Below, piece by piece: positions 1 to 64,000 of a stretch of 64,000 nt of DNA (position 1 is the first letter of the stretch; the number at the start of each line of letters is the position of its first letter). Both the position numbers and the translations under genes were made by a program. A model generated the notes under the pieces. That model was not told where the DNA came from, made no database searches, and saw nothing but the letters and a program-made list of their open reading frames with translations. The stretch lies in assembly GCA_963575745.1 (NCBI GenBank), contig CAUYUJ010019896.1:18501-82500 (forward strand). Direction: 5' to 3'. This stretch comes from Prorocentrum cordatum. Its lineage: Eukaryota; Sar; Dinophyceae; Prorocentrales; Prorocentraceae.

Positions 1-2
1 GC

Positions 3-854
3 CCATTAATGACGCGTCGGCATGAGGGGGGGAGACCACTGGCGTTGAGAAACTTCCATTACATTTTCGAGTTGGTATCAGGGAAGGATTGGTATCACAC
101 GTTATCCTTTTCACGTCAGGGATGGAAAGAATTTCTGAAGCGGGCACTGGATGTTACTAACATGGAGGAGGCGTGGGGGTACTGTTACTTTAAACATGCA
201 CAACCTGCGGGATATGCTAGGGAGGAGGAGGAGAGGGAGAAGACGGAGGAGCAGCAAAGGAAGGAGGACGAGAAGATGGAGAAACGACTTGCGTACATTA
301 ATGAACATGCATCGGAGTGGAATGCGGAGCCTCGGGACTCGATACCGATGGAATTGATTGGGGACTCCGCCACAGGGGTGAATTGGATTAACGGTCTCTG
401 GGCAACATCCAATATTATCTACAAGCACATTCTTGGCGACATTCAAAATAGGCTGGAGCATATCTCTGTGTTGTATGGTATGAGGCCTCCGAGTTGGGGC
501 CACAATATGTTCAAGTGGATCTATCGAGAAGGAAACGAAAGAGCTGACAGGCTGACATGGTTGGCCAGAACCAAAAATAGTTACGTTACGTTCCATACCT
601 CACTTATTGAACATGCGAGTAAAACAAAACTAGACGGCCTCCGTGGATTCTTCGACGGAGGTCGCTCTGTGGAGGGATGTGCTGCAGGATGGTGTATAGA
701 TTTGTGTGTACACGGGACGTGGCAGTTGGTGGCGGAGGAAGCTGTCTCGCTTGATGCCTCTGCTTCTGTCATGTTTTGTGAGATGATTGCAGCACAACGG
801 CTCTGTATGGCCGTGGAGCACATTTTGGGTAGCATCTTTCATCCAAGCAGCTGA
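3..854 (+). CDS. LINE ORF2, C-terminal fragment with permuted RNase H (cut by window edge)
   Basis: The frame is open from base 3, so the start lies outside the window; the ATG at 9 is probably internal. A Lys/Glu-rich stretch (residues about 70-95 counted from 9) precedes an RNase H region in two halves. The first half has GDS (Asp at 363) followed by a W-x-x-G-x-W, then REGNERAD (Asp at 546), the counterpart of the D70 and D134 region. The second half has FFDGG (Asp at 654) and a Glu in FCEMIAA (780), the counterpart of D10 and E48. The order is the reverse of a normal RNase H and matches the two other LINEs downstream. Endonuclease and RT are not in the window. RNase H removes the RNA strand during reverse transcription. 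The family assignment is firm; intactness cannot be judged. Confidence 0.8.
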   Translation, partial: PLMTRRHEGGRPLALRNFHYIFELVSGKDWYHTLSFSRQGWKEFLKRALDVTNMEEAWGYCYFKHAQPAGYAREEEEREKTEEQQRKEDEKMEKRLAYINEHASEWNAEPRDSIPMELIGDSATGVNWINGLWATSNIIYKHILGDIQNRLEHISVLYGMRPPSWGHNMFKWIYREGNERADRLTWLARTKNSYVTFHTSLIEHASKTKLDGLRGFFDGGRSVEGCAAGWCIDLCVHGTWQLVAEEAVSLDASASVMFCEMIAAQRLCMAVEHILGSIFHPSS

Positions 855-1071
855 CTCATTTCATCTTGCTTGGAGCTCTCCAACACCTTTACATTTTCAC
901 ATGTTGTATTGCATCCTTTTCCTTGTTCCTGCATCCTATTCCGTTGCCTATGCCTCAGTGGCTCGGCAGTGTGATGATAAGAGTTGCCCTCTCCAGCTAC
1001 CCTGTGCTCCGTTTGGGAGTCTTAGGGCTCAGCTGTCACAGCTGTCCGCGCCCTGACTCAAACTCAAAAAA
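855..1071 (+). other. 3' UTR and A-tail of the first LINE fragment
   Basis: Non-coding, pyrimidine-rich sequence after the ORF, ending in AAAAAA (1066-1071) followed by CCAGG. The same A-run plus CCAGG recurs at 5716-5726 after the next LINE. This suggests that LINE landed in the tail of this one. Confidence 0.55.
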
Positions 1072-1077
1072 CCAGGG

Positions 1078-1548
1078 ACCGACAGGGATGTCATCTGGAG
1101 GGTCAAACGGTGCATCGACCTTGTGACGGTACCCCCTGCCAAACGCCCCGTGCCTCCTCCAGGAATCCAGATTGCAGCACCACAGTGCCTCATTGAGAAT
1201 ATGAAGCAGGTGATCAACCCTGAGTTGATCAAAGTCAGTGTCGAGTGCCCCGAGTGGAAGAGGGACCACGTTAAGGCGGTGGGGAGATTCTGCGGTACTA
1301 TTCGGAGCATGTGTACACAGATTGGCATAGAGGTTATTGCTGTGCGAGGGGAGATGGGACCGCCCAAATCGACTATATGGACAATGCCAACGACGGCCGC
1401 CCCGAGGCCAATGCTTCTAGCAGAATTTACCACGACACGGGCGACATGGGAAGTATCGAGTGAGACTATCGATAGGCTGCATCAGATCATACCTGCGTTT
1501 ACTAAGACGAAGACGGATATCGAGACGGAAGTCAACAGGAGGGTGTGA
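1078..1548 (+). CDS. LINE copy A ORF1, C-terminal part only
   Basis: An open frame runs into the element's 5' edge without an ATG; it is the C-terminal 156 codons of ORF1. It aligns with the end of ORF1 in LINE copy B: both have a [VA]G[RK]F segment followed about 20 residues later by RGEMGPP or RAELGPP. The function is inferred as the LINE ORF1 RNA-binding protein. It ends with TGA at 1546-1548, followed by C and by ORF2 in the same frame. Because it is 5'-truncated it is not a functional ORF1 on its own. Confidence 0.6.
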   Translation, partial: TDRDVIWRVKRCIDLVTVPPAKRPVPPPGIQIAAPQCLIENMKQVINPELIKVSVECPEWKRDHVKAVGRFCGTIRSMCTQIGIEVIAVRGEMGPPKSTIWTMPTTAAPRPMLLAEFTTTRATWEVSSETIDRLHQIIPAFTKTKTDIETEVNRRV

Positions 1549-4500
1549 CGACGACGGCGCCGAACACCGTTCAAGGGGATCCGACTGGGCAGCTGGAGTC
1601 TCAATCGGGCGGGGTCGGCCAACTTCAAGGGGAATGAGATCCTGAGGAGCCTCTCTATGCGTGACTGCATCTGGGGTGTTCAGGAATGCCAGAATCTTTT
1701 TGGAGGCAAATTCGATGCATATATTAGACGGTGTGGCCTTTCATATCGTGTGAGTTGTGACAGTAAGTGTGGGTTACTATTTAACAAAGAGTGGAGTACA
1801 TGTGTGCGTGAATCAATATGTCAACACGAACGGTTCTGTGTGGTGGTCTTTGGTAGCGGAAGTGCCCCCGTGATAGTTGCCTCTGCGTATCTTCCCGACC
1901 CCGGCGTGGAGAACGCCGTAGATGTGCAGTGCAGTGTGTTGGACACGCTTGAGTCAGTCATTCTCACTCTGCGCAGCCGCTGGAAGGGAGCGACTGTGTC
2001 TGTGCTGCTCGATGCCAATGTCGAGCTACCTCCATCGACTCAACTGCAGTGCTCACGCACTGGGACTATCTATGAGGCGGCGGGAAGTGCTACCAAGGAG
2101 GAGAGGAGGACATGTGAGGAGGGAGGTGCACAGCGGGTGAGGAGGGACGTACGACAACAGTTGCGCGAGCGTGTGCTTTGCTTTCTAGGGCGCCTGGGGA
2201 TGAAGGCTGCCAATTCGTTCTTGCCACGACGACTACACACATGGGAGAGTTACGGAGTATCTCGGTGGGGGACGTGTAAGAAAGTTCTCGATTACATATT
2301 TGTTCCCAGGACGTGGGAGATCGATAAGATGACGGTTGAGACGATTATGAGTAATGGGGGGAAGACAAATCGTAGTCGTCTCAGTGACCACGGCCTGCTT
2401 CAGGGGACTTTTAGTGATACAGGCGCTCAGCTGGTCAAACGTAGTATCCCGACGGCAGCTCGTGAAAAGAGTTTGGTTGGTTATAAGACAGTGAATTGGG
2501 GGGACCTCAATATGGCACGAAAGGAAATCGATCGGGTCCTGGGAGATGCCAATACTACTTGTTCTCCAAGGGACCTTGTGTCGACTACTATTCGGGCCTG
2601 TACTGAACAGGAGGAAATCAAATTCACGACTGCCACCACGGGGCGGGGGCTACCACCAATCAGACCTGCAGGACTCACGGCCTGCCAGGAGATCTTGCGA
2701 CGGAGGCCTGTGCCAGCGTCAGTGGATGTGCCGAGCTTGCGCAGACGTGCCAACGGACTTCGGAGGGAGTATCGTGCGGCGTTGGCCGCGTGGACCTCTC
2801 CTGCTTCCAGACGCAAAGAGCGAGGTGGTATCAAGCACCTCATTGTGCAGGGACGGATATCTGAGGACAGGGAGGAGTGGGTGGAGGAGATCAGAGCACA
2901 TACCAGACAGAGATATACTTCGGAAGAGGTCAGAGGACGGGATATGGAGATGATGGAGGAGTTGAGGAGGGATGCACAACAGAACTTATGTGACGGGTAC
3001 TGCACGGAGGGACTGACGATGGCGGTGGTATGCCAGGCACGGTCTCGTCTCAAGTCCAGGCGTGCCACCGGCCCAGACAGGCTGCCTTGTGAAATACTCA
3101 AGGCATTGCCGTGGGCGACTTTACGTGGCGTTGCTCGGATGTTTGACGATATATTTCGCTTGGCACGGCAGTATCCGCAGGACTGGAGGCAGATTTTGAT
3201 CGCCTTCATGCCCAAGCTGCCGAGCTTGACATCACTGACGGATGCACGGTACCTTTGCCTGCAAAACAGTCTCAGCCGTTGGTGCTCTGCCTGTGTGGTG
3301 ATCTTGGTCGAACAGTTCGTGTCTCGGGCTGGCCTCATGGGACCCCTGGGTATCTACGGCTTCCAAGAGGGACGTAAAACGGTGGAAATTGTGGGGGCCC
3401 TCAAGGCTCTGGCTCAACATGGGGACATCTGGGGGAAGGATCAGACGGTCCATATCGCTAACGCCGATATCAAACAAGCATTCGACCATTGCAGTCTTCA
3501 GAATGCCAAGCGTGCTATGTGCCATGCCAATATTCCTGCCTATCTTCAGTATGCTTTGCTCTCACCGCTGGTATGCACTACGGGATCGTTAATTGTTGAG
3601 GGTATGGCAATTCACGACATCAACTGGGACGTCTGTATACGTACGGGCGGCCCTGAGGGGCCTCTCCTCTTTAACCTTATCATATGTGCCATGTGGGGAC
3701 CAATTTTTCGGGAATGGGACAGTAAAGGAGTGGGGTATGTGCTGGAGGGCGTCTGTGGTGAGTATGAGCGACGGACAATAGTGAACCACTTTGTGTGGGC
3801 GGACAACTGCTACCTCGTCTCTGCATCCCCAACTGTGTTGGCTCAGATGATGCACGATCTAACACTACCACTACATGACTGGGGGATGAGATGGAAGGAT
3901 AGCAGCTTGTTGTACATGACATGTGGGGTTAATGCGAGAGTGGACGGAGACGGACACATACTTGCCAGCGAGGATTTGTGTGTACCTGCGTGCTCGATGT
4001 ATCAGGAATTTAGACTTCGACGTGTATGCAGTATGAAAGTATTGGGTCATGAGATTTTCTCCACGTACCTTGTGCCTGCTCATCCCGATGTTGAATATCG
4101 AATCAAGGAGGCTCGTGCGTGTTTCATAGGACAGTCGGATTTCTTTCGTAACCGAGCGGTAGCAGTCCGTGATAAATTTTGTCGTTATCAAGACAAGGTG
4201 CAGAGTATGGCGTTGTATTGTCTTGAGACATGTACGGCGGACACTTCCTCGCTTCACACACTCAATGCCTTCGAGGGATGGTGTCTGTGCCGTATGTTCC
4301 GACGGCCGAGGAGGGGGGAGGAGACTATGGCGGACTGGAACCGCCGAAGGTACCACGAGGCCAGAGAGCAGTTTCGATCTTATGGATTTGCGAGTTTGGT
4401 GCAACGATTTCTCCGTATGGTTTGGAACTCCGCTAAGGATGCTGCTGCCTTCATTACTATGTTATTTACTTCTTCTCATGAGGAAATATCTTCGACACAA

Positions 4501-5520
4501 CGTACGTGGAGAGACCACCACATGACTACGGTCGCATATGGACCACTGTGGGATAGACTCAGGACGGATGCGTCTGAGTGCCTGCGAGGGTTATTCCACT
4601 TCCAGGAGGCTTCGCAGCTGAAAAGGAGACACGTCAGCTCAGGTCGAGCTATCGGACAGAGATGCTGGTTATTTCCTTTCTGCGAATTCTACGGACTCAA
4701 GTGGTGGGAGACCTTTGTGCCGACAGATGCTGCGTACGTTCAGTTCTGCGAACACATGTGTACACGGACGATGCTGAGTTATTTCCAGAAAAGAAAAGGG
4801 TACGGTACTACAGGTGGGGCCCTGCAGGAGGTACATACTATCACACAAAACCACCTACACACATATGGGGCTCAAGAGGGCACTACGGCTTTCAATGACA
4901 AAATGGCCAAACGAATTGCGTTACAAAACATGAAGGAGGTTGAGTACGACCTCGACTCATTTGGGATCCCTGTGTACATTTCTGGGGACAGTCTTCTGGT
5001 GGTGTCGTGGCTGCAGGGTGTCTGGAGGGTGCTTAATCGTACGTATCAGGAAAGGGTCAACAGAATGATAAACCAACTGGACAATATGTGTCAGAAGTTT
5101 GGAATTAGGCCTGCCTGTCAGGGGAGGGAGGTTGTAGACCACACATTTAGGGAATGGAACACGCGTGCAGATGTACTCACTCATGAGGCCCGTGTCGGGC
5201 CACCAGTGATTCGAGATAGGATTGGGCTCCACGCCCCTCAGTTACAACAGGTGTTTCGCGTCTGTGCCATCAGAGCTGGTTTCGACGGTGGCGTTTCTTG
5301 CGACGGCGTGGGGGTCGGGTGCTGGATCGATGTTGGGCGGGTTTCGAGGATCTCAAGGCAACCACTCAGCCATGAGATTATTTGGACGGAGGTGTATAGT
5401 GCGGCATTCTCGATCGATCCAACTTCAACAGTGACTGATGCCGAGATCACGGCCGTTGAGCATACGATTGTAATCTTGCCGCGGGTTGTACATGCGTATT
5501 TCGGACAGGATGGGATGTGA
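1549..5520 (+). CDS. LINE copy A ORF2: APE endonuclease, reverse transcriptase, permuted RNase H
   Basis: The frame begins directly after the ORF1 TGA. The first ATG is at 1657, but endonuclease motif I (GSWSLN) is upstream of it, so translation probably enters from ORF1. Domains, with residues counted from 1657: endonuclease about 1-250 (GVQE, LLDANVE, LDYIF, SDHGLL); RT about 430-800, with GPDRLP, motif A ADIKQAFD (Asp 604), motif B RTGGPEGPLLF and motif C WADN (Asp 716); RNase H about 1105-1270 with halves swapped (GDS Asp 1111, REWNTRAD Asp 1172, FDGG Asp 1210, DAEITA Glu 1263). WADN replaces the usual (F/Y)ADD. The protein makes cDNA at a nicked target by target-primed reverse transcription. 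The frame is intact and potentially active, but RT activity with the DN motif is unproven. Confidence 0.9.
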   Translation, partial: RRRRRTPFKGIRLGSWSLNRAGSANFKGNEILRSLSMRDCIWGVQECQNLFGGKFDAYIRRCGLSYRVSCDSKCGLLFNKEWSTCVRESICQHERFCVVVFGSGSAPVIVASAYLPDPGVENAVDVQCSVLDTLESVILTLRSRWKGATVSVLLDANVELPPSTQLQCSRTGTIYEAAGSATKEERRTCEEGGAQRVRRDVRQQLRERVLCFLGRLGMKAANSFLPRRLHTWESYGVSRWGTCKKVLDYIFVPRTWEIDKMTVETIMSNGGKTNRSRLSDHGLLQGTFSDTGAQLVKRSIPTAAREKSLVGYKTVNWGDLNMARKEIDRVLGDANTTCSPRDLVSTTIRACTEQEEIKFTTATTGRGLPPIRPAGLTACQEILRRRPVPASVDVPSLRRRANGLRREYRAALAAWTSPASRRKERGGIKHLIVQGRISEDREEWVEEIRAHTRQRYTSEEVRGRDMEMMEELRRDAQQNLCDGYCTEGLTMAVVCQARSRLKSRRATGPDRLPCEILKALPWATLRGVARMFDDIFRLARQYPQDWRQILIAFMPKLPSLTSLTDARYLCLQNSLSRWCSACVVILVEQFVSRAGLMGPLGIYGFQEGRKTVEIVGALKALAQHGDIWGKDQTVHIANADIKQAFDHCSLQNAKRAMCHANIPAYLQYALLSPLVCTTGSLIVEGMAIHDINWDVCIRTGGPEGPLLFNLIICAMWGPIFREWDSKGVGYVLEGVCGEYERRTIVNHFVWADNCYLVSASPTVLAQMMHDLTLPLHDWGMRWKDSSLLYMTCGVNARVDGDGHILASEDLCVPACSMYQEFRLRRVCSMKVLGHEIFSTYLVPAHPDVEYRIKEARACFIGQSDFFRNRAVAVRDKFCRYQDKVQSMALYCLETCTADTSSLHTLNAFEGWCLCRMFRRPRRGEETMADWNRRRYHEAREQFRSYGFASLVQRFLRMVWNSAKDAAAFITMLFTSSHEEISSTQRTWRDHHMTTVAYGPLWDRLRTDASECLRGLFHFQEASQLKRRHVSSGRAIGQRCWLFPFCEFYGLKWWETFVPTDAAYVQFCEHMCTRTMLSYFQKRKGYGTTGGALQEVHTITQNHLHTYGAQEGTTAFNDKMAKRIALQNMKEVEYDLDSFGIPVYISGDSLLVVSWLQGVWRVLNRTYQERVNRMINQLDNMCQKFGIRPACQGREVVDHTFREWNTRADVLTHEARVGPPVIRDRIGLHAPQLQQVFRVCAIRAGFDGGVSCDGVGVGCWIDVGRVSRISRQPLSHEIIWTEVYSAAFSIDPTSTVTDAEITAVEHTIVILPRVVHAYFGQDGM

Positions 5521-5721
5521 TTGTGATTGTGCTCATTCACGCCTTCTCATAAGAGTTGGTCACCGTGTGTGTGTACTTGACCTCTCATCCTCCTTATAAG
5601 AGTTGGCTTTCGCCTCTGATCGTTTGGATCGTCGAGGCATCCGCCTACTCCCGATACGCCCGCTTCTTGCTTCCGACTAGGCTGGAAAGCCTGCACAGTC
5701 GACCGCAAAGTCCGCAAAAAA
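5521..5721 (+). other. LINE copy A 3' UTR with tetraloop hairpin and terminal CCGC repeat
   Basis: The region contains AGGCT-GGAA-AGCCT (5679-5692), a perfect 5-bp stem with a GNRA-type loop. This is followed by GACCGCAAAGTCCGCAAAAAA at the 3' end. The same block recurs at 19151, 27604 and 44570 in other LINE-derived copies. It is likely the RNA structure recognised by the RT. Confidence 0.7.
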
Positions 5722-5822
5722 CCAGGTTGCCTCCCTCCTCAGGGGTCTGGCGGCTGGGGGCTCCCGCTGGGCCCTCGTCTCGAGCGGCATTGTGCCGTGC
5801 TGCTTTCTTTGGTTTCCCTTAC

Positions 5823-5940
5823 CGTACGCGTTACTGCAGAGTGTCATTTGCCTGAGTACCGTACACACTCACTCTTTGTTTGATTCAGATTCCCGTACGT
5901 GTGCTGCAGAGTGTCTTTTGCCTGAGTACCGTACACACTC
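5823..5940 (+). repeat. 70-bp direct duplication in the 5' UTR of LINE copy B
   Basis: Two copies of a block starting CGTACG and containing CTGCAGAGTGTC and CCTGAGTACCGTACACACTC lie at 5823-5870 and 5894-5940, with the CTGCAG sites 70 bp apart. Tandem 5' UTR units in LINEs often act as internal promoters; that role is inferred here. Confidence 0.6.
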
Positions 5941-6159
5941 TTTGGAGGTCGTGATTGCTGGAGGACACTATCATTCCTTGACTGTCGGAGTACACATCAT
6001 TTCTTGTCATTTGCAAAGACGGCGTGGAATACTCAGAAAAGTCCCTCGTGGGAAAGCAGAAAGCTACCCCCCAGTGTGCTATCAGAATCAGCTGTAGGTG
6101 AGTTCCACAGTATCGACGGAGACAGTGCTCTTTCTTCCCTCGATTTCCCAGATCTCAGC

Positions 6160-7200
6160 ATGGAGGAGAACACAGCGGCTGGACCCTTTGGCCCCCAGCG
6201 GGCGCAACCACCTGTCTCGGGCCTGGTTGACAGCAGGCGAAGAGGCGGGGACCAGAGGAGCCGCAGCGGTGACAGAACGGATGACAAGCCCCCTGCTTGG
6301 TGGGCTGGCGCTCAGAGTGCGATGATTGATGCCCAGAGGATACAGCTGAATGAGACCCTCACTGCACGCCTTGCCCCCATGGAGGCGACACTGGCGACGC
6401 ACACGGCGTCAATTGCCTCAATGAGACGCGAGATTACTGATAATGCAGCATCCTTGTCAGCACTGAGAACAGAATTCAACGCACTTCAAACTAGATCGGA
6501 GTCAGGGTCCAGTAATGGGGTGTCTTCTCGGATGTCTGGGGCCTTTACTCGTGCGACCTGGAACCCGTCTTTCATTGAAATCAAGGGCTGGGTGACGGAC
6601 TGGAAAAATTATGAGCAACGAGGCCGCCAGATGCTGACACAATCACAAGTAAATGATATCCTCAATGAGATTGTTCTTTCTCCGATCGTAGCCAGCACTT
6701 CGGCGGAAGGCAGGATTGATACACCACGTACTCAAGAAGAAAATGATGGTCGCACATTCGGATACAGTCGCATTAGAATCTTTTTCACCATGGGGACCGA
6801 CTCCAGAATATTGTGGGATATGCGTCAAAGACTCCTCGCGGCAGTGCATAGTGGAACCAGTAAAACACTGACTGATGTGGCCAAACAGGCTACAGAGGCA
6901 CAGGGTAGTATCAAAGTCATCGTTGAGGCGGCCCCACACAAACAACCACATGTTAATTGCGCAGGTAAGTTTCAGAACATTTTCAGGCGCCATGTCAATG
7001 CAGCCCTGGGAATTACTGTTCGAGCGGAGTTGGGACCACCTGCGACACACTTCTGGGGAAAGCTCCCCAACGACACCACAAATGGCAAGGTCATCGCCGT
7101 CTTTAACCCAGCAACGAACTATGAGATTCTGCCCGCTCTGTCCGTCTTGGACCCTGCCATCAATACGGCACAGCTCCAGGCTGATCTGAGGGCTGAATGA
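6160..7200 (+). CDS. LINE copy B ORF1 protein (coiled coil plus C-terminal conserved domain)
   Basis: A 346-codon ORF; I chose the ATG at 6160. The frame is open further upstream to 6004 without another ATG. The N-terminus is charged and Arg-rich, followed by a heptad-like helical stretch (about residues 60-115, with repeated LAPMEATLATHTASI-type spacing) that looks like a trimerising coiled coil. The second half contains a conserved region ending in RAELGPP that matches the ORF1 remnant at 1078-1548. By analogy with LINE ORF1 proteins it should coat the element RNA and help strand exchange; this is inference, since no zinc knuckle or clear RRM motif is visible. It ends in TGA followed by C, with ORF2 continuing in the same frame. 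Confidence 0.7.
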   Translation: MEENTAAGPFGPQRAQPPVSGLVDSRRRGGDQRSRSGDRTDDKPPAWWAGAQSAMIDAQRIQLNETLTARLAPMEATLATHTASIASMRREITDNAASLSALRTEFNALQTRSESGSSNGVSSRMSGAFTRATWNPSFIEIKGWVTDWKNYEQRGRQMLTQSQVNDILNEIVLSPIVASTSAEGRIDTPRTQEENDGRTFGYSRIRIFFTMGTDSRILWDMRQRLLAAVHSGTSKTLTDVAKQATEAQGSIKVIVEAAPHKQPHVNCAGKFQNIFRRHVNAALGITVRAELGPPATHFWGKLPNDTTNGKVIAVFNPATNYEILPALSVLDPAINTAQLQADLRAE

Positions 7201-10200
7201 CATGAGTGGATTGCCAGAGTGGGCACATGGAATATTGAGAAAAGAGGCCCACAGTTTTCCAAAGCTATCCTGGATGCTGCCAACGACAGAGGCATTTTCC
7301 TGTTGGGACTCCAGGAGGCACAGTTTTTCACGGACAGTCGAAAGATTCTTGCTGGGGATGGGTGGCACATGGAACGCTCGTCGTGTAAGAAAGCAGCTAT
7401 TTTGTGGAAGGGCCCATGGAAGGCTCTGCTACGTGACATTGAGCGCGGACCAAGGTTCGTCATTGCATGGTTCAGGCCAGCCGCTATTGTTTGCTTGTAC
7501 TTGCCATATGCAGATGATAAGGATGAGGAGGTGAGGGAATTCAGTCAAGTGTTGGAGGAGGTGAAGAGGAGGATCAGAGAGTATCGCAGACGTCACCCCG
7601 AGCAGCCAGACATGCTTATCTTGTTTACGGATGCCAACGTTGAGATGGCTCCCAATATTATCGCCAACGGCCGTGCTATCACTGGTATGGGAGTGAAGGA
7701 AGAGGTGGAGGTACTATTCAGAGGAGGAAGGGAGGGTGTGAGGAAGAAACAATTGGAGGAGATGAGGTTCCTATTCACAGAATTTTGCAGTGTGCATCGT
7801 TTACGGCTGGCAAACACGTTTGGCCCTCGCTGTGCGACTTGGCGAGGTAGGGCAGCACCCCGAGGGGAGGCGGTGCTCGACTATATAGGCATCAGTGCTT
7901 CTGATCAATTCGACTCGGGGACTACTGCTGAGTGGATTCGGGCCCCAGGGAGATCGGCCACAATCCAGGAGATCAGCGACCACAAACTAGTTCATCTTGC
8001 GGTTGCTGTGGGAAGGCGGCGACGCTGCAAGAATAGAAAGCGAGCGGCCTTGCATCAATGGGAACCCGTGGACCCTACCGCGGCTGCCGCCAGCTTCGAC
8101 CGTGCCCTGTCACGGCAGTTTCAAGATGCAGGCTCTCGGTATCGCCCATTACAGTCTTTGGTTGAAGAGGAGGAGGAGGAGGACATCAAAAGGGACGTGA
8201 GACCCGTGAAGGAGGAGGAGGGCGAGCATAGGAGGCAGGGCAAGGGCACACTCAGCCAGATCATCGCAGATACGGCGGCAAGTATCCCTAGCCGCCAGGT
8301 GGCCGCACTTCGGGCACCTGTGAGGCCGGAACGTCTTTGGACGCTCGAACGGCTGTTACGGCGTGCTCTTTGGCCCAGAGAACTTCGATGCCAGAATGAA
8401 GTCAGGAGTCTTCGGAGATTGATCAAACCACTGCGAAAACAATATGATGCCGACATGCTCGAATACAAACACAAAGTTGAACAGCGTAAATTACGTACAC
8501 AAGCACAGGCACTTAAAGTCAAAAAGATGACGGGGGAGTGGGAACTTACTTACGATGTCGAGGCCAAACAGGTGGAAATTGGGAGGTACTTGAAAGACAG
8601 GGTGGAGGACTACGGGGCGAGGAGGGAGGTGCAGTCGATTCTGGAAGGTCTGGCATCGAAGCTCAACCAGTCCCAGTGCGTGAGCATCACCATGCATGAC
8701 ATCTTGCGAGCGAGGGCTCGCCTCAAGAGTGGGGCGGCTGGACCCGACCAAGTGACGCGGGAGATGCTGCAGCTCATCCCCTTTGCCAGCCTCAAGACAA
8801 TCCGACATCATTTCAGCCTGATCGCTAATCGTCGTCAACAGGTCCCCTCGGATTGGAAGAGGTTTCTGGTAACTCTCATCCCGAAGGCGCCGTCCATTCA
8901 GGAGCTCTCAGAGACTAGGGCGATCTGCCTCCTGAGCCTGGTCCAGAAGTGGTACAACCATGTCCTAGTCATTAAAGGGGAACAACATCTGGTGAATATC
9001 AAACACTCTCTTAACATGTATGGGTTTGTGCAGTTCAGGAAGGTTTCTGAGGTCACATCGTTTACCAAACATCTTTGCCAACATGCGGCACAATGGGGAA
9101 AAGGGGAGAAGCTCTATCTGGCCAGCCTCGATGTACTCCAGGCGTTTGACCACGTTACTATCAAGCTAGCGTTACAAAGTATGGAGAAGCTTGGTTTTGA
9201 CCCCGCTTTGATTTATGCCCTTCTTTGTCCTATGACCGAAAACACGTGTAAAGCCACCTTCGAAGGGACCCAGAATTTGGATTGGATTGGTTGGGATCGG
9301 AGTATCAGGACGGGCGGGGTGGACGGACCATTCATATTCAAAGTGGTGAGTGTGGCCTTGTGGAATGATATCGTCGGGACCTGGCCAGGGCGTGATCTGG
9401 GTTATGTTGTCGAGTCCCCCGTTCCCATGCCCACTAGATCGACGATTTCACATGCCCTCTGGGCGGACAATTTGCTGCTGTACGCTAGAGATGAACGGCA
9501 GCTCAGGACCATGGTGACTGAGCTCACTCTCCCCCTGCTCCAGGCCGGCCTCAATTGGAAACCATCCTCTCTCAAGCTCATCCCCTTTGGCGTCAATGGC
9601 TCGAATGATGTAGTTCTTCATATCCAGGCCCACACGTATAAACTTGAATGCGTTAACACTTTGGACATCCTGGGTTACAGGTTGGACAGATATTGGACAC
9701 AGCATAGCGATCTGCAGTTCAACTTGGATCGTGCCCGTGGTGCCTTCTTTGCTGACATTGAATATTATAGAAGTCATCGCATCCCGATTGAGAGACGATT
9801 CCAGCGATACCGACTCCGTATCCAGAGTAAGCTACTTTTCGCAGTTGAGGGGATGACGATTGACAACATCACGGCACAAAAAATATTCTCCTGGGAAGGA
9901 AAGCTATTAGCCATCATCGGAGGAAGGAGGAAAGGAGTGAATGAAGATTGGACGGTCTACCAAAAGAGGAGGTTCAAGTATGCTCGCGACCAGTTCGCCA
10001 ACCTTGGATTTCTGTCGGCGGTGGAACTCTTCATTCACAAGAACTGGCTCTGGGCCAAAGATGTCGCTTGCTTTGCCAGGGGCTTTGCGTGTCAAAATAT
10101 CCCGACAGCTGCGCTGCACACGGACAGAGTACATGTTGATCCGACAGCTTCGCTGCACACGTACAGTCAGGCTCACACACATGTCCATTCGTCTTTGCCT

Positions 10201-12165
10201 GTGCCCCAGTTGTCTGGCCAACGTTCTTTGGAGTCCGCGCCCAGCTTTATTCAGACAGCTACGCTGCACACTCACAGTGATGATTCAACACATGTCCATT
10301 CTTTGTTGCCTGTGCCGCAGGTTGATGACCGTTCTTTCGACACGTTGCCCAGTTGTATTCAGACAGCTACGCTGCACACGAACAGTGGAGAGCATACACA
10401 CCCTCGTTCGATGTCTTCTGTGCCGCAGGTTGAGAGAGGAAGTTCTTTCGATCAGTTGCCTTGTTATATTCCGACAGCTACGCTGCACACACACAGTACA
10501 CACTTTATTCATTCTCTTTGTCCGCCTCGTGCTTTGTCTCAGAGTGTTTCGCCTGAGCCCCAGAGACCTGCGGCTATGTTTGATAGCCGTGGGGGACTGA
10601 CGGAGCACAAAAAAGATTGTCAACGTTCTTCTGGTCGTGTGTCGTCTGCGTCCAGTATAAGAGCTTCTTTGGAGCCGAACAAAAAGGATGCTCATTGTTC
10701 TTCTGGTCGTGTGTCGTCTGCGTCCAGAATAAGAGTTCCTTTGAGTGATCCGCTGCAGGTGGCGCATCTGTTAGAGTGCGCCAGACTCCTGGGAGAAAGG
10801 AGCAGCCAGCGAGAATCCCAAGGCACTGTCAGTCCTGCGGCCACAGCCCCCCCAGTCGAAGGCGAGAGCGAACCCACGCCCGCGGCCAAGAACCGTCGCA
10901 GGCAGATTGTGGAGACCCGTCTGGCCGCCAGGGGAGAGAAGCGGTGCCCTGGCCCGAGTCTCACGGCGAGCCAGGAGGAGCTCGCCAAGCGTGTCAGACA
11001 GCCCCAGCGCCCATGCGACAAAAGAGATCGGGATGAAATATGTTCGCCGAGGGGCAGTCAAAAGAGACGGTGTATTGCTCAGGTGAATGATGACCCCATC
11101 GCTTCCGCCGATAGTCTGCCTGCTGCCCCACAGGGAAGTAAGCGACCACGGGACCTCCCCTCTTCTAGCCATGATAGTGAGCCGCGAGAGGCACGACCCT
11201 CTGGCGCAAACGTGAATGTCTTCAAACTCAACGCCTACTCTCAGGCGCGGTTGGGCATGATGCATGCGTCAGGTGACTGGGCCGCTCATCGTCGCGCGTT
11301 CGCTGCGCGCTCGAGGGATTCCCAGGCTGCTCTTCTTGGATGGCGTGGTGGTACTCAATACGTCGGCTGGAGAAAATGGGAAGATGTCTTCATTGCGGAT
11401 CAAGATGGCAACACTAAATGGTGGGAGACTATGACGTTTGGGAAAGAAGATTGGTCGATTTTCGTTGAGAAGTTGCTCAAAAGATTGCACCTGCCCGCCA
11501 TTCTTGACTATCTGGCCAAACCTAGAGTTTCGGTTGCCCGTACGGAGGAGGAGGAGACGAAAGTTAATAATGAGAGGATTGCGCGTCGCATTGCCCATAA
11601 CTTTGAAAATGAGACTATCTTTGACTATGAGGCGGATAAGATTCCATCTGAAATACTGGGTGATAGCTTGTGTGTGGTACAATGGATAAGAGGGCACTGG
11701 AAGTGCACGAACATGGGCTATAATAACACCTTGGAGGCGGCACAAAACACTCTTGATGCTATAACGGACACCTGTTTGCGAACTGCGTGCGCGGGGGCTG
11801 ACCCAATCAAACATCTTTATAGGGAGGGTAACAGTTATGCTGATGAACTCACGTGGGCTTGCAGAGCTTGCCCACACACATCGAAGAGAAACGAGTATCT
11901 TGCCCCTTTATATACTTCGAAAGTGTTAGGATTGAGAGGTTACTTCGACGGAGGAACCTCGGATATTGGGGCTGGGGGAGGCTGGTGGCTGCAGGCTTTT
12001 GTAGAACATAATAATGCTATACAGTGTCACGTGATTGCCGAGGAGGCGTTTGGCCTCGATAGGGAGTCAACCGTGACGGTCTGTGAGTTAACGGCCGCCT
12101 CGAAGCTAATTCACGCAATCTCGCAGATTGCGTCTATTATAGATAGCGTCTCACACGCTCGGTAG
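7201..12165 (+). CDS. LINE copy B ORF2: APE endonuclease, RT, repeat-rich linker, permuted RNase H
   Basis: The frame is continuous with ORF1 across TGA (7198-7200). Endonuclease motif I (GTWNIEK, from 7219) and motif II (LQE) come before the first ATG, so an AUG start would destroy the nuclease. Residues counted from 7219: endonuclease 1-270 (TDANVE, LDYIG, SDHKLVH); RT about 490-830 with GPDQVT, motif A LDVLQAFD (Asp 638), motif B RTGGVDGPFIF and motif C WADN (Asp 750); a linker of about 960-1200 with degenerate TATLHTHS-type repeats; a basic, NLS-like patch around 1230-1290; RNase H 1470-1640 with swapped halves (GDS Asp 1482, GNSYAD Asp 1542, FDGG Asp 1577, CELTAA Glu 1623). At 1655 codons it is longer than ORF2 of copy A because of the linker. 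Confidence 0.9.
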   Translation, partial: HEWIARVGTWNIEKRGPQFSKAILDAANDRGIFLLGLQEAQFFTDSRKILAGDGWHMERSSCKKAAILWKGPWKALLRDIERGPRFVIAWFRPAAIVCLYLPYADDKDEEVREFSQVLEEVKRRIREYRRRHPEQPDMLILFTDANVEMAPNIIANGRAITGMGVKEEVEVLFRGGREGVRKKQLEEMRFLFTEFCSVHRLRLANTFGPRCATWRGRAAPRGEAVLDYIGISASDQFDSGTTAEWIRAPGRSATIQEISDHKLVHLAVAVGRRRRCKNRKRAALHQWEPVDPTAAAASFDRALSRQFQDAGSRYRPLQSLVEEEEEEDIKRDVRPVKEEEGEHRRQGKGTLSQIIADTAASIPSRQVAALRAPVRPERLWTLERLLRRALWPRELRCQNEVRSLRRLIKPLRKQYDADMLEYKHKVEQRKLRTQAQALKVKKMTGEWELTYDVEAKQVEIGRYLKDRVEDYGARREVQSILEGLASKLNQSQCVSITMHDILRARARLKSGAAGPDQVTREMLQLIPFASLKTIRHHFSLIANRRQQVPSDWKRFLVTLIPKAPSIQELSETRAICLLSLVQKWYNHVLVIKGEQHLVNIKHSLNMYGFVQFRKVSEVTSFTKHLCQHAAQWGKGEKLYLASLDVLQAFDHVTIKLALQSMEKLGFDPALIYALLCPMTENTCKATFEGTQNLDWIGWDRSIRTGGVDGPFIFKVVSVALWNDIVGTWPGRDLGYVVESPVPMPTRSTISHALWADNLLLYARDERQLRTMVTELTLPLLQAGLNWKPSSLKLIPFGVNGSNDVVLHIQAHTYKLECVNTLDILGYRLDRYWTQHSDLQFNLDRARGAFFADIEYYRSHRIPIERRFQRYRLRIQSKLLFAVEGMTIDNITAQKIFSWEGKLLAIIGGRRKGVNEDWTVYQKRRFKYARDQFANLGFLSAVELFIHKNWLWAKDVACFARGFACQNIPTAALHTDRVHVDPTASLHTYSQAHTHVHSSLPVPQLSGQRSLESAPSFIQTATLHTHSDDSTHVHSLLPVPQVDDRSFDTLPSCIQTATLHTNSGEHTHPRSMSSVPQVERGSSFDQLPCYIPTATLHTHSTHFIHSLCPPRALSQSVSPEPQRPAAMFDSRGGLTEHKKDCQRSSGRVSSASSIRASLEPNKKDAHCSSGRVSSASRIRVPLSDPLQVAHLLECARLLGERSSQRESQGTVSPAATAPPVEGESEPTPAAKNRRRQIVETRLAARGEKRCPGPSLTASQEELAKRVRQPQRPCDKRDRDEICSPRGSQKRRCIAQVNDDPIASADSLPAAPQGSKRPRDLPSSSHDSEPREARPSGANVNVFKLNAYSQARLGMMHASGDWAAHRRAFAARSRDSQAALLGWRGGTQYVGWRKWEDVFIADQDGNTKWWETMTFGKEDWSIFVEKLLKRLHLPAILDYLAKPRVSVARTEEEETKVNNERIARRIAHNFENETIFDYEADKIPSEILGDSLCVVQWIRGHWKCTNMGYNNTLEAAQNTLDAITDTCLRTACAGADPIKHLYREGNSYADELTWACRACPHTSKRNEYLAPLYTSKVLGLRGYFDGGTSDIGAGGGWWLQAFVEHNNAIQCHVIAEEAFGLDRESTVTVCELTAASKLIHAISQIASIIDSVSHAR
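10108..10520 (+). repeat. In-frame degenerate minisatellite inside LINE ORF2
   Basis: The block GACAGCT(A/T/G)CGCTGCACAC recurs near 10111, 10141, 10255, 10365 and 10472. The spacing is about 107-114 bp after the first short step. It is translated as repeats around TATLHTHS ... HVHSLLPVPQ ... RSFD. It lies between the RT/thumb region and RNase H, is absent from LINE copy A, and keeps the frame. Confidence 0.75.
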
Positions 12166-12243
12166 AGCCACTTGCGCCTGGTGGCCGCGGGGAGCACCGC
12201 TGCTTGCATGTGCTGGAGGACCCCACCGCAAAGCCCGCAAAAA
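12166..12243 (+). other. LINE copy B 3' UTR and tail
   Basis: A short 3' UTR ending ACCGCAAAGCCCGCAAAAA. The CCGCAAAG-CCGC motif matches the LINE copy A tail, although the upstream tetraloop hairpin is not the same. The following genomic sequence is the satellite hairpin's right half. Confidence 0.6.
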
Positions 12244-12611
12244 TCTGGTTGGCGGTTTACCGCCGGTTCCAGTTTGCCGACCCGGCCCCGACGGACAATG
12301 TGCGAACTTTGGGTCGGTTGGACGAATTTTGTGAGAGATTTGAACATTGGTTTTGAGATCTGGTATTTTTCGCACCTGTAGTGGGTTTTGTCGCGTCTGC
12401 CGATAAATTCTCAGGTACGTAGCTGCAGTATTACTATCAAAACACTTGGCGAAACCGTCGTTCGGTGACCCCTGAAAAATTCATACTTTTTCGAGTTTTC
12501 AGCTCGCGTATCAGAAACGCTCTGCCACGTGTTCTAAGCATTGCCGTGCGAGAAAAGAGCTCTACAAGGCTCCCGGCGGTAACCTGGTTGACGGTTTACC
12601 GCCGGCTCCCA
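12244..12611 (+). repeat. Diverged copy of the second repeat family plus hairpin unit
   Basis: The segment starts with a partial hairpin (GGTTTACCGCCGG). It contains the motif CTATCAAAACACTTGGCG and the TCGCACCTGTAG block typical of the roughly 330-bp family found at 15.2-16.3 kb and 28.2-29.0 kb. It ends in a full hairpin at 12573-12611. No coding potential was seen. Confidence 0.7.
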
Positions 12612-14031
12612 GTTCCGGAGCGCTGGAGAGCTAGTTGGCAAGAAAAATCTCGACGGACCTTTTGCTGACTTTTGGTCGGTTGAAAATTTTGTTCTCAAAA
12701 TTTGACCATTCGTTAGAGCTCTAGTATTTTTTCCCATGATATTCGATCTTATTCCCGCTCGCCATCTTGATCTCAGCTCGATCGGGTAACTTTGAAGGCC
12801 AAAAAGCGTCCCGGCGGGAACGGCCGTTTCGAGTCATCTTGATACGCGCCGTCGGTATTTTCTACTCAACTCGAGCTGTAGGGCAGCCACAGTGCTGGTA
12901 AGCACACCTATCGCATTCAGAATCATCAGGCGCGTTCGCCTGTTGAATCTAGAGGTCTGAACTCGATCTGCTAGCCGAGCTAGGCCCGTAAACCTATTCG
13001 TATTATTCCAGTCAACTTGATACACGTTGTCGGTATTTTCTACTTAACCGAGCTGTAGGGCAGCTACAGTGCTGGTAAGCACAGCTATCGCACTCAGAAT
13101 CATCAGGCGCGTTCGCCTGTTGAATCAATAGGTCTGAACTCGGTCTGCTAGCCGAGCTATGTTCGCAAACCTATTCGTATTATTCGAGTCAGCTTGATAC
13201 GCGTGGTTGGTATTTTGTACTTAATCCGAGCTGCAGGGCAGCTACAGAGCTGGTAAGTACATCCATCGCATTCCGAATTATCAGGCGCGTTCGCCTCTTG
13301 ACTCCAGAGGTCTGAACTCGGTCTGCTAGCCGAGCTAGACTCGCAAATCTATTCGTGTTATTCGAGTCATCTTGACAAACGCTCTCGGTAGTCTGTACTT
13401 AACTTGAGCTGTAGGGCAGCTACAGAGCCTAGAGTCACAGAAATCGATTGGGAATTATCAGGCGCGTTTGTCGGTTGTATCGAGAGCTCTGAACTCGGCC
13501 TGCTGCCCGAGCTAGGTTCGTGAAACTATTCGAACTGTCCGAATTATCTTGAAGATTGCTCTCAATTTTCTGCGCTCAACTCGTGCTGGGGGGGGGCTAC
13601 AGTGCTGCGGGTCACATATATCGATTTGCACACATCAGGCGCGTTCGTTGGTCGATTCGAGAGCTTAGAACTTGGTCTGCTGCTCGAAACAGGTCCGCGA
13701 AACTATTCGATTATTGGAGTCATCCTGAGAGATGCTGTCGGTTTTCTGCACTTAACTCGAGCTGTAGGGCTGCAGGGCTGGTAATCACATGAGTCGATTC
13801 GCAGACTTCAAACGCGTCCGCCTGTCGCATTGAGAGGTCTGAACTCGGTCTGATACTCGAACTGGGTTGCGAAAGTGTTTGTTTTTTTGTTAGAGTCATC
13901 TTGAGAGGTGTGAAATCGCTTGGGCTGAAGACTAGTCGTTCTCTGGATTTTTTTCCACACTATATACTGTCAGGAAGCTCTACGAGTCCCCCGGCGGTAA
14001 GAAAGGTTGACGGTTTACCGCCGGCGCCCAG
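12612..14031 (+). repeat. Satellite higher-order unit: leader, six to seven ~177-bp monomers, hairpin
   Basis: This is the reference unit for the whole satellite domain. A leader of about 220 bp (TTGGCAAGAAAAATCTCGAC ... GTGATATTCGATCTTATTCC type) is followed by monomers. The GTCATC-like landmark of each monomer falls at 12833, 13011, 13188, 13366, 13543, 13719 and 13895, i.e. steps of 178, 177, 178, 177, 176 and 176 bp. A tail with TTGGGCTGAA and GTCAGGAAGCTCTACGAG then leads into the hairpin at 13991-14031. Neighbouring monomers differ from each other more than equivalent positions of different units do, which is higher-order repeat behaviour. Short open frames inside are chance. Confidence 0.85.
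13991..14031 (+). repeat. Representative 41-bp satellite hairpin (about 25 copies in the window)
   Basis: The left arm CCGGCGGTAA pairs with TTACCGCCGG; the loop region contains AAGGTTGAC, and the unit is followed by CGCCCAG then T. Other copies start near 12573, 15155, 15494, 16287, 17199, 18449 (split by an insertion), 20239, 21193, 22663, 23729, 25154, 27753, 28417, 28962, 29773, 31764, 32973, 36355, 37449, 39061 and 44710. Right halves only are seen at 27647 and 44603. There is one inverted copy at 27811-27842 and one deleted copy at 22337. In copies 15494, 28417 and 28962 both arms change together (TGA with TCA), preserving the stem. Confidence 0.85.
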
Positions 14032-15195
14032 TTTTGTTTTCGAAATTTGACAATTCGTTTGAGCTCTAGTATTTTTTCCCGTCATATTCGATCTTATTCC
14101 CGCTCGCCATCTTGATCTCAGCTCGATCGGGTACATTTTACTTGCAAAAAGCGTCCCGGCGGGAATTGCCGTTTCGAGTCATCTTGATACGCGTTGTCGC
14201 TATTTTGTTCTTAACTCGAGCTTTAGGACAGCTACAGAGCTGGTAAGCACGCCTATCGCATTCAGAATTATCAGGCGCGTTCGCCCGCTGAATCCAGAGG
14301 TCTGAACTCGGTCTGCTAGCCGAGCTAGGTTCGTAAACCTGTTCGTATTATTCGACTCGTCTTGACAGACGCTCTCGGTTTTCTGTACTTAACTCGAGCT
14401 GTAGGACAGCTACACAGCTGGTAAGCACACCCATCGCATTCAGAATTATCACGCGCGTTCGCCTGTTGAATCCAGAGGTCTGAAATCGGTCTGCTAGCCG
14501 AGCTAGGTCCGCAAACCTATTCGTATTATTCGAGTCGTCTTGACAGACGCTCTCGGTTTTATGTACTTAACTCGAGCTGTAGGGCAGCTACAGGGCTCAT
14601 TGTCACAGACATCGATGGGGAATCATCAGTCGCGTTCGCCTATTGAACCGAGAGCTCTGCACTCGGCCTGCTGCCCGAGCTGGGTTCGCGAAACTATTCG
14701 TATTGTCCGAATCATCTTGAGAAGTGCTCTCAATTTTCTGCACTCAACTCGTGCTGGGGGAGGGCTACAGTGCTGCGGGTCACAGATATCGATTTGCACA
14801 CATCAGGCGCGTCTGTTGGTCGATTCCAGAGCTTGGAACTCGGTCTCCTGCTCGAACTAGGTCCGCGAAACTATTCTATTATTCGAGTCGATACTGTCGG
14901 TTTTCTAAACTTAACTCGGGCTGTAGGGGAGCTGCAGGGCTGGGAATCACATGAGTGGATTCACAGACATCAGACGCGCCCGCCTGTCGCATTCAGAGGT
15001 CTGAACTCGGTATGATACTCGAACTGGGTTGCGAAACTGTTTGTTTTTTTGGTTAGAGTCATCTTGAGAGGTCCGAAATCGCTTGGGCTGAAAAACTAGT
15101 GGTTCTTTGGAGTTTTTTTTACAGTATATACTGTCAGGAAGCTCTACGAGTCCCCCGGCGGTAAGAAAGGTTGACGGTTTACCGCCGGCGCCCAG
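14032..15195 (+). repeat. Satellite higher-order unit with hairpin
   Basis: A shorter version of the reference unit. It enters the leader part-way (GTTTTCGAAATTTGAC), has about five monomers, then the TTGGGCTGAA tail and a hairpin at 15155-15195. Confidence 0.75.
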
Positions 15196-16325
15196 TTGGC
15201 CGACCCCGCCAGGACGGACAAAGTGGTAACTTTTGGATGGTTTTGCGATTTTTTGAAAGATATTTGACCATTTATTTTGAGAAAGCAGATTTTTCGCACC
15301 TGTGAACGACTATGAGGGCTTCTCTGTCTTAGTCTGAGCTACGTAGGCCCCCTTTTACTATCAAAACACTTGGAGCAACCATCTTCATGTCGAAACGAAA
15401 AAATCAATTTTTCCCCTTTTCCAGAAATGCTTCCAGAAGCTGTCTCTTTCGACTCTGAGCACTCTCACGCGTGAAAGGAGCTTCAGGAGCATCCCGGCGG
15501 TGACCAGGTTGTCACCGCCGGCGCCAGGCGACAATGCAGTCGATCGAACGAGATCGATGCTCGGATCGATCGAGTGATATCCAATCTAGGATCGATGGTC
15601 GATAACGACATCGCTTGTGATATCGATCGATCGATAGTCCTCTTCCCCCGCAACCTCCCCATCATCCGCAGGATAGTCGTATGGGTATGCTTTCTATTGT
15701 TTTTAAATCCAGAATTGTCGAAAGTATAAACGGCATGTGCTGTTTTATTCCTGGAGTGGATTATCTATATATACCTCGTAGAGCTCCTCGGCATCGATGA
15801 GCTAGAGAAATTCCGCTGTGAACGACTATGAGGGCCTCTGAGTCTTAATATGAGCTCTCTAGTTGCATTTTCACTTTCCAAACACTTGAAGCAACCAACT
15901 TCCTCTTTCGATGCTGAGCACTCTTACGCGTGCGATGAGCTCTACGAGGTTCCCGGCGGCGCCAGTTCCGGCGCGGGGTGGAGCTAGTTGGCACACCCGG
16001 CCGAGGCGGACAATGTGGCAACTTTTGAGTGGTTTTGCAATTTTTTGAAAGATATTTGACAATTCATTTTCAGAAAGCAGATTTTCCGCACCTGTAAACG
16101 ACTATGAGGGCCTCTCTGTCTTAGTATGAGCTCTGTAGGCGCACTTTTACTATCAAAACACTTGGCGCAACCATCTTCGTGTCGACACGAAAAACAATCA
16201 TTTTCCTCGTTTTCGAGAAATGCTTCCAGAAGCTCTTTCTTTCGACTGCGAGCACTCTTACGCGTGAAATGAGCTCTACGAGGTTCCCGGCGGTGATCAG
16301 GTTGACGGTTTACCGCCGGCGCCAG
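15196..16325 (+). repeat. Second repeat family (~330 bp), three partial or complete copies
   Basis: Copies begin around 15196, 15810 and 15990. Shared blocks are GGACAA-GTGG(T/C)AACTTTTG, AAAGATATTTGAC, CGCACCTGT-AACGACTATGAGGG, CTATCAAAACACTTGG and ACGCGTG-AA-GAGC, ending in a hairpin of the TGA subtype (15494, 16287). It is not related to the 177-bp monomer but uses the same hairpin terminus. Confidence 0.7.
15528..15665 (+). repeat. ATCGAT/GATC-rich patch
   Basis: About 110 bp with densely repeated GATCGAT, ATCGATCG and GATATC words, unlike the surrounding repeats. It may be a local expansion; I see no gene. Confidence 0.5.
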
Positions 16326-17240
16326 TTTTGTTCTCGAAATTTGACAGTTCGTTTGAGATCTAGTATTTTTTCCCGTGATATTCGATCTTATTCCCGCTCG
16401 CCATCTTGATCTCAGCTCGATCGGATGAATATTACTATCGAAAAGCACTCTGGCGGGATCGACCGTTTTGACTCATCTTGATATGCGCTAACGGTTTTCT
16501 GAACATAACACGAGCTCTAGGGAAGCTACAGAGCTGGTAAGCACAGCTAATGCATGCAGAATGATCAGGCGCGTTCGCCTGTTGCCCCCAGAGGTCTGAA
16601 CTCGGTCTGCTAGCCGAGCTAGGTCTACAAACCTGTTCGTATTATTCGAGTCATCTTGACAGAAACTCTCGGTTTTCTGCACTTAACTCGAGCTGTAGAA
16701 CAGCTACAGAGCTGATATTTACAGAATCCGATTCAGAATCATCAGTTGCGCCTGTCTGTCGAATCCAGAGCTCTGAACTCGGCCTGCTGCCCGATCTAGA
16801 ATCGCGAAACTATTTGTATCGTTCGAGTCGCTTGCAAGATGCTGTCGGTTATCTGGACTTAACTCGGGCAGTAGGGGGGCTGCATGGCTGGAAATCACTG
16901 GAATCGATTTGGAGACATCAGGCGCGTCTACAGAGCTCTGAACTCTGTCTGCTGCCCGAACTAGGTCTGCGAAACTATTCCTATTGTTCGAGTCATCCTG
17001 AGAGGTGCTGTCGGTGTTCTGCACTTAACTCGGGCTGTAGGGGGGCTGCAGGGCTGGTAATGACAGGAGTCGATTCGCAGACATCAGACGCGTCCGTCTG
17101 TCGTATTCAGAGGTCAAAACCTATTCACTATAACTCAGATTGCTGGTAAGTGCTGTCTGTTTTCTCACCTTAAGTCGAGTTAGGAAGCTCTACGAGTCCC
17201 CGGCGGTAACCAAGGTTGACGGTTTACCGCCTGCGCCCAG
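16326..17240 (+). repeat. Satellite higher-order unit with hairpin
   Basis: Leader from GTTCTCGAAATTTGAC, about four monomers, then a truncated tail and a hairpin at 17199-17240. Its last monomer has the CAGACG-CGTC-CGTCTG form of the monomer hairpin (17085-17100). Confidence 0.75.
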
Positions 17241-17480
17241 TTCTTCCAGGCTCCTAGGCAGATCTTCCTTGCGCGCTTTGCAGGGCCCCACGCATCGTAA
17301 ACGGCGCCCCTGCAAGCGTCTCCTGCGAGGTTTCCAGCGTCCCGCGCATCGTTTCAGGCGGCCTGGCAGAGGTCCCCGTGCGGGGTTCCGCGCTTGGCTT
17401 CTGGAGAGCTAGTAACTCGTAGAGCTTCCCTGAGCAAGTGACTCGTAGAGCTTCCCTCAGCAAGTCATTGCTGGAAGCTA
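17241..17480. other. Unique GC-rich insert in the satellite array
   Basis: Sequence from TTCTTCCAGGCTCC to about 17405 has no match to the satellite or LINEs. It ends in CTGGAGAGCTAG followed by T. Two short CTCGTAGAGCTTCCCT repeats follow. No ORF of interest. Confidence 0.4.
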
Positions 17481-18474
17481 AAAGTAATTCCGGCGCGCCC
17501 CACAGCTAGTTGGCTCGAAAAATCTCGACTGAACTTTTGACAACTTTTGCTCGGTTGAAAATTCTGTTCTCGAAATTTGACAATTCGTTTGAGCTCTAGT
17601 ATTTTTTCCCGTGATATTCGATCTTATTCCCGCTCGCCATCTTGATATCAGCTCGATCGGGTGAATATTACTATCGAAAAGCACTGTGGCGGGATCGGCT
17701 GTTTCGAGTCATCTTAATACGCGCAGACGGTTTTCTGAACATGACTCAAGCTTTCGGACAGCTACAGAGCTGGTAAGCACAGGTAATCGATGTAGAATGA
17801 TCGGGCGCGTTCGCCTGTTGAATCCAAAGGTCTGAACTCGGTCTGCTAGCCGAGCTAGGGCCACAAACCTGTTCGTATTATTCGAGTCATTTTGACAGAA
17901 ACGCTCGGTTTTCTGCACTTAGCTCGAGCTGTAGGACAGCTACAAAGCTGATACTCAGAGGCATCAATTCAGAATCATCAGTTGCGTTTGTCTGTCGACT
18001 CTAGAGCTCTGAACTCGGCCTGCTGCCCCATCTAGAATCGCGAAACTATTCGTATCGTTCGAGTCGCTTGCGAGATAATGTCGGTTATCTGGACTTAACT
18101 CGGGCTGTAGGGGGGGCTGCATGGCTGGTAATCACTGGGATCGATTTGAAGACATCAGGCGCGTCCGCATGTCGAATACAGAGCTCTGAACTCTGTCTGC
18201 TGCCCGAACTAGGTCCGCGAAACTATTCCTATTGTTCGAGTCATCCTGAGAGGTGCTGTCGGGTTTCTGCACTTAACTCGGGCTGTAGGGGGGCTGCAGG
18301 GCTGGTAATTACAGGAGTCGATTCGCAGACATCAGACGCGTCCGTCTGTCGCATTTAGAGGTCAAAAACTATTAACTATAAGTCAGATTGTTGGCAAGTG
18401 CTGTCTGTTTTCTCAACTTAAGTCGAGTTAGGAAGCTCTACGAGTCCCCCGGCGGTAACCAAGGTTGACGGTTT
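17481..18474 (+). repeat. Satellite higher-order unit ending in a hairpin interrupted by a retroelement
   Basis: Leader plus about four monomers. The hairpin begins at 18449 and is cut after GACGGTTT at 18474 by the insertion that follows. Confidence 0.75.
18457..18474 (+). repeat. Target-site duplication, left copy
   Basis: AACCAAGGTTGACGGTTT, identical to 19192-19209. It lies in the loop and start of the right arm of the satellite hairpin. Confidence 0.85.
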
Positions 18475-19191
18475 CGTGCATTGTAATTGCGTTGCTTTCT
18501 TCATGCTTGTGTGTTCATGCATGCACGCGTGTCGAATAAGAGCTTCGCTTGATGGCCACTTGTTGCATGCATTAATGATTGAGATCGCCTCGCGTGGTCT
18601 TTTTGTTTGTTATTGGGACTGCCTCGTGTGGTTATTCAGTGCATCTTTATTCAGTGCAGCCATGGCTGTAATGCTTGTATCTCATTTGTTCTTCTTTTCC
18701 TCACTTTATCTCTCATTGAGCTCTAACAATTCAGTGTGTGCATGTTCAGTCCCTGGCCAGGTCTCCTGGCTCTCTTGTCGCAGTCTTAGTCTTGCCTCTT
18801 CAGTGTTCTCACTGTTGTAGGGTTTAATTTTAGTTCCGCCTCATCAGTTTCATTTGACACGTTTGATCGCCTTGAGTGGTCTCCAATTGATTTGTTTTGC
18901 TGGGTGCTTCCTTCACTTTCTTGATCGTTCCGACGTGCCTGTTGATTGAGACGTACTGTGGCCTCAAAGAGGTTCGATAGTATTTGATCTCCTTAATTCA
19001 TCACTTCACATTTGACGTTGAGCATAAGACTCTTGTCATACCGCGGGTTGTACAAGCGTATTTCGGAGAGCTTAGGCTGTCGTCTTCCTGATCGTCAGGA
19101 TCGGTGAGGCTTCGCCTGCTCCCTATACGTCCGCGTCTTTACTTCCGACTAGGCTGGAAAGCCTGCACAGTCGACCGCAAAGTCCGCAAAA
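18475..19191 (+). mobile_element. Non-autonomous LINE derivative inserted in a hairpin loop
   Basis: 717 bp flanked by a perfect 18-bp duplication. The last 200 bp or so match the LINE copy A 3' end: TTGTACAAGCGTATTTCGG, the AGGCT-GGAA-AGCCT hairpin at 19151-19164 and the CCGCAAAGTCCGCAAAAA tail. The 5' part is not LINE ORF2. It shares blocks with the 26.9-kb insertion (CTGTAATGCTTGTATCTCA) and with the leader of the 33-kb element (TTTGACACGTTTGATCG). No long ORF is present. It is a short parasite of the LINE machinery, or a truncated member of a gag-only family. Confidence 0.75.
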
Positions 19192-19209
19192 AACCAAGGT
19201 TGACGGTTT
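19192..19209 (+). repeat. Target-site duplication, right copy
   Basis: Identical to 18457-18474. It continues into ACCGCCGGCGCCCAG, completing the interrupted hairpin. Confidence 0.85.
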
Positions 19210-22200
19210 ACCGCCGGCGCCCAGTGATTGCTGGAAGCTAAGAGTAATTCCGACGCGCTGGAGAGCTAGTTGGCAAGAAAAATCTCGACGGAACTTGACT
19301 CGTAGAGCTTCCCCAAGCTAGTTGCTGGAAGCTTAAGGGTGATTTCGGCGCGCTGGAGAGCTAGTTGGCAAGAAAAATCTCGACGGAACTTTTGGTGACT
19401 TTTGGTCGGTTGCAAATTTTGTTCTCGAAATTTGACCATTCGTTAGAGCTCTAGTATTTTTTCCCGTGATATTCGATCTTATTCCCGCTCGCCATCTTGA
19501 TCTCAGCTCGATTGGGTAACTTTGAAGGCCAGAAAGCACTCTGGCGGGATCGGCCGTTTCGAGTCATCTTGATACGCGCTGGCGGTTTTATCAACAAAAC
19601 TCGAGCTTTAGGACATCTACAGAGCTGGTAAGCACAGCTAATCGATGCAGAATGATTAGGCGCGTTCGCCTATTGAATCCAGAGTCTGAACTCGGTCTGT
19701 GAGCCGAGCTAGGTCCGCAAGCCTATTCGTATTATTCGAGTCATCTTGACAGAAACTCTCGGTTTTCTGCACTTAACTCGAGCTGTGAGACAGCTACAGA
19801 GCTGATATTTACAGAAACTGATTCAGAATCGTCAGTTGCGTTTGTCTGTCGAATCCAGAGCTCTGAACTCGGTCTTCTGCCCGATCTAGAATCGCGAAAT
19901 TATTCGTATTGGTCGAGTCATCTTGAGAAGTGCTCTCAGTTTTCTTCACTCAACTTGCGCTGAGAGGGGGCTACAGTCCTGGTTGTCATATGAATCGATT
20001 TCAAGAGATCATGCGCGTCCGCCTGTCGAATCTAGAGCTCGGAACTCGGTCTGCTGCCCGAACTAGGTTCGCGAAACTATTGTATTGTTCGAGTCATCCC
20101 GGGAGATGCTGTCGGTTCTCTGCACTGACCTCGGTGTAGGGGGACGCGTCCGCTTGTCGCATTCAGAGGTCAAAACATATTCACTATGAGTCAGAATTTG
20201 GTGGGTGCTGGAGTCGAGCTTGGAAGCTCTACGAGTTCCCCGGCGGTAACCAAGGTTGACGGTTTACCGCCGGCGCCCAGTTTGCTGACTTTTGCTCGGT
20301 TGTAAATTTTGTTCTCGAAATTTGACAATTCGTTAGAGCTCTAGTATTTTTCCCGTGATATTCGATCTCAATTCCCGCTCGCAATCTTGATCTCAGCTCG
20401 ATCGGGTGAATATTACTATCGAAAAGCACTCTGGCGGGATCGGCCGTTTTGAGTCATCTTGATATGCGCTGACGGTTTTCAGAACATAACTCGAGCTCTA
20501 GGGCAGCTACAGTGCTGGTAAGCACAGCTAATGCATGCAGAATTATCAGGCGCGTTCGCCTGTTGAACCCAGAGGTCTGAACTCGGTCTGCTAGCCGAGC
20601 TAGGTCCGCAAACCTGTTCGTATTATTCGAGCCATCTTGACAGAAACTCTCGGTTTTCTGCACTTAACTCGAGCTGTAGGACAGCTACAGAACTGATCTT
20701 TACAGGCACCAATTCAGAATCATCAGTTGCGTTTGTGTGTCGAATCCAGAGCTCTGAACTCGGTCTGCTGCCCGATCTAGACTCGCGAAACTATTCGTAT
20801 CGTTTGAGTTGCTTGCGAGATGCTGTCGGTTATCTGGACTTAACTCGGGCTGTAGGGGGGCTGCATGGCTGGGAATCACTGGAATCCATTTGAAGACATC
20901 AGGCGCGTCCGCCTGTCGAATACAGAGCTCTGAACTCTGTCTGCTGCCCGAACTAGGTTCGCGAAACTATTCCTATTGTTCGAGTCATCCTGAGAGGTGC
21001 TGTCGGTTTTCTGCACTTAACTCGGGCTGTAGTGGGGCTACAGGGCTGGTAATGACAGGAGTCGATTCGCAGACATCAGACGCGTCCGTCTGTCGCATTC
21101 AGAGGTCAAACACTATTCACTATAAGTCAGATTGTTGGTAAGTGCTGTCTGTTTTCTCAATTTAAGTCGAGTTAGGAAGCTCTACGAGTCTCCCGGCGGT
21201 AACCAAGGTTGACGGTTTTACCGCCGCGCCCAGTTGGCAAGGAAAATCTCGACGGAACTTTTGCTGACTTTTGGTCGGTTGAAAATTTGGTTCTCGAAAT
21301 TGGACCATTCGTTAGAGCTCTAGTATTTTTTCCCGTGATCTTCGATCTCATTCCCGCTCGCCATCTTGATCTCAGCTCGATTGGGTGAATATTACTATCA
21401 AAAAGCACTCTGGCGGGATCGGCCGTTTCGAGTCATCTTGATACGCGTTGTCGGTTTCCTGAACATAACTCGAGCTTCAGGACAGCTACAGGGCCAGTAA
21501 GCACAGCTAATCGATGTAGAATGATCAGGCGCATTCGCCTTTTGAACACAGAGGCCTGAATTCGGTCTGCTAGCCGAGCTAGGTTCAAAAACCTATTCGT
21601 ATTATCCGAGTCATCTTGACAGATGCTTTTGGTATTTTGTGCTTAACTCGAGCTGTAGGGCAGCTACAGAGCTCATCGTCACAGAAATCGATTGGGAATC
21701 ATCAGGCGTTCGTCTGTTGAATCGAGAGCTCTGAACTCGCCCTGCTGCCCGAGCTAGAATCGCGAAACTATTCGTATTGTTCGAATCATCTGAAGAGGTA
21801 CTGTCGCTTTCTAAACTTAACTCGGGCTGTAGGGGGCTACAGTGCTGGTGGGGACAGCAATCGATTCGGAGACATCAGGCGCGTCCGCTTGTGGAAGCCA
21901 GAGCTCGGAACTCGGCCTGCTGCCTGAACTCGGTTCGCGAACCTGTTCGTATTGTTCGAGTCATGCTGAAAGATGCTGTTGGTTTTCTGCACGTAACTCG
22001 GGCTGTAGGGGAGCTGCAGGGCTGGTAATGACAGGCGTACATTGGAAGACATCAGACACGTCCGCCTGTCGCATTCAGAGGCCTGAACTCGGTCTGATAC
22101 TCGTCTCGGTTTAGGAAACTGTTCGTTTTGTTTGAGTTATCTTCAGAGGTGCTGTTGATTAGCGCACGTAACTCGGGCTGTAGCAGAGCTACAGAGCTCG

Positions 22201-22336
22201 TACAGAAGAGAATCCAGAAGCATCAGGGGACGTTCAGCTGTTACATCGAGAGGTCTGAAATCGCTTGGGCTGAAAAACTATTCGTTCTCTGCAATTTATT
22301 TTCTACATTACATATAGTCAGGAAGCTCTACGAGTC

Positions 22337-22352
22337 CCCCGCCGGCGCCTAG
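22337..22352 (+). repeat. Hairpin unit with the stem-loop deleted
   Basis: Here CGAGTCCCCC is joined directly to GCCGGCGCCTAG. The left arm, loop and most of the right arm are missing, as expected for deletion across a hairpin. Confidence 0.6.
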
Positions 22353-22411
22353 TCCGGGGAGCTGGAGAGCTAGTTGGCAAGAAAAATCTCGACGGACCTT
22401 TTGCTGACTTT

Positions 22412-22565
22412 TTCCCGGAGAGCTCGCTGAGAGCTAAAGGGTTTAAGAATAGAAGCCGGACGGTGGTGGTGCCTGCCAGGAGCTCCTCCACGGCAGTCCA
22501 CAGTCCTCGCAGCAACTCCGGTGAACCGGAAACGTGTCCGGGAGAGCTTCGGGCAAGCTTGTTAG
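22412..22565. other. Unique insert in the satellite array
   Basis: About 150 bp (TTCCCGGAGAGCTCGCTGAG to GGGCAAGCTTG) without similarity to the neighbouring repeats; nothing coding seen. Confidence 0.35.
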
Positions 22566-23770
22566 AGTCATCTTGAGATGTCTATAATCGCTTGGGCTGA
22601 AAAACTAGTCGTTCTCTGAAATTCCTTTTCACATTATTATTGTCAGGAAGCTCTACGAGTCCCCCGACGTAAGAAAGATTGACGGTTTACCGCCGGCGCC
22701 CAGTGACGCAGAGCTTCCCCAAGCTAGTGACTCGTAGAGCTTCCCTAAGCTAGTTGCTGGAAGCTTAAGAGTAATTGCGGCGCGCTGGAGAGCTAGTTGG
22801 CAAGAAAAATCTCGACGGAATTGTCGGTGACTTTTGGTCGGTTGAAACTTTTGTTCTCGAAATTTGACCATTCGTTAGAGCTCTAGTATTTTTCCCGTGA
22901 TATTCGATCTTATTCCCGCTCGCCATCTTGATCTCAGCTCGATCGGGTAACTTTGAAGGTCAAACAGCACTCTGGCGGGATCGGCCGTTTCGAGTCATCT
23001 TGATACGCGCTGACGGTTTAACATAACTCGAGCTTCAGGACATCTACAGAGCTGGTAAGCACCGCTAATCGATGCAGAATGATTAGGCGCGTTCGCCTGT
23101 TGAATCCAGAGGTCCGAGCCCGGTCTGTGAGCCGAGCTAGGTCCGCAAACCTATTCGTATTATTCGAGTCATCTTGACAGAAACTCACGGTTTTCTGTAC
23201 TTAACTCGAGCTGTAAGACAGCTACAGAGCTGATATTTACAGAAACTGATTCAGAATCGTCAGTTGCGTTTGTCTGTCGAATCCAGAGCTCTGAACTCGG
23301 TCTTCTGCCCGATCTAGAATCGCGAAATTATTCGTATTGGTCGAGTCATCTTGAGAAGTGCTCTCGGTTTTCTTCACTCAACTTGCGCTGAGAGGGGGCT
23401 ACAGTGCTGGTTGTCATATGAATCGATTTAAAGAGATCATGCGCGTCCGCCTGTCGAATCCAGAGCTCGGAACTCGGTCTGCTGCCCGAACTAGGTTCGC
23501 GAAACTATTGTATTGTTCGAGTCATCCTGAGAGATGCTGTCGGTTTTCTGCACTGACCTCGGGCTGTAGGGGGGCTGCGGGGCTGGTAATGACAGGAGTC
23601 GATTCGCAGACATCAGACGCGTCCGCTTGTCGCATTCAGAGGTCAAAAAATATTCACTATGAGTCAGAATGTTGGTAGGTGCTGTCGGTTTTCTCAACTT
23701 AAGTCGAGCTTGGAAGCTCTACGAGTTCCCCGGCGGTAACCAAGGTTGACGGTTTACCGCCGGCGCCCAG

Positions 23771-24066
23771 TTACGCCGGGGCTCTCGTAGAGCTCTTTTC
23801 TCGCACAGCGCTGCTCCGTACACATGCAGATAGAGTCTGGAAGAAGACCGAACAAATTCGAAACATCACGTTCATTTTTTATCCAAAGACGGTTCCGCCA
23901 AGTGTTTTGATAGCAATACGGCACCTACATACCTGAGAATTCACTCACGAACGCACAATAATCCACTACAGGTGCGAATAATACCGGATGTCAAAACGAA
24001 TGTTCAAATCTCTCACGAAGTTCGTCCAACCGACCCAAAGTTCGCACATTGTCCGTCGGGGCCGGA
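23771..24066 (-). repeat. Inverted copy of the second repeat family
   Basis: CGCCAAGTGTTTTGATAG (23897-23914) is the reverse complement of the family landmark. The block reads, on the minus strand, like 12270-12560. Confidence 0.65.
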
Positions 24067-26031
24067 AAATCTCGACGGACCTTTTGGTGACTTTTGGTCG
24101 GTTGAAAATTTTCTTCTAAAAATTTGAACATTCGTTAGAGCTCTAGTTTTTTTTTCCATAATTTTCGATCTCATTCCCGCTCGCCATCTTGATCTCAGCT
24201 CGATCTGGTACCTTTTACTGCCAAAAAGCAGGCAGGCGGGATCGGCCGTTTCGAGTCATCTTCATACGCGCTGTTGGTTTTCTGAAGATAGTTCGAGCTT
24301 CAGGGCAGCTACATAGCTGCTCAGCACAGCTTATGGATTATGGAAGATCAGACGCGTTCGCCTTTCGAACCCAGAGGTCTGAACTCGGTCTGCCACCCGA
24401 GCTAGATCTACAAATCTATTCGTATTATTCGAGTAATCTTGACAGACGCTCTCGGTATTTTGTGCTTAACTCGAGCTGTAGGGCAGCTACAGAGCTGATG
24501 GTCACAGGAATCGATTGGGAATCATCAGGCGCGTTCGCCTGTTGAATCGAGAGCTCTGAACTTGCTCTGCTGCCCGAGCTAGAATCGCGAAGCTATTCGT
24601 ATTATTCGAATTATCTGAAGAGGTACTGTCGCTTTCTAAACTTAACTCGGGCTACAGCGCTGGTGGGGACAGCAATCGATTCGGAGACATCAGGCGCGTC
24701 CCCCTGTGGAAGCCAGACTTCGGAACTCAGCCTGCTGCCTGAACTCGGTCCGCGAACCTGTTCGTATTGTTCAAGTTATTCTGAAAGATACTGTCGGTTT
24801 TCTGCACTTAACTCGGGCTGTAGGGGAGCTGCAGGGCTGGTAATCACAGGAATCCATTCGGAGACATCAGACGCGTCCGCCTATCGCATTCAGAGGCCTG
24901 AACTCGGTCTGATACTCGAGCTGGGTTAGGAAACTATTCGTTTTGTTTGAGTTATCTTCAGAGGTGCTGTTGATTATCGCACGTAACTCGGGCTGTAGCA
25001 AAGCTACAGAGCTCGTACATAAGACAATCCAGAAGCATCAGGGGGCGTTCGGCTGTTGTACCGAGAGATCTGAAATCGCTTGGGCTGAAAAACTATTCGT
25101 TCTCTGCAATTTATTTTCTACATTATATATAGTCAGGAAGCTCTACGAGTCCCCCGGCGGTAAGAAAGGTTGACGGTTTACCGCCGGCGCCCAGTTCCGG
25201 GGCGCTGGAGAGCTAGTTGGCTCGAAAAATTTCGACGGACCTTTTGCTGACTTTTGGTCGGTTGAAAATTTTCTTCTCGAAATTTGAACATTCGTTAGAG
25301 CTCTAGTATTTTTTCCCATGATATTCGATCTTATTCCCGTTTGCCATCTTGATCTCAGCTCGATCGGGTACCTTCTACTGCCAAAAAGCAGGCAGACGGG
25401 ATCGGCCGTTTCAAGACATCTTGATACGCGATGGCGGTTTTCTGAACATAACTCGAGCTTTAGGACAGCTACAGAGCTGGTAAGCACAGCTAATCGATTC
25501 AGAATGATCAGGCGCGTTCGCCTGTTGCACCCAGAGGTCTGAACTCGGTCTGCTAGCCGAGCTAGGCCCGCAAACCTATTCGTATTATTCCAGTCATCGT
25601 AGCAGACGCTCTCGGTTTTCTCTACTTAATTCGAGCTGTAGGGCATCTACAGAGCTCATAGTCACAGCAGTTGGGAATCATCAGGTGCGTTCGTCTGTTG
25701 AATCGAGAGCTCTGAACTCGGCCTGCTGCCCGAGCTGGGGGAGGGCTACAGTGCTGCTGGTCACAGAAATCGATTTAAAGACATCAGGCGCGTCCGTCTG
25801 TCGAACCCAGAGCTCAGAACTCGGTCTGCTGCTCGAGCTAGGTTCGCAAAACTGTTCGTATTGTTCGAGTCATCTTGAGAGATGCGTCGGTTTTCTGCAC
25901 TTAACTCGGGCGATAGGGAACCTGCAGGGCTGGTAATCACAGGAGTTGATTCGCAGACACAGACGCGTCCGCCTGTCGCATTCAGAAGTCTAAATCGGAT
26001 TTATACTCGAGAGGGTTTGCCAAACTATTCG

Positions 26032-26055
26032 TTTTTTTTTTTTTTTTTTTTTTTT
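26032..26055 (+). repeat. T24 homopolymer in a monomer
   Basis: 24 consecutive T, where sibling monomers have about 7-8 T in the same place. Replication slippage or a sequencing artefact. Confidence 0.7.
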
Positions 26056-26854
26056 GGAGTCATCTTGACAGGTCTGAAAAGCACTGTGGCGGGATCGGCC
26101 GTTTCGAGTCATTTTGATACGCGCTGTTGGTTTTCTCAAGATAACTCGAGCTTCAGGACAGCTACAGGGCTGATGAGCAGAGCTAATCGATGTAGAATGA
26201 GTAGGCGCGTTCGGCTGTTGAATCGAGAGGTCTGAACTCGGTCTGTGAGCCGAGCTAGGTCCGCAAGCCTATTCATATTATTCGAGTCATCTTGACAGAC
26301 GCTCTCGGTTGTCTGTACTGAACTCGAGCTGTAGGACAGCTACAGAGCTGATATTTACAGGATACGATTCGGAATCACCAGTTTCGTTCGTCTGTCGAAT
26401 CCAGAGCTATGAACTCGGTCTGCTGCCCGATCTAGAATCGCGACACTATTCGTATTGGTCGAGTCATCTTGAGAAGTGAACTAACTCGGTTTTCTTCACT
26501 CAACTCGCGCTGAGGGGGCTACAGTGCTGGTGGTCACAGGAATCGATTTGAAGACATCAGGTGCGTCTGTCTGTCGGATCGAGAGCTCCGAACTCGGTCT
26601 GCTGCCCGAATTAGGTCTGCGAAACTACTGTATTGTTCGAGTCTTCCTGAGAGGTGCTGTCGATTTTCTGCACTTAACTTGGGCTGTAGGGGGGCTGCAG
26701 GGCTGGTAATGACAGGAGTCGATTCGCAGACATCAGACGCGTCCGCCTGTCCCACTCAGAGGTTAAAAAATATTCACTATGAGTCGGAATGATGGTAGGT
26801 GCTGTCGGTTTTCTCAACTTATGACGAGCTAGGAAGCTCGACGAGTCTCTCTAG

Positions 26855-27220
26855 GGGACATCGACGTGCTCTCAGGCCACCATTGCCGATGTCAAAGCGT
26901 GGATTGACGCTGTTGCCAGCATCAACGAGTTGAATGCGATCCAGTATTTAAAGAACGGAATGGATTTGTTTGATAAGCTGGTGACAGAACGTGGGTTCCC
27001 TACAAAGAAGGCCCAAAAAGATTATGCTCGGAAGCTGTATGAGATGCTCCAGAATGTGCAAGCGACGCTGGAGGATCTTCTAGGATTCTTCGAGGTGCAC
27101 AGGTTCTTGACAGGACAAATGAACAGCGCCGAGATGGCCAAGTTTCTTGAGGTTTCCAAGTGCAGCGATTACCGAATAATATTCTTCGGGCGCCCGAGGA
27201 GTTTCGACAAGTTGGGATGA
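26855..27220 (+). CDS. Gag-like (ORF1-type) protein, C-terminal fragment
   Basis: Open from the junction (an in-frame TAG lies at 26852-26854), with no ATG at its start; 121 codons to TGA. Predicted helical, Lys/Glu-rich. The segment with AW-I-DAV ... AIQYLK ... YARKLYEML ... LEDLL resembles the C-terminus of the ORF at 33265-34626 (W-I-WDAF ... AVLHDL ... AKHLYDNF ... ELDGI). Its function is unknown; it is probably a packaging-type protein of a retroelement family. As it is 5'-truncated, it is likely not expressed as such. Confidence 0.5.
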   Translation, partial: GTSTCSQATIADVKAWIDAVASINELNAIQYLKNGMDLFDKLVTERGFPTKKAQKDYARKLYEMLQNVQATLEDLLGFFEVHRFLTGQMNSAEMAKFLEVSKCSDYRIIFFGRPRSFDKLG

Positions 27221-27646
27221 AGCTATTCGTGCGCACTTGTATGCAACTTTCGGTTTAGAACAGCGAAGGCTGTAATGCTTGTATCTCACCTGTTCTTGTT
27301 TTCCTCACTTTATTTCTCTGTTTGACCTCTCGCTGGAGCCATGATGGCTCTACGGCCCGCTGTGGGCCCCACTAAGCGCTTCAGGTGTGTAATGGGCAGG
27401 AGCCCCTCATATTCTTCAGGTGACGTTCTTCCACGGGTTGTTTCCCTGGCTAATTCGTTGATTACTTCACATGTGACGTTGAGCATGCGCCTCTTGTCAT
27501 ACGGCGGGTTGAACATGCGTATTTCGGACTGGTTTGATGTGAATAAGAGTTTGTGCTCACTCACGCCTTGCCTGTTTGGATACGTCCGCTCCTTGCTCCG
27601 ACTAGGCTGGAAAGCCTGCACAGTCGACCGCAAAGTCCGCAAAAAA
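26855..27646 (+). mobile_element. 5'-truncated LINE-related element with gag-like ORF and LINE tail
   Basis: The left junction is TCTCTCTAG (26846-26854), which replaces the left half of a hairpin. The right end has the AGGCT-GGAA-AGCCT hairpin (27604-27617), CCGCAAAGTCCGC and AAAAAA, and then CCAAGGTTGACGG, the hairpin loop. Inside are the 3' part of a gag-like ORF (to 27220) and a 3' region sharing blocks with the 18475-19191 element. No RT is present. Confidence 0.75.
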
Positions 27647-30600
27647 CCAAGGTTGACGGTTTACCGCCGGCGCCCAGTTGCTTGGGCTGAAAAACTATTT
27701 TTTCTGTGTAATTTTTCGACTTTATATGTTGTCAGGAAGCTCTACGAGTCCCCCGTCGGTAAGAAAGGTTGACGGTTTACCGCCGGCGCCCAGTTTAAAA
27801 TATATGGGAGCCGGCGGTAAACCGTCAACCAGGTTACCGCCGGAACTCTCGTGGAGCTCTAAATAGACCAAGTTCGCTCCCAGATAAAAATTGTAAATCG
27901 CTTTTCAAAAATACGAAGAAATGTTGTTCTCGGTGTTGCATAATGTTGGTTCCCCCTAGTCTTTCGATCGAAAGCTAGAGTTCTGAGGATTGCACCATCG
28001 AAAGCGCCATGATTCACTACATAGAATAAAAATTCGAATTCTGAAAACGAATTTCAAAGTCTCTCGCAATCTTTGAAAAACCGACCCGAGGTCATCACAT
28101 TCTCCGCCCGGGCCGGGTTCGCCAACTAGCTGCACCCTGCGCCGGAATTCCTCTAGCTCATCGATGTCGAAGAGCTCTACGAGGTATTTGACCATTTATT
28201 TTGAGAAAGCAGATTCTTCGCACCTGTAGACGACTATGAGGGTCTCTGCTTCTTCATTTGAGCTCTCTAGATGCAGTTTTACTATCAAAACACTTGGCGG
28301 AACCTACTTCATGTCGACATGAAAAAAATCACGTTCTTATTTTCGAGAAATTCTTCCAAAAACCCTCTCTTTCGATGCTAAGCACTCCTACGCGTGCCAC
28401 GAGCTCTACGAGGTTCCCGGCGGTGACCAGGTTGACGGTTCACCGCCGGCGCCAGTAATTCCGGAGCGCTGGAGAGCTAGTTGGCAAGAAAAATCTCGAC
28501 GGACATTTTCATGACTTTTTGTCGGTTGAAAATAACTTGTAGAGCTTCCTTTAGCAAGTTATCGCTGGAAGCTTAAGAGTATTACCGGGGCGCTGGAGAG
28601 CTAGTACCTCGTAGAGCTCTTCGGCATCGATGAGCTAGAGGAATTCCGGCGCCGGGTGGAGCTAGTTGGCCCACCCGGCCGGGGCGGACAATGTGGCAAT
28701 TTTGGGTGGTTTCGCGAATATTTGAAAGATATTTGGCCATTTATTTTGAGAAAGCAGATTTTTCGCACCTGTGGACGACTATGAGGGTCTCTGCCTCTTA
28801 ATATGAGCTCTCTAGTTGCACTTTTACTATCAAAACACTTGGCGGAACCAACTTCATGTGGACACGAAAAAAATCATATCTTCTCTTTTTCAAGAAATCT
28901 CTCCAGAAGCCCTCTTTTTTGATGCTGAGTACTTTACGCGTGCAAGGAGCTCTACGAGGTTGCCGGCGGTGACCAGGTTGACGGTTCACCGCCGGCGCCA
29001 GTTGGCAAGAAAAATCTCGACGGAACTTTTGGTGACTATTGGTCGGTTGAAAAATTTGTTCTCGAAATTCAACCATGCGTTGGAGCTCTAGTATTCTTTC
29101 CCGTGATATTCGATCTTATTCCCGCTCGTCATCTTGATCTCAGCTCGATCGGGTATCTTTTACTGCCAAAAAGCACGCGGGCGGGATCGGCCGTTTCGAG
29201 TCGTCTTGTCACGCGTTGTCCGTTTTCTCAAGATATCTCGAGCTTCAAGAGAGCTACAGAGCTGGTAAGCACAGCTAATCGATTCAGAATGATTGGGCGC
29301 GTTGGCCTGTTGAACCCAGAGGTCTGAACTCGGTCTGCTAGCCGAGCTAGGTCCGCAAACCTATTCGTATGATTCGAGTCATCTTGATAGACGCTCTCGG
29401 TTTTCTGTACTTAACTCGAGCTACAGGACAGCTACAGAGCTGATGCGTACAGAATATGATTTAGAATCATCAGAAGCCCTTGTCTGTTGACTCCAGAGCT
29501 CTGAACTCGGTCTGCTGCTCGATCTAGAATCGCGAAACTATTCGTATTGTTCGAGTCATCTTGATGCTGTCGGTTCTCTGCTTAACTCGAGCTGTAGGGG
29601 GGCTGCATGGCTGGTAATTAGTGGAATTCGGAGACATCAGGCGCGTCTGGCTGTTGAATCTAGAGCTCGGAACTCGGTCTGCTGCCAAAACTAGGTCCGC
29701 AAAACTTTTCGTATTCTTCGAGTTATCCTGAGAGTTACTGTCGGTTTCCTGTCAGGAAGCTCTACGAGTCCCCCGGCGGTAACAATGGTTGACGGTTTAC
29801 CGCCGGCGCCCAGTTTTGTTCTCGAAATTCAACCATTCGGTAGAGCTCTAGTATTTTTTCCCGTGATATTCGATCTTATTCCCGCTCGCCATCTTGATCT
29901 CAGCTCGATCGGGTACCTTTTACTGCAAAAAAGCACTCCGGCGGGATCGACCGTTTCGGGTCATTTTGTCACGCGCTGTCGGTTTTCTTGAGATAACTCG
30001 AGCTTTAGGACAGCTACAGAGCTGGTAAGCACAGCTAACTGATTCAGAATGATCGGGCGCGTTCGCCTGTTAAACCCAGAGGTCTGAACTCGATCTGCTA
30101 GCCGAGCTAGGTCCACAAATCTATTCGTATTATTCGAGTCATCTTGACAGACGCTCTCGATTTTTCGTACTTAACTCGAGATAGAGGACAGCTACAGAGC
30201 TGATACGTACAGAATCTGATTCAGAATCATCAGTGGCCGTTGACTTTTGAATCGAGCTCTGAACTAATCTAGAATCGCGAAAGTATTCGTATTGTTCGAA
30301 TCAGCTTGAGAGATGCTGTCGGTTCTCTGCACTCATCTCTGGCTGTGGGGGGGCTGCATGGCTCGTAATCACTGGAATCGATTCGGAACCATCAGGCGCG
30401 TCCGCCTTTCGAATCGAGAGCTCCGAACTCGGTCTGCTGCCCGAACTAGGTCCGCGAAACTTGCTGTCGGTTTCCTGCACTTAACTCGGTCTGTAAGCGG
30501 GGCTGCAGGGCTGGTAATCACAGGAATCAATTCAGAGACATCAGACGCGTCTGCCTGTCGCATACAGAGGTCAGAACTCGCTCTGATACTCGAGCTAGGT

Positions 30601-33010
30601 TTGCCAAACTATTCGTATTGTTCGAGTCATCTTGAGAGGTGCTGTCGATTCACGCACGTAGCTAGGGCTGGCAAGGAAAATCTCAACGGACATTTTGATG
30701 ACTTTTGCGGTTGAAAATTCGGTTCTCGAAATTCAACCATTCGTTAGAGCTCTAGTATTTTTTCCTGTGATATTCGATCTTATTCCCGCTCGCCATCTTG
30801 ATCTCAGCTCGATCGGGTACCTTTTACTGCCAAAACGCACACGGGTGGGATCGGCCGTTTCGAGTCATCTTGTCACGCGGTGACGCTTTTCTCAAGATCG
30901 AGCTTCAGGACAGGTACAGAGCCGATAAGCACAGCTAATCGATTCAGAATAATCAGGCGCGTTTGCCTGTTGAACCCAGAGGTCTGAACTCGGTCTGCTA
31001 GCCGAGCTAGGTTCGCAAACCTATTCGTATTATTCGAGATATTTTGAGAGACGCTCTGGGTTTTCTGTACTTAAGTCGAGCTAAAGGACAGTACAGAGCT
31101 GATACGTACAGAATCTGATTCAGAATCATCAGTGGCCCTTGTCTGTTGACTCCAGAGCTCTGAACTCGGTCTGCTGCCCGATCTAGAATCGCAGAAACTA
31201 TTCGTATTGTTCGAGTTATCTTGAGAAGTGCTGTTGGTTCTCTGCGCTTAACTCGGGCTGTAGGGCAGCTGCATGGCTGGTAATCACTAGAATCGATTCG
31301 GAGACATCAGGCGCGTCCGCCTTTCGAATCCAGAGCTTCGAACTCTGTCTGCTGCCCGAACTAGGTCTGCGAAAATATTCGCATTGTTCATCCTGACAGG
31401 TGCTGTCGGTTTCCTGCACTTAACTCGGGCTGTAGGGGGGGCTGTTGGGCTGGTAATCACAGAAGTCGATTCGCAGACATCAGACGCGTCCACCTGTCGC
31501 ATGCAGAGGTCTGAACTCGGTCTGATACCCGAGCTAGGTTTGCCAAATCATTCGTATTGTTCGAGTCATCTTGAGAGGTGCCGTCGATTTTCGCACGTAA
31601 CTCGGGCTGTGGGAGAGCTACAGAGCTCGTGCAGAAGAGAATCCAGAAGCATCGGGGGCGTTCGGCTGTTGCATCCGAGAGGTTTGAAATTGCTTGGGCT
31701 GAAAAACTATTTTTTCTGTATATTTTTTCTACATTATATGTTGTCAGGAAGCTCTACGAGTCCCACGGCGGTAACAAAGGTTGACGGTTTACCGCCGGCG
31801 CCCAGTAACTCGTAGAGCTTCCCTTAGCAAGTTATTGCTGGAAGCTTAAGAGTAATTACGGGGCGCTGGAGAGCTAGTTGGCAAGAAAAATCTCGACGGA
31901 CCTTTTGGTGACTTTTGGTCGGTTGAAAATTTTGTTCTCGAAATTCAGCAATTCGTTTGAGCTCTAGTATTTTTTCCCGTGATATTCGATCTTATTCCCG
32001 CTCGTCATCTTGATCTCAGCTCGATCGGGTACCTTTTACTGTCAAAAAGCGTCCCGGCGGGATCGGCCATTTCGAGTCATCTTGATACGCGGTGTCGGTT
32101 TTCTCAAGATAACTCGAGCTTCAGGACAGCTACAGAGCTGGTAAGCACAGCTAATCGATTTAGAATGATCAGGCGCGTTCGCCTGTTGAATCCGGAGGTC
32201 TGAACTCGGTCTGCTAGCCGAGCTAGGTCCGCAAACCTATTCGTATTATTCGAGTCATCTTGACAGACGCTCTCGGTTTTCTGTACTTAACTCGAGCTAC
32301 AGGACAGCTACAGAGCTGATACTTACAGAAACCGATTCCAAATCATCAGTCGCATTTGTCTGTTGAATCCAGAGCCCTGAACTCGGTCTGCTGCCCGATC
32401 TAGAATCGCGAAACTATTCGTATTGTTCGAGTCATCTTGAGAGATGCTGTCCGTGGTCTGCACTTAACTCGGGCTGTAGGGGGGCTGCATGGCTGGTAAT
32501 CACTGGAATCCATTCGGAGACATCAGGCGCGTCCGCCTGTCGAATCCAGAGCTCGAACTCTGTCTGCTGCCCGAACTAAGTCTGCGAAACTATTCGTATT
32601 GTTCGAGTCATCCTGAGAGGTGCTGTGGGTTTCCTGCACTTAGCTCGGGCTGTAGGGGGGGCTGCAGGGCTGGTAATCACAGGAATCGATTTGGAGACAT
32701 CAGATGCGTATGCAGATGAACTCGGTCTGATACTCGAGCTAGGTTTGCCAAACTATTCGTATTGTTCGAGTCATCTTGAGAGGTGCTGTCGATTTACGCA
32801 CGTAACTCGGGCTGTAGGAGACCTACAGAGCTCGTACAGAAGGCAATCCAGAAGCATCGGGGGCGTTCGGCCGTTGCATCCGAGAGGTCTGAAATTGCTT
32901 GGGCTGACAAATTATGTTGTCTGTATAATTTTTTTACGACATTACACGTTGTCAGGAAGCTCTACGAGTCCCCCGGCGGTAACAAAGGTTGACGGTTTAC
33001 CGCCGGCGCC
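27647..33010 (+). repeat. Satellite domain, continued, with second-family and inverted segments
   Basis: Hairpins at 27753, 28417, 28962, 29773, 31764 and 32973. Two second-family copies lie at about 28190-28455 and 28640-29001. From 29002 to 32972 there are three higher-order units, with leaders at about 29003, 29814 and 31870 (a further leader re-entry near 30670). No genes. Confidence 0.8.
27797..28190 (-). repeat. Inverted repeat segment including an inverted hairpin
   Basis: The hairpin at 27811-27842 is in reverse orientation (GGCGGTAAACCGTCAACC). CTCTAGCTCATCGATG and CGAAGAGCTCTACGAGG at its right end are the reverse complement of the block at 28617-28660. Confidence 0.65.
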
Positions 33011-33049
33011 CAGTGCGTGTCCTCTTTGCTCTCCGGGTTTTGGACGCTA
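33011..33049 (+). repeat. 39-bp target-site duplication, left copy
   Basis: Starts CAGTGCGTGTCCTC and ends TTTTGGACGCTA. It matches 35205-35243 with one mismatch. It begins in the last bases of a satellite hairpin flank. Confidence 0.8.
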
Positions 33050-33264
33050 CCAAGGCTCAAGCAACTCGGCTCAAGGCGCTTGGCATTTGATCCCCTCTGC
33101 CTGGGTAACCTCCAGTGGGATCGAGTGCGCGTCAGGGAGTCACACGTTTGTCGCCTAGAGTGATATTGCACGGCCTTTCATTTGACACGTTTGATCGCTT
33201 TGACTGGTCTTCAATTGATTTGTTTTGCTGGGTGCTTCCGAGGCAGTCTCTGCAATCTGTCGCT

Positions 33265-34626
33265 ATGCCACACGTACGGAGTGCAAGTGCTCGCATTATG
33301 CGTCGGGCGCTGGCTGTTCAAAACGGATACTGTGTGCATTCACCTGTTCGTTTGCCTCTGGAAGGTTTGGTACCACCTACGTGTCTCCCACCACCAGGGC
33401 TGGAACGGACGACTGCCGATTTGGTTCTAGATTATCTCTTGTTGCGCGATCCACCTGTTGTTAGACACAGTTTGGAGGAGGAGGCTGCCATTACGACTGT
33501 TTTGGAGAATCTTTCTTGCCGTATGCTTCAAGCCAAATATCCATGTGCCCCTTCGGCAAATGCTGGAGTGCTGGCTGCTGATTCCGTGTTTGATGTTAGA
33601 TTGCAGACTCGGTATAATCATTTGGAGGTGGAGCAAGCTGCCGTTACGACACCCTCGGATAATTTTTCTTGCAGTTTGATGCGGGAGGAGGTTGGTCAGG
33701 GATTCGGAGGCGATCAGTTCTCTCAGATGATGGTGGTTTGCCCGCGGGTCTCTTCGGTAGATATTGGAGTGCAGGCTTCTTCTAGTACGGATGTTGCGGA
33801 CTCTCATTGTGAAGTCGGCTGTCAGACAGAGAGTGTCGTTGGGATGGAGGGAGGAGCTTCCCGAGTTCTTCTTGGGAAAGTGACTGTGGCGGCGGAGGAG
33901 GAGCTGGAGGCACCCTCGAGTGCGGAGTCTTCTCCGAACGTGCAGTCTGATTCTGATAGCTGCGCCTTGTCAGGAGCGTCCCAGGGGTGTCTGAATCGTC
34001 CCGTCACGCTCAATGAGGTATCGAATCCTGTACGAGGTCACCGCAAAAGCAGAGGCAAAGGCCAACGATATCATAGCAGCGCCAAGCCGGCCAAGAGCTT
34101 ACATGGCGCCAACATACGAGGAACTGTTCTTGGGAAAGTGACTGAGGAGGCGGAGGAGGAGTTGGAGGCAGTATCCGATGTCACGCTCGCCGTGGCATCG
34201 AACCCTGGCTGCAAGGACGAGGAGGAGGAGAATGTTCATATTGAAGCTGTTGCTCAGATGGAGCAGGAGGAGGTGGCTCAGGGGGATTTCCGCGTGTACC
34301 TGGAGAAGGCGCTAAATCTTCGTATCAGAAAATACAGATTTGTACGGGCGACTGCTACGGACGATGTCGTGTCAACGGTGCATGTGCCAGATTTCCTTTC
34401 TGAATTTCGAGCCTGCGATGAGGACGAACGGGACTGCTGGATTTGGGATGCGTTCCAAACCTTCAGGGATCACGATTCAATCGAAGCCGTCTTACATGAC
34501 CTTCAGCAGGTCATGGGCAGTGCTGCCCAGCCGTCTGCTCTTGTGAAAGAGGCGAAACACCTTTATGACAACTTTATGGAATTATGTGAATTGCAGACCA
34601 GCGGAGAGCTTGATGGAATTATTTGA
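33265..34626 (+). CDS. Gag-like / ORF1-type protein of the non-autonomous retroelement
   Basis: 453 codons from the ATG at 33265; the frame is open further upstream to about 33115 but has no ATG. It contains PPPGLE near the N-terminus, a motif common in dinoflagellate proteins. Internal duplications are visible: LEEEAAITTVLENLSC is echoed by LEVEQAAVTTPSDNFSC, and LGKVTVAAEEELEA by LGKVTEEAEEELEA. The middle is Ser-rich and contains a basic patch (RGHRKSRGKGQRYH) that could bind nucleic acid. The C-terminus is helical and similar to the fragment at 26855-27220. I do not recognise a named domain. Position and copy type suggest an RNA-binding retroelement protein. The frame is intact. Confidence 0.6.
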   Translation: MPHVRSASARIMRRALAVQNGYCVHSPVRLPLEGLVPPTCLPPPGLERTTADLVLDYLLLRDPPVVRHSLEEEAAITTVLENLSCRMLQAKYPCAPSANAGVLAADSVFDVRLQTRYNHLEVEQAAVTTPSDNFSCSLMREEVGQGFGGDQFSQMMVVCPRVSSVDIGVQASSSTDVADSHCEVGCQTESVVGMEGGASRVLLGKVTVAAEEELEAPSSAESSPNVQSDSDSCALSGASQGCLNRPVTLNEVSNPVRGHRKSRGKGQRYHSSAKPAKSLHGANIRGTVLGKVTEEAEEELEAVSDVTLAVASNPGCKDEEEENVHIEAVAQMEQEEVAQGDFRVYLEKALNLRIRKYRFVRATATDDVVSTVHVPDFLSEFRACDEDERDCWIWDAFQTFRDHDSIEAVLHDLQQVMGSAAQPSALVKEAKHLYDNFMELCELQTSGELDGII

Positions 34627-34834
34627 ATTGACTACGCATGCTTCTGTTGTGTTTGTCCCTTCCTCTCCCCCGCTGTTTCTGCCCCTGGGCTCGCTTTGGC
34701 TCCTTGGGCTTCCCTGCTCCCCGCTTGCTCTCCCTTTGGCTCCCCGCTGGCTGGACTCATGAGAGCTACGGGCCGTGCTGTTCGTGTTGCTATCAATTCA
34801 TGTTGTTTTTGCACTTCGGTATCAGTGTTCCGAC

Positions 34835-35122
34835 TTCAGATATTTACGACAACAGAGACATTGTATCAGACGTATCCGTGGAGGATGGGACGGTGGCGTG
34901 AGTGATGAAGGCTCTGCTCTAGGTTGCTTTGTGGGGGTCTCTCTTGGGGACAACCACTGGCGACGAGTGTTCCAGGAGGCTTCTTTGCTCCCTCTGGGGG
35001 CCACTGTTACAGAAAGCGAGCTTACAGCTCGTGAACGCCTGCTGCAAGGTGTTCGGCAGATTATCTCGGATATTCTCGAGCCTCCAACCCCAAAGGGGTT
35101 GAGAGGGCGTGAGGGCCTCTAG
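34835..35122 (+). pseudogene. LINE ORF2 remnant: second half of the permuted RNase H
   Basis: The frame contains RGGWDGGVSDEG (Asp at 34889) and LPLGATVTESELTA (Glu at 35018). These align with FDGG and the Glu helix at the end of LINE copies A and B (for example QQVFRVCAIRAGFDGG against RQQRHCIRRIRGGWDGG). The GDS/AD half and everything upstream are missing. It ends with TAG at 35120-35122. It is in a different frame from the gag-like ORF. It is an ORF2 3' end kept in a non-autonomous element. Confidence 0.65.
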
Positions 35123-35204
35123 GGACTCTGCGCGGCTAGGGCGCTCGCGCCCGGTGTAGCCGACCCCAACACCCAACGCCAAGTGGGCTTGCCAGGAGGC
35201 TTTT

Positions 35205-35243
35205 CAGTGCGTGTCCTCTTTGCTCTCGGGGTTTTGGACGCTA
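35205..35243 (+). repeat. 39-bp target-site duplication, right copy
   Basis: See 33011-33049; one mismatch (CTCCGGG against CTCGGGG). Confidence 0.8.
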
Positions 35244-38200
35244 ATAAGTTCCGGGGCGCTGGAGAGCTAGTTGGCAAGAAACATCTCGACAAACCTTTTG
35301 ATCACTTTTGGTCGGTTGAAAATTTTGTTCTCGGAATTCAACCATTCGTTAGAGCTCTAGTATTTTTTTCCGTGATATTCGATCTTATTCCCGCTCGCTG
35401 TTTCGATCTCAGCTCGATCGGGTACCTTTTACTGCCAAAAAGCGTCCAGGCGGGATCGCCCGTTTCGCGTCATCTTGTCACGCGGTGACGGTTTTCTCAA
35501 GATAACTCGAGATATAGGACAGCTACAGAGCTGGTAAGCCACCTCATCGATTCAAAATATCAGGCGCGTTCGGCTGTTCAACCAGAGGTCTGATCTCGGT
35601 CTGCTAGCCAAGCTAGGTTCGCAAACCTATTTGTATTATTTGAGTCATCTTAATAGACGCTGTCGGTTTTCTGCGCGAAACTCGAGCTAGAAGACAGCTA
35701 CAGAGCTGGTACGTACAGAATCTGATTTAGAATCATAAGTGGCCGTTGTCTGTTGAATCCAGAGCTCTGAACTCGGTCTGCTTCCCGATATCGCGAAACT
35801 ATTCGTATTGTTCGAGTCATCTTGAGAGATGCTGTCGGTTCTGCACTTAACTCGGGCTGCAGGGGGGCTGCATGGCTGGTTATGACTGTAATCGATTCGG
35901 AGACATCAGGCGCGTCCGCCTTTCGAATCCAGAGCTCCGAACACTGTCTGCTGCCCGATCTAGGTCTGCGAAACTATTCGTATTGTTCGAGTCATCCTGA
36001 GAGGTGCTGTCGGTTTCCTGCACTTAACTCGGGGGGCTTCAGGACTGGTAATCACAGGAATCGATCCAGAGACATGAGACGCGTCCGCCTGTCGCATGCA
36101 GAGGTCTAAATTCGGTCTGATTCTCGAGCTAGGTTTGCCAAACTATTCGTATTGTTCGAGTCATGGCGCTGTCGATTTACGCACGTAACTCGGGCTGTAG
36201 GAGAGCTACAGAGCTCGTATAGAAGACAATCCAGAAGCATCGGGGGCGTTCGGCTGTTGCATCCGAGAGGTCTGAAATTGCTTGGGCTGAAAAACTATTT
36301 GTTCTGTGTAATTTTTTTCGACATTATATGTTGTCAGGAAGCTCTACGAGTCCCCCGGCGGTAACAAAGGTTGATAGTTTACCGCCGGCGCCCAGTTCTG
36401 GCGCGCTGAAGAGCTAGTTGGCAAGACAAATCTCGACGGAGCTTTTGGTGAGATTTTGGTTTCGAAATTCAACAATTCGTTTGAGCTCTAGTATTTTTCC
36501 CCATGATATTCGATCTGATCACCGCTCACCATCTTGATCTCAGCTCGATCGTCGGGTACATTTTACTGCCAAAAAGCAGGCAGGCGGGATCGGCCGTTTC
36601 AAGTCATCTTGATACGCGATGACGGTTTTCTGAAGATAACTCGAGCTTTAGGACAGCTACAGAGCTGATCAGCACAGCTAATCGATTTAGAATGATCTGG
36701 CGCGTTCGCCTGTTGAACCCAGAGGTTTGAACTCGGTCTGCTAGCCGAGCTAGGTCCGCGAACCGATTCGTATTGTCTGATACTTACAGAAACCGATTCA
36801 GAATCGTCAGTCGCATTTGTCTATCGAATCTAGAGCTCTGAACTCGGTTTGCTGCCCGATCTAGAATCGGCAAACTATTCCTATTGTTCGAGTCATCTTG
36901 AGAAGTGTTGTTCTCGGTTTTCTGCACTCAACTCGGGCTGGGGGGCGCTACAGTGCTGGTGGTCACAGGAATCGATTTGGAGACATCAGGCGCGTCCGCC
37001 TGTCGAATCCAGAGCTCGGAACTCGGTCTGCTGAACTAGGTCTGCGAAGCTATTATATTGTTCGAATCGAGTCATCCTGAGAGGTGCTGTCGGTTTTCTG
37101 CACTTAACTCGGGGTGTAGGGGGGCTGCAGGGCTGGTCGTCACAGGAGTCGATTCGCAGATATCAGACGTGTCCGCCTGTCGCATGCAGAGGTCTAAACT
37201 CGGTTTGATTCTCGAGCTGGGTTGCGAAACTATTGGTTTTGTTAGAGTCATCATGAGAGGTGCCGTCGATTTACGCACGTAACAGGGGCTGTAGGAGAGC
37301 TACAGAGCTCGCAAAGAAGACAATCCGGAAGCATCCAGGGCGTTCGGCTGTTGCATCGAGAGGTCTGAAATCGCTTGGGCTGAAAGACTATTCGTTCTCA
37401 CAATCTTCTATCCACATTATATATTGTCAGGAAGCTCTACGAGTCCCCTGGCGGTAAAGAAGGTTGACGGTTTACCGCCGGCGCCCAGTAGGGGGGCTAC
37501 AGTGCTGGTGGTGACAGCAATCGATTTGGAGACATCAGGCGCGTCCGCCTGTGGAATCCAGAGCTCGGAACTCGGTCTGCTGCCCGAACTCGGTCCGCGA
37601 AACTGTTCGTATTGTTCGAGTCATCCTGAAAGATGCTGTCGGCTTTCTACTTAACTCGGGCTGTAGGGGGGCTGCAGGGCGGGTAATCACAGAAATCGAT
37701 TCGGAGACATCAGACGCGTCCGCCTGTCGCATTCAGAGGTCTGAACTCGGTCTGATACTCGAGCTGGGTTTGTCAAACTATTCGCTTTGTTCGAGTCATC
37801 TTGAGAGGTGCTGTCGATTGACGCACGTAACTCGGGCTGTAGGAGAGCTACAGAGCTCGTACAGAAGACGATCCAGAAGCATCGGGGGGCGTTCAGCTGT
37901 TGCATCGAGAGGTCTGAAATAACTCGTAGAGCTTCCCTTAGCAAGTTGTTGCTGGAAGCTTAAGAGTAATTCCGGCGCGCTGGAGAGCTAGTTGGCAAGA
38001 AAAATCTCGACGGACAGTTTGAGGAATTTTGGTCGGTTGAAAATTTTGTTCTCGAAATTCAACAATTCGTTAGAGCTCTAGTATTTTTCCCGTAATATTC
38101 GATCTCATTCCCACTCGCCATCTTGATCTTAGCTCGATCGGGTACCTTTTACTGCCAAAAAGCGTCCAGGCGGGATCGGCCGTTTCGTGTCATCTTGTCA

Positions 38201-39270
38201 CGCGCTGTCGGTTTTCTGAAGATAACTCGAGCTTCAGGACAGCTACAGAGCTGGTACGCACAGCTAATCAATTGAGAATGATCAGGCGCGTTCGCCTGTT
38301 GAACCTAGAGGTCTGAACTCGGTCTGCTAGCCGAGCTAGGTCCGCAAACCTATTCGTATTATTCAAGTCATCTTGACAGGCACTCTCGATTTTCTGTACT
38401 TAACTCGAGCGATAGGACAGCTACAGAGCTGATGCGTACAGAATCTGATTCAGAATCATCAGTGGCCGTTGTCTGTTGAATCCAGAGCTCTGAACTCGGT
38501 CTGCTGCCCGATCTAGAATCGCGAAACTATTCGTATTGTTCGAGTGTTCGAGTCATCTTGAGAGATGCTGTCGGTTCTCTGCACTCAACTCGGGCTGTGG
38601 GGGGGCTGCATGGCTGATAATCACTGGAATCGATTCGGAGATATCAGGTGCGTCCGCCTTCCGAATCCAGAGCTCCGAACTCTGTCTGCTGCCCGAACTA
38701 GGTCCGCGAAACTGTTCGTATTGTTCGAGTCATCCTGAGAGGTGCTGTCGGTTTCCTGCACTTAACTCGGGCTTTAAGGGGGCCGCAGGGCTGGTAATCA
38801 CAGGAATCGATTCAGAGACATCAGACGCGTCCGCCTGTCGCATGCAGAGGTCTGAACTCGGTCTGATACTCGAGCAAGTTTGCCAAACTATTCGTATTGT
38901 TCGAAGCTCGCATGCAGAGCTCGTACAGAAGACAATCCAGAAGCATTGGGGGCGTTCGGCTGTTACATCGGAGAGGTCTGAAATTGCTTGGGCTGAAAAA
39001 TTATTTTTTCAGTGTAATTTTTTTCGACATTATATGTTGTCAGGAAGCTCTACGAGTCCCCCGGCGGTAACGAAGGTTGACGGTTTACCGCCGGCGCCGA
39101 GTGACTCGTAGAGCTTCCCTAAGCTAGCAGCTGGAAGCTTAAGAGTAATTCGGACGCACTGGCGGGCTAGTTGGCTCGAAAAATATCGACGGAACTTTTG
39201 GTGACTTTTGGTCGGTTGAGAATGATGTTTTCAAAATGTGACAAATCGTTAGAGCTCTAGTATTTCCCAA
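35244..39270 (+). repeat. Satellite domain, continued (four units)
   Basis: Leaders near 35260, 36395 and 37960, and a unit starting in mid-monomer at 37489. Hairpins at 36355, 37449 and 39061. Right after the hairpin at 37449 the sequence resumes inside a monomer (GGGGGGCTACAGTGCTGG), showing that the hairpin's right edge is a free junction. The last unit fades out near 39270. No genes. Confidence 0.8.
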
Positions 39271-39344
39271 CCATCCTGTGGTGTTGGGTCCTCGTTTTGA
39301 AGAGACAGCGCCCCGCGTTCCTTCCTTCCCGCTGCCCCCTCCCT

Positions 39345-39424
39345 CCTCCCATCTTCATCATCATCGTCATCATCCCCATCATCGTCATCGTCATCATCAT
39401 CTGTCGTCATCATCATTATCACCA
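39345..39424 (+). repeat. CAT/GTC trinucleotide-type microsatellite
   Basis: Run of CATCAT, CGTCAT and CCCCATCAT words between the satellite and the minisatellite. Confidence 0.75.
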
Positions 39425-39427
39425 CCC

Positions 39428-40486
39428 ATGTCGGCACACCCCTCACACGTTTCGTGACCCCATAGGGAGCTCCACCGAAGGTCCCAGTGCGTGTGCCCGC
39501 ATGCGTCCCGCACACTCATTTCGGCACACCCCTCACACGTTTCGTGGCCCCATAGGGAGCTCCACCGAAGGTCCCAGTGGGTGTGCCCGCATGCGTCCCG
39601 CACACCCATTTCGGCACACCCCTCACACGTTTCGTGGCCCCATAGGGAGCTCCACCGAAGGTCCCAGTGGGTGTGCCCGCATGCGTCCCGCACACCCATT
39701 TCGGCACACCCCTCACACGTTTCGTGGCCCCATAGGGAGCTCCACCGAAGGTCCCAGTGGGTGTGCCCGCATGCGTCCCGCACACCCATTTCGGCACACC
39801 CCTCACACGTTTCGTGGCCCCATAGGGAGCTCCACCGAAGGTCCCAGTGGGTGTGCCCGCATGCGTCCCGCACACCCATTTTGGCACACCCTTCACACGT
39901 TTCGTGGCCCCATAGGGAGCTCCACCGAAGGTCCCAGTGGGTGTGCCCGCATGCGTCCCGCACACCCATTTCGGCACACCCCTCACACGTTTCGTGGCCC
40001 CATAGGGAGCTCCACCGAAGGTCTCAGTGGGTGTGCCCGCATGCGTCCCGCACACCCATTTCGGCACACCCCTCACACGTTTCGTGGCCCCATAGGGAGC
40101 TCCACCGAAGGTCCCAGTGGGTGTGCCCGCATGCGTCCCGCACACCCATTTCGGCACACCCCTCACACGTTTCGTGGCCCCATAGGGAGCTCCACCGAAG
40201 GTCCCAGTGGGTGTGCCCGCATGCGTCCCGCACACCCATTTCGGCACACCCCTCACACGTTTCGTGGCCCCATAGGGGCTCCACCGAAGGTCCCAGTGGG
40301 TGTGCCCGCATGCGTCCCGCACACACATGTCCCCACCCCTCACACGTTTCGTGGCCCCATAGGGAGCTCCACCGAAGGTCTCAGTGGGTGTGCCCGCATG
40401 CGTCCCGCACACCCATTCCGGCACATCCCTCACACGTTTCGTGGCCCCATAGGGAGCTCCACCGAAGGTCCCCGTGGCGCAGTCCA
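39428..40486 (+). repeat. 90-bp minisatellite, about 11-12 copies
   Basis: The word TTCGTGGCCC recurs at 39541, 39631, 39721, 39811, 39901, 39991, 40081, 40171 and 40261, exactly every 90 bp, then at slightly shorter steps. Copies are almost identical, with decay at both ends. Because 90 is a multiple of 3, frames on both strands stay open across it (for example 39297-40790 +, 39516-40487 -). I do not regard these as genes. Confidence 0.9.
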
Positions 40487-41310
40487 CATGCGTCTCCTTT
40501 GCCCAGTACAGCGTTACGTGGCCCCATATGGAGCCCCACCGCAGGTCCCAGCCAGCCAGCTAGCTCTCTTTGCTCCGCGCAGCGGGCGACCCGCGCGCGT
40601 CGCTGGGACTCCTCCGGGGCGACCTGCGCGCGTCGCGGGGGCTCCGTGCTGCGTTCCGCCCAGCGCCTCGCTCGCCCGTCGTCGCTCTGCCCAGCGGCAA
40701 GAGCCTTGCCCGCTATCAGCCAGCCAGCTAGCTCTCTTCGCTCCGCGCAGTGGACGACCCGCGCGCGTCGCTGGGACCCCTCCGGGGTGACCTGCGCGCG
40801 TCGCGGGGGCTCCGCGCTGCGCTGCTCCCGCAGCCTTGGACTTTTGAGTGCGCGGGCAAAGAGGGAGTAAAGGAAGGGGAGGAAGCGGGCGCGATCCTCG
40901 CGGGGGGGCGCGCCGACATTGGCGTCGCGGCGCGCGGGCGATGCCGTCGGGGAGTCCCGGGGAAGCTCCTTGCGGCGGCCACGCCCAGCGTCACGAGTAT
41001 TCAGAGGCAGTCGTTGTCAAACTATTGGCATTCATACACATTTGCACCACGCTTTGTCATATTCGCATTCATGCACGTAGACTCGCTCGCACGCAGATCA
41101 TTCACAGTCAGACGCACGCGCGCAGATTCACCCGCGCTCAGTCTCCCTACGTACTCAGATCAATCGTTTTCGTTCGCTTTGTGTACCACGCCACTCATGT
41201 CGGCACGCCCCTAGCACGGTTCGTTGCCTCATAGGGATCGCCACCGAAAAAATGAATCACTATTGCGGTACTCGCACCTGCATATGGTTGGGTCCCTCGT
41301 CAGGCTAATT
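40487..41310. other. GC-rich non-satellite region with a 168-bp duplication
   Basis: The block starting CCAGCCAGCTAGCTCTCTT (40551-40660) is repeated at 40719-40830, offset 168 bp. The remainder to 41190 has no recognisable gene. At about 41191-41250 there is one isolated, diverged copy of the 90-bp minisatellite (GTCGGCACGCCCCTAGCACG), so the minisatellite once extended further or was copied. Frames here are short. Confidence 0.5.
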
Positions 41311-42134
41311 TTTCCCGTGATATTCGATTTCATTCCCGCTCGCCATCTTGATCTTAGCTCGATTGGGTGAATCTTTCTATCGAAAAGCACTGTGGCGGGA
41401 TCGGTCGTTTTGAGTCATCTTGATACGCGCTGACGGTTTTCTGAACATAACTCGAGCTTCAGGACAGCTACAGAGCTGGTAAGCACAGCTAATCGATGTA
41501 GAATGATTAGGCGCGTTCGCCTGTTGAATCCAGAGGTCTGAACTCGGTCTGTTAGCCGAGCTAGGTCCGCAAACCTATTCGTATTATTCGAGTCATCTTG
41601 ACAGGAACTCTCGGTTTTCTGTACTTAACTCGAGCTGTAAGACAGCTACAGAGCTGATATTTACAGAAACCGATTCAGAATCATCAGTTGCGTTTGTCTG
41701 TGAAATCCAGAGCTCTGAACTTGGTCTGCTGCCCGATCTAGAATCGCGAAACTATTCGTATTGGTCGAGATATCTCGAGAAGTGCTCTCGGTTTTCTTCA
41801 CTCAACTCGCGCTGAGGGGGGCTACAGTGCTGGTGGTCACAGCACTTGATTTGAAGACATCAGGCGCGTCCGCCTGTCGAATCCAGAGCTCGGAACTCGG
41901 TCTGCTGCCCAAATTAGGTCTGCCAAACTATTGTATTGTTCGAGTCATCCTGAGAGGTGCTGTCGGTTTTCTGCACTTAACTCGGGCTGTAGGGGGGCTG
42001 CAGTGCTGGTAATGACAGGAGTCGATTCGCAGACATCAGACGCGTCCGCCTGTCGCATTCAGAGGTCAAAAAATATTCACTATGAGTCGGAATGTTGGTA
42101 GGTGCTGTCGGTTTTCTCAACTTAACTCTCTCTA
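41311..42134 (+). repeat. Satellite higher-order unit cut by a LINE
   Basis: It enters the leader at TTTTTCCCGTGATATTCGA, runs through four monomers and stops after GTTTTCTCAACTTAA. The following CTCTCTCTAG leads directly into LINE copy C; the expected hairpin left half is missing. Confidence 0.8.
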
Positions 42135-44407
42135 GGTACCTCTGTCTGCAAAACAGTCTCAGCCGTTGGTATTCTGCTTGCGTGGTGATCTTGGTCGAAC
42201 AATTTGTGTCTCGGGCTGGCCTCATGGGACCCCTGGGCATCTACGGCTTCCAGGAGGGACGTAAGACGGTGGAAATTGTGGGGGCCCTCAAGGCTCTGGC
42301 TCAACACGGGGACATCTGGGGAAAAGATCAGACGGTCCATATCGCTAACGCCGATATCAAACAAGCGTTCGACCACTGCAGCCTTCTAAACGCCAAACGA
42401 GCTATGTGCCATGCCAATATTCCTGCCTATCTCCAGTATGCTTTGCTATCACCGCTGGTTTGCACTACGGGGTCGTTAGTTGTCGAGGGTATGGCCATTC
42501 ACGACATCAACTGGGACGTCTGCATACGGACGGGCGGCCCTGAGGGGCCTCTTCTATTTAATCTTATCATATGTGCCATGTGGGGACCTATATTTCGGGA
42601 TTGGGACAGTAGAGGTGTGGGGTATGTGCTGGAGGGCGTCTGTGGTGAGTATGAGCGACGGACAACAGTGAACCACTTTGTGTGGGCGGACAACTGCTAC
42701 CTTGTCTCTGCCTCCTCAACTGTGTTGGCTCAGGTGATGCACGATCTACCACTACCACTACATAACTGGGGGATGAGATGGAAGGATATCAGCCTGTTGT
42801 ACATGACATGTGGGGAGAATGCTAAAGTGGACGGTGACGGACATATACTTACCAGCGAGGATTTGTGTATACCTGCGTGCTCGAGATATCAGGGCTTTAG
42901 ACTTCGACGTGTTGGCAGTATGAAAGTATTGGGTCATGAGATTTTCTCCACATACTTAGTGCCTGCTCATCCCGATGTTGAATACCGCATCAGGGAGGCT
43001 CGAGCTTGTTTCATTGGACAGTCGCATTTCTTTCGTAACAGAGCGGTAGCTGTTCGTGATAAGTTTTGCCGTTATCAAGACAAGGTGCAGAGTATGGCGT
43101 TGTATTGTCTAGAGACATGTACTGCGGATGCTTCCTCGCTACACATGCTCAATGCCTTCGAGGGATGGTGTTTGTGCCGTATGTTTCGACGGCCGAGGAG
43201 AGGGGAGGAGACTATGGCGGACTGGAACCGACGACGGTACCACGAGGCCAGAGAGCAATTCCGATCTTATGGATTTGCGAGTTTGGTGCAGAGATTTCTT
43301 CGTATGGTGTGGAACTCCGCGAAGGATGCTGCTGATTTCATTTCTATGATGTGTACTGCTTCTCATGAGGAAATATCTTCGACGCAACGTACGTGGAGAG
43401 ATCACCACATGACTACGGTTGCGTATGGCCCATTGTGGGACAGACTCAGGACGGATGCGTCTGAGTGCTTGCGGGGTATGTTTCACTTCCAAGAGGCTTC
43501 GCAGCTAAAAAGGAGACATGTTAGTTCAGGTCGAGCTGTCGGCCAGAGATGCTGGCTATTTTCTTTCTGCGAATTCTACGGACTCAAATGGTGGGAGTCC
43601 TTTGTGCCGACAGATGCTGCGTATGTTCAGTTCTGCGAGCACATGTGTACACGGACGATGCTGAGTTATTTTCAGAAAAGAAAAGGGTACGGTACAACAG
43701 GTGGGGCCCCGCAGGAGGTACTTACTATCACACAAAACGACCTACACACCTATGGGGCCCAAGAGGGCACTGCGGCGTTCAACGACAAACTGGCCAAACG
43801 TATTGCGTTACAAAATATGAAGGAGGTTGAGTACGACCTCGACTCATTTGGGATCCCTGTGTATATTTCTGGGGACAGTCTTCTGGTGGTGTCTTGGCTG
43901 CAGGGTGTCTGGAGGGTGCTTAATCGTACGTATCAGGATAGGATCAACAGAATGATAAACCAACTCGACAACATGTGTCAAAGATATGGAATTAGGCCTG
44001 CCTGTCACGGGAGGGAAATTATTGACCACACATATAGGGAATGGAACACGCGTGCAGATGTACTCACTCATACGGCCCGCGTCGGGCCACCAGTGATTCG
44101 AGATAGGATAGGGCTTCACGCCCCTCAGTTACAACAGGTGTTTCGCGTTTGTGCCATCAGAGCTGGATTCGATGGTGGTGTCTCTTGCGACGGCGTGGGA
44201 GTCGGGTGCTGAATAGATGTTGGAAGGGTATCGAGACTCTCAAGGCAGCCACTCAGCCATGAGATCATTTGGACGGAGGTGTACAGTGTGGCACTCTCGA
44301 TTGATCCAACTTCAACAGTAACTGATGCCGAGGTCTCGGCCGTTGAGCATACGATTATGATCTTGCCGCGGGTTGTACAAGCGTATTTCGGACAGGATAT
44401 GATGTGA
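42134..44407 (+). pseudogene. LINE copy C ORF2 fragment with nonsense mutation in RNase H
   Basis: The frame begins mid-RT (corresponding to YLCLQNS of copy A) and keeps motif A ADIKQAFD, motif B RTGGPEGP, motif C WADN and the RNase H halves in the swapped order (GDS, then REWNTRAD, then FDGG). A TGA at 44210-44212 replaces the Trp codon (TGG) of copy A just after GVGC; the frame then continues to 44407, so the Glu-bearing helix is cut off. With no endonuclease and a truncated RT it is a dead copy. Differences from copy A are few and often synonymous, which points to a recent common source. Confidence 0.9.
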
Positions 44408-44602
44408 TTTTGATTGTGCTCACTCACGCCATGCCCTCGTTTGTCGTGTGTGTGTGCTTGACCTCTCATCCTCCTAAGAAGAGTTGGCTTTCGCCTCTGA
44501 TCGTTTGGATCGGTGAGGCTTCTGCCTACTCCCGATGCGCCCGCTCCTTGCTTCCGACTAGGCTGGAAAGCCTGCACAGTCGACCGCAAAGTCCGCGAAA
44601 AA
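42135..44602 (+). mobile_element. LINE copy C, 5'-truncated relative of copy A
   Basis: Nearly identical to LINE copy A from its position 3248 to the end. It starts inside the RT domain (GGTACCT) and ends with the AGGCT-GGAA-AGCCT hairpin (44570-44583), CCGCAAAGTCCGCGAAAAA, then CCAAGGTTGACGG, the hairpin loop target. The left junction is TCTCTCTAG (42127-42135), as in the 26855 element. Confidence 0.9.
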
Positions 44603-44751
44603 CCAAGGTTGACGGTTTACCGCCGGCGCCCAGTCGCTTGGGCTGAAGAACTATTCGTTCTCTGCAATTTTTTCGACATTATATATTGTCAGGAAGCTCT
44701 ACGAGTCCCCCGGCGGTAAGGAAGGTTGACGGTTTACCGCCGGCGCCCAGT
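44603..44751 (+). repeat. End of the satellite domain: hairpin right half, tail, last hairpin
   Basis: The hairpin right half completes the LINE C target. It is followed by TTGGGCTGAAGAACT, GTCAGGAAGCTCTACGAG and a full hairpin at 44710-44750. After CGCCCAGT the sequence changes at once to purine-rich and then very GC-rich DNA. Confidence 0.75.
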
Positions 44752-46419
44752 GGCGAAGGGAGGAGGGGGAAGAGCGAAGGTAGAACAGAGGCAAGAAATA
44801 GCAGAGAGGGAAAGAAAGAAGAAAACAGAAGAAGCGAAAACAAAGAGGAGAGAAGCAAGCGAAAAGGAAGGGAAGAGGAGACAAGAGAACAGAAGGAAGG
44901 CGGAAGGAAGGGCGGCGGCAGCGACGACGAGAACGACGAACGCCCGCGTCGCCGGCTCACCCAGCGCCCCGCCCCGCCCCCGGGAGCCCGCGCGCGCGGG
45001 GTCGGGCAGTCGCGCGCATGGGACGAGCGGGTGCAGGAGTGCCTGCGCGCAGAGCACGACGTGGTCCATGAGGAGTTCGTCGATGATTCCACGTTCGAGG
45101 CGGCGGAACGCGAGCAGAAATCGGTCCGGAAAGCGCGCCGCGCGTCGTGCCGGCGGTCTCGGTGCGTGCGGCGGGAGGCGGGGTGGATGCTGCGGACGGA
45201 GGCGGCAGCCGAGCGGGACGAGCAGCTTGCACACCGTGTGTTGCTCCCCGTCGTGCCACGCCCCTTACTGTGCGACGCGTCGCCAGAGCGGGTCTCGTTT
45301 GGGCGCAGCGCGCGGGGGGCGGCCGCAAGAACGGGCGATTGGAGCAGTTCCTCACCGCGCGCGCAGCCCGTGCCGTCGACCCGAGTGAGCCGCTGGCGCG
45401 CGCCCCTAAGGCCGCCGCCGCGGCTGCGTTCGACGTGTCGTCGTGGACCGTGGGCGATGCGGCCCTGCGCGCTGCCTGCGTTCTTGCTGCTCTCGGCGTG
45501 TGTCCACAGCCGGACAGCAGAGTGGTGATGACGAGGAAGATCGCGGTGGCGCGGTGGTGGCGGCACCGGGATGTGTTCGCGCGGAAGCTCCCGGACGCGC
45601 CAGAGCTGGCCGATCGTGCAGCCGCGGTCGTTACTGCCAGGTGGTTCTGTTGCGCGCTCTACGGGCTCTCGGCGCGGACGTGCGGCGGCCGCCGCGTCTA
45701 TGCGTGCCGTTTCTCGCCGGGCGTGGGCATCGGCGGGGCGAAGTGCCCGACCGCGCGGGAGTTCACGGGCTTCGTCGGGGACCTGGCCGTGCGGCATGAT
45801 CGCTCTCGGAGCGTGTTCGGCGGGGCTCAGCGGGGCGACGCAGGACGGCGCCGTGTCCATGTCTGCGGGTGCGTTCGGTGCCGCGCGCCCACTGCGCCCG
45901 CGGCCGCGCGGCGGACGTGGGCGGGGGAACCGCCGGCATTTCGGTCGGGCGTGTAAGAACCACGAAGGTTCGGGCGCTTGTGGTTCGCTGTTGCAGCGCT
46001 GGAATCTGGAGGTCGTGGTCCAGCACTTGCGTTCCCGCTTCCTGCACTTGCGCGTGTTCTCTGCGGAATCTGCGGAAGCGTTCGAAGCGCAGGAAGGAAG
46101 GCGTGTGGTGTGGGCGCTGGGGGACGCGGCGGGCTTCTGCGCTGGTGCTCTGCTGTGGCTCGACGGCGGCCACGTGTGCGCGGTGGAGGAGTGGGTGGGT
46201 TCTGGAGATGTAGAGTGGGGGGGAGCCGAGAGCGCGCCGTGGTGTCGCGTCGCCGCTCGCGGGCGTTCGAGCTCGGTGTCGCGGTCGCCGCGAGCGGGTG
46301 CGGGGCGTGGCGCGCTGAGGGGCGGGGCGCCGAAGCGCCGCGTGGAGCAGGGTGCCGCAGGGGCGCAGGGCGCGCGCGGGGGCGCGCGCGACGGTGTGGA
46401 CGCGTAGGTGTTGGCGCGC
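44752..46419 (+). other. Region upstream of the Helitron-type gene
   Basis: 44752-44940 is purine-rich (AGGAGGGGGAAGAG, repeated GAA/AGG words). The rest is very GC-rich. Long frames exist on both strands simply because stops are rare at this composition. The left end of the Helitron, if intact, should be here, but I could not identify a terminus. A TAG at 46405-46407 precedes the first ATG of the next gene. Confidence 0.4.
45147..45956 (+). CDS. Possible coding segment of unknown function upstream of the Helitron gene
   Basis: A 269-codon frame. The part from about residue 60 to 200 has a balanced, protein-like composition with aromatic and Cys residues (RWWRHRDVF, ARWFCCALYGLS, RVYACRFSPGVG), unlike the low-complexity ends. 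No recognisable domain. The antisense strand is also open, so this could be a composition artefact. If real, it could be an upstream exon or a separate cargo gene. Confidence 0.25.
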   Translation: MPAVSVRAAGGGVDAADGGGSRAGRAACTPCVAPRRATPLTVRRVARAGLVWAQRAGGGRKNGRLEQFLTARAARAVDPSEPLARAPKAAAAAAFDVSSWTVGDAALRAACVLAALGVCPQPDSRVVMTRKIAVARWWRHRDVFARKLPDAPELADRAAAVVTARWFCCALYGLSARTCGGRRVYACRFSPGVGIGGAKCPTAREFTGFVGDLAVRHDRSRSVFGGAQRGDAGRRRVHVCGCVRCRAPTAPAAARRTWAGEPPAFRSGV

Positions 46420-49400
46420 ATGACTTGTAATCAGTTGCATGAGCTGGCAACGCGATTGCGGGCGGAGGGCGACGAAGACGCGCCACCCTCGCGGCAATGG
46501 AATGTTCAGCAACAGAAGCGGGTGCGATTGGAGGCCGATGCGCACAGGGCTGCGCTCGCGGCGCACCTGGGCATCGACATGAGCGGTGTCCAGCATGCTG
46601 GCGTGGAGGCGCGATCGCGGGACCACTCGGAGGAGATGCTGGGCGAGCTGGCGAGGCACGTGGAGGAGCGCGGCCGTTTGCCGCACAAGCGTGAGTCCGC
46701 GCTCGGAAAATGGGTTGATCACGTGAGTTCTGGGGAGGTGGCGCTGACCCCCGAGCAGCGCGCGCGGTTCGACGGGCTCGTGGACCGGCGGGAGGAGAGG
46801 CGTGCGCGCGCCCGCGCGATGCTGGACCGCATCGGGGAGCACGTGGAGGTGCTCGACGAGCTGCCGAAACGAGGGGCAGAGGACGAGGAGGAGGCAAAGC
46901 TCGCGCGTTGGATCCACAATGTCTGCACTGGCCACCACGAGCTGGATAATGACAACAAGAAGAGGTTCGATCGTTTGGTGGACAGGCGTGCGTGGCAGCG
47001 GCGGACGGCGCAGGAGCGCGTGCTCGAGGTGAGGGCGTTCGTGGAGAGGCACGGGCGAGGGCCGCAGCGCTTCGGTCACGACGACGATCCGCGGGAGCAT
47101 CTGCTCGCGCGTTGGGTGGGAAACGTCCGAGCCCGTGCCGTCGAGGGCCTGGGCGAGGGCTGGCGCGCGCAGCTGGAGGCGGCGCTGGGCGCGGATCTCA
47201 TCCAGGCCCAGGCGCTCGAGGCGTGGTACGAGAAGAACCAGAGGATGCCGGTGGAGAAAGCGGAGGATGACGAGGGGCGCAAGTTGGCGAACTTCATCGC
47301 GAACCACGAGCGGAAGGGCCGCGCGGCGTCGTTCAACGCGCCTGCGACTTTCGACGCGCTGCGGCAGAAGTACGCGCAGGCGGCCGCCGCGCGCCGCGAT
47401 GCCGAGCGCAGGGAGGCGGAGGCGCGGGCGCTCGAGGCGCGGCGGCAGGAGCTGCTGCAGCGCGCGGCGGAGGAGGAGGAGGCCTGCGAGGAGGAGGAGG
47501 AGCAGGAGGAGGGGAAGGACCCGGCCGACTGCCTCGCGGAGGAGCGGCGCGCGGAGGTCACGCCGGACATGTTCGCTAGGTTCCAGAGGACAGACAGGGC
47601 GCTCGCTTGGCGGGTGAAGACCGCGCTCGTGGGCGCCCTGTTGTCGTACGTGGACGCGCTGCAGGGCGCCCCGCTCGGGCTCGACGTCTTCGCTGCCCTG
47701 GCCGAAGACAGGCGTTTCCGCGAAGCCGTGGCTGCCCCGGCGGCCGAAGAGCCGCGCCACGAGGCGCTCGGGGAGGAGGATGAGGAGGAGGAAGAACAGG
47801 AGCAGGAGGAAGAGGAGCAGGAAGAGGAGGAGCAGGAGCAGGAAAAGCTGGAGCAGGAGAGGACCGACGAGGAGCGGAGGGAGCAGGAGGAGGGAGACGC
47901 AGTGGTGGCGGACGCGGAGGAAGAGCCGCAGGGCATGGCGGACGAGGAGGAGCTGCCCGCGGGCATCGGCGAGGAGCACAAGGATTTCGTGCGGTACGTG
48001 CTGGCGACCTGCATGCTGTCGTCGGTGCCCGTCGGGCCCAGGTTCTTCGCGGGGGAGGCCCCGGACGCGGAGCTGCAGCGGCAGGTGGCGGAGCTGGAGC
48101 GGCTGCGGGACGTCGCCCTGGGGCTCGACGCGGCCACGGCGCAGGACAGCGTGGCGCGGTCGCAGGCGATCCGGCGCCTGCGCCAGGCCGACCCCGAGCT
48201 GCTGCGCCGCACGCCCGTGCCCAAGTCGGACGTGCGGGAGCCTTGGGAGCAGTGGCAGCGCCTGCTCCAACGGCTCGAGCAGGAGGGCGTGGAGCGCGAG
48301 GTCTGGGTCTGCTGCCGCCCCGAGCCGCTGCGCTGGCGCGCGCCGCTCGGCGACGACGGCAAGCCCGGGCCGGTCCGCGCGCCGCTGCTGCCGTCGCTGG
48401 ACGCCGCCGAGGGAGAGGTCTGGTGGCCGGGGGAGGTGCGCGAGGCGACGCGGCAGGCGCGGTACGCAGAGCAGGCGCGGCGGGACGGCGCTGCTGGCGC
48501 CCCGGTGCACGGCAGCGTGCTCCTGCGCCTGGCCTCCGATTTCCTGTGCTACAAGTGCCAGCAGGATTTCGAGGGCGCGCGGGAGCTGACCGACGGAGAG
48601 GTTGATGGTTGGTGTAAGAGGTTGCATTTCGCGCCGAAGAAGCTGCCTAGCCAGGCGGTGAAGCGCGAGGCGGTGGAGGCGGAGCGCGCCCGCGCCAGGA
48701 AGCGCGCGCGGGCGGCCCAGTGCGCGGCGAGGGGGGAGGACGGATTCGCTGTGTTCCGTCGCCTCCTGCTGGAGGACGAGTGCTTCCGCCAGGACACTTG
48801 CGAAGCGAGCGTGCAGCTCGACCAGCGACGCGCCCTGGAGCCCTGGTACCAGCGCGCGGGCCCCGACGGGAGCAGGCTGTCGCCGTGGCCGCGCGTCTTC
48901 GGTATCCCGAAATCGTGGGCTGGCCATGGCGGCGCGTTCTTCTCTGAGGCCGTGGAGTCGGGCTTCGCCGCCGACGCGTTCCCCCGGGGGCGGCGCGGCT
49001 ACTATGCGGGCGAGCCGGGCGACGTGTCCGCGGAGCTCTGGCTGTTGCGGGCCTGGTGCCGCGCGCGCGGCGGCGTCGCTCGCATGGGTGGCGCCCTGGC
49101 CGCGCGCTTGCAGCAGCTCGAGGGCGACCGCGACATCATGTACAGGGTGGAGGCCGCCGAGTGCGCGCGGCAGGTCTCCTGTGCTGTCCCGCCCGTGTAT
49201 TTGGCGGACCTGAAGCCGCAGGCGATCCCCGAGTGGCCCGTGTGGCAGCAGCTCCTCAAGCTGAAGCCTCAGGCGGCGCGGCAGGTTGCGACTTTCGTGC
49301 GCCAGGAGCGGGCGGGCGTGGGCTTCACGTGGAACCTCGCCGCGGGGCACTGGGACCTGGACCAGCAGCGCCTGCTCGCCGCGCTCGAGAGGGATCCCGC

Positions 49401-49740
49401 GTTGCTCGCCGCGGTGGAGAAGGGCGCCGCGGCTGCAGAGACGGACAAGGGCGTTCTGATTGCCCTCAACCAGTTCCGTGCCCGTCACGGCGGTGTCTGG
49501 CCGGACGCGTTCGCCGATCGGCGCGGGCAGCCCGATTTCAAGGAAGCGAAACTCGCGCGGGGTGTTGCAAGGGTGGCGAAGAAGTATTCGCAGGAATTCG
49601 TGCGCATCTGGTTGGACCGGACATGCCGCGAATGGCTGCGGCTGGCGGGGTGCGGGGATGAGGTGGTGGGAGGAGGGGCCGGCGGCGACGACTCTTCCGG
49701 GGGCGGCGGCGGCGGCGGCGGCGGCGTCCTCTTCGGGCAG
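46420..49740 (+). CDS. Helitron protein, segment 1: N-terminal repeat domain and acidic coiled coil
   Basis: I chose the ATG at 46420; the stop is TAG just upstream, and the frame stays open to 50028, but the last part is low complexity. Between residues about 70 and 320 there are four units of about 55-65 residues of the type V-x-x-x-GR-x-P ... E-x-x-LARW(V/I) ... L-x-x-RFD-x-LVDRR. A fifth diverged unit lies near 1010-1080 (FRARHGGVWP ... EAKLARGV). They resemble helicase-associated repeats, which would bind DNA; this is by appearance only. A Glu/Gln-rich stretch (about 450-495) is probably coiled coil or disordered. A CYKCQQDF Cys pair lies at about 710. It continues in another frame after a (GGC)n run. 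Confidence 0.6.
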
Positions 49741-50740
49741 CGGTGCGGGCGGTGGACCAGCGTCGGGGTCGGGCTCTGGTGCGCAGGGGCCGGGCGACGG
49801 TGGCGCGGGCGGCGACGGCGAGGGGGGCGCGGGCGGGGGTGCGGGTCGGCTGCTCGGCGGCGGACCCAAGAGGCCAGCTCCCGAGGGGCCAGGGCCGCGG
49901 ACTCGCGGGACGGCGAGAAGGGACCAGGAGCGGTTGCAGCAGGAGCGGCTGCGGAAGGAAGAGGAGGAGCGCCTCGCAGGGAAGACAGTGAGGGCAGGGG
50001 ACGTGGAGGTGAACGTGGCTCTGGATGACCCTCACGTGAGCGAGGAGGGCACCTTGCCGGCCTGGCTCCTGGACCCCGCGCCGCTCGCCGCGGGCAGGTG
50101 CGTCGCGCGCGTCTGGCGCCCGTGCAAGGGCGGATGCGTTCTCTGGCAGTACAGCAGGAACCCGTGCAAGGGTCAGGGAGTGTTCTGTGGGAGCCACGGC
50201 AGTCCCGAACAGCGACCCTTCGGGCTGTGGGACCCGGACAAGCGCCACAGCTCCCTGACGCGCGAGTGTCCGGAACGGTACGGCTTGGCCGTAAAGGAGG
50301 CGCGGTTGCGCGAGACGCAGGCCGGCGGCGCCCCGCACGTGCCTACCCCGGCCATCGCTGCCGCTCGCAAGGCGCGCGTGCCCAGGCTCCAGCCGAAGTA
50401 TGTGCCTCTGCCGCGTGACGAGCGCCACCCTCTGCTGGCGTTCAAAGAGGCCTCGGAGGCTCTCCCGCCGTTCCCGTGCCGCCTTTGCGACCAGAACTTC
50501 GCCACGCATGCCGGCTTCATGACGCACGTGCAAAAAAAACACCACGGGTGGCCGGAGTACAGGAAGCGCCTGTTCTACCTGGCCGAGCAGTGGCCGGAGA
50601 AGGACGGAGACGTGCGGCCCGTGAGGCCCCAGGAGTGGCGGCAGTGCGTGGAGGCCTTCTCTGAGCACCTCGTCACGGGGTCTCACGACTGGCCGGCCTG
50701 CGCAGCGCCCGCCGACGTCTCGGGGGCGCCGCCGCCGCCG
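49736..50740 (+). CDS. Helitron protein, segment 2: Cys-rich module and C2H2 zinc finger
   Basis: Frame shifted relative to segment 1; the change lies within or near the (GGC)n run at about 49698-49735. After a Gly/Ala/Pro linker and an Arg/Glu helix comes a Cys-rich module C-V-A-R-V-W ... GGC ... C-x-x-x-x-x-x-CGSH (50099-50210). It resembles the module at the far C-terminus of the same element (61171-61310). A C2H2 finger, C-x2-C-x12-H-x4-H type (CRLCDQNF ... HVQKKHH, about 50477-50545), follows. Such fingers are commonly found ahead of Rep in Helitron proteins. The reading frame changes again inside a (GCC)n run at about 50729-50742. Confidence 0.55.
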
Positions 50741-50742
50741 CT

Positions 50743-53700
50743 GCCGCGCCGGACGCGCCGCGCGCCTGGTGGAAGCCGCCAGGCGCGGACGGGGCCGTGC
50801 CGCCCGCGGGCGTGGACATGCCGCCCGTGGACTTGGACGCGCTGGGCGCTGCTCCGGCGGCGTCGGACGCCGAGGGGCCCGAGCCTGGGCAGAGTCGCCG
50901 CGCCGTGCGCTCGAGGGTCGCCTGCTGCGTCTGCGCTCGTCTCCACTGGGCGGACGAGCTGCAGCGCGTGCACTTCTGGCAGCAGCCGGGCGGCGCCGGG
51001 GAGCGTTCGCTGCTCTGCGACGAGGTGCCGAAGCGGCCCGCGCGCGCCGAGCTCGAGGCGGCGAGGGGAGAGGCATCCGAGGCCGCAGGCGCGCAGGCTC
51101 AGGCCATGCGCCTGACGCAGCGGCAGCGCGCCCACGCGCTGCTGGACCCGGCACGGTGCCACGCCCGGTGGCGCTTCGTGCGCGAGGGCTTCGACGGCGT
51201 CGAGCGCCCGGGCGGCATCCCCCTCGAGGAGCTGGAGGCGTCCGCAGTGCGCGACCCTGGCCCAGACGGGAAGCTGTGGCTCTTGCACAAGAAGTGCTTC
51301 ACGATTGACAGGCGCCAGTCAGACGGAGTGCTCGTGGCCGACGCGAAGCAGAAGGTGCCCATCTGTGCAGGGTGTCACGGCGCGCTCACCAAGAGGTTGC
51401 CCACGATGCCGACCTGCGCGCTGGCCAACGACCTCTGGATCGGGCGGCTGCCACTGCCGCTGCGGAATCTCACGCTGGGCGCGAAGCTTCTGCTGCCCAT
51501 CGCGCGGGGCATCGTGCGGCGGTTCAACTGCAAGGCCGATTCTGGCGAGTGGGCTCCAATCGACCAGAAGATCAAGGCGTACGTGGGGAACTTCGTGGCG
51601 TTCCCGCAGGCGGACGGCGGTCGGCAGGTGCTGTCGCTGCCGCCGCGGGAGAGCGACCTCGTCGAGTTCGTGCAGATTGTCTTCGCGGGGTCCGACCCCG
51701 CCACCCTGCAGAAGGCGCTATTGGAGGAGCTCGGCGTGCCCCTCGCCGATTTCAGGCGCGCTTACGAGTACCTCCGCGACACGAACGAGCAGTGCGCCGC
51801 GGTGCGGTGGGACGAAGAGGCCGCTCGAAACTTTGCGGACCCCGGGGGCGACGGCGATGGCGACGGCTCCTCGCTCCTGGGCCTGCCTCGCTGTCTCGCG
51901 GCGTGCGTGGCTGTGGGGGGTAAGGGCGGCGACGCTCGCCAGGAGGGCCCGGCCGATGCCGTGCAGCCCGGCGCGGGCTCGGCCCCGCCGAAGCGGACGA
52001 GTGCAGGCGCTGCGAGCGCGGAGGGCGAAGCGAACGCGGCGGCTGACGGCGGGGGCGAGGCAGGGGGCTGGGGCGGGGGCCCCACTGGTGAGGACGCTGC
52101 GGGCGCTGGCGGGGAGGTTTCAGAGGGCGACGAGGGCAAGGCTGGTGAGGGAGGGGGCGGCGAGGGTGTCGAAGAGGGCGAGTGCTGCGCCGCAGTCGCG
52201 GACTCCGACATGCTGGCCGATCTGGACAAGCAGTGGCAGAACGTGCACCTCAGCCTCCAGAGGGCGGAGGTGATTGTGCGCGAGAAGCAGCGTGCGGAGG
52301 CACTAACGCGGCAGTGCGACGGCATGGAGAATTTCCAGGACCGAGATTCCGACCGGCGCTTGGCGGAGGCTGCGAAAGAGGCCCACAAGGCTGCGAAGCT
52401 GCTCACCAACTGCAAGAAGGAGGCACTCACGAAGAAGCTGGAGCAGACGGAGCAGAAGATTCAGGCCACGCTGCCTCCTCCGGGAGTTGCCTGGAAGAGC
52501 GCGGCCGGTGGCGGCGGCGGCGGCGGCGCGCCGGACGGGGGCGCTGAGGGCGGGGGGGCGAGGCGTGCGGTCCGGGTCGTCGTGCCCACTGGAACCGAGC
52601 CTGTCAGCATGTTCTCCCCCGGTTTCTGGAGTGCTTTCGACCCCGTCGCGTTTCCGTGCGGCGACGGCGTCTTCGGACTCGAGAGGGAGGCGAAGTTGAC
52701 GTACGACGAGTGGTGCAGGTGCCTCATGGCTCGCGAGGAGCTCGAGTACGAGGTCGCCGACGACGTCTCGGCGCCCGACGCTGCGCGGGCGCCCGCGCCC
52801 GACGCCGCGTGGGCGCCCGCCGCGTCTGACTCGCCCGTGCCGCGCTGGCGTCGCCACGCTGACCTGCTCACGGCCCAGTATTGCCTCTGGCGCAGGAAGG
52901 CTATCATACAGTCGGCCAGGTTATTCGTGCGCGAGCAGCGCCTGGGGGAGTACATCGCGGACCTCGCCGCACTGACGCCAGAGGAGCTAGCGCAGGTCGT
53001 GGCCGTGCTCGGAAGGGGGGCGGGCATCAAGGAGGCCCTGGGCCACGAGGGCGTGCCCCGGAACGTCAAGAGCGCGCTGCGCAGCATGCTGCTCAGCAAC
53101 CGTGATGTTGTCGGCTCCGACGCGCACCGGACCACGCTGCGGCACATCAGTACCAGCTACACCCGGCTCTTCGGTCCGCCCCTGGTGTTCACGACGCCGA
53201 ACATCGCGGACACTCGGAACCTGATGGTGTCCCTGATGTACGAGGGCGCCTCCGTGCAGCAATGGCGGCTGCTGGAGGAGACTGCTCCCGTGATGCCTTC
53301 GACGCGGGACATGCTGCGGCGGGTGGCCGCTGACCCGGTGTCGCAGGCCATGGTCACGAACCTCATGCTGGAACTGTTCCTGGAGCATGTCGTCGGCGTC
53401 ACGCCGCAGCGCGGGGCCACGGGCGTCTCCGACGGCGTGGCCGCCACGGGGGCGTGTGGAGCGTTCGGGCTCGTCCGCGCGTTCTTCGGACCCGTGGGGT
53501 CGCAGGGGCGCGGCGGCATCCATCCGCACAACCACCTGTGGCGCCTGCACCCGATGACTGGCGCGTTCCTCGCGAGGTTGCGCGCGGGGGACGTCGAAGG
53601 CCTCGAGGAGCGTTTGAGGAAGTGGAGGGAGGCCGTGCTCGCCACGGTCGGCAGCGTGCAGTTCGACGCGGCGGAGGAGGTGGGCCGGCAGCTGGGCTTG

Positions 53701-54950
53701 GACGGGCCGGACCGGCTGCCGCCGCTTCCGCTCGGCCCGCGGGGTCGACGACTCGCGTTCGCGGACGGGAAGCGAGAGGAGAGCGACCTCCAATTGAAGC
53801 ACAATGCCATCGCTGGCGCCTCGCGTCGTCAGCTCGGGAAGTTTTGCAAGACGGCGTACGAAGAGGGCCGTCGCTCCGTCCGTGCTGACAACAAATTGTC
53901 CACAGAAGAGCTGCGGAATCAGGTTGCGGCCATGATGAACGTCGATCTCGTGGAGGAGCGGGCGACGCTGCAGCAGCAACAGCCCGCAATAGAGGGTCCG
54001 CTCCGGCAGCGCCCGTTCGCGCCGCTGGCAGATCCAGAGCCCGATCCCCATGAGCAGCGGGCACAGTACCCAGCGGTATTTGGCGAGCCTCTCACGGGTG
54101 CGCACGCGACGCTGCAGCCGCAGTACCGCCGCAAGCCTGCGTACCGCGTGCGCGCGGACGGCACCGCGGCGATGCACTTTGCGGAGGGCTCGAGGGAGGA
54201 GGCGCACACCTGGGCGCGCTGCTTCGCGCGGGACGCACGCAAGTGTATCATCCGGAGCCACCTTCACAGGTGCGGTCCCACTTGCTGGAAGCACAAGACG
54301 AATGACGACGTGCCTCAGCACTGCAAGGTGTGCCGGCTCGGCTTCTACCACGAGTACGAGACTGCGGTCTACAGCCACCCGTCCAGGAAGCTTCCGGCCG
54401 CCTCCTTCGTCTGGCGGCGCTTGCGCAAAGGAAAGGACTTGGTCTTGCCCGATGGGGCGCGGATCGAGTACGGCCCACCGCAGGAGGACCAGCGGAACCC
54501 GCCGGGCGAACGCCTGGTCCTCGACGAACAGTGCACGTACGGCCCGTGGCCGCACCGCTGCAACCGGTACGGCAGAGCTGGTCGCGTCGACGTGGTGCGG
54601 TACCACCCGTACCATGGGAGCACGAACCCTGTGGGCCAGGTGTGTCTGCGGAGCAACCTGGACGTCCAGTGTCTGGACCGCGTGGTGCTCGACCTGCCTG
54701 GCGACGCCAGCGTCGGGGGTTCGCGCGACGGCGACCCGGTCGTGCCGCCGCCTCCGGAGCTTGTTGCGTTCGCCGAGCTTTTCGCCGACGCGTCGGAAGC
54801 GCTGGGTGGCGTCGAGACTGGCGGCACTGGTGGCGACGAGGGCACCGGGCAGAGCGGAGGTTCCACGGGCTCGGGGGTGTCGGCCGCAACGCAGGGCGGG
54901 GGCGGGGCGGGCCAGAGGGCGGCGCGGGCGGCTGCGGCGGGGGGGGGGGC
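50743..54950 (+). CDS. Helitron protein, segment 3: DUF6570-like region and Rep (HUH) domain
   Basis: Open in this frame from about 50701 to 55065. In order: Cys pairs CCVC (about 50928) and CAGC (about 51366); ALANDLWIGRLPLPL (from 51415), matching the DUF6570 type found before Rep in Helitrons; an acidic/Gly-rich linker; FGPPLVFTTPN (about 53173); DPVSQ ... ELFLEHVVGV (about 53335-53400); GPVGSQGRGGIHPHNHLW, with HPHNH (53521-53535) in place of the usual HUH metal-binding motif; CGPTCWKHK ... CKVCRLGF (about 54271-54345); and LRSNLDVQ (about 54647-54670). Rep nicks and ligates single-stranded DNA in rolling-circle transposition. The catalytic tyrosines are in the next segment. Confidence 0.8.
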
Positions 54951-54952
54951 GC

Positions 54953-56884
54953 CTGCCCGTGGCCCGCCGCCTCGGCCTGCCCAGGGGAGGAGGCTTGCTC
55001 GGCGGGGCGCCGACCACGATGGACGATCCCGACGCGGAGATCTGGGACATGGGTGGTGGCGATGAAGATCCGTGCGAGTGCGATCTGGCCGATGCGTATG
55101 ACCTGCGTCCGCCGCCTCCGCCGACGCCGGAACAGCGCGGCGTCGAGCAGGCAGTCGGGCTAGCAGAGCCACATGGCGAGGACACCGCGAGGTTCTGCGC
55201 GGCTGCGTGTTACGAAGGCAGCCGGCCCGGGTTCGTGTTCAAGAAGGGGGAGCAGGGCCTGGGCTACTACAGCGACCGGCGCGTGGAGCGCGAGTTGTCG
55301 GAGGCAGCCGTCCAGAGAGAGCCGAAGTCGCGGGCGCCAGGCCGCGCCGCGTCGAACGCGGCGGCGTCTGGCAGGCCTGCATCGAGCGCGCCCCCGTCGC
55401 CAGCCGCCGCCGCAGCTGCTGGCGCGAGCGGCAGCGGTCCGCCCGGCAGCCTGCAAGAGCACGTGCTGCACTCGCTGGAGGCCGTTTTCATGGGTGCCAT
55501 CAATATGGCCCACTACCAGACGGACTACACGACCAAGGCGGGGCCGATCGCGGGGGACCTCGGAGTGCTGGGCGCGCAGAGCACCGGGTTGGAGTGGCTT
55601 CGACTCCAGCAGAAGGCCGAACGGGAGGCGGATGAGGCGGCGGAGGCGGAGGGCGAGGAGGACGTCGATGGGGCCCGGGCCGCTGCTGCCGCTCGTCGCA
55701 GCGGCTGGGGCGGAGTGCTCGACTCTGCCAGGCGAACTGTCATCAAGCTCACGACCAGCTCGCACCGGTCGCTCCTGAAGAAGCTGCCCGAGATGATGTT
55801 TCAGATGCAGTATGGCCACGAGTGCTATTGCTCTCATGACACCTGGACTCTGTATTGCAAGGGGATCGTGGCGCTGGCGTTCCAGGCAAGCTCCGCCGTT
55901 CATCAGAAAATGGACGACTTCTGGACCGACCCGCGCGCAGACCACATCGAGGTGGACCAGCCGGCCGCGGGAGAAGAGGACGGCGAGGGGGGGGGCGGTA
56001 TCATGGATGCGCTGGGCGACGGGCGCGCAGCGCTGCACGCCGAGGTCGTCGACGGCGTTGTCGGGGAGGGCGCGGCCGCCGGTACTGCTGGGGAGGGGAA
56101 GCCCGAGCAGGAGCAGCAGCAGGCGGTGGAATACAAGGCGCGGCTGGACCACGACATGAAGATGGACTGGCTGCATCGCGGCGACAGGGAGCCCCTGAAG
56201 TCCATGGGCATGTACCATTACGCCATGTACGTGTACACGGCGCAGGCCAACCCGCTCCACTTCGACCCGCAGGACTTCGAGACGTTCGCGTTCGCGGACA
56301 CGCACCCAACTGCCGCCTTCCGAGTGCAGAGGCTCCGCGTCGGCGCGCCGCTCAGGGTGCCCAAGTTCTTCGGCTTCACGATGCCTTCGAAGGAGAAAGA
56401 GGCAGAGGTGAACGCGCTGTTCAAGTCTGTGATCTTTCGTCCGTTGCAGCCTGCTGAGAAGGGGGCTGCGGCCTGGGCGCCCTACAGGGCCGGTGTCGAC
56501 GCGTCTGGGAAGCATAAGCCTGCCTGGGAGGAGTGGTGGGCCAATCAGTTGGCGTTGTCCAGGCAGTGCGAGGAGTGCGAGCGGCGAGCTGGAAAGTGGT
56601 TCACGATCGAGGACATCGATTTGAGCCGGGGCTCAGAGGATGGCCCGGGCCATTTTGCACAGCGCCCCAGCGCCGCCGAGTTCGTGGCACGCTGGACCGT
56701 CCAGGTCGCGACGAACCTCGACGTGGAGGCGGGGGCGAAGGGGCGGCCGCGAACCAAGGTCCGTCCGGAGGCCAAGGACTTCGAGCAGTCTGCTGAGCTG
56801 GAGGCAGTGGGGAATCGGCCTGCCGGGGAGGCAGACGAGGAGGGGGCGGGCGCCGGCGGCGGAGCGCTGGGCGGTTTTGTTTAG
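54953..56884 (+). CDS. Helitron protein, segment 4: Rep catalytic tyrosines and linker to helicase
   Basis: The frame changes at a G11 run (54939-54949). A possible independent start is ATG 55019 (MDDPDAEIWD). AHYQTDYTTKAG (Tyr 55514, Tyr 55526, Lys 55535) matches the two-tyrosine Y-x-x-x-Y-x-x-K signature of Helitron Rep. Further on, RSLLKKLPEMMF (from about 55765), DWLHRGDREPLKSM (about 56166) and EAEVNALFKSVIFRPL (about 56402) match conserved blocks between Rep and helicase in Helitron proteins. It ends in TAG at 56882-56884, with the helicase continuing in the same frame, so Rep and helicase are separated by one stop. Confidence 0.75.
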   Translation: MPVARRLGLPRGGGLLGGAPTTMDDPDAEIWDMGGGDEDPCECDLADAYDLRPPPPPTPEQRGVEQAVGLAEPHGEDTARFCAAACYEGSRPGFVFKKGEQGLGYYSDRRVERELSEAAVQREPKSRAPGRAASNAAASGRPASSAPPSPAAAAAAGASGSGPPGSLQEHVLHSLEAVFMGAINMAHYQTDYTTKAGPIAGDLGVLGAQSTGLEWLRLQQKAEREADEAAEAEGEEDVDGARAAAAARRSGWGGVLDSARRTVIKLTTSSHRSLLKKLPEMMFQMQYGHECYCSHDTWTLYCKGIVALAFQASSAVHQKMDDFWTDPRADHIEVDQPAAGEEDGEGGGGIMDALGDGRAALHAEVVDGVVGEGAAAGTAGEGKPEQEQQQAVEYKARLDHDMKMDWLHRGDREPLKSMGMYHYAMYVYTAQANPLHFDPQDFETFAFADTHPTAAFRVQRLRVGAPLRVPKFFGFTMPSKEKEAEVNALFKSVIFRPLQPAEKGAAAWAPYRAGVDASGKHKPAWEEWWANQLALSRQCEECERRAGKWFTIEDIDLSRGSEDGPGHFAQRPSAAEFVARWTVQVATNLDVEAGAKGRPRTKVRPEAKDFEQSAELEAVGNRPAGEADEEGAGAGGGALGGFV

Positions 56885-59800
56885 GAGGTGGACGAGGGCG
56901 AGGCGGACGAAGCGTGGGCGGCGCACCGACAGATGCCCGCGCACGCCTTGAAGGATAGCGAGGTGCCCGCGGTGGCCCAGTTCGAGCTTCTTCGTGGGTC
57001 GGCACAAAGCTTGGTCTATAAGAATATCTTCCTTGACGGCTATGCGAAAGACGATAAGCCGCAGCCTGCTGTCGCGAGTACTGGAATGCAGACCGGCTTC
57101 CGCGGTCTCGAGTTGGACGACTCCCAGTTCGAGGAGGGCAAAGCACAGCAGAAGGAGGCGTTCCGATACAGGAAAAAGGACGCAGAGGGCTTGCCTGGGG
57201 ATGGCGACGGGCGGAGCGGCCTCGCGGGTTCGGCGCCTGCCGTGCTCGTGCCTGGTCGGCCGCCGGCGCCCGCGGTTGCCAGCGACGAGAAGCGGCCGCC
57301 GCGGGCGCGCGACATCGCGGAGAGGCTGTTTGACGAGTGGGCGAACAGGGCGGAGAACCCCGTGACGTTCAATCAGGAGCAGAAGGCGGTTGTCGCCCTG
57401 CTCGTGGGCCAGGTGGAGGCCATCGTGGCATGCCATCAAGATCTGGACAGCGGAAAAAGCCCTGAGCCGGTGGAGCAGATGGCTCTCCTGTTGCACGGGG
57501 AGGGCGGGACGGGGAAGACGGAGGTGGTAAAACTGCTGGGACGTCTGCTCAACGATGTGTTCGGCGCGGGATCGGAGATCGCCGTGGCCTCGTCGAACAG
57601 CGCTGCGCGCGTCATCGGGGGGGAGACGATCCACAGCGGCTTCGGGCTGAGCGGCCAACAGGCCATGGACATCAGAACGCTGTCTAGACAGAAGGTCGAT
57701 GACATCGTGGACCGCATGAACGACCTCAAGGCCGTCATCGTGGTGGAGGTGTCCATGGTGCCGCCCCAGCTTCTCGGCGCTGCATCGTTTCGCATGTGCA
57801 AAGCCCGTAAGGCTCAGTATAATTGCGATGTGAACCTGTACATGGCGCGGGGCCACATGTTCGGGAAGGTTCCGATTGTCATGTTCCTGGGGGATTTTTA
57901 TCAGTTGGGGCCGGTGAGCGGCAAGGGCAGAAGGTCTTCCTTGCTGCAGCCCGAGTCGCCCGAGGCGCCGGTTCACGTCCGCAATGGGCAGTCCATGTTC
58001 CTGGACGGGCTCACCCACGCGATGTTTCTGTACGAGACGCACCGCTTCAAGGACCGTCTCGTTACTCCGCACGCGCCCTGCCCTTTCATGCCCGGCTTCT
58101 TGAAGACCATGAGGCAGGGCAAAAAGTTTACGGCCGAGCAGAAAAGGATGGTGCAAAAGTGGGTGGTCCGACCTGGTAAGAACGACAAGCGGTTGCAGGA
58201 CCCCCATGTCAAGGACGGGTTCGAGATGGGCATCGCCTGGGAGGCCGTGCACAGGCAGATGCAGTATCGGGCCGTGCGAGAGGCCAGGGATAGAGGGCAG
58301 ATGCTGCTGTACGTGCAGGCCGTGGACCTGCCTCCAAGGCCATTCGGTGCGGAGCATCACAAGGCCATGCTTCAGGTGCCGAACGTGAACAACACTGGTC
58401 ACCTCATCGGCATGTGCCCGCTGTACATCGGCATGCGTGTGCGGTTGAACGTGAAGTTGTCGGCGAAGCACCAGATCGTCCAGGACGCCGTGGGGGAAGT
58501 CGTGGACGTGAGGTTCCACCCGCGAAAGTTCGAGACGCCAGACGCGGATTGGCGCGAAAAGAAACTTCACGACGCCCACCGGATCGGTTATTATCGATGC
58601 AAATGTTTGCCGCGCGGTGTCCTCGTCAGGTTTGATGGCCTCGAGAAGGACTTTGGGTTCGGAAAAGGGGTTGTGCAGATCGCGCCGCACAGGGCGTCCT
58701 GGGAGTGGAGCCATCACTACGAAGATGAGGGCGAGCGAAAGCTTCGGAAGGTGAAGGTTACGAGGTACCAGATCCCGTTGCTGCCAGAGAGAGTTCGTGC
58801 CGTGCAGACTGCGCAGGGCATGGGTATGGATGCGGCCACCATGGTGCTCCAGAAGCCCATGAACATGGGCGCCGATGACTGGTGGCTGCACCTGTGCGCC
58901 ATGCTCAGTCGCGTTCGCGTGGCCCACCGCGTGCTCGTCTACAACCTGCCGCCCTGGGACATTCTGGAGCGGGGCCCGCCCCAGTACGTCCGCGACGGTG
59001 TCCAACGCTTTGAAAAAAAGATGCTCGAGAGTTTCGAAATCGCCAAGCAGAAGGCGCAGGAGTACGGCTGGGACGTGGGGGATGGGCCCGCCGCGCGGAG
59101 GGCCCCGGAGTCGAGCTCGGCGCCCGCGCCGCCGGTGGTGCCACGGGCGTCGCCGCTGGGCCCGTCTCGGGCCGCGGGGACCTCAGCGGGCGTCGGTGAG
59201 GCGGACGACGACGACGACGAAGCAGCCGGATCAGTTCCTTCGGACGGGGAGGCGGCCCCTGCGGCGTCTGTGCATACGCCTCTGCCCTCGCACGCGCTGC
59301 GCCCGGGTCAGGCTCTGACGGTGCCACCGGCATACATTGCGCCGGACGCAGGGCTTGCGGGGCGGGGCAGGGGCCGCGGCCGCGGCGGTGACGCGACGGG
59401 GACCGGAGATGCGGCGGCGGCATCGTCGACGGGGAGCGCTGTTTCGCGGGGGCGACGGCGCGCGGGTGGCGGCCGCGGTGCCGGTAGGGGCACCGTAGTG
59501 CCGAGGGATCTTTGGGGGGACATGTTTCGCACGGCGGCGACTGTTGGCGATGGTGCAGAGCCGCCAGAGCTGCGCCCGCTGGACCGGGATCTGTGCATGG
59601 CAGCTTACGGCGTGTCCCAGGAGGAGGTGACCAGGGAGCTGCAGTGGCACTGCGGCCGCGGCTCTGGCGTGGGCATCGCAAACCTCGGCAATACTTGCTT
59701 CGTGAGCGCAGTCGCGCAGGTGCTGCTACGCCTGGCTCCCTTCCGTCGGCTTCTCTACGTTCACGACCAGCGGTGCCCTCTGGGTGCGGCATCTTGCGCG

Positions 59801-61801
59801 GCGTGCGCGCTCGGAGCTCAGGCCACGGCTCTCTCTGTCCAGGGCGGGGGGGTCGACACCGACGCGCCGCTGGCTGCCGCCGCGCGCGCGGGGCTTTTTG
59901 GTGAGCGAGAATTCACAGAATTCGATCAGCAAGGGAGACCGAAGCAATGCGACGCGTCAGAGTTCTTCTTGGCCGCCCTCCATGCCGTTACCGAGGCCGA
60001 ACACCCCGTTTGTACCGCAAGGGGGGCTCACGGGCAGCGCAGTGTGCTCCAGCAGCACGTCTGCGGCATTGCGTTTCGGCAGCGGAGGCGATGCGCCGCG
60101 TGCACAGCAAGTTCGGACAAGGGGGAAATTAAGACGTTTCTGAAGGTGGTGCCTTCCGAATTGCTCGGCCCCGACCACCGGGGGCCGTGCGATCTGGAGG
60201 ACTTGATCCGGCTGGGATTAAGGCATGTCGGTGAGCCAGGGCCAGGATGTCCGGCGCACGCTCACCTCGATGATGCTCAGAGGGCGGCGGCCGGGGTCTG
60301 TCAAGGCATCAGGGTATATACAGGCAATCGCTGGGAGCGGTCGCCGCCGGTGCTCTTCGTGATCGTGGAGCGGGTGATACGCCAGTGGTACGACAGACGC
60401 CTTGTGCGCTTTCCTCAGATTCTGCGGCCTGTGGATTCCCAGTGCGAGTGCGATTTCTCGGGGGTCGTGGTGCACCAGGCCGAAAGCGCGACAAGCGGGC
60501 ACTATTTTGCGTATGCATCCGTTGGCGTGAACGAATACGCCAAATTCGACGACAGTGCTGTCCAGCTCCAGACTTGGGCGCAGATCGCCGGAAACCACCA
60601 GGTGCACATTGGCGCCTATGTGTTTGCGTATGTGCGCAGGGCGGGTCCGCGGGGCGGAGGCGGCGGGCGCGCGGCGGCGGGGTCTGCGGGGGGCGCCAGC
60701 GGCAGCGCTGGTGCGGGACCGTCTGGTGCGCCGCCGGCTCCGCCGACTGCGCCTCTCGGGCATGCAGGCGGGCGCGCGGCGGGGTCTGCGGGGAGCGGCA
60801 GCGGCGGCGGCGGCGCTGCTTCCAGCGCCGCTGCCGCGCCGTCTGCGCCGCCGAGTGCGCCCGCCGGGCAGCAGGCGTCGGGCGGCGAGCCAACGGGCAA
60901 GCGGCGTCGGGCGGGTGGCGGGGATCCTGGCGCTGGCGACGGGGACCCCAGCGCTTCGGGGCAGCCGCAGCCGCCATCGCGCAGGGGCAAGAAGCGCGGG
61001 CTGTCCCCGCCAGCTCCGGGCCGCGCGGGCGACGAGGACGACGACGCTGGCAGGGCCGCTGGCGTTCCGTCCGCGGACCCTGTGCCTGCTGGAGTCCAGC
61101 CAGGCGCGGGGGCGTCGCTCGCGGGGGACGAATGGCGGCGCTTTACGCCAGAAAACATTGACCCCGCGAAGTGCATGGCTCGGACGTGGGGGAACGGAGC
61201 TGGTGGGCAATGCCGGAGCGCGCAAAAGCAGGGATGCGGGGATCTGTGCGGGCTGCATTTCAAGCAGCAGCACAAAGATGGTTGGCATGGGCGTGTGGAC
61301 GGGCCCATCCCGGAGGGAAAGTTGAAGGTGTTCAAGGAGAAGAACGCAGGGAAGGCCCCGCGTGCGGCGCCCGCGGCTGAGGCTGGCGCGGTGCCCGGCA
61401 GCGATGGCGTCGCCGCGAGGGCGCCGACAGGGGGCGGCGAGGGTGCTGGAGGGGCTAGCGCAACCAATGCGGCTTCGGAGCCATCCTCGGGCGGCGAGCG
61501 CGGGGGGCGTGGCGGGCGCGCGACGGCGAGGGAAATCGCCGCCGCTGCCGCGGAGGAGCGCGCGCGGCAGGAGGATCCTGAAGAACGGCGGACGCGCTTG
61601 GGCATCGCCGAGCACAACAAGCGGCAGGAGTTGCTCGGCCAGGTCGCTGGAGCCTTCCGATTGCGCCAGGAGGACGTGCCCGTCAGCATCGGCAGGTGGA
61701 CTGACGAGAAGCTGCGACAGACGTTGCGCCGCCTGCGCCCGGAAAGAGATGACGTGGTGAGCGAGCCATCGATTGTGGCGCTGTCGGAGGAGGCTCTCTG
61801 A
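56885..61801 (+). CDS. Helitron protein, segment 5: PIF1-type helicase fused to USP deubiquitinase
   Basis: Open from the TAG; the first ATG is at 56933. The helicase has Walker A GEGGTGKT (57497-57520), SSNSAARVIGGETIHSGF, a Walker B-like VVEVSM in which Val (57743) replaces the usual Asp while Glu (57746) is kept, FLGDFYQLGPV, and C-terminal motifs VQTAQGMGMDA and CAMLSRVRVAHRVLVYNLP. After a disordered linker comes a USP (C19) domain: Cys box GIANLGNTCFVSAVAQVLL (Cys 59696), DASEFFLAALH, a zinc CAAC, His box HQAESATSGHYFAYA (His 60500) and KFDDSAV. A Gly/Ala/Pro linker, a Cys/His module (CMARTW ... GGQC ... GLH ... GRVDGPIP, 61171-61310) and a charged tail follow. Deubiquitinase catalytic residues look intact; helicase activity is doubtful. 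Confidence 0.85.
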   Translation, partial: EVDEGEADEAWAAHRQMPAHALKDSEVPAVAQFELLRGSAQSLVYKNIFLDGYAKDDKPQPAVASTGMQTGFRGLELDDSQFEEGKAQQKEAFRYRKKDAEGLPGDGDGRSGLAGSAPAVLVPGRPPAPAVASDEKRPPRARDIAERLFDEWANRAENPVTFNQEQKAVVALLVGQVEAIVACHQDLDSGKSPEPVEQMALLLHGEGGTGKTEVVKLLGRLLNDVFGAGSEIAVASSNSAARVIGGETIHSGFGLSGQQAMDIRTLSRQKVDDIVDRMNDLKAVIVVEVSMVPPQLLGAASFRMCKARKAQYNCDVNLYMARGHMFGKVPIVMFLGDFYQLGPVSGKGRRSSLLQPESPEAPVHVRNGQSMFLDGLTHAMFLYETHRFKDRLVTPHAPCPFMPGFLKTMRQGKKFTAEQKRMVQKWVVRPGKNDKRLQDPHVKDGFEMGIAWEAVHRQMQYRAVREARDRGQMLLYVQAVDLPPRPFGAEHHKAMLQVPNVNNTGHLIGMCPLYIGMRVRLNVKLSAKHQIVQDAVGEVVDVRFHPRKFETPDADWREKKLHDAHRIGYYRCKCLPRGVLVRFDGLEKDFGFGKGVVQIAPHRASWEWSHHYEDEGERKLRKVKVTRYQIPLLPERVRAVQTAQGMGMDAATMVLQKPMNMGADDWWLHLCAMLSRVRVAHRVLVYNLPPWDILERGPPQYVRDGVQRFEKKMLESFEIAKQKAQEYGWDVGDGPAARRAPESSSAPAPPVVPRASPLGPSRAAGTSAGVGEADDDDDEAAGSVPSDGEAAPAASVHTPLPSHALRPGQALTVPPAYIAPDAGLAGRGRGRGRGGDATGTGDAAAASSTGSAVSRGRRRAGGGRGAGRGTVVPRDLWGDMFRTAATVGDGAEPPELRPLDRDLCMAAYGVSQEEVTRELQWHCGRGSGVGIANLGNTCFVSAVAQVLLRLAPFRRLLYVHDQRCPLGAASCAACALGAQATALSVQGGGVDTDAPLAAAARAGLFGEREFTEFDQQGRPKQCDASEFFLAALHAVTEAEHPVCTARGAHGQRSVLQQHVCGIAFRQRRRCAACTASSDKGEIKTFLKVVPSELLGPDHRGPCDLEDLIRLGLRHVGEPGPGCPAHAHLDDAQRAAAGVCQGIRVYTGNRWERSPPVLFVIVERVIRQWYDRRLVRFPQILRPVDSQCECDFSGVVVHQAESATSGHYFAYASVGVNEYAKFDDSAVQLQTWAQIAGNHQVHIGAYVFAYVRRAGPRGGGGGRAAAGSAGGASGSAGAGPSGAPPAPPTAPLGHAGGRAAGSAGSGSGGGGAASSAAAAPSAPPSAPAGQQASGGEPTGKRRRAGGGDPGAGDGDPSASGQPQPPSRRGKKRGLSPPAPGRAGDEDDDAGRAAGVPSADPVPAGVQPGAGASLAGDEWRRFTPENIDPAKCMARTWGNGAGGQCRSAQKQGCGDLCGLHFKQQHKDGWHGRVDGPIPEGKLKVFKEKNAGKAPRAAPAAEAGAVPGSDGVAARAPTGGGEGAGGASATNAASEPSSGGERGGRGGRATAREIAAAAAEERARQEDPEERRTRLGIAEHNKRQELLGQVAGAFRLRQEDVPVSIGRWTDEKLRQTLRRLRPERDDVVSEPSIVALSEEAL
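59660..60645 (+). other. USP (peptidase C19) domain within segment 5
   Basis: Marked separately because of its unusual location. The domain is about 330 residues, compact for a USP. It retains the Cys, His and Asp boxes in the expected order and spacing. It is read in the same frame as the helicase without a stop. Confidence 0.8.
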
Positions 61802-62264
61802 GTGCTGCGCCTCGACGGCGGCTCTCTGAGTGTGTGCCTGTGTGTCTGTGTGTCTGTGAGTCTGTGTGTCTGTGTGTCTGTGTGTCTGTGTGTCTGTGTG
61901 TCTGTGTGTCTGCATGTCTGTGTATTTGAGTTTCTGTGTGTCTGTGTGTCTGTGTGTCTGTGTGTCTGTGTGCCTGTGTGTCTGCGTGTCTGCGTGTGTG
62001 TGTGTGTGGCTGTGTGTTTGTGTGTCTGTGGTCTGTGTGTCTGTGTGTCTGTGTATCTGTGTCTCTGTTTGTCTGTGTGTCCGTGTCTGTGAGTCTGTAT
62101 GTCTGTGTGTCTGTGCGTTTGTGTGTCTGTGTGTCCGTGTGTCTCTGTGCGTGTGTGTCCGCGTGTCTCTCTGTCTGTGTGTCTGTGTGTCTGTGTGTCC
62201 GTGTGTGCGTTTCCTCGTCTGTTTGAGCCCCGCGCTTTCCCCTTCTCCCTCCTCCCCTTCCCCT

Positions 62265-62346
62265 GGCGCTCCGCGAGGGCGGAGTGGCTGGAGTGGAGGG
62301 AGGGCTGGCCCCGAAATTGGGCGGTGCCTCCCCCCTCTGGAGCGCC
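62265..62346 (+). repeat. 82-bp island with terminal inverted repeats, copy 1
   Basis: GGCGCTCC at the left and GGAGCGCC at the right. It contains GCGAGGGCGGAGTGGCTGG and GGCGGTGCCTCCCCCCTC. It matches 63675-63756 closely and at identical length. Confidence 0.65.
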
Positions 62347-62951
62347 AGCGGGAGTGGCGGGGGGCGGGGTGCGTCGAGGGCCGCATGGGGGTCGCGGGGG
62401 AGGGAGGGGTGTCTGTGTGGCTGTGTGTCTGTGTGTTTGCGTGTTCTTGTGTCTGTGTCGGTGTGTCTGTGTGCCGGTGTGTCAGTGTGCCTGTGTGTCT
62501 GTGCGCCTGTGTGTATGTGTGTCGGTGCGTCTGTGTGGCTGTGTGTCTGCGTGTCTGCGTGTCTGTCTTTCTGTGTGTATCTGTGTCTGTGTGTGCGTGT
62601 GCTTGTGTGTCTGTGTGTCCGTGTGTCTGTGTGACTGTGTGCTTGTGTGCCTGTGTGTCTTTGTGTCTGTGTGTCTGTGTGTCTGTGTGTCTGTGTGTCG
62701 GTGTTTCTGTGTGTTTGTGTGTCCGTGTTTCTGTGTGTCTGTGTGTCTGTGTGTCTGTGTGTCAGCGTGTCTGTGTGTCTGTGTCTGGCATGTTTGTGCG
62801 CTGGTGTGCGTTTGCGTGTGTGTGTGTGTGTGTGCGTGTGCGTGTGTCTGTGGCTGCGTGAGTGTTCGCGTGCGTGTGTGTGTGCGGGTGTTCGCGTGTG
62901 GGCGTGAGCATCCGTGTGCGGGAGTGGCCGCCGCTGCCGACGGTTCTGGGG

Positions 62952-62979
62952 GGCCAGCGCGACCTTGGCGGCGCTGGCC
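62952..62979 (+). repeat. Perfect 9-bp inverted repeat
   Basis: GGCCAGCGC, 10-nt loop, GCGCTGGCC, in the middle island of the octamer array. Confidence 0.6.
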
Positions 62980-63674
62980 TCGTCGGTGGGCGGTGGAGGC
63001 TGGGCGACTTCGAGGATTGCGTGTCCGTGTGTCTGTGTTCCTTTTTGTTAATGTGTCTGTGTGTCTGTGTGTGTGTCTTTTGTGAGTATGTGTGTCTGTG
63101 TGTCGTGTGCCTTTGTGTCTCTGTGTCTGTGTGGCTGTGTGTCTGTGTGTCTGTGTGTCTGTGTGTCAGCGTGTCAGTGTGGCAGTGGCAGTGTGTCACT
63201 GTGTCAGTGTTTGTCAGTGTGTCTGTGTGTCTGTGTGTCTGTGTGTCTGTGTGTCTGTGTGACTGTGTGTCTGTGTGTCTGTGTGTTTGTGTATGTGTGT
63301 TCGTGTGTATGCGTGTCTGTGTGTCTGTGTGTCTGTGTGTCTGTGTCTGCGTCTCTGTGTGTCTGTGTGTCTGTGTGTCTGTGCGTCTGTGTGTTTGTGT
63401 GTTTGTGTGTCCGTGTGTCTGTGTGTGTGTACCTGTGTGTCTGTACGTCTATGTGTCTCTGTGTCTGTGAGTGAGTTTGTCTGTGTGTCAGTGTGTCAGT
63501 GTGTCCGTGTGTGTCTCTGTGTCTGTGTGTGTGTGTCTGTGCGTTTGTGTTTCTGTGTGTCTGTGTGTCTGTGTGTCTCTCTGTGTCTGGGCGCGTGTGT
63601 ATGCGTGTGAGTGTGTGGGTGTGTGTCTGCCTGTGTGCGCGCGCGGCGCTTGGACCCCCGAGCTTTGCCCCAGT

Positions 63675-63756
63675 GGCGCTCCGCGAGGGCGGAGTGGCTG
63701 GAGTGCAGGGAGGTCCGGCCGCAAAATGGGGCGGTGCCTCCCCCCTCCAGAGCGCC
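63675..63756 (+). repeat. 82-bp island with terminal inverted repeats, copy 2
   Basis: Second copy of 62265-62346; the right arm has one mismatch (AGAGCGCC). Confidence 0.65.
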
Positions 63757-63838
63757 GGCGGGGAGGCCGGGGGCGCGTGGTGTGTGCTTGTGTGATTTGG
63801 GTGCGTGTGCGTGTCCGTGGGTGTGCATGTGAGATGTT

Positions 63839-63870
<32 letters not shown>

Positions 63871-64000
63871 GCGCGTTCGCGCGTGTGTTTCGACCTCTGC
63901 GCGTGGATGTGTGCGTGTGTGTGTGCGTGTGTGTGTGCGTGTGTGCTGAGCATGCTGGCGTGCGTTTGTGTCCTCGTGTTGTATGTGTGTGGCCGTGCGT

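Follow-up and report, generated by a model that had tools for sequence, protein, structure and literature searches.

A circularly permuted archaeal-type RNase H predicted at the C-terminal end of ORF2 in LINE elements of Prorocentrum cordatum

The C-terminus of ORF2 in a group of LINE elements from the dinoflagellate Prorocentrum cordatum is very probably a natural circular permutant of archaeal-type RNase H, predicted to work still as an RNase H. This reading is based on the order of the motifs, the homology of the two halves of the domain (modest for the D10 half), their conservation, the selection acting on them and a confident, compact predicted model. The window (the whole stretch of DNA analysed, 64,000 nucleotides) contains the following LINE pieces:

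1549..5520, + strand: LINE copy A ORF2 (open reading frame; RVT_1 E 4.2e-7)
7201..12165, + strand: LINE copy B ORF2 (open reading frame; RVT_1 E 1.9e-8; endonuclease motifs TDANVE and SDH by eye)
42086..44404, + strand: LINE copy C, 5'-truncated, with one in-frame TGA (open reading frame, sequence comparison)
3..854, + strand: fragment F, a C-terminal portion from a third LINE lineage (open reading frame, family HMM)
34874..35080, + strand: solitary D10 half in a LINE 3' fragment (family HMM)

Copies A and B are APE-type LINEs, with endonuclease and reverse transcriptase (RT) in ORF2: RVT_1 scores above its cut-off in both, and the endonuclease motifs were recognized by eye, the endonuclease of copy B receiving no Pfam call. 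The ORF2 of copy B is made up of an APE-like endonuclease, the RT, a low-complexity insert and the permuted RNase H; the insert, about 380 residues with repeats rich in His and Thr, lies between RT and RNase H at about 10080-11220, and no counterpart was seen in copies A and C. The usual RT active-site box of LINEs is F/YADD. It reads WADN, with the second Asp replaced by Asn, in all five RT sequences compared (copies A, B and C and the database relatives P0001 and P0002), starting at residue 747 in A, 751 in B and 197 in C. In copies A and B, an ORF1-like open frame lies upstream of ORF2 in the same frame, separated from it by one TGA followed by C (TGA at 1546-1548 in A and 7198-7200 in B), an arrangement that could permit re-initiation or readthrough of the stop. 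Dozens of places between 12225 and 44754 carry short sequences, about 25-170 bases long, that match both ends of the copy C region; these may be SINE-like families having the LINE tail in common. The window also contains a Helitron-like element (50665-61801), with DUF6570 and Helitron_like_N in one frame and a PIF1 helicase and a UCH (ubiquitin hydrolase) domain in another.

At the C-terminus of A, B, C and F, the motifs run in the order GDS (D70), RE.N..AD (Arg and D134), FDGG (D10) and finally the E48 motif, which reads DAEIT in A, CELTA in B, DAEVS in C and CEMIA in F. All four window copies that have both halves therefore show the swapped order, as laid out here with residues numbered after E. 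coli RNase HI:

11623..11889, + strand: copy B D70 half, with strand 4 (GDS), helices, strand 5 and last helix (REGNSYAD) (family HMM)
11662..11664, + strand: copy B Asp equivalent to D70, in GDS (motif, alignment)
11821..11823, + strand: copy B Arg in place of H124, an archaeal-type mark (alignment)
11842..11844, + strand: copy B Asp equivalent to D134, in GNSYAD (motif, alignment)
11890..11919, + strand: copy B linker from old C-terminus to old N-terminus (gap between the two HMM matches)
11920..12162, + strand: copy B D10 half, with strands 1-3 (FDGG), helix A (CELTAA) and the end of ORF2 (HMM; AlphaFold2)
11947..11949, + strand: copy B Asp equivalent to D10, in FDGG (motif, alignment)
12085..12087, + strand: copy B Glu equivalent to E48, in CELTAA (motif, alignment)
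4948..5220, + strand: copy A D70 half (HMM; AlphaFold2)
5257..5517, + strand: copy A D10 half (HMM; AlphaFold2)
336..593 and 630..848, + strand: fragment F D70 and D10 halves (HMM)
43835..44107 and 44144..44401, + strand: copy C D70 and D10 halves (HMM)

An earlier note on this DNA had described this order in copy B (GDS, GNSYAD, FDGG, CELTAA) and also in F, A and C, and both the motif positions and half-specific HMMs bear it out. The nucleotide positions it gave for F (363, 546, 654, 780) and A (4987, 5170, 5284, 5443) are exact; for copy B it had pointed to the right sites with residue numbers (1482, 1542, 1577, 1623) that are 6 lower than those of stop-to-stop numbering (D1488, D1548, D1583, E1629). 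The four catalytic acids that it listed are present in A, B, C and F. Pairwise identity among A, B and F in the RNase H region is only 24-31%, yet the three have the motifs and their order in common, and such divergence argues that the arrangement did not arise by chance. Half-specific HMMs found one D70 and one D10 half each in A, B, C, F and the genomic loci L009-L013, L015 and L016, the D10 half of C being interrupted by an in-frame TGA (44210-44212); L014 has an additional D10 half about 1.3 kb downstream. The domain thus has its old termini joined, new termini elsewhere and each part once, as a circular permutant should, and departs as a variant from the normal order of RNase H type 1.

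An ordinary first half could have been overlooked upstream of GDS; the earlier note had seen none there, and the following results agree with it. No [YFVILT]DG motif occurs between RT and GDS in 7 sequences (for B in residues 1341-1486 only, for F in 119 residues), and a profile built from this region of the 7 sequences matched neither the archaeal-type RNase H profile (best P 0.3) nor the bacterial one (best P 0.55). In the six frames of the window, the D10-half HMM found nothing beyond the D10 halves of A, B, C and F and that at 34874-35080, and archaeal-type and bacterial RNase H HMMs turned up no other first half at E 0.1. AlphaFold2 predicted helices only, at low confidence, upstream of GDS. 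No second D70 half was seen by HMM past the ORF2 stop of copy B.

Membership of the halves in the RNase H family is strongly supported for the D70 half and less so for the D10 half. The archaeal-type profile combines S. tokodaii RNase HI with 65 of the 80 loci fetched, and it aligned to the D70 half of the family with an E of 3.2e-9 (1.2e-10 for this half alone), the E-values of these profiles being those of single comparisons. The motif filter that removed the other 15 loci looks for R..N..AD among other motifs and may thereby have helped the D70 half to match. A second alignment of the same profile covered the FDGG strand in the correct register (P 0.017), and the D10 half alone, in a profile from which copy C was left out, reached a modest score of 17.4 (P 0.019), equalled by one of 300 column shuffles (mean 10.9, SD 2.0). 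A profile of nine bacterial RNase HI sequences matched the D70 half only (5.5e-4), and the D10 half found no match either to it or in Pfam. RVT_3 aligned through positions 64-119 of its 123 with the first piece of copy B when cut out (E 0.009 and 0.035) and, with F included, at E 0.009-0.06, all below the cut-off; it gave no match in full-length B, A and C.

The most direct evidence was obtained by setting the halves in normal order in silico. The re-ordered family is collinear with archaeal-type RNase H over template positions 2-131 (122 columns, E 2.2e-11): FDGG aligns to FDGL, TDAE to NVAE, GDS to GDS and NTRAD to NKEAD, so that the four acids fall on their positions in the profile; copy C was left out of the D10 part here too. 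The global score rose from 55.1 for the native order to 68.0 after re-ordering; re-ordered controls whose D10 columns had been shuffled averaged 49.9 (SD 4.1, maximum 66.0), and none of 200 was as good. A tandem-doubled template gave no alignment running from half to half. The domain carries the archaeal-type marks, the D-E-D-D acids and Arg for His, and the Arg of REWN sits where the archaeal-like RNases H of LINEs, in the sections seen of their descriptions as D-E-D-R-D, have Arg for His (PMC4640811, PMC5348765). The assignment to archaeal-type RNase H (type 1), which goes beyond the earlier note, is to be taken as a lead and not as a tree, because the profiles differ in size.

Structure prediction points in the same direction. 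The AlphaFold2 model of the copy A domain (window positions 4801-5517; pLDDT 82.7, pTM 0.76) places both halves in one compact predicted domain, with block-mean pLDDT of 77-97 across residues 51-230. The linker from the old C- to the old N-terminus spans residues 133-151 of this model, about 20 in all. The D10 half of copy B is predicted by AlphaFold2 as three strands (220-232, 237-249 and 252-265) and a helix (271-299), with block-mean pLDDT of 87-90 over residues 211-290. The elements of the model are those expected of RNase H, in permuted order; sequential structure aligners matched the halves separately and ranked other folds first, and structural alignments gave 23-29% identity between the D70 half and archaeal-type RNase H1 structures. 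The compact model of copy A predicts that the halves pack into one domain, and the re-ordered profile spans the whole RNase H domain. An active site that forms only in a domain-swapped dimer, from halves on two different ORF2 chains, is very unlikely: packing within and between chains looks the same from sequence and the linker has just about 20 residues, but AlphaFold2 confidently packed a single chain, and engineered permutants with their natural termini joined are often viable.

Protein searches found eight database relatives (P0001-P0008), from collections that include ena, jgi and ncbi. Five (P0001-P0005) have the four acids in permuted order; P0007, from Prorocentrum cordatum, has the permuted order with Tyr instead of D70, and the partial P0008 shows AD, FDGG and E in that order. 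P0006, labelled Pyramimonas sp. in EukProt, stops before the RNase H domain; it is 69% identical to the RT-thumb region of copy A, a likeness that may reflect contamination or transfer. Nine other alignment rows are 24-33% identical to the copy B segment, and the (nearly) invariant columns include most of RE.N..AD and FDGG, the G and S of GDS, and the Glu, the Asp of GDS falling short of invariance because of P0007 and the partial P0008. The catalytic acids rank among the most conserved positions, which also bears on whether the domain could be permuted and folded but bind the hybrid without cleaving it. Some RNase H domains of Ty3/Gypsy elements are reported, in the sections seen of one study, to have lost their catalytic residues (PMC5348765); these dead domains lost the very acids that are best kept here, and we give the non-cleaving reading very little credence, slightly less than the swapped dimer.

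The family with a permuted RNase H is large, a result that is new with respect to the earlier note. In the genome of the window (G000; 4,128,499,153 bases in 21,875 contigs), the copy B domain was matched at all 150 scored places, out of 5,455 first-look candidates, on different contigs. The HMM check of both halves on LINE copies of this dinoflagellate genome, which had been suggested earlier, found the D70 half preceding the D10 half at all eight loci tested (L009-L016, L009 being the window copy itself). A count by eye put 18 of the 150 places within open frames 1,654-1,658 codons long, which points to recent amplification of this LINE group. Ordinary RNase H (PF00075) also occurs in the genome, at 150 scored places of 2,607 candidates, with many matches running collinearly through almost the whole profile; 24 of 30 fetched loci have the normal order [TS]DG, DS, N..AD, and the full motif series was not found in the remaining six, probably due to the choice of frame. 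The permutation is therefore a property of this LINE group rather than of the genome or the assembly. An assembly or reading-frame artefact, for which we found no supporting point, has a practically negligible probability given the many copies on different contigs, the relatives from independent collections and the long uninterrupted frames. Two of the PF00075 loci (L117 and L132) showed by eye another LINE-like frame with RNase H at an unusual place, between endonuclease and RT.

Both halves show purifying selection in codon comparisons, another point that the earlier note did not have. Between A and C, dN/dS is 0.10 for the RT and 0.19 for the RNase H (0.27 for the D70 half, 0.155 for the D10 half). 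Twenty divergent genomic copies were fetched and 19 analysed, L101 (624 bases) being left out; 16 are stop-free and 17 keep the four acids, the exceptions having Val for D70 (L098) and Arg for D10 (L102). Compared with copy B, the seven copies with dS of at least 0.40 have dN/dS of 0.11-0.19 for the domain and 0.07-0.26 for the D10 half; the other 12, closer copies, in which changes after insertion weigh more, have 0.15-0.41 and 0.15-0.66. If the halves were relics, truncated leftovers of an earlier tandem pair with neither a common fold nor nuclease activity any more, their order would fit duplication plus deletion and the high divergence of the D10 half would be expected; the low dN/dS of the domain, the acids kept in most genomic copies and in five of eight relatives, and the confident joint model make this very improbable.

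For the permuted RNase H, we propose that new chain ends arose between helix A and strand 4, while the linker of about 20 residues came to join the old termini, so that strand 4 to the last helix come first and strands 1-3 with helix A come last. On this reading, the domain would adopt the usual five-stranded RNase H fold, in which D10, E48, D70, D134 and the Arg for H124 would meet in one RNase H-like active site, their exact packing being conjectural. In target-primed reverse transcription, the enzyme would degrade the RNA strand of the RNA/cDNA hybrid, removing the template RNA after first-strand synthesis, as general knowledge of LINEs suggests. Such a domain could have originated by tandem duplication, with the outer halves lost afterwards; more speculatively, a conserved helix upstream of GDS (NDRLAKRLA in P0003) might descend from helix A in the first copy, now lost.

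If true, a retroelement reversed the order of a catalytic domain and yet kept the domain. Such a natural permutant in a mobile element would show that RNase H stays functional when its halves are joined the other way round, and the family provides a natural sequence set for probing how well the RNase H fold tolerates new termini. Pfam makes no call for the permuted domain, mainly through divergence, because re-ordering did not help: in scans of five single sequences, the match was no longer than before. Since annotation misses it, RNase H may be undercounted in the LINEs of protists.

We searched the open-access literature, mostly as titles and the beginnings of abstracts, for permuted RNase H, LINE RNase H and dinoflagellate or Prorocentrum LINEs; exact phrases gave no match, and among the results listed we found no description of a permuted RNase H in retroelements, in keeping with the earlier statement that none was known in LINEs. 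The string 'permut' does not occur in the main text of the 2014 classification of the RNase H-like superfamily (PMC3985635), nor do 'permut' and 'dinoflagellate' in the main texts of PMC4640811 and PMC5348765. The CIRPIN work on AlphaFold clusters describes one pair of RNase H-like domains related by circular permutation (PMC12667903), like the LINE domain a permutation within this class, with protein, host and retroelement unnamed in the portion of the article seen. It is likely that ours is the first natural permuted RNase H to be described, catalytically active, in abundant and probably still amplifying LINEs, and kept across lineages of one dinoflagellate genome that are 24-31% identical.

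Among known systems, the archaeal-like RNases H of plant L1 and oomycete Utopia elements are likewise of the D-E-D-R-D type within a LINE polyprotein, and are described in the sections seen as ordered D-E-D-R-D (PMC4640811, PMC5348765), whereas the halves are swapped in the dinoflagellate LINEs. L117 and L131, from the same genome, also have RNase H in RT-bearing frames, but with the normal motif order. Compared with archaeal-type RNase H1 (S. tokodaii RNase HI, 2ehg/3aly; LC11-RNase H1, 3u3g/4h8k; H. salinarum RNase H1, 4e19), the LINE domain has in common GDS..LV....G.Y/W.V, RE.N..AD, Arg for H124 and the four acids; it differs by the reversal of its halves and by additional residues, which precede strand 5 and, in the lineage of copy A and P0003, also follow strand 2.
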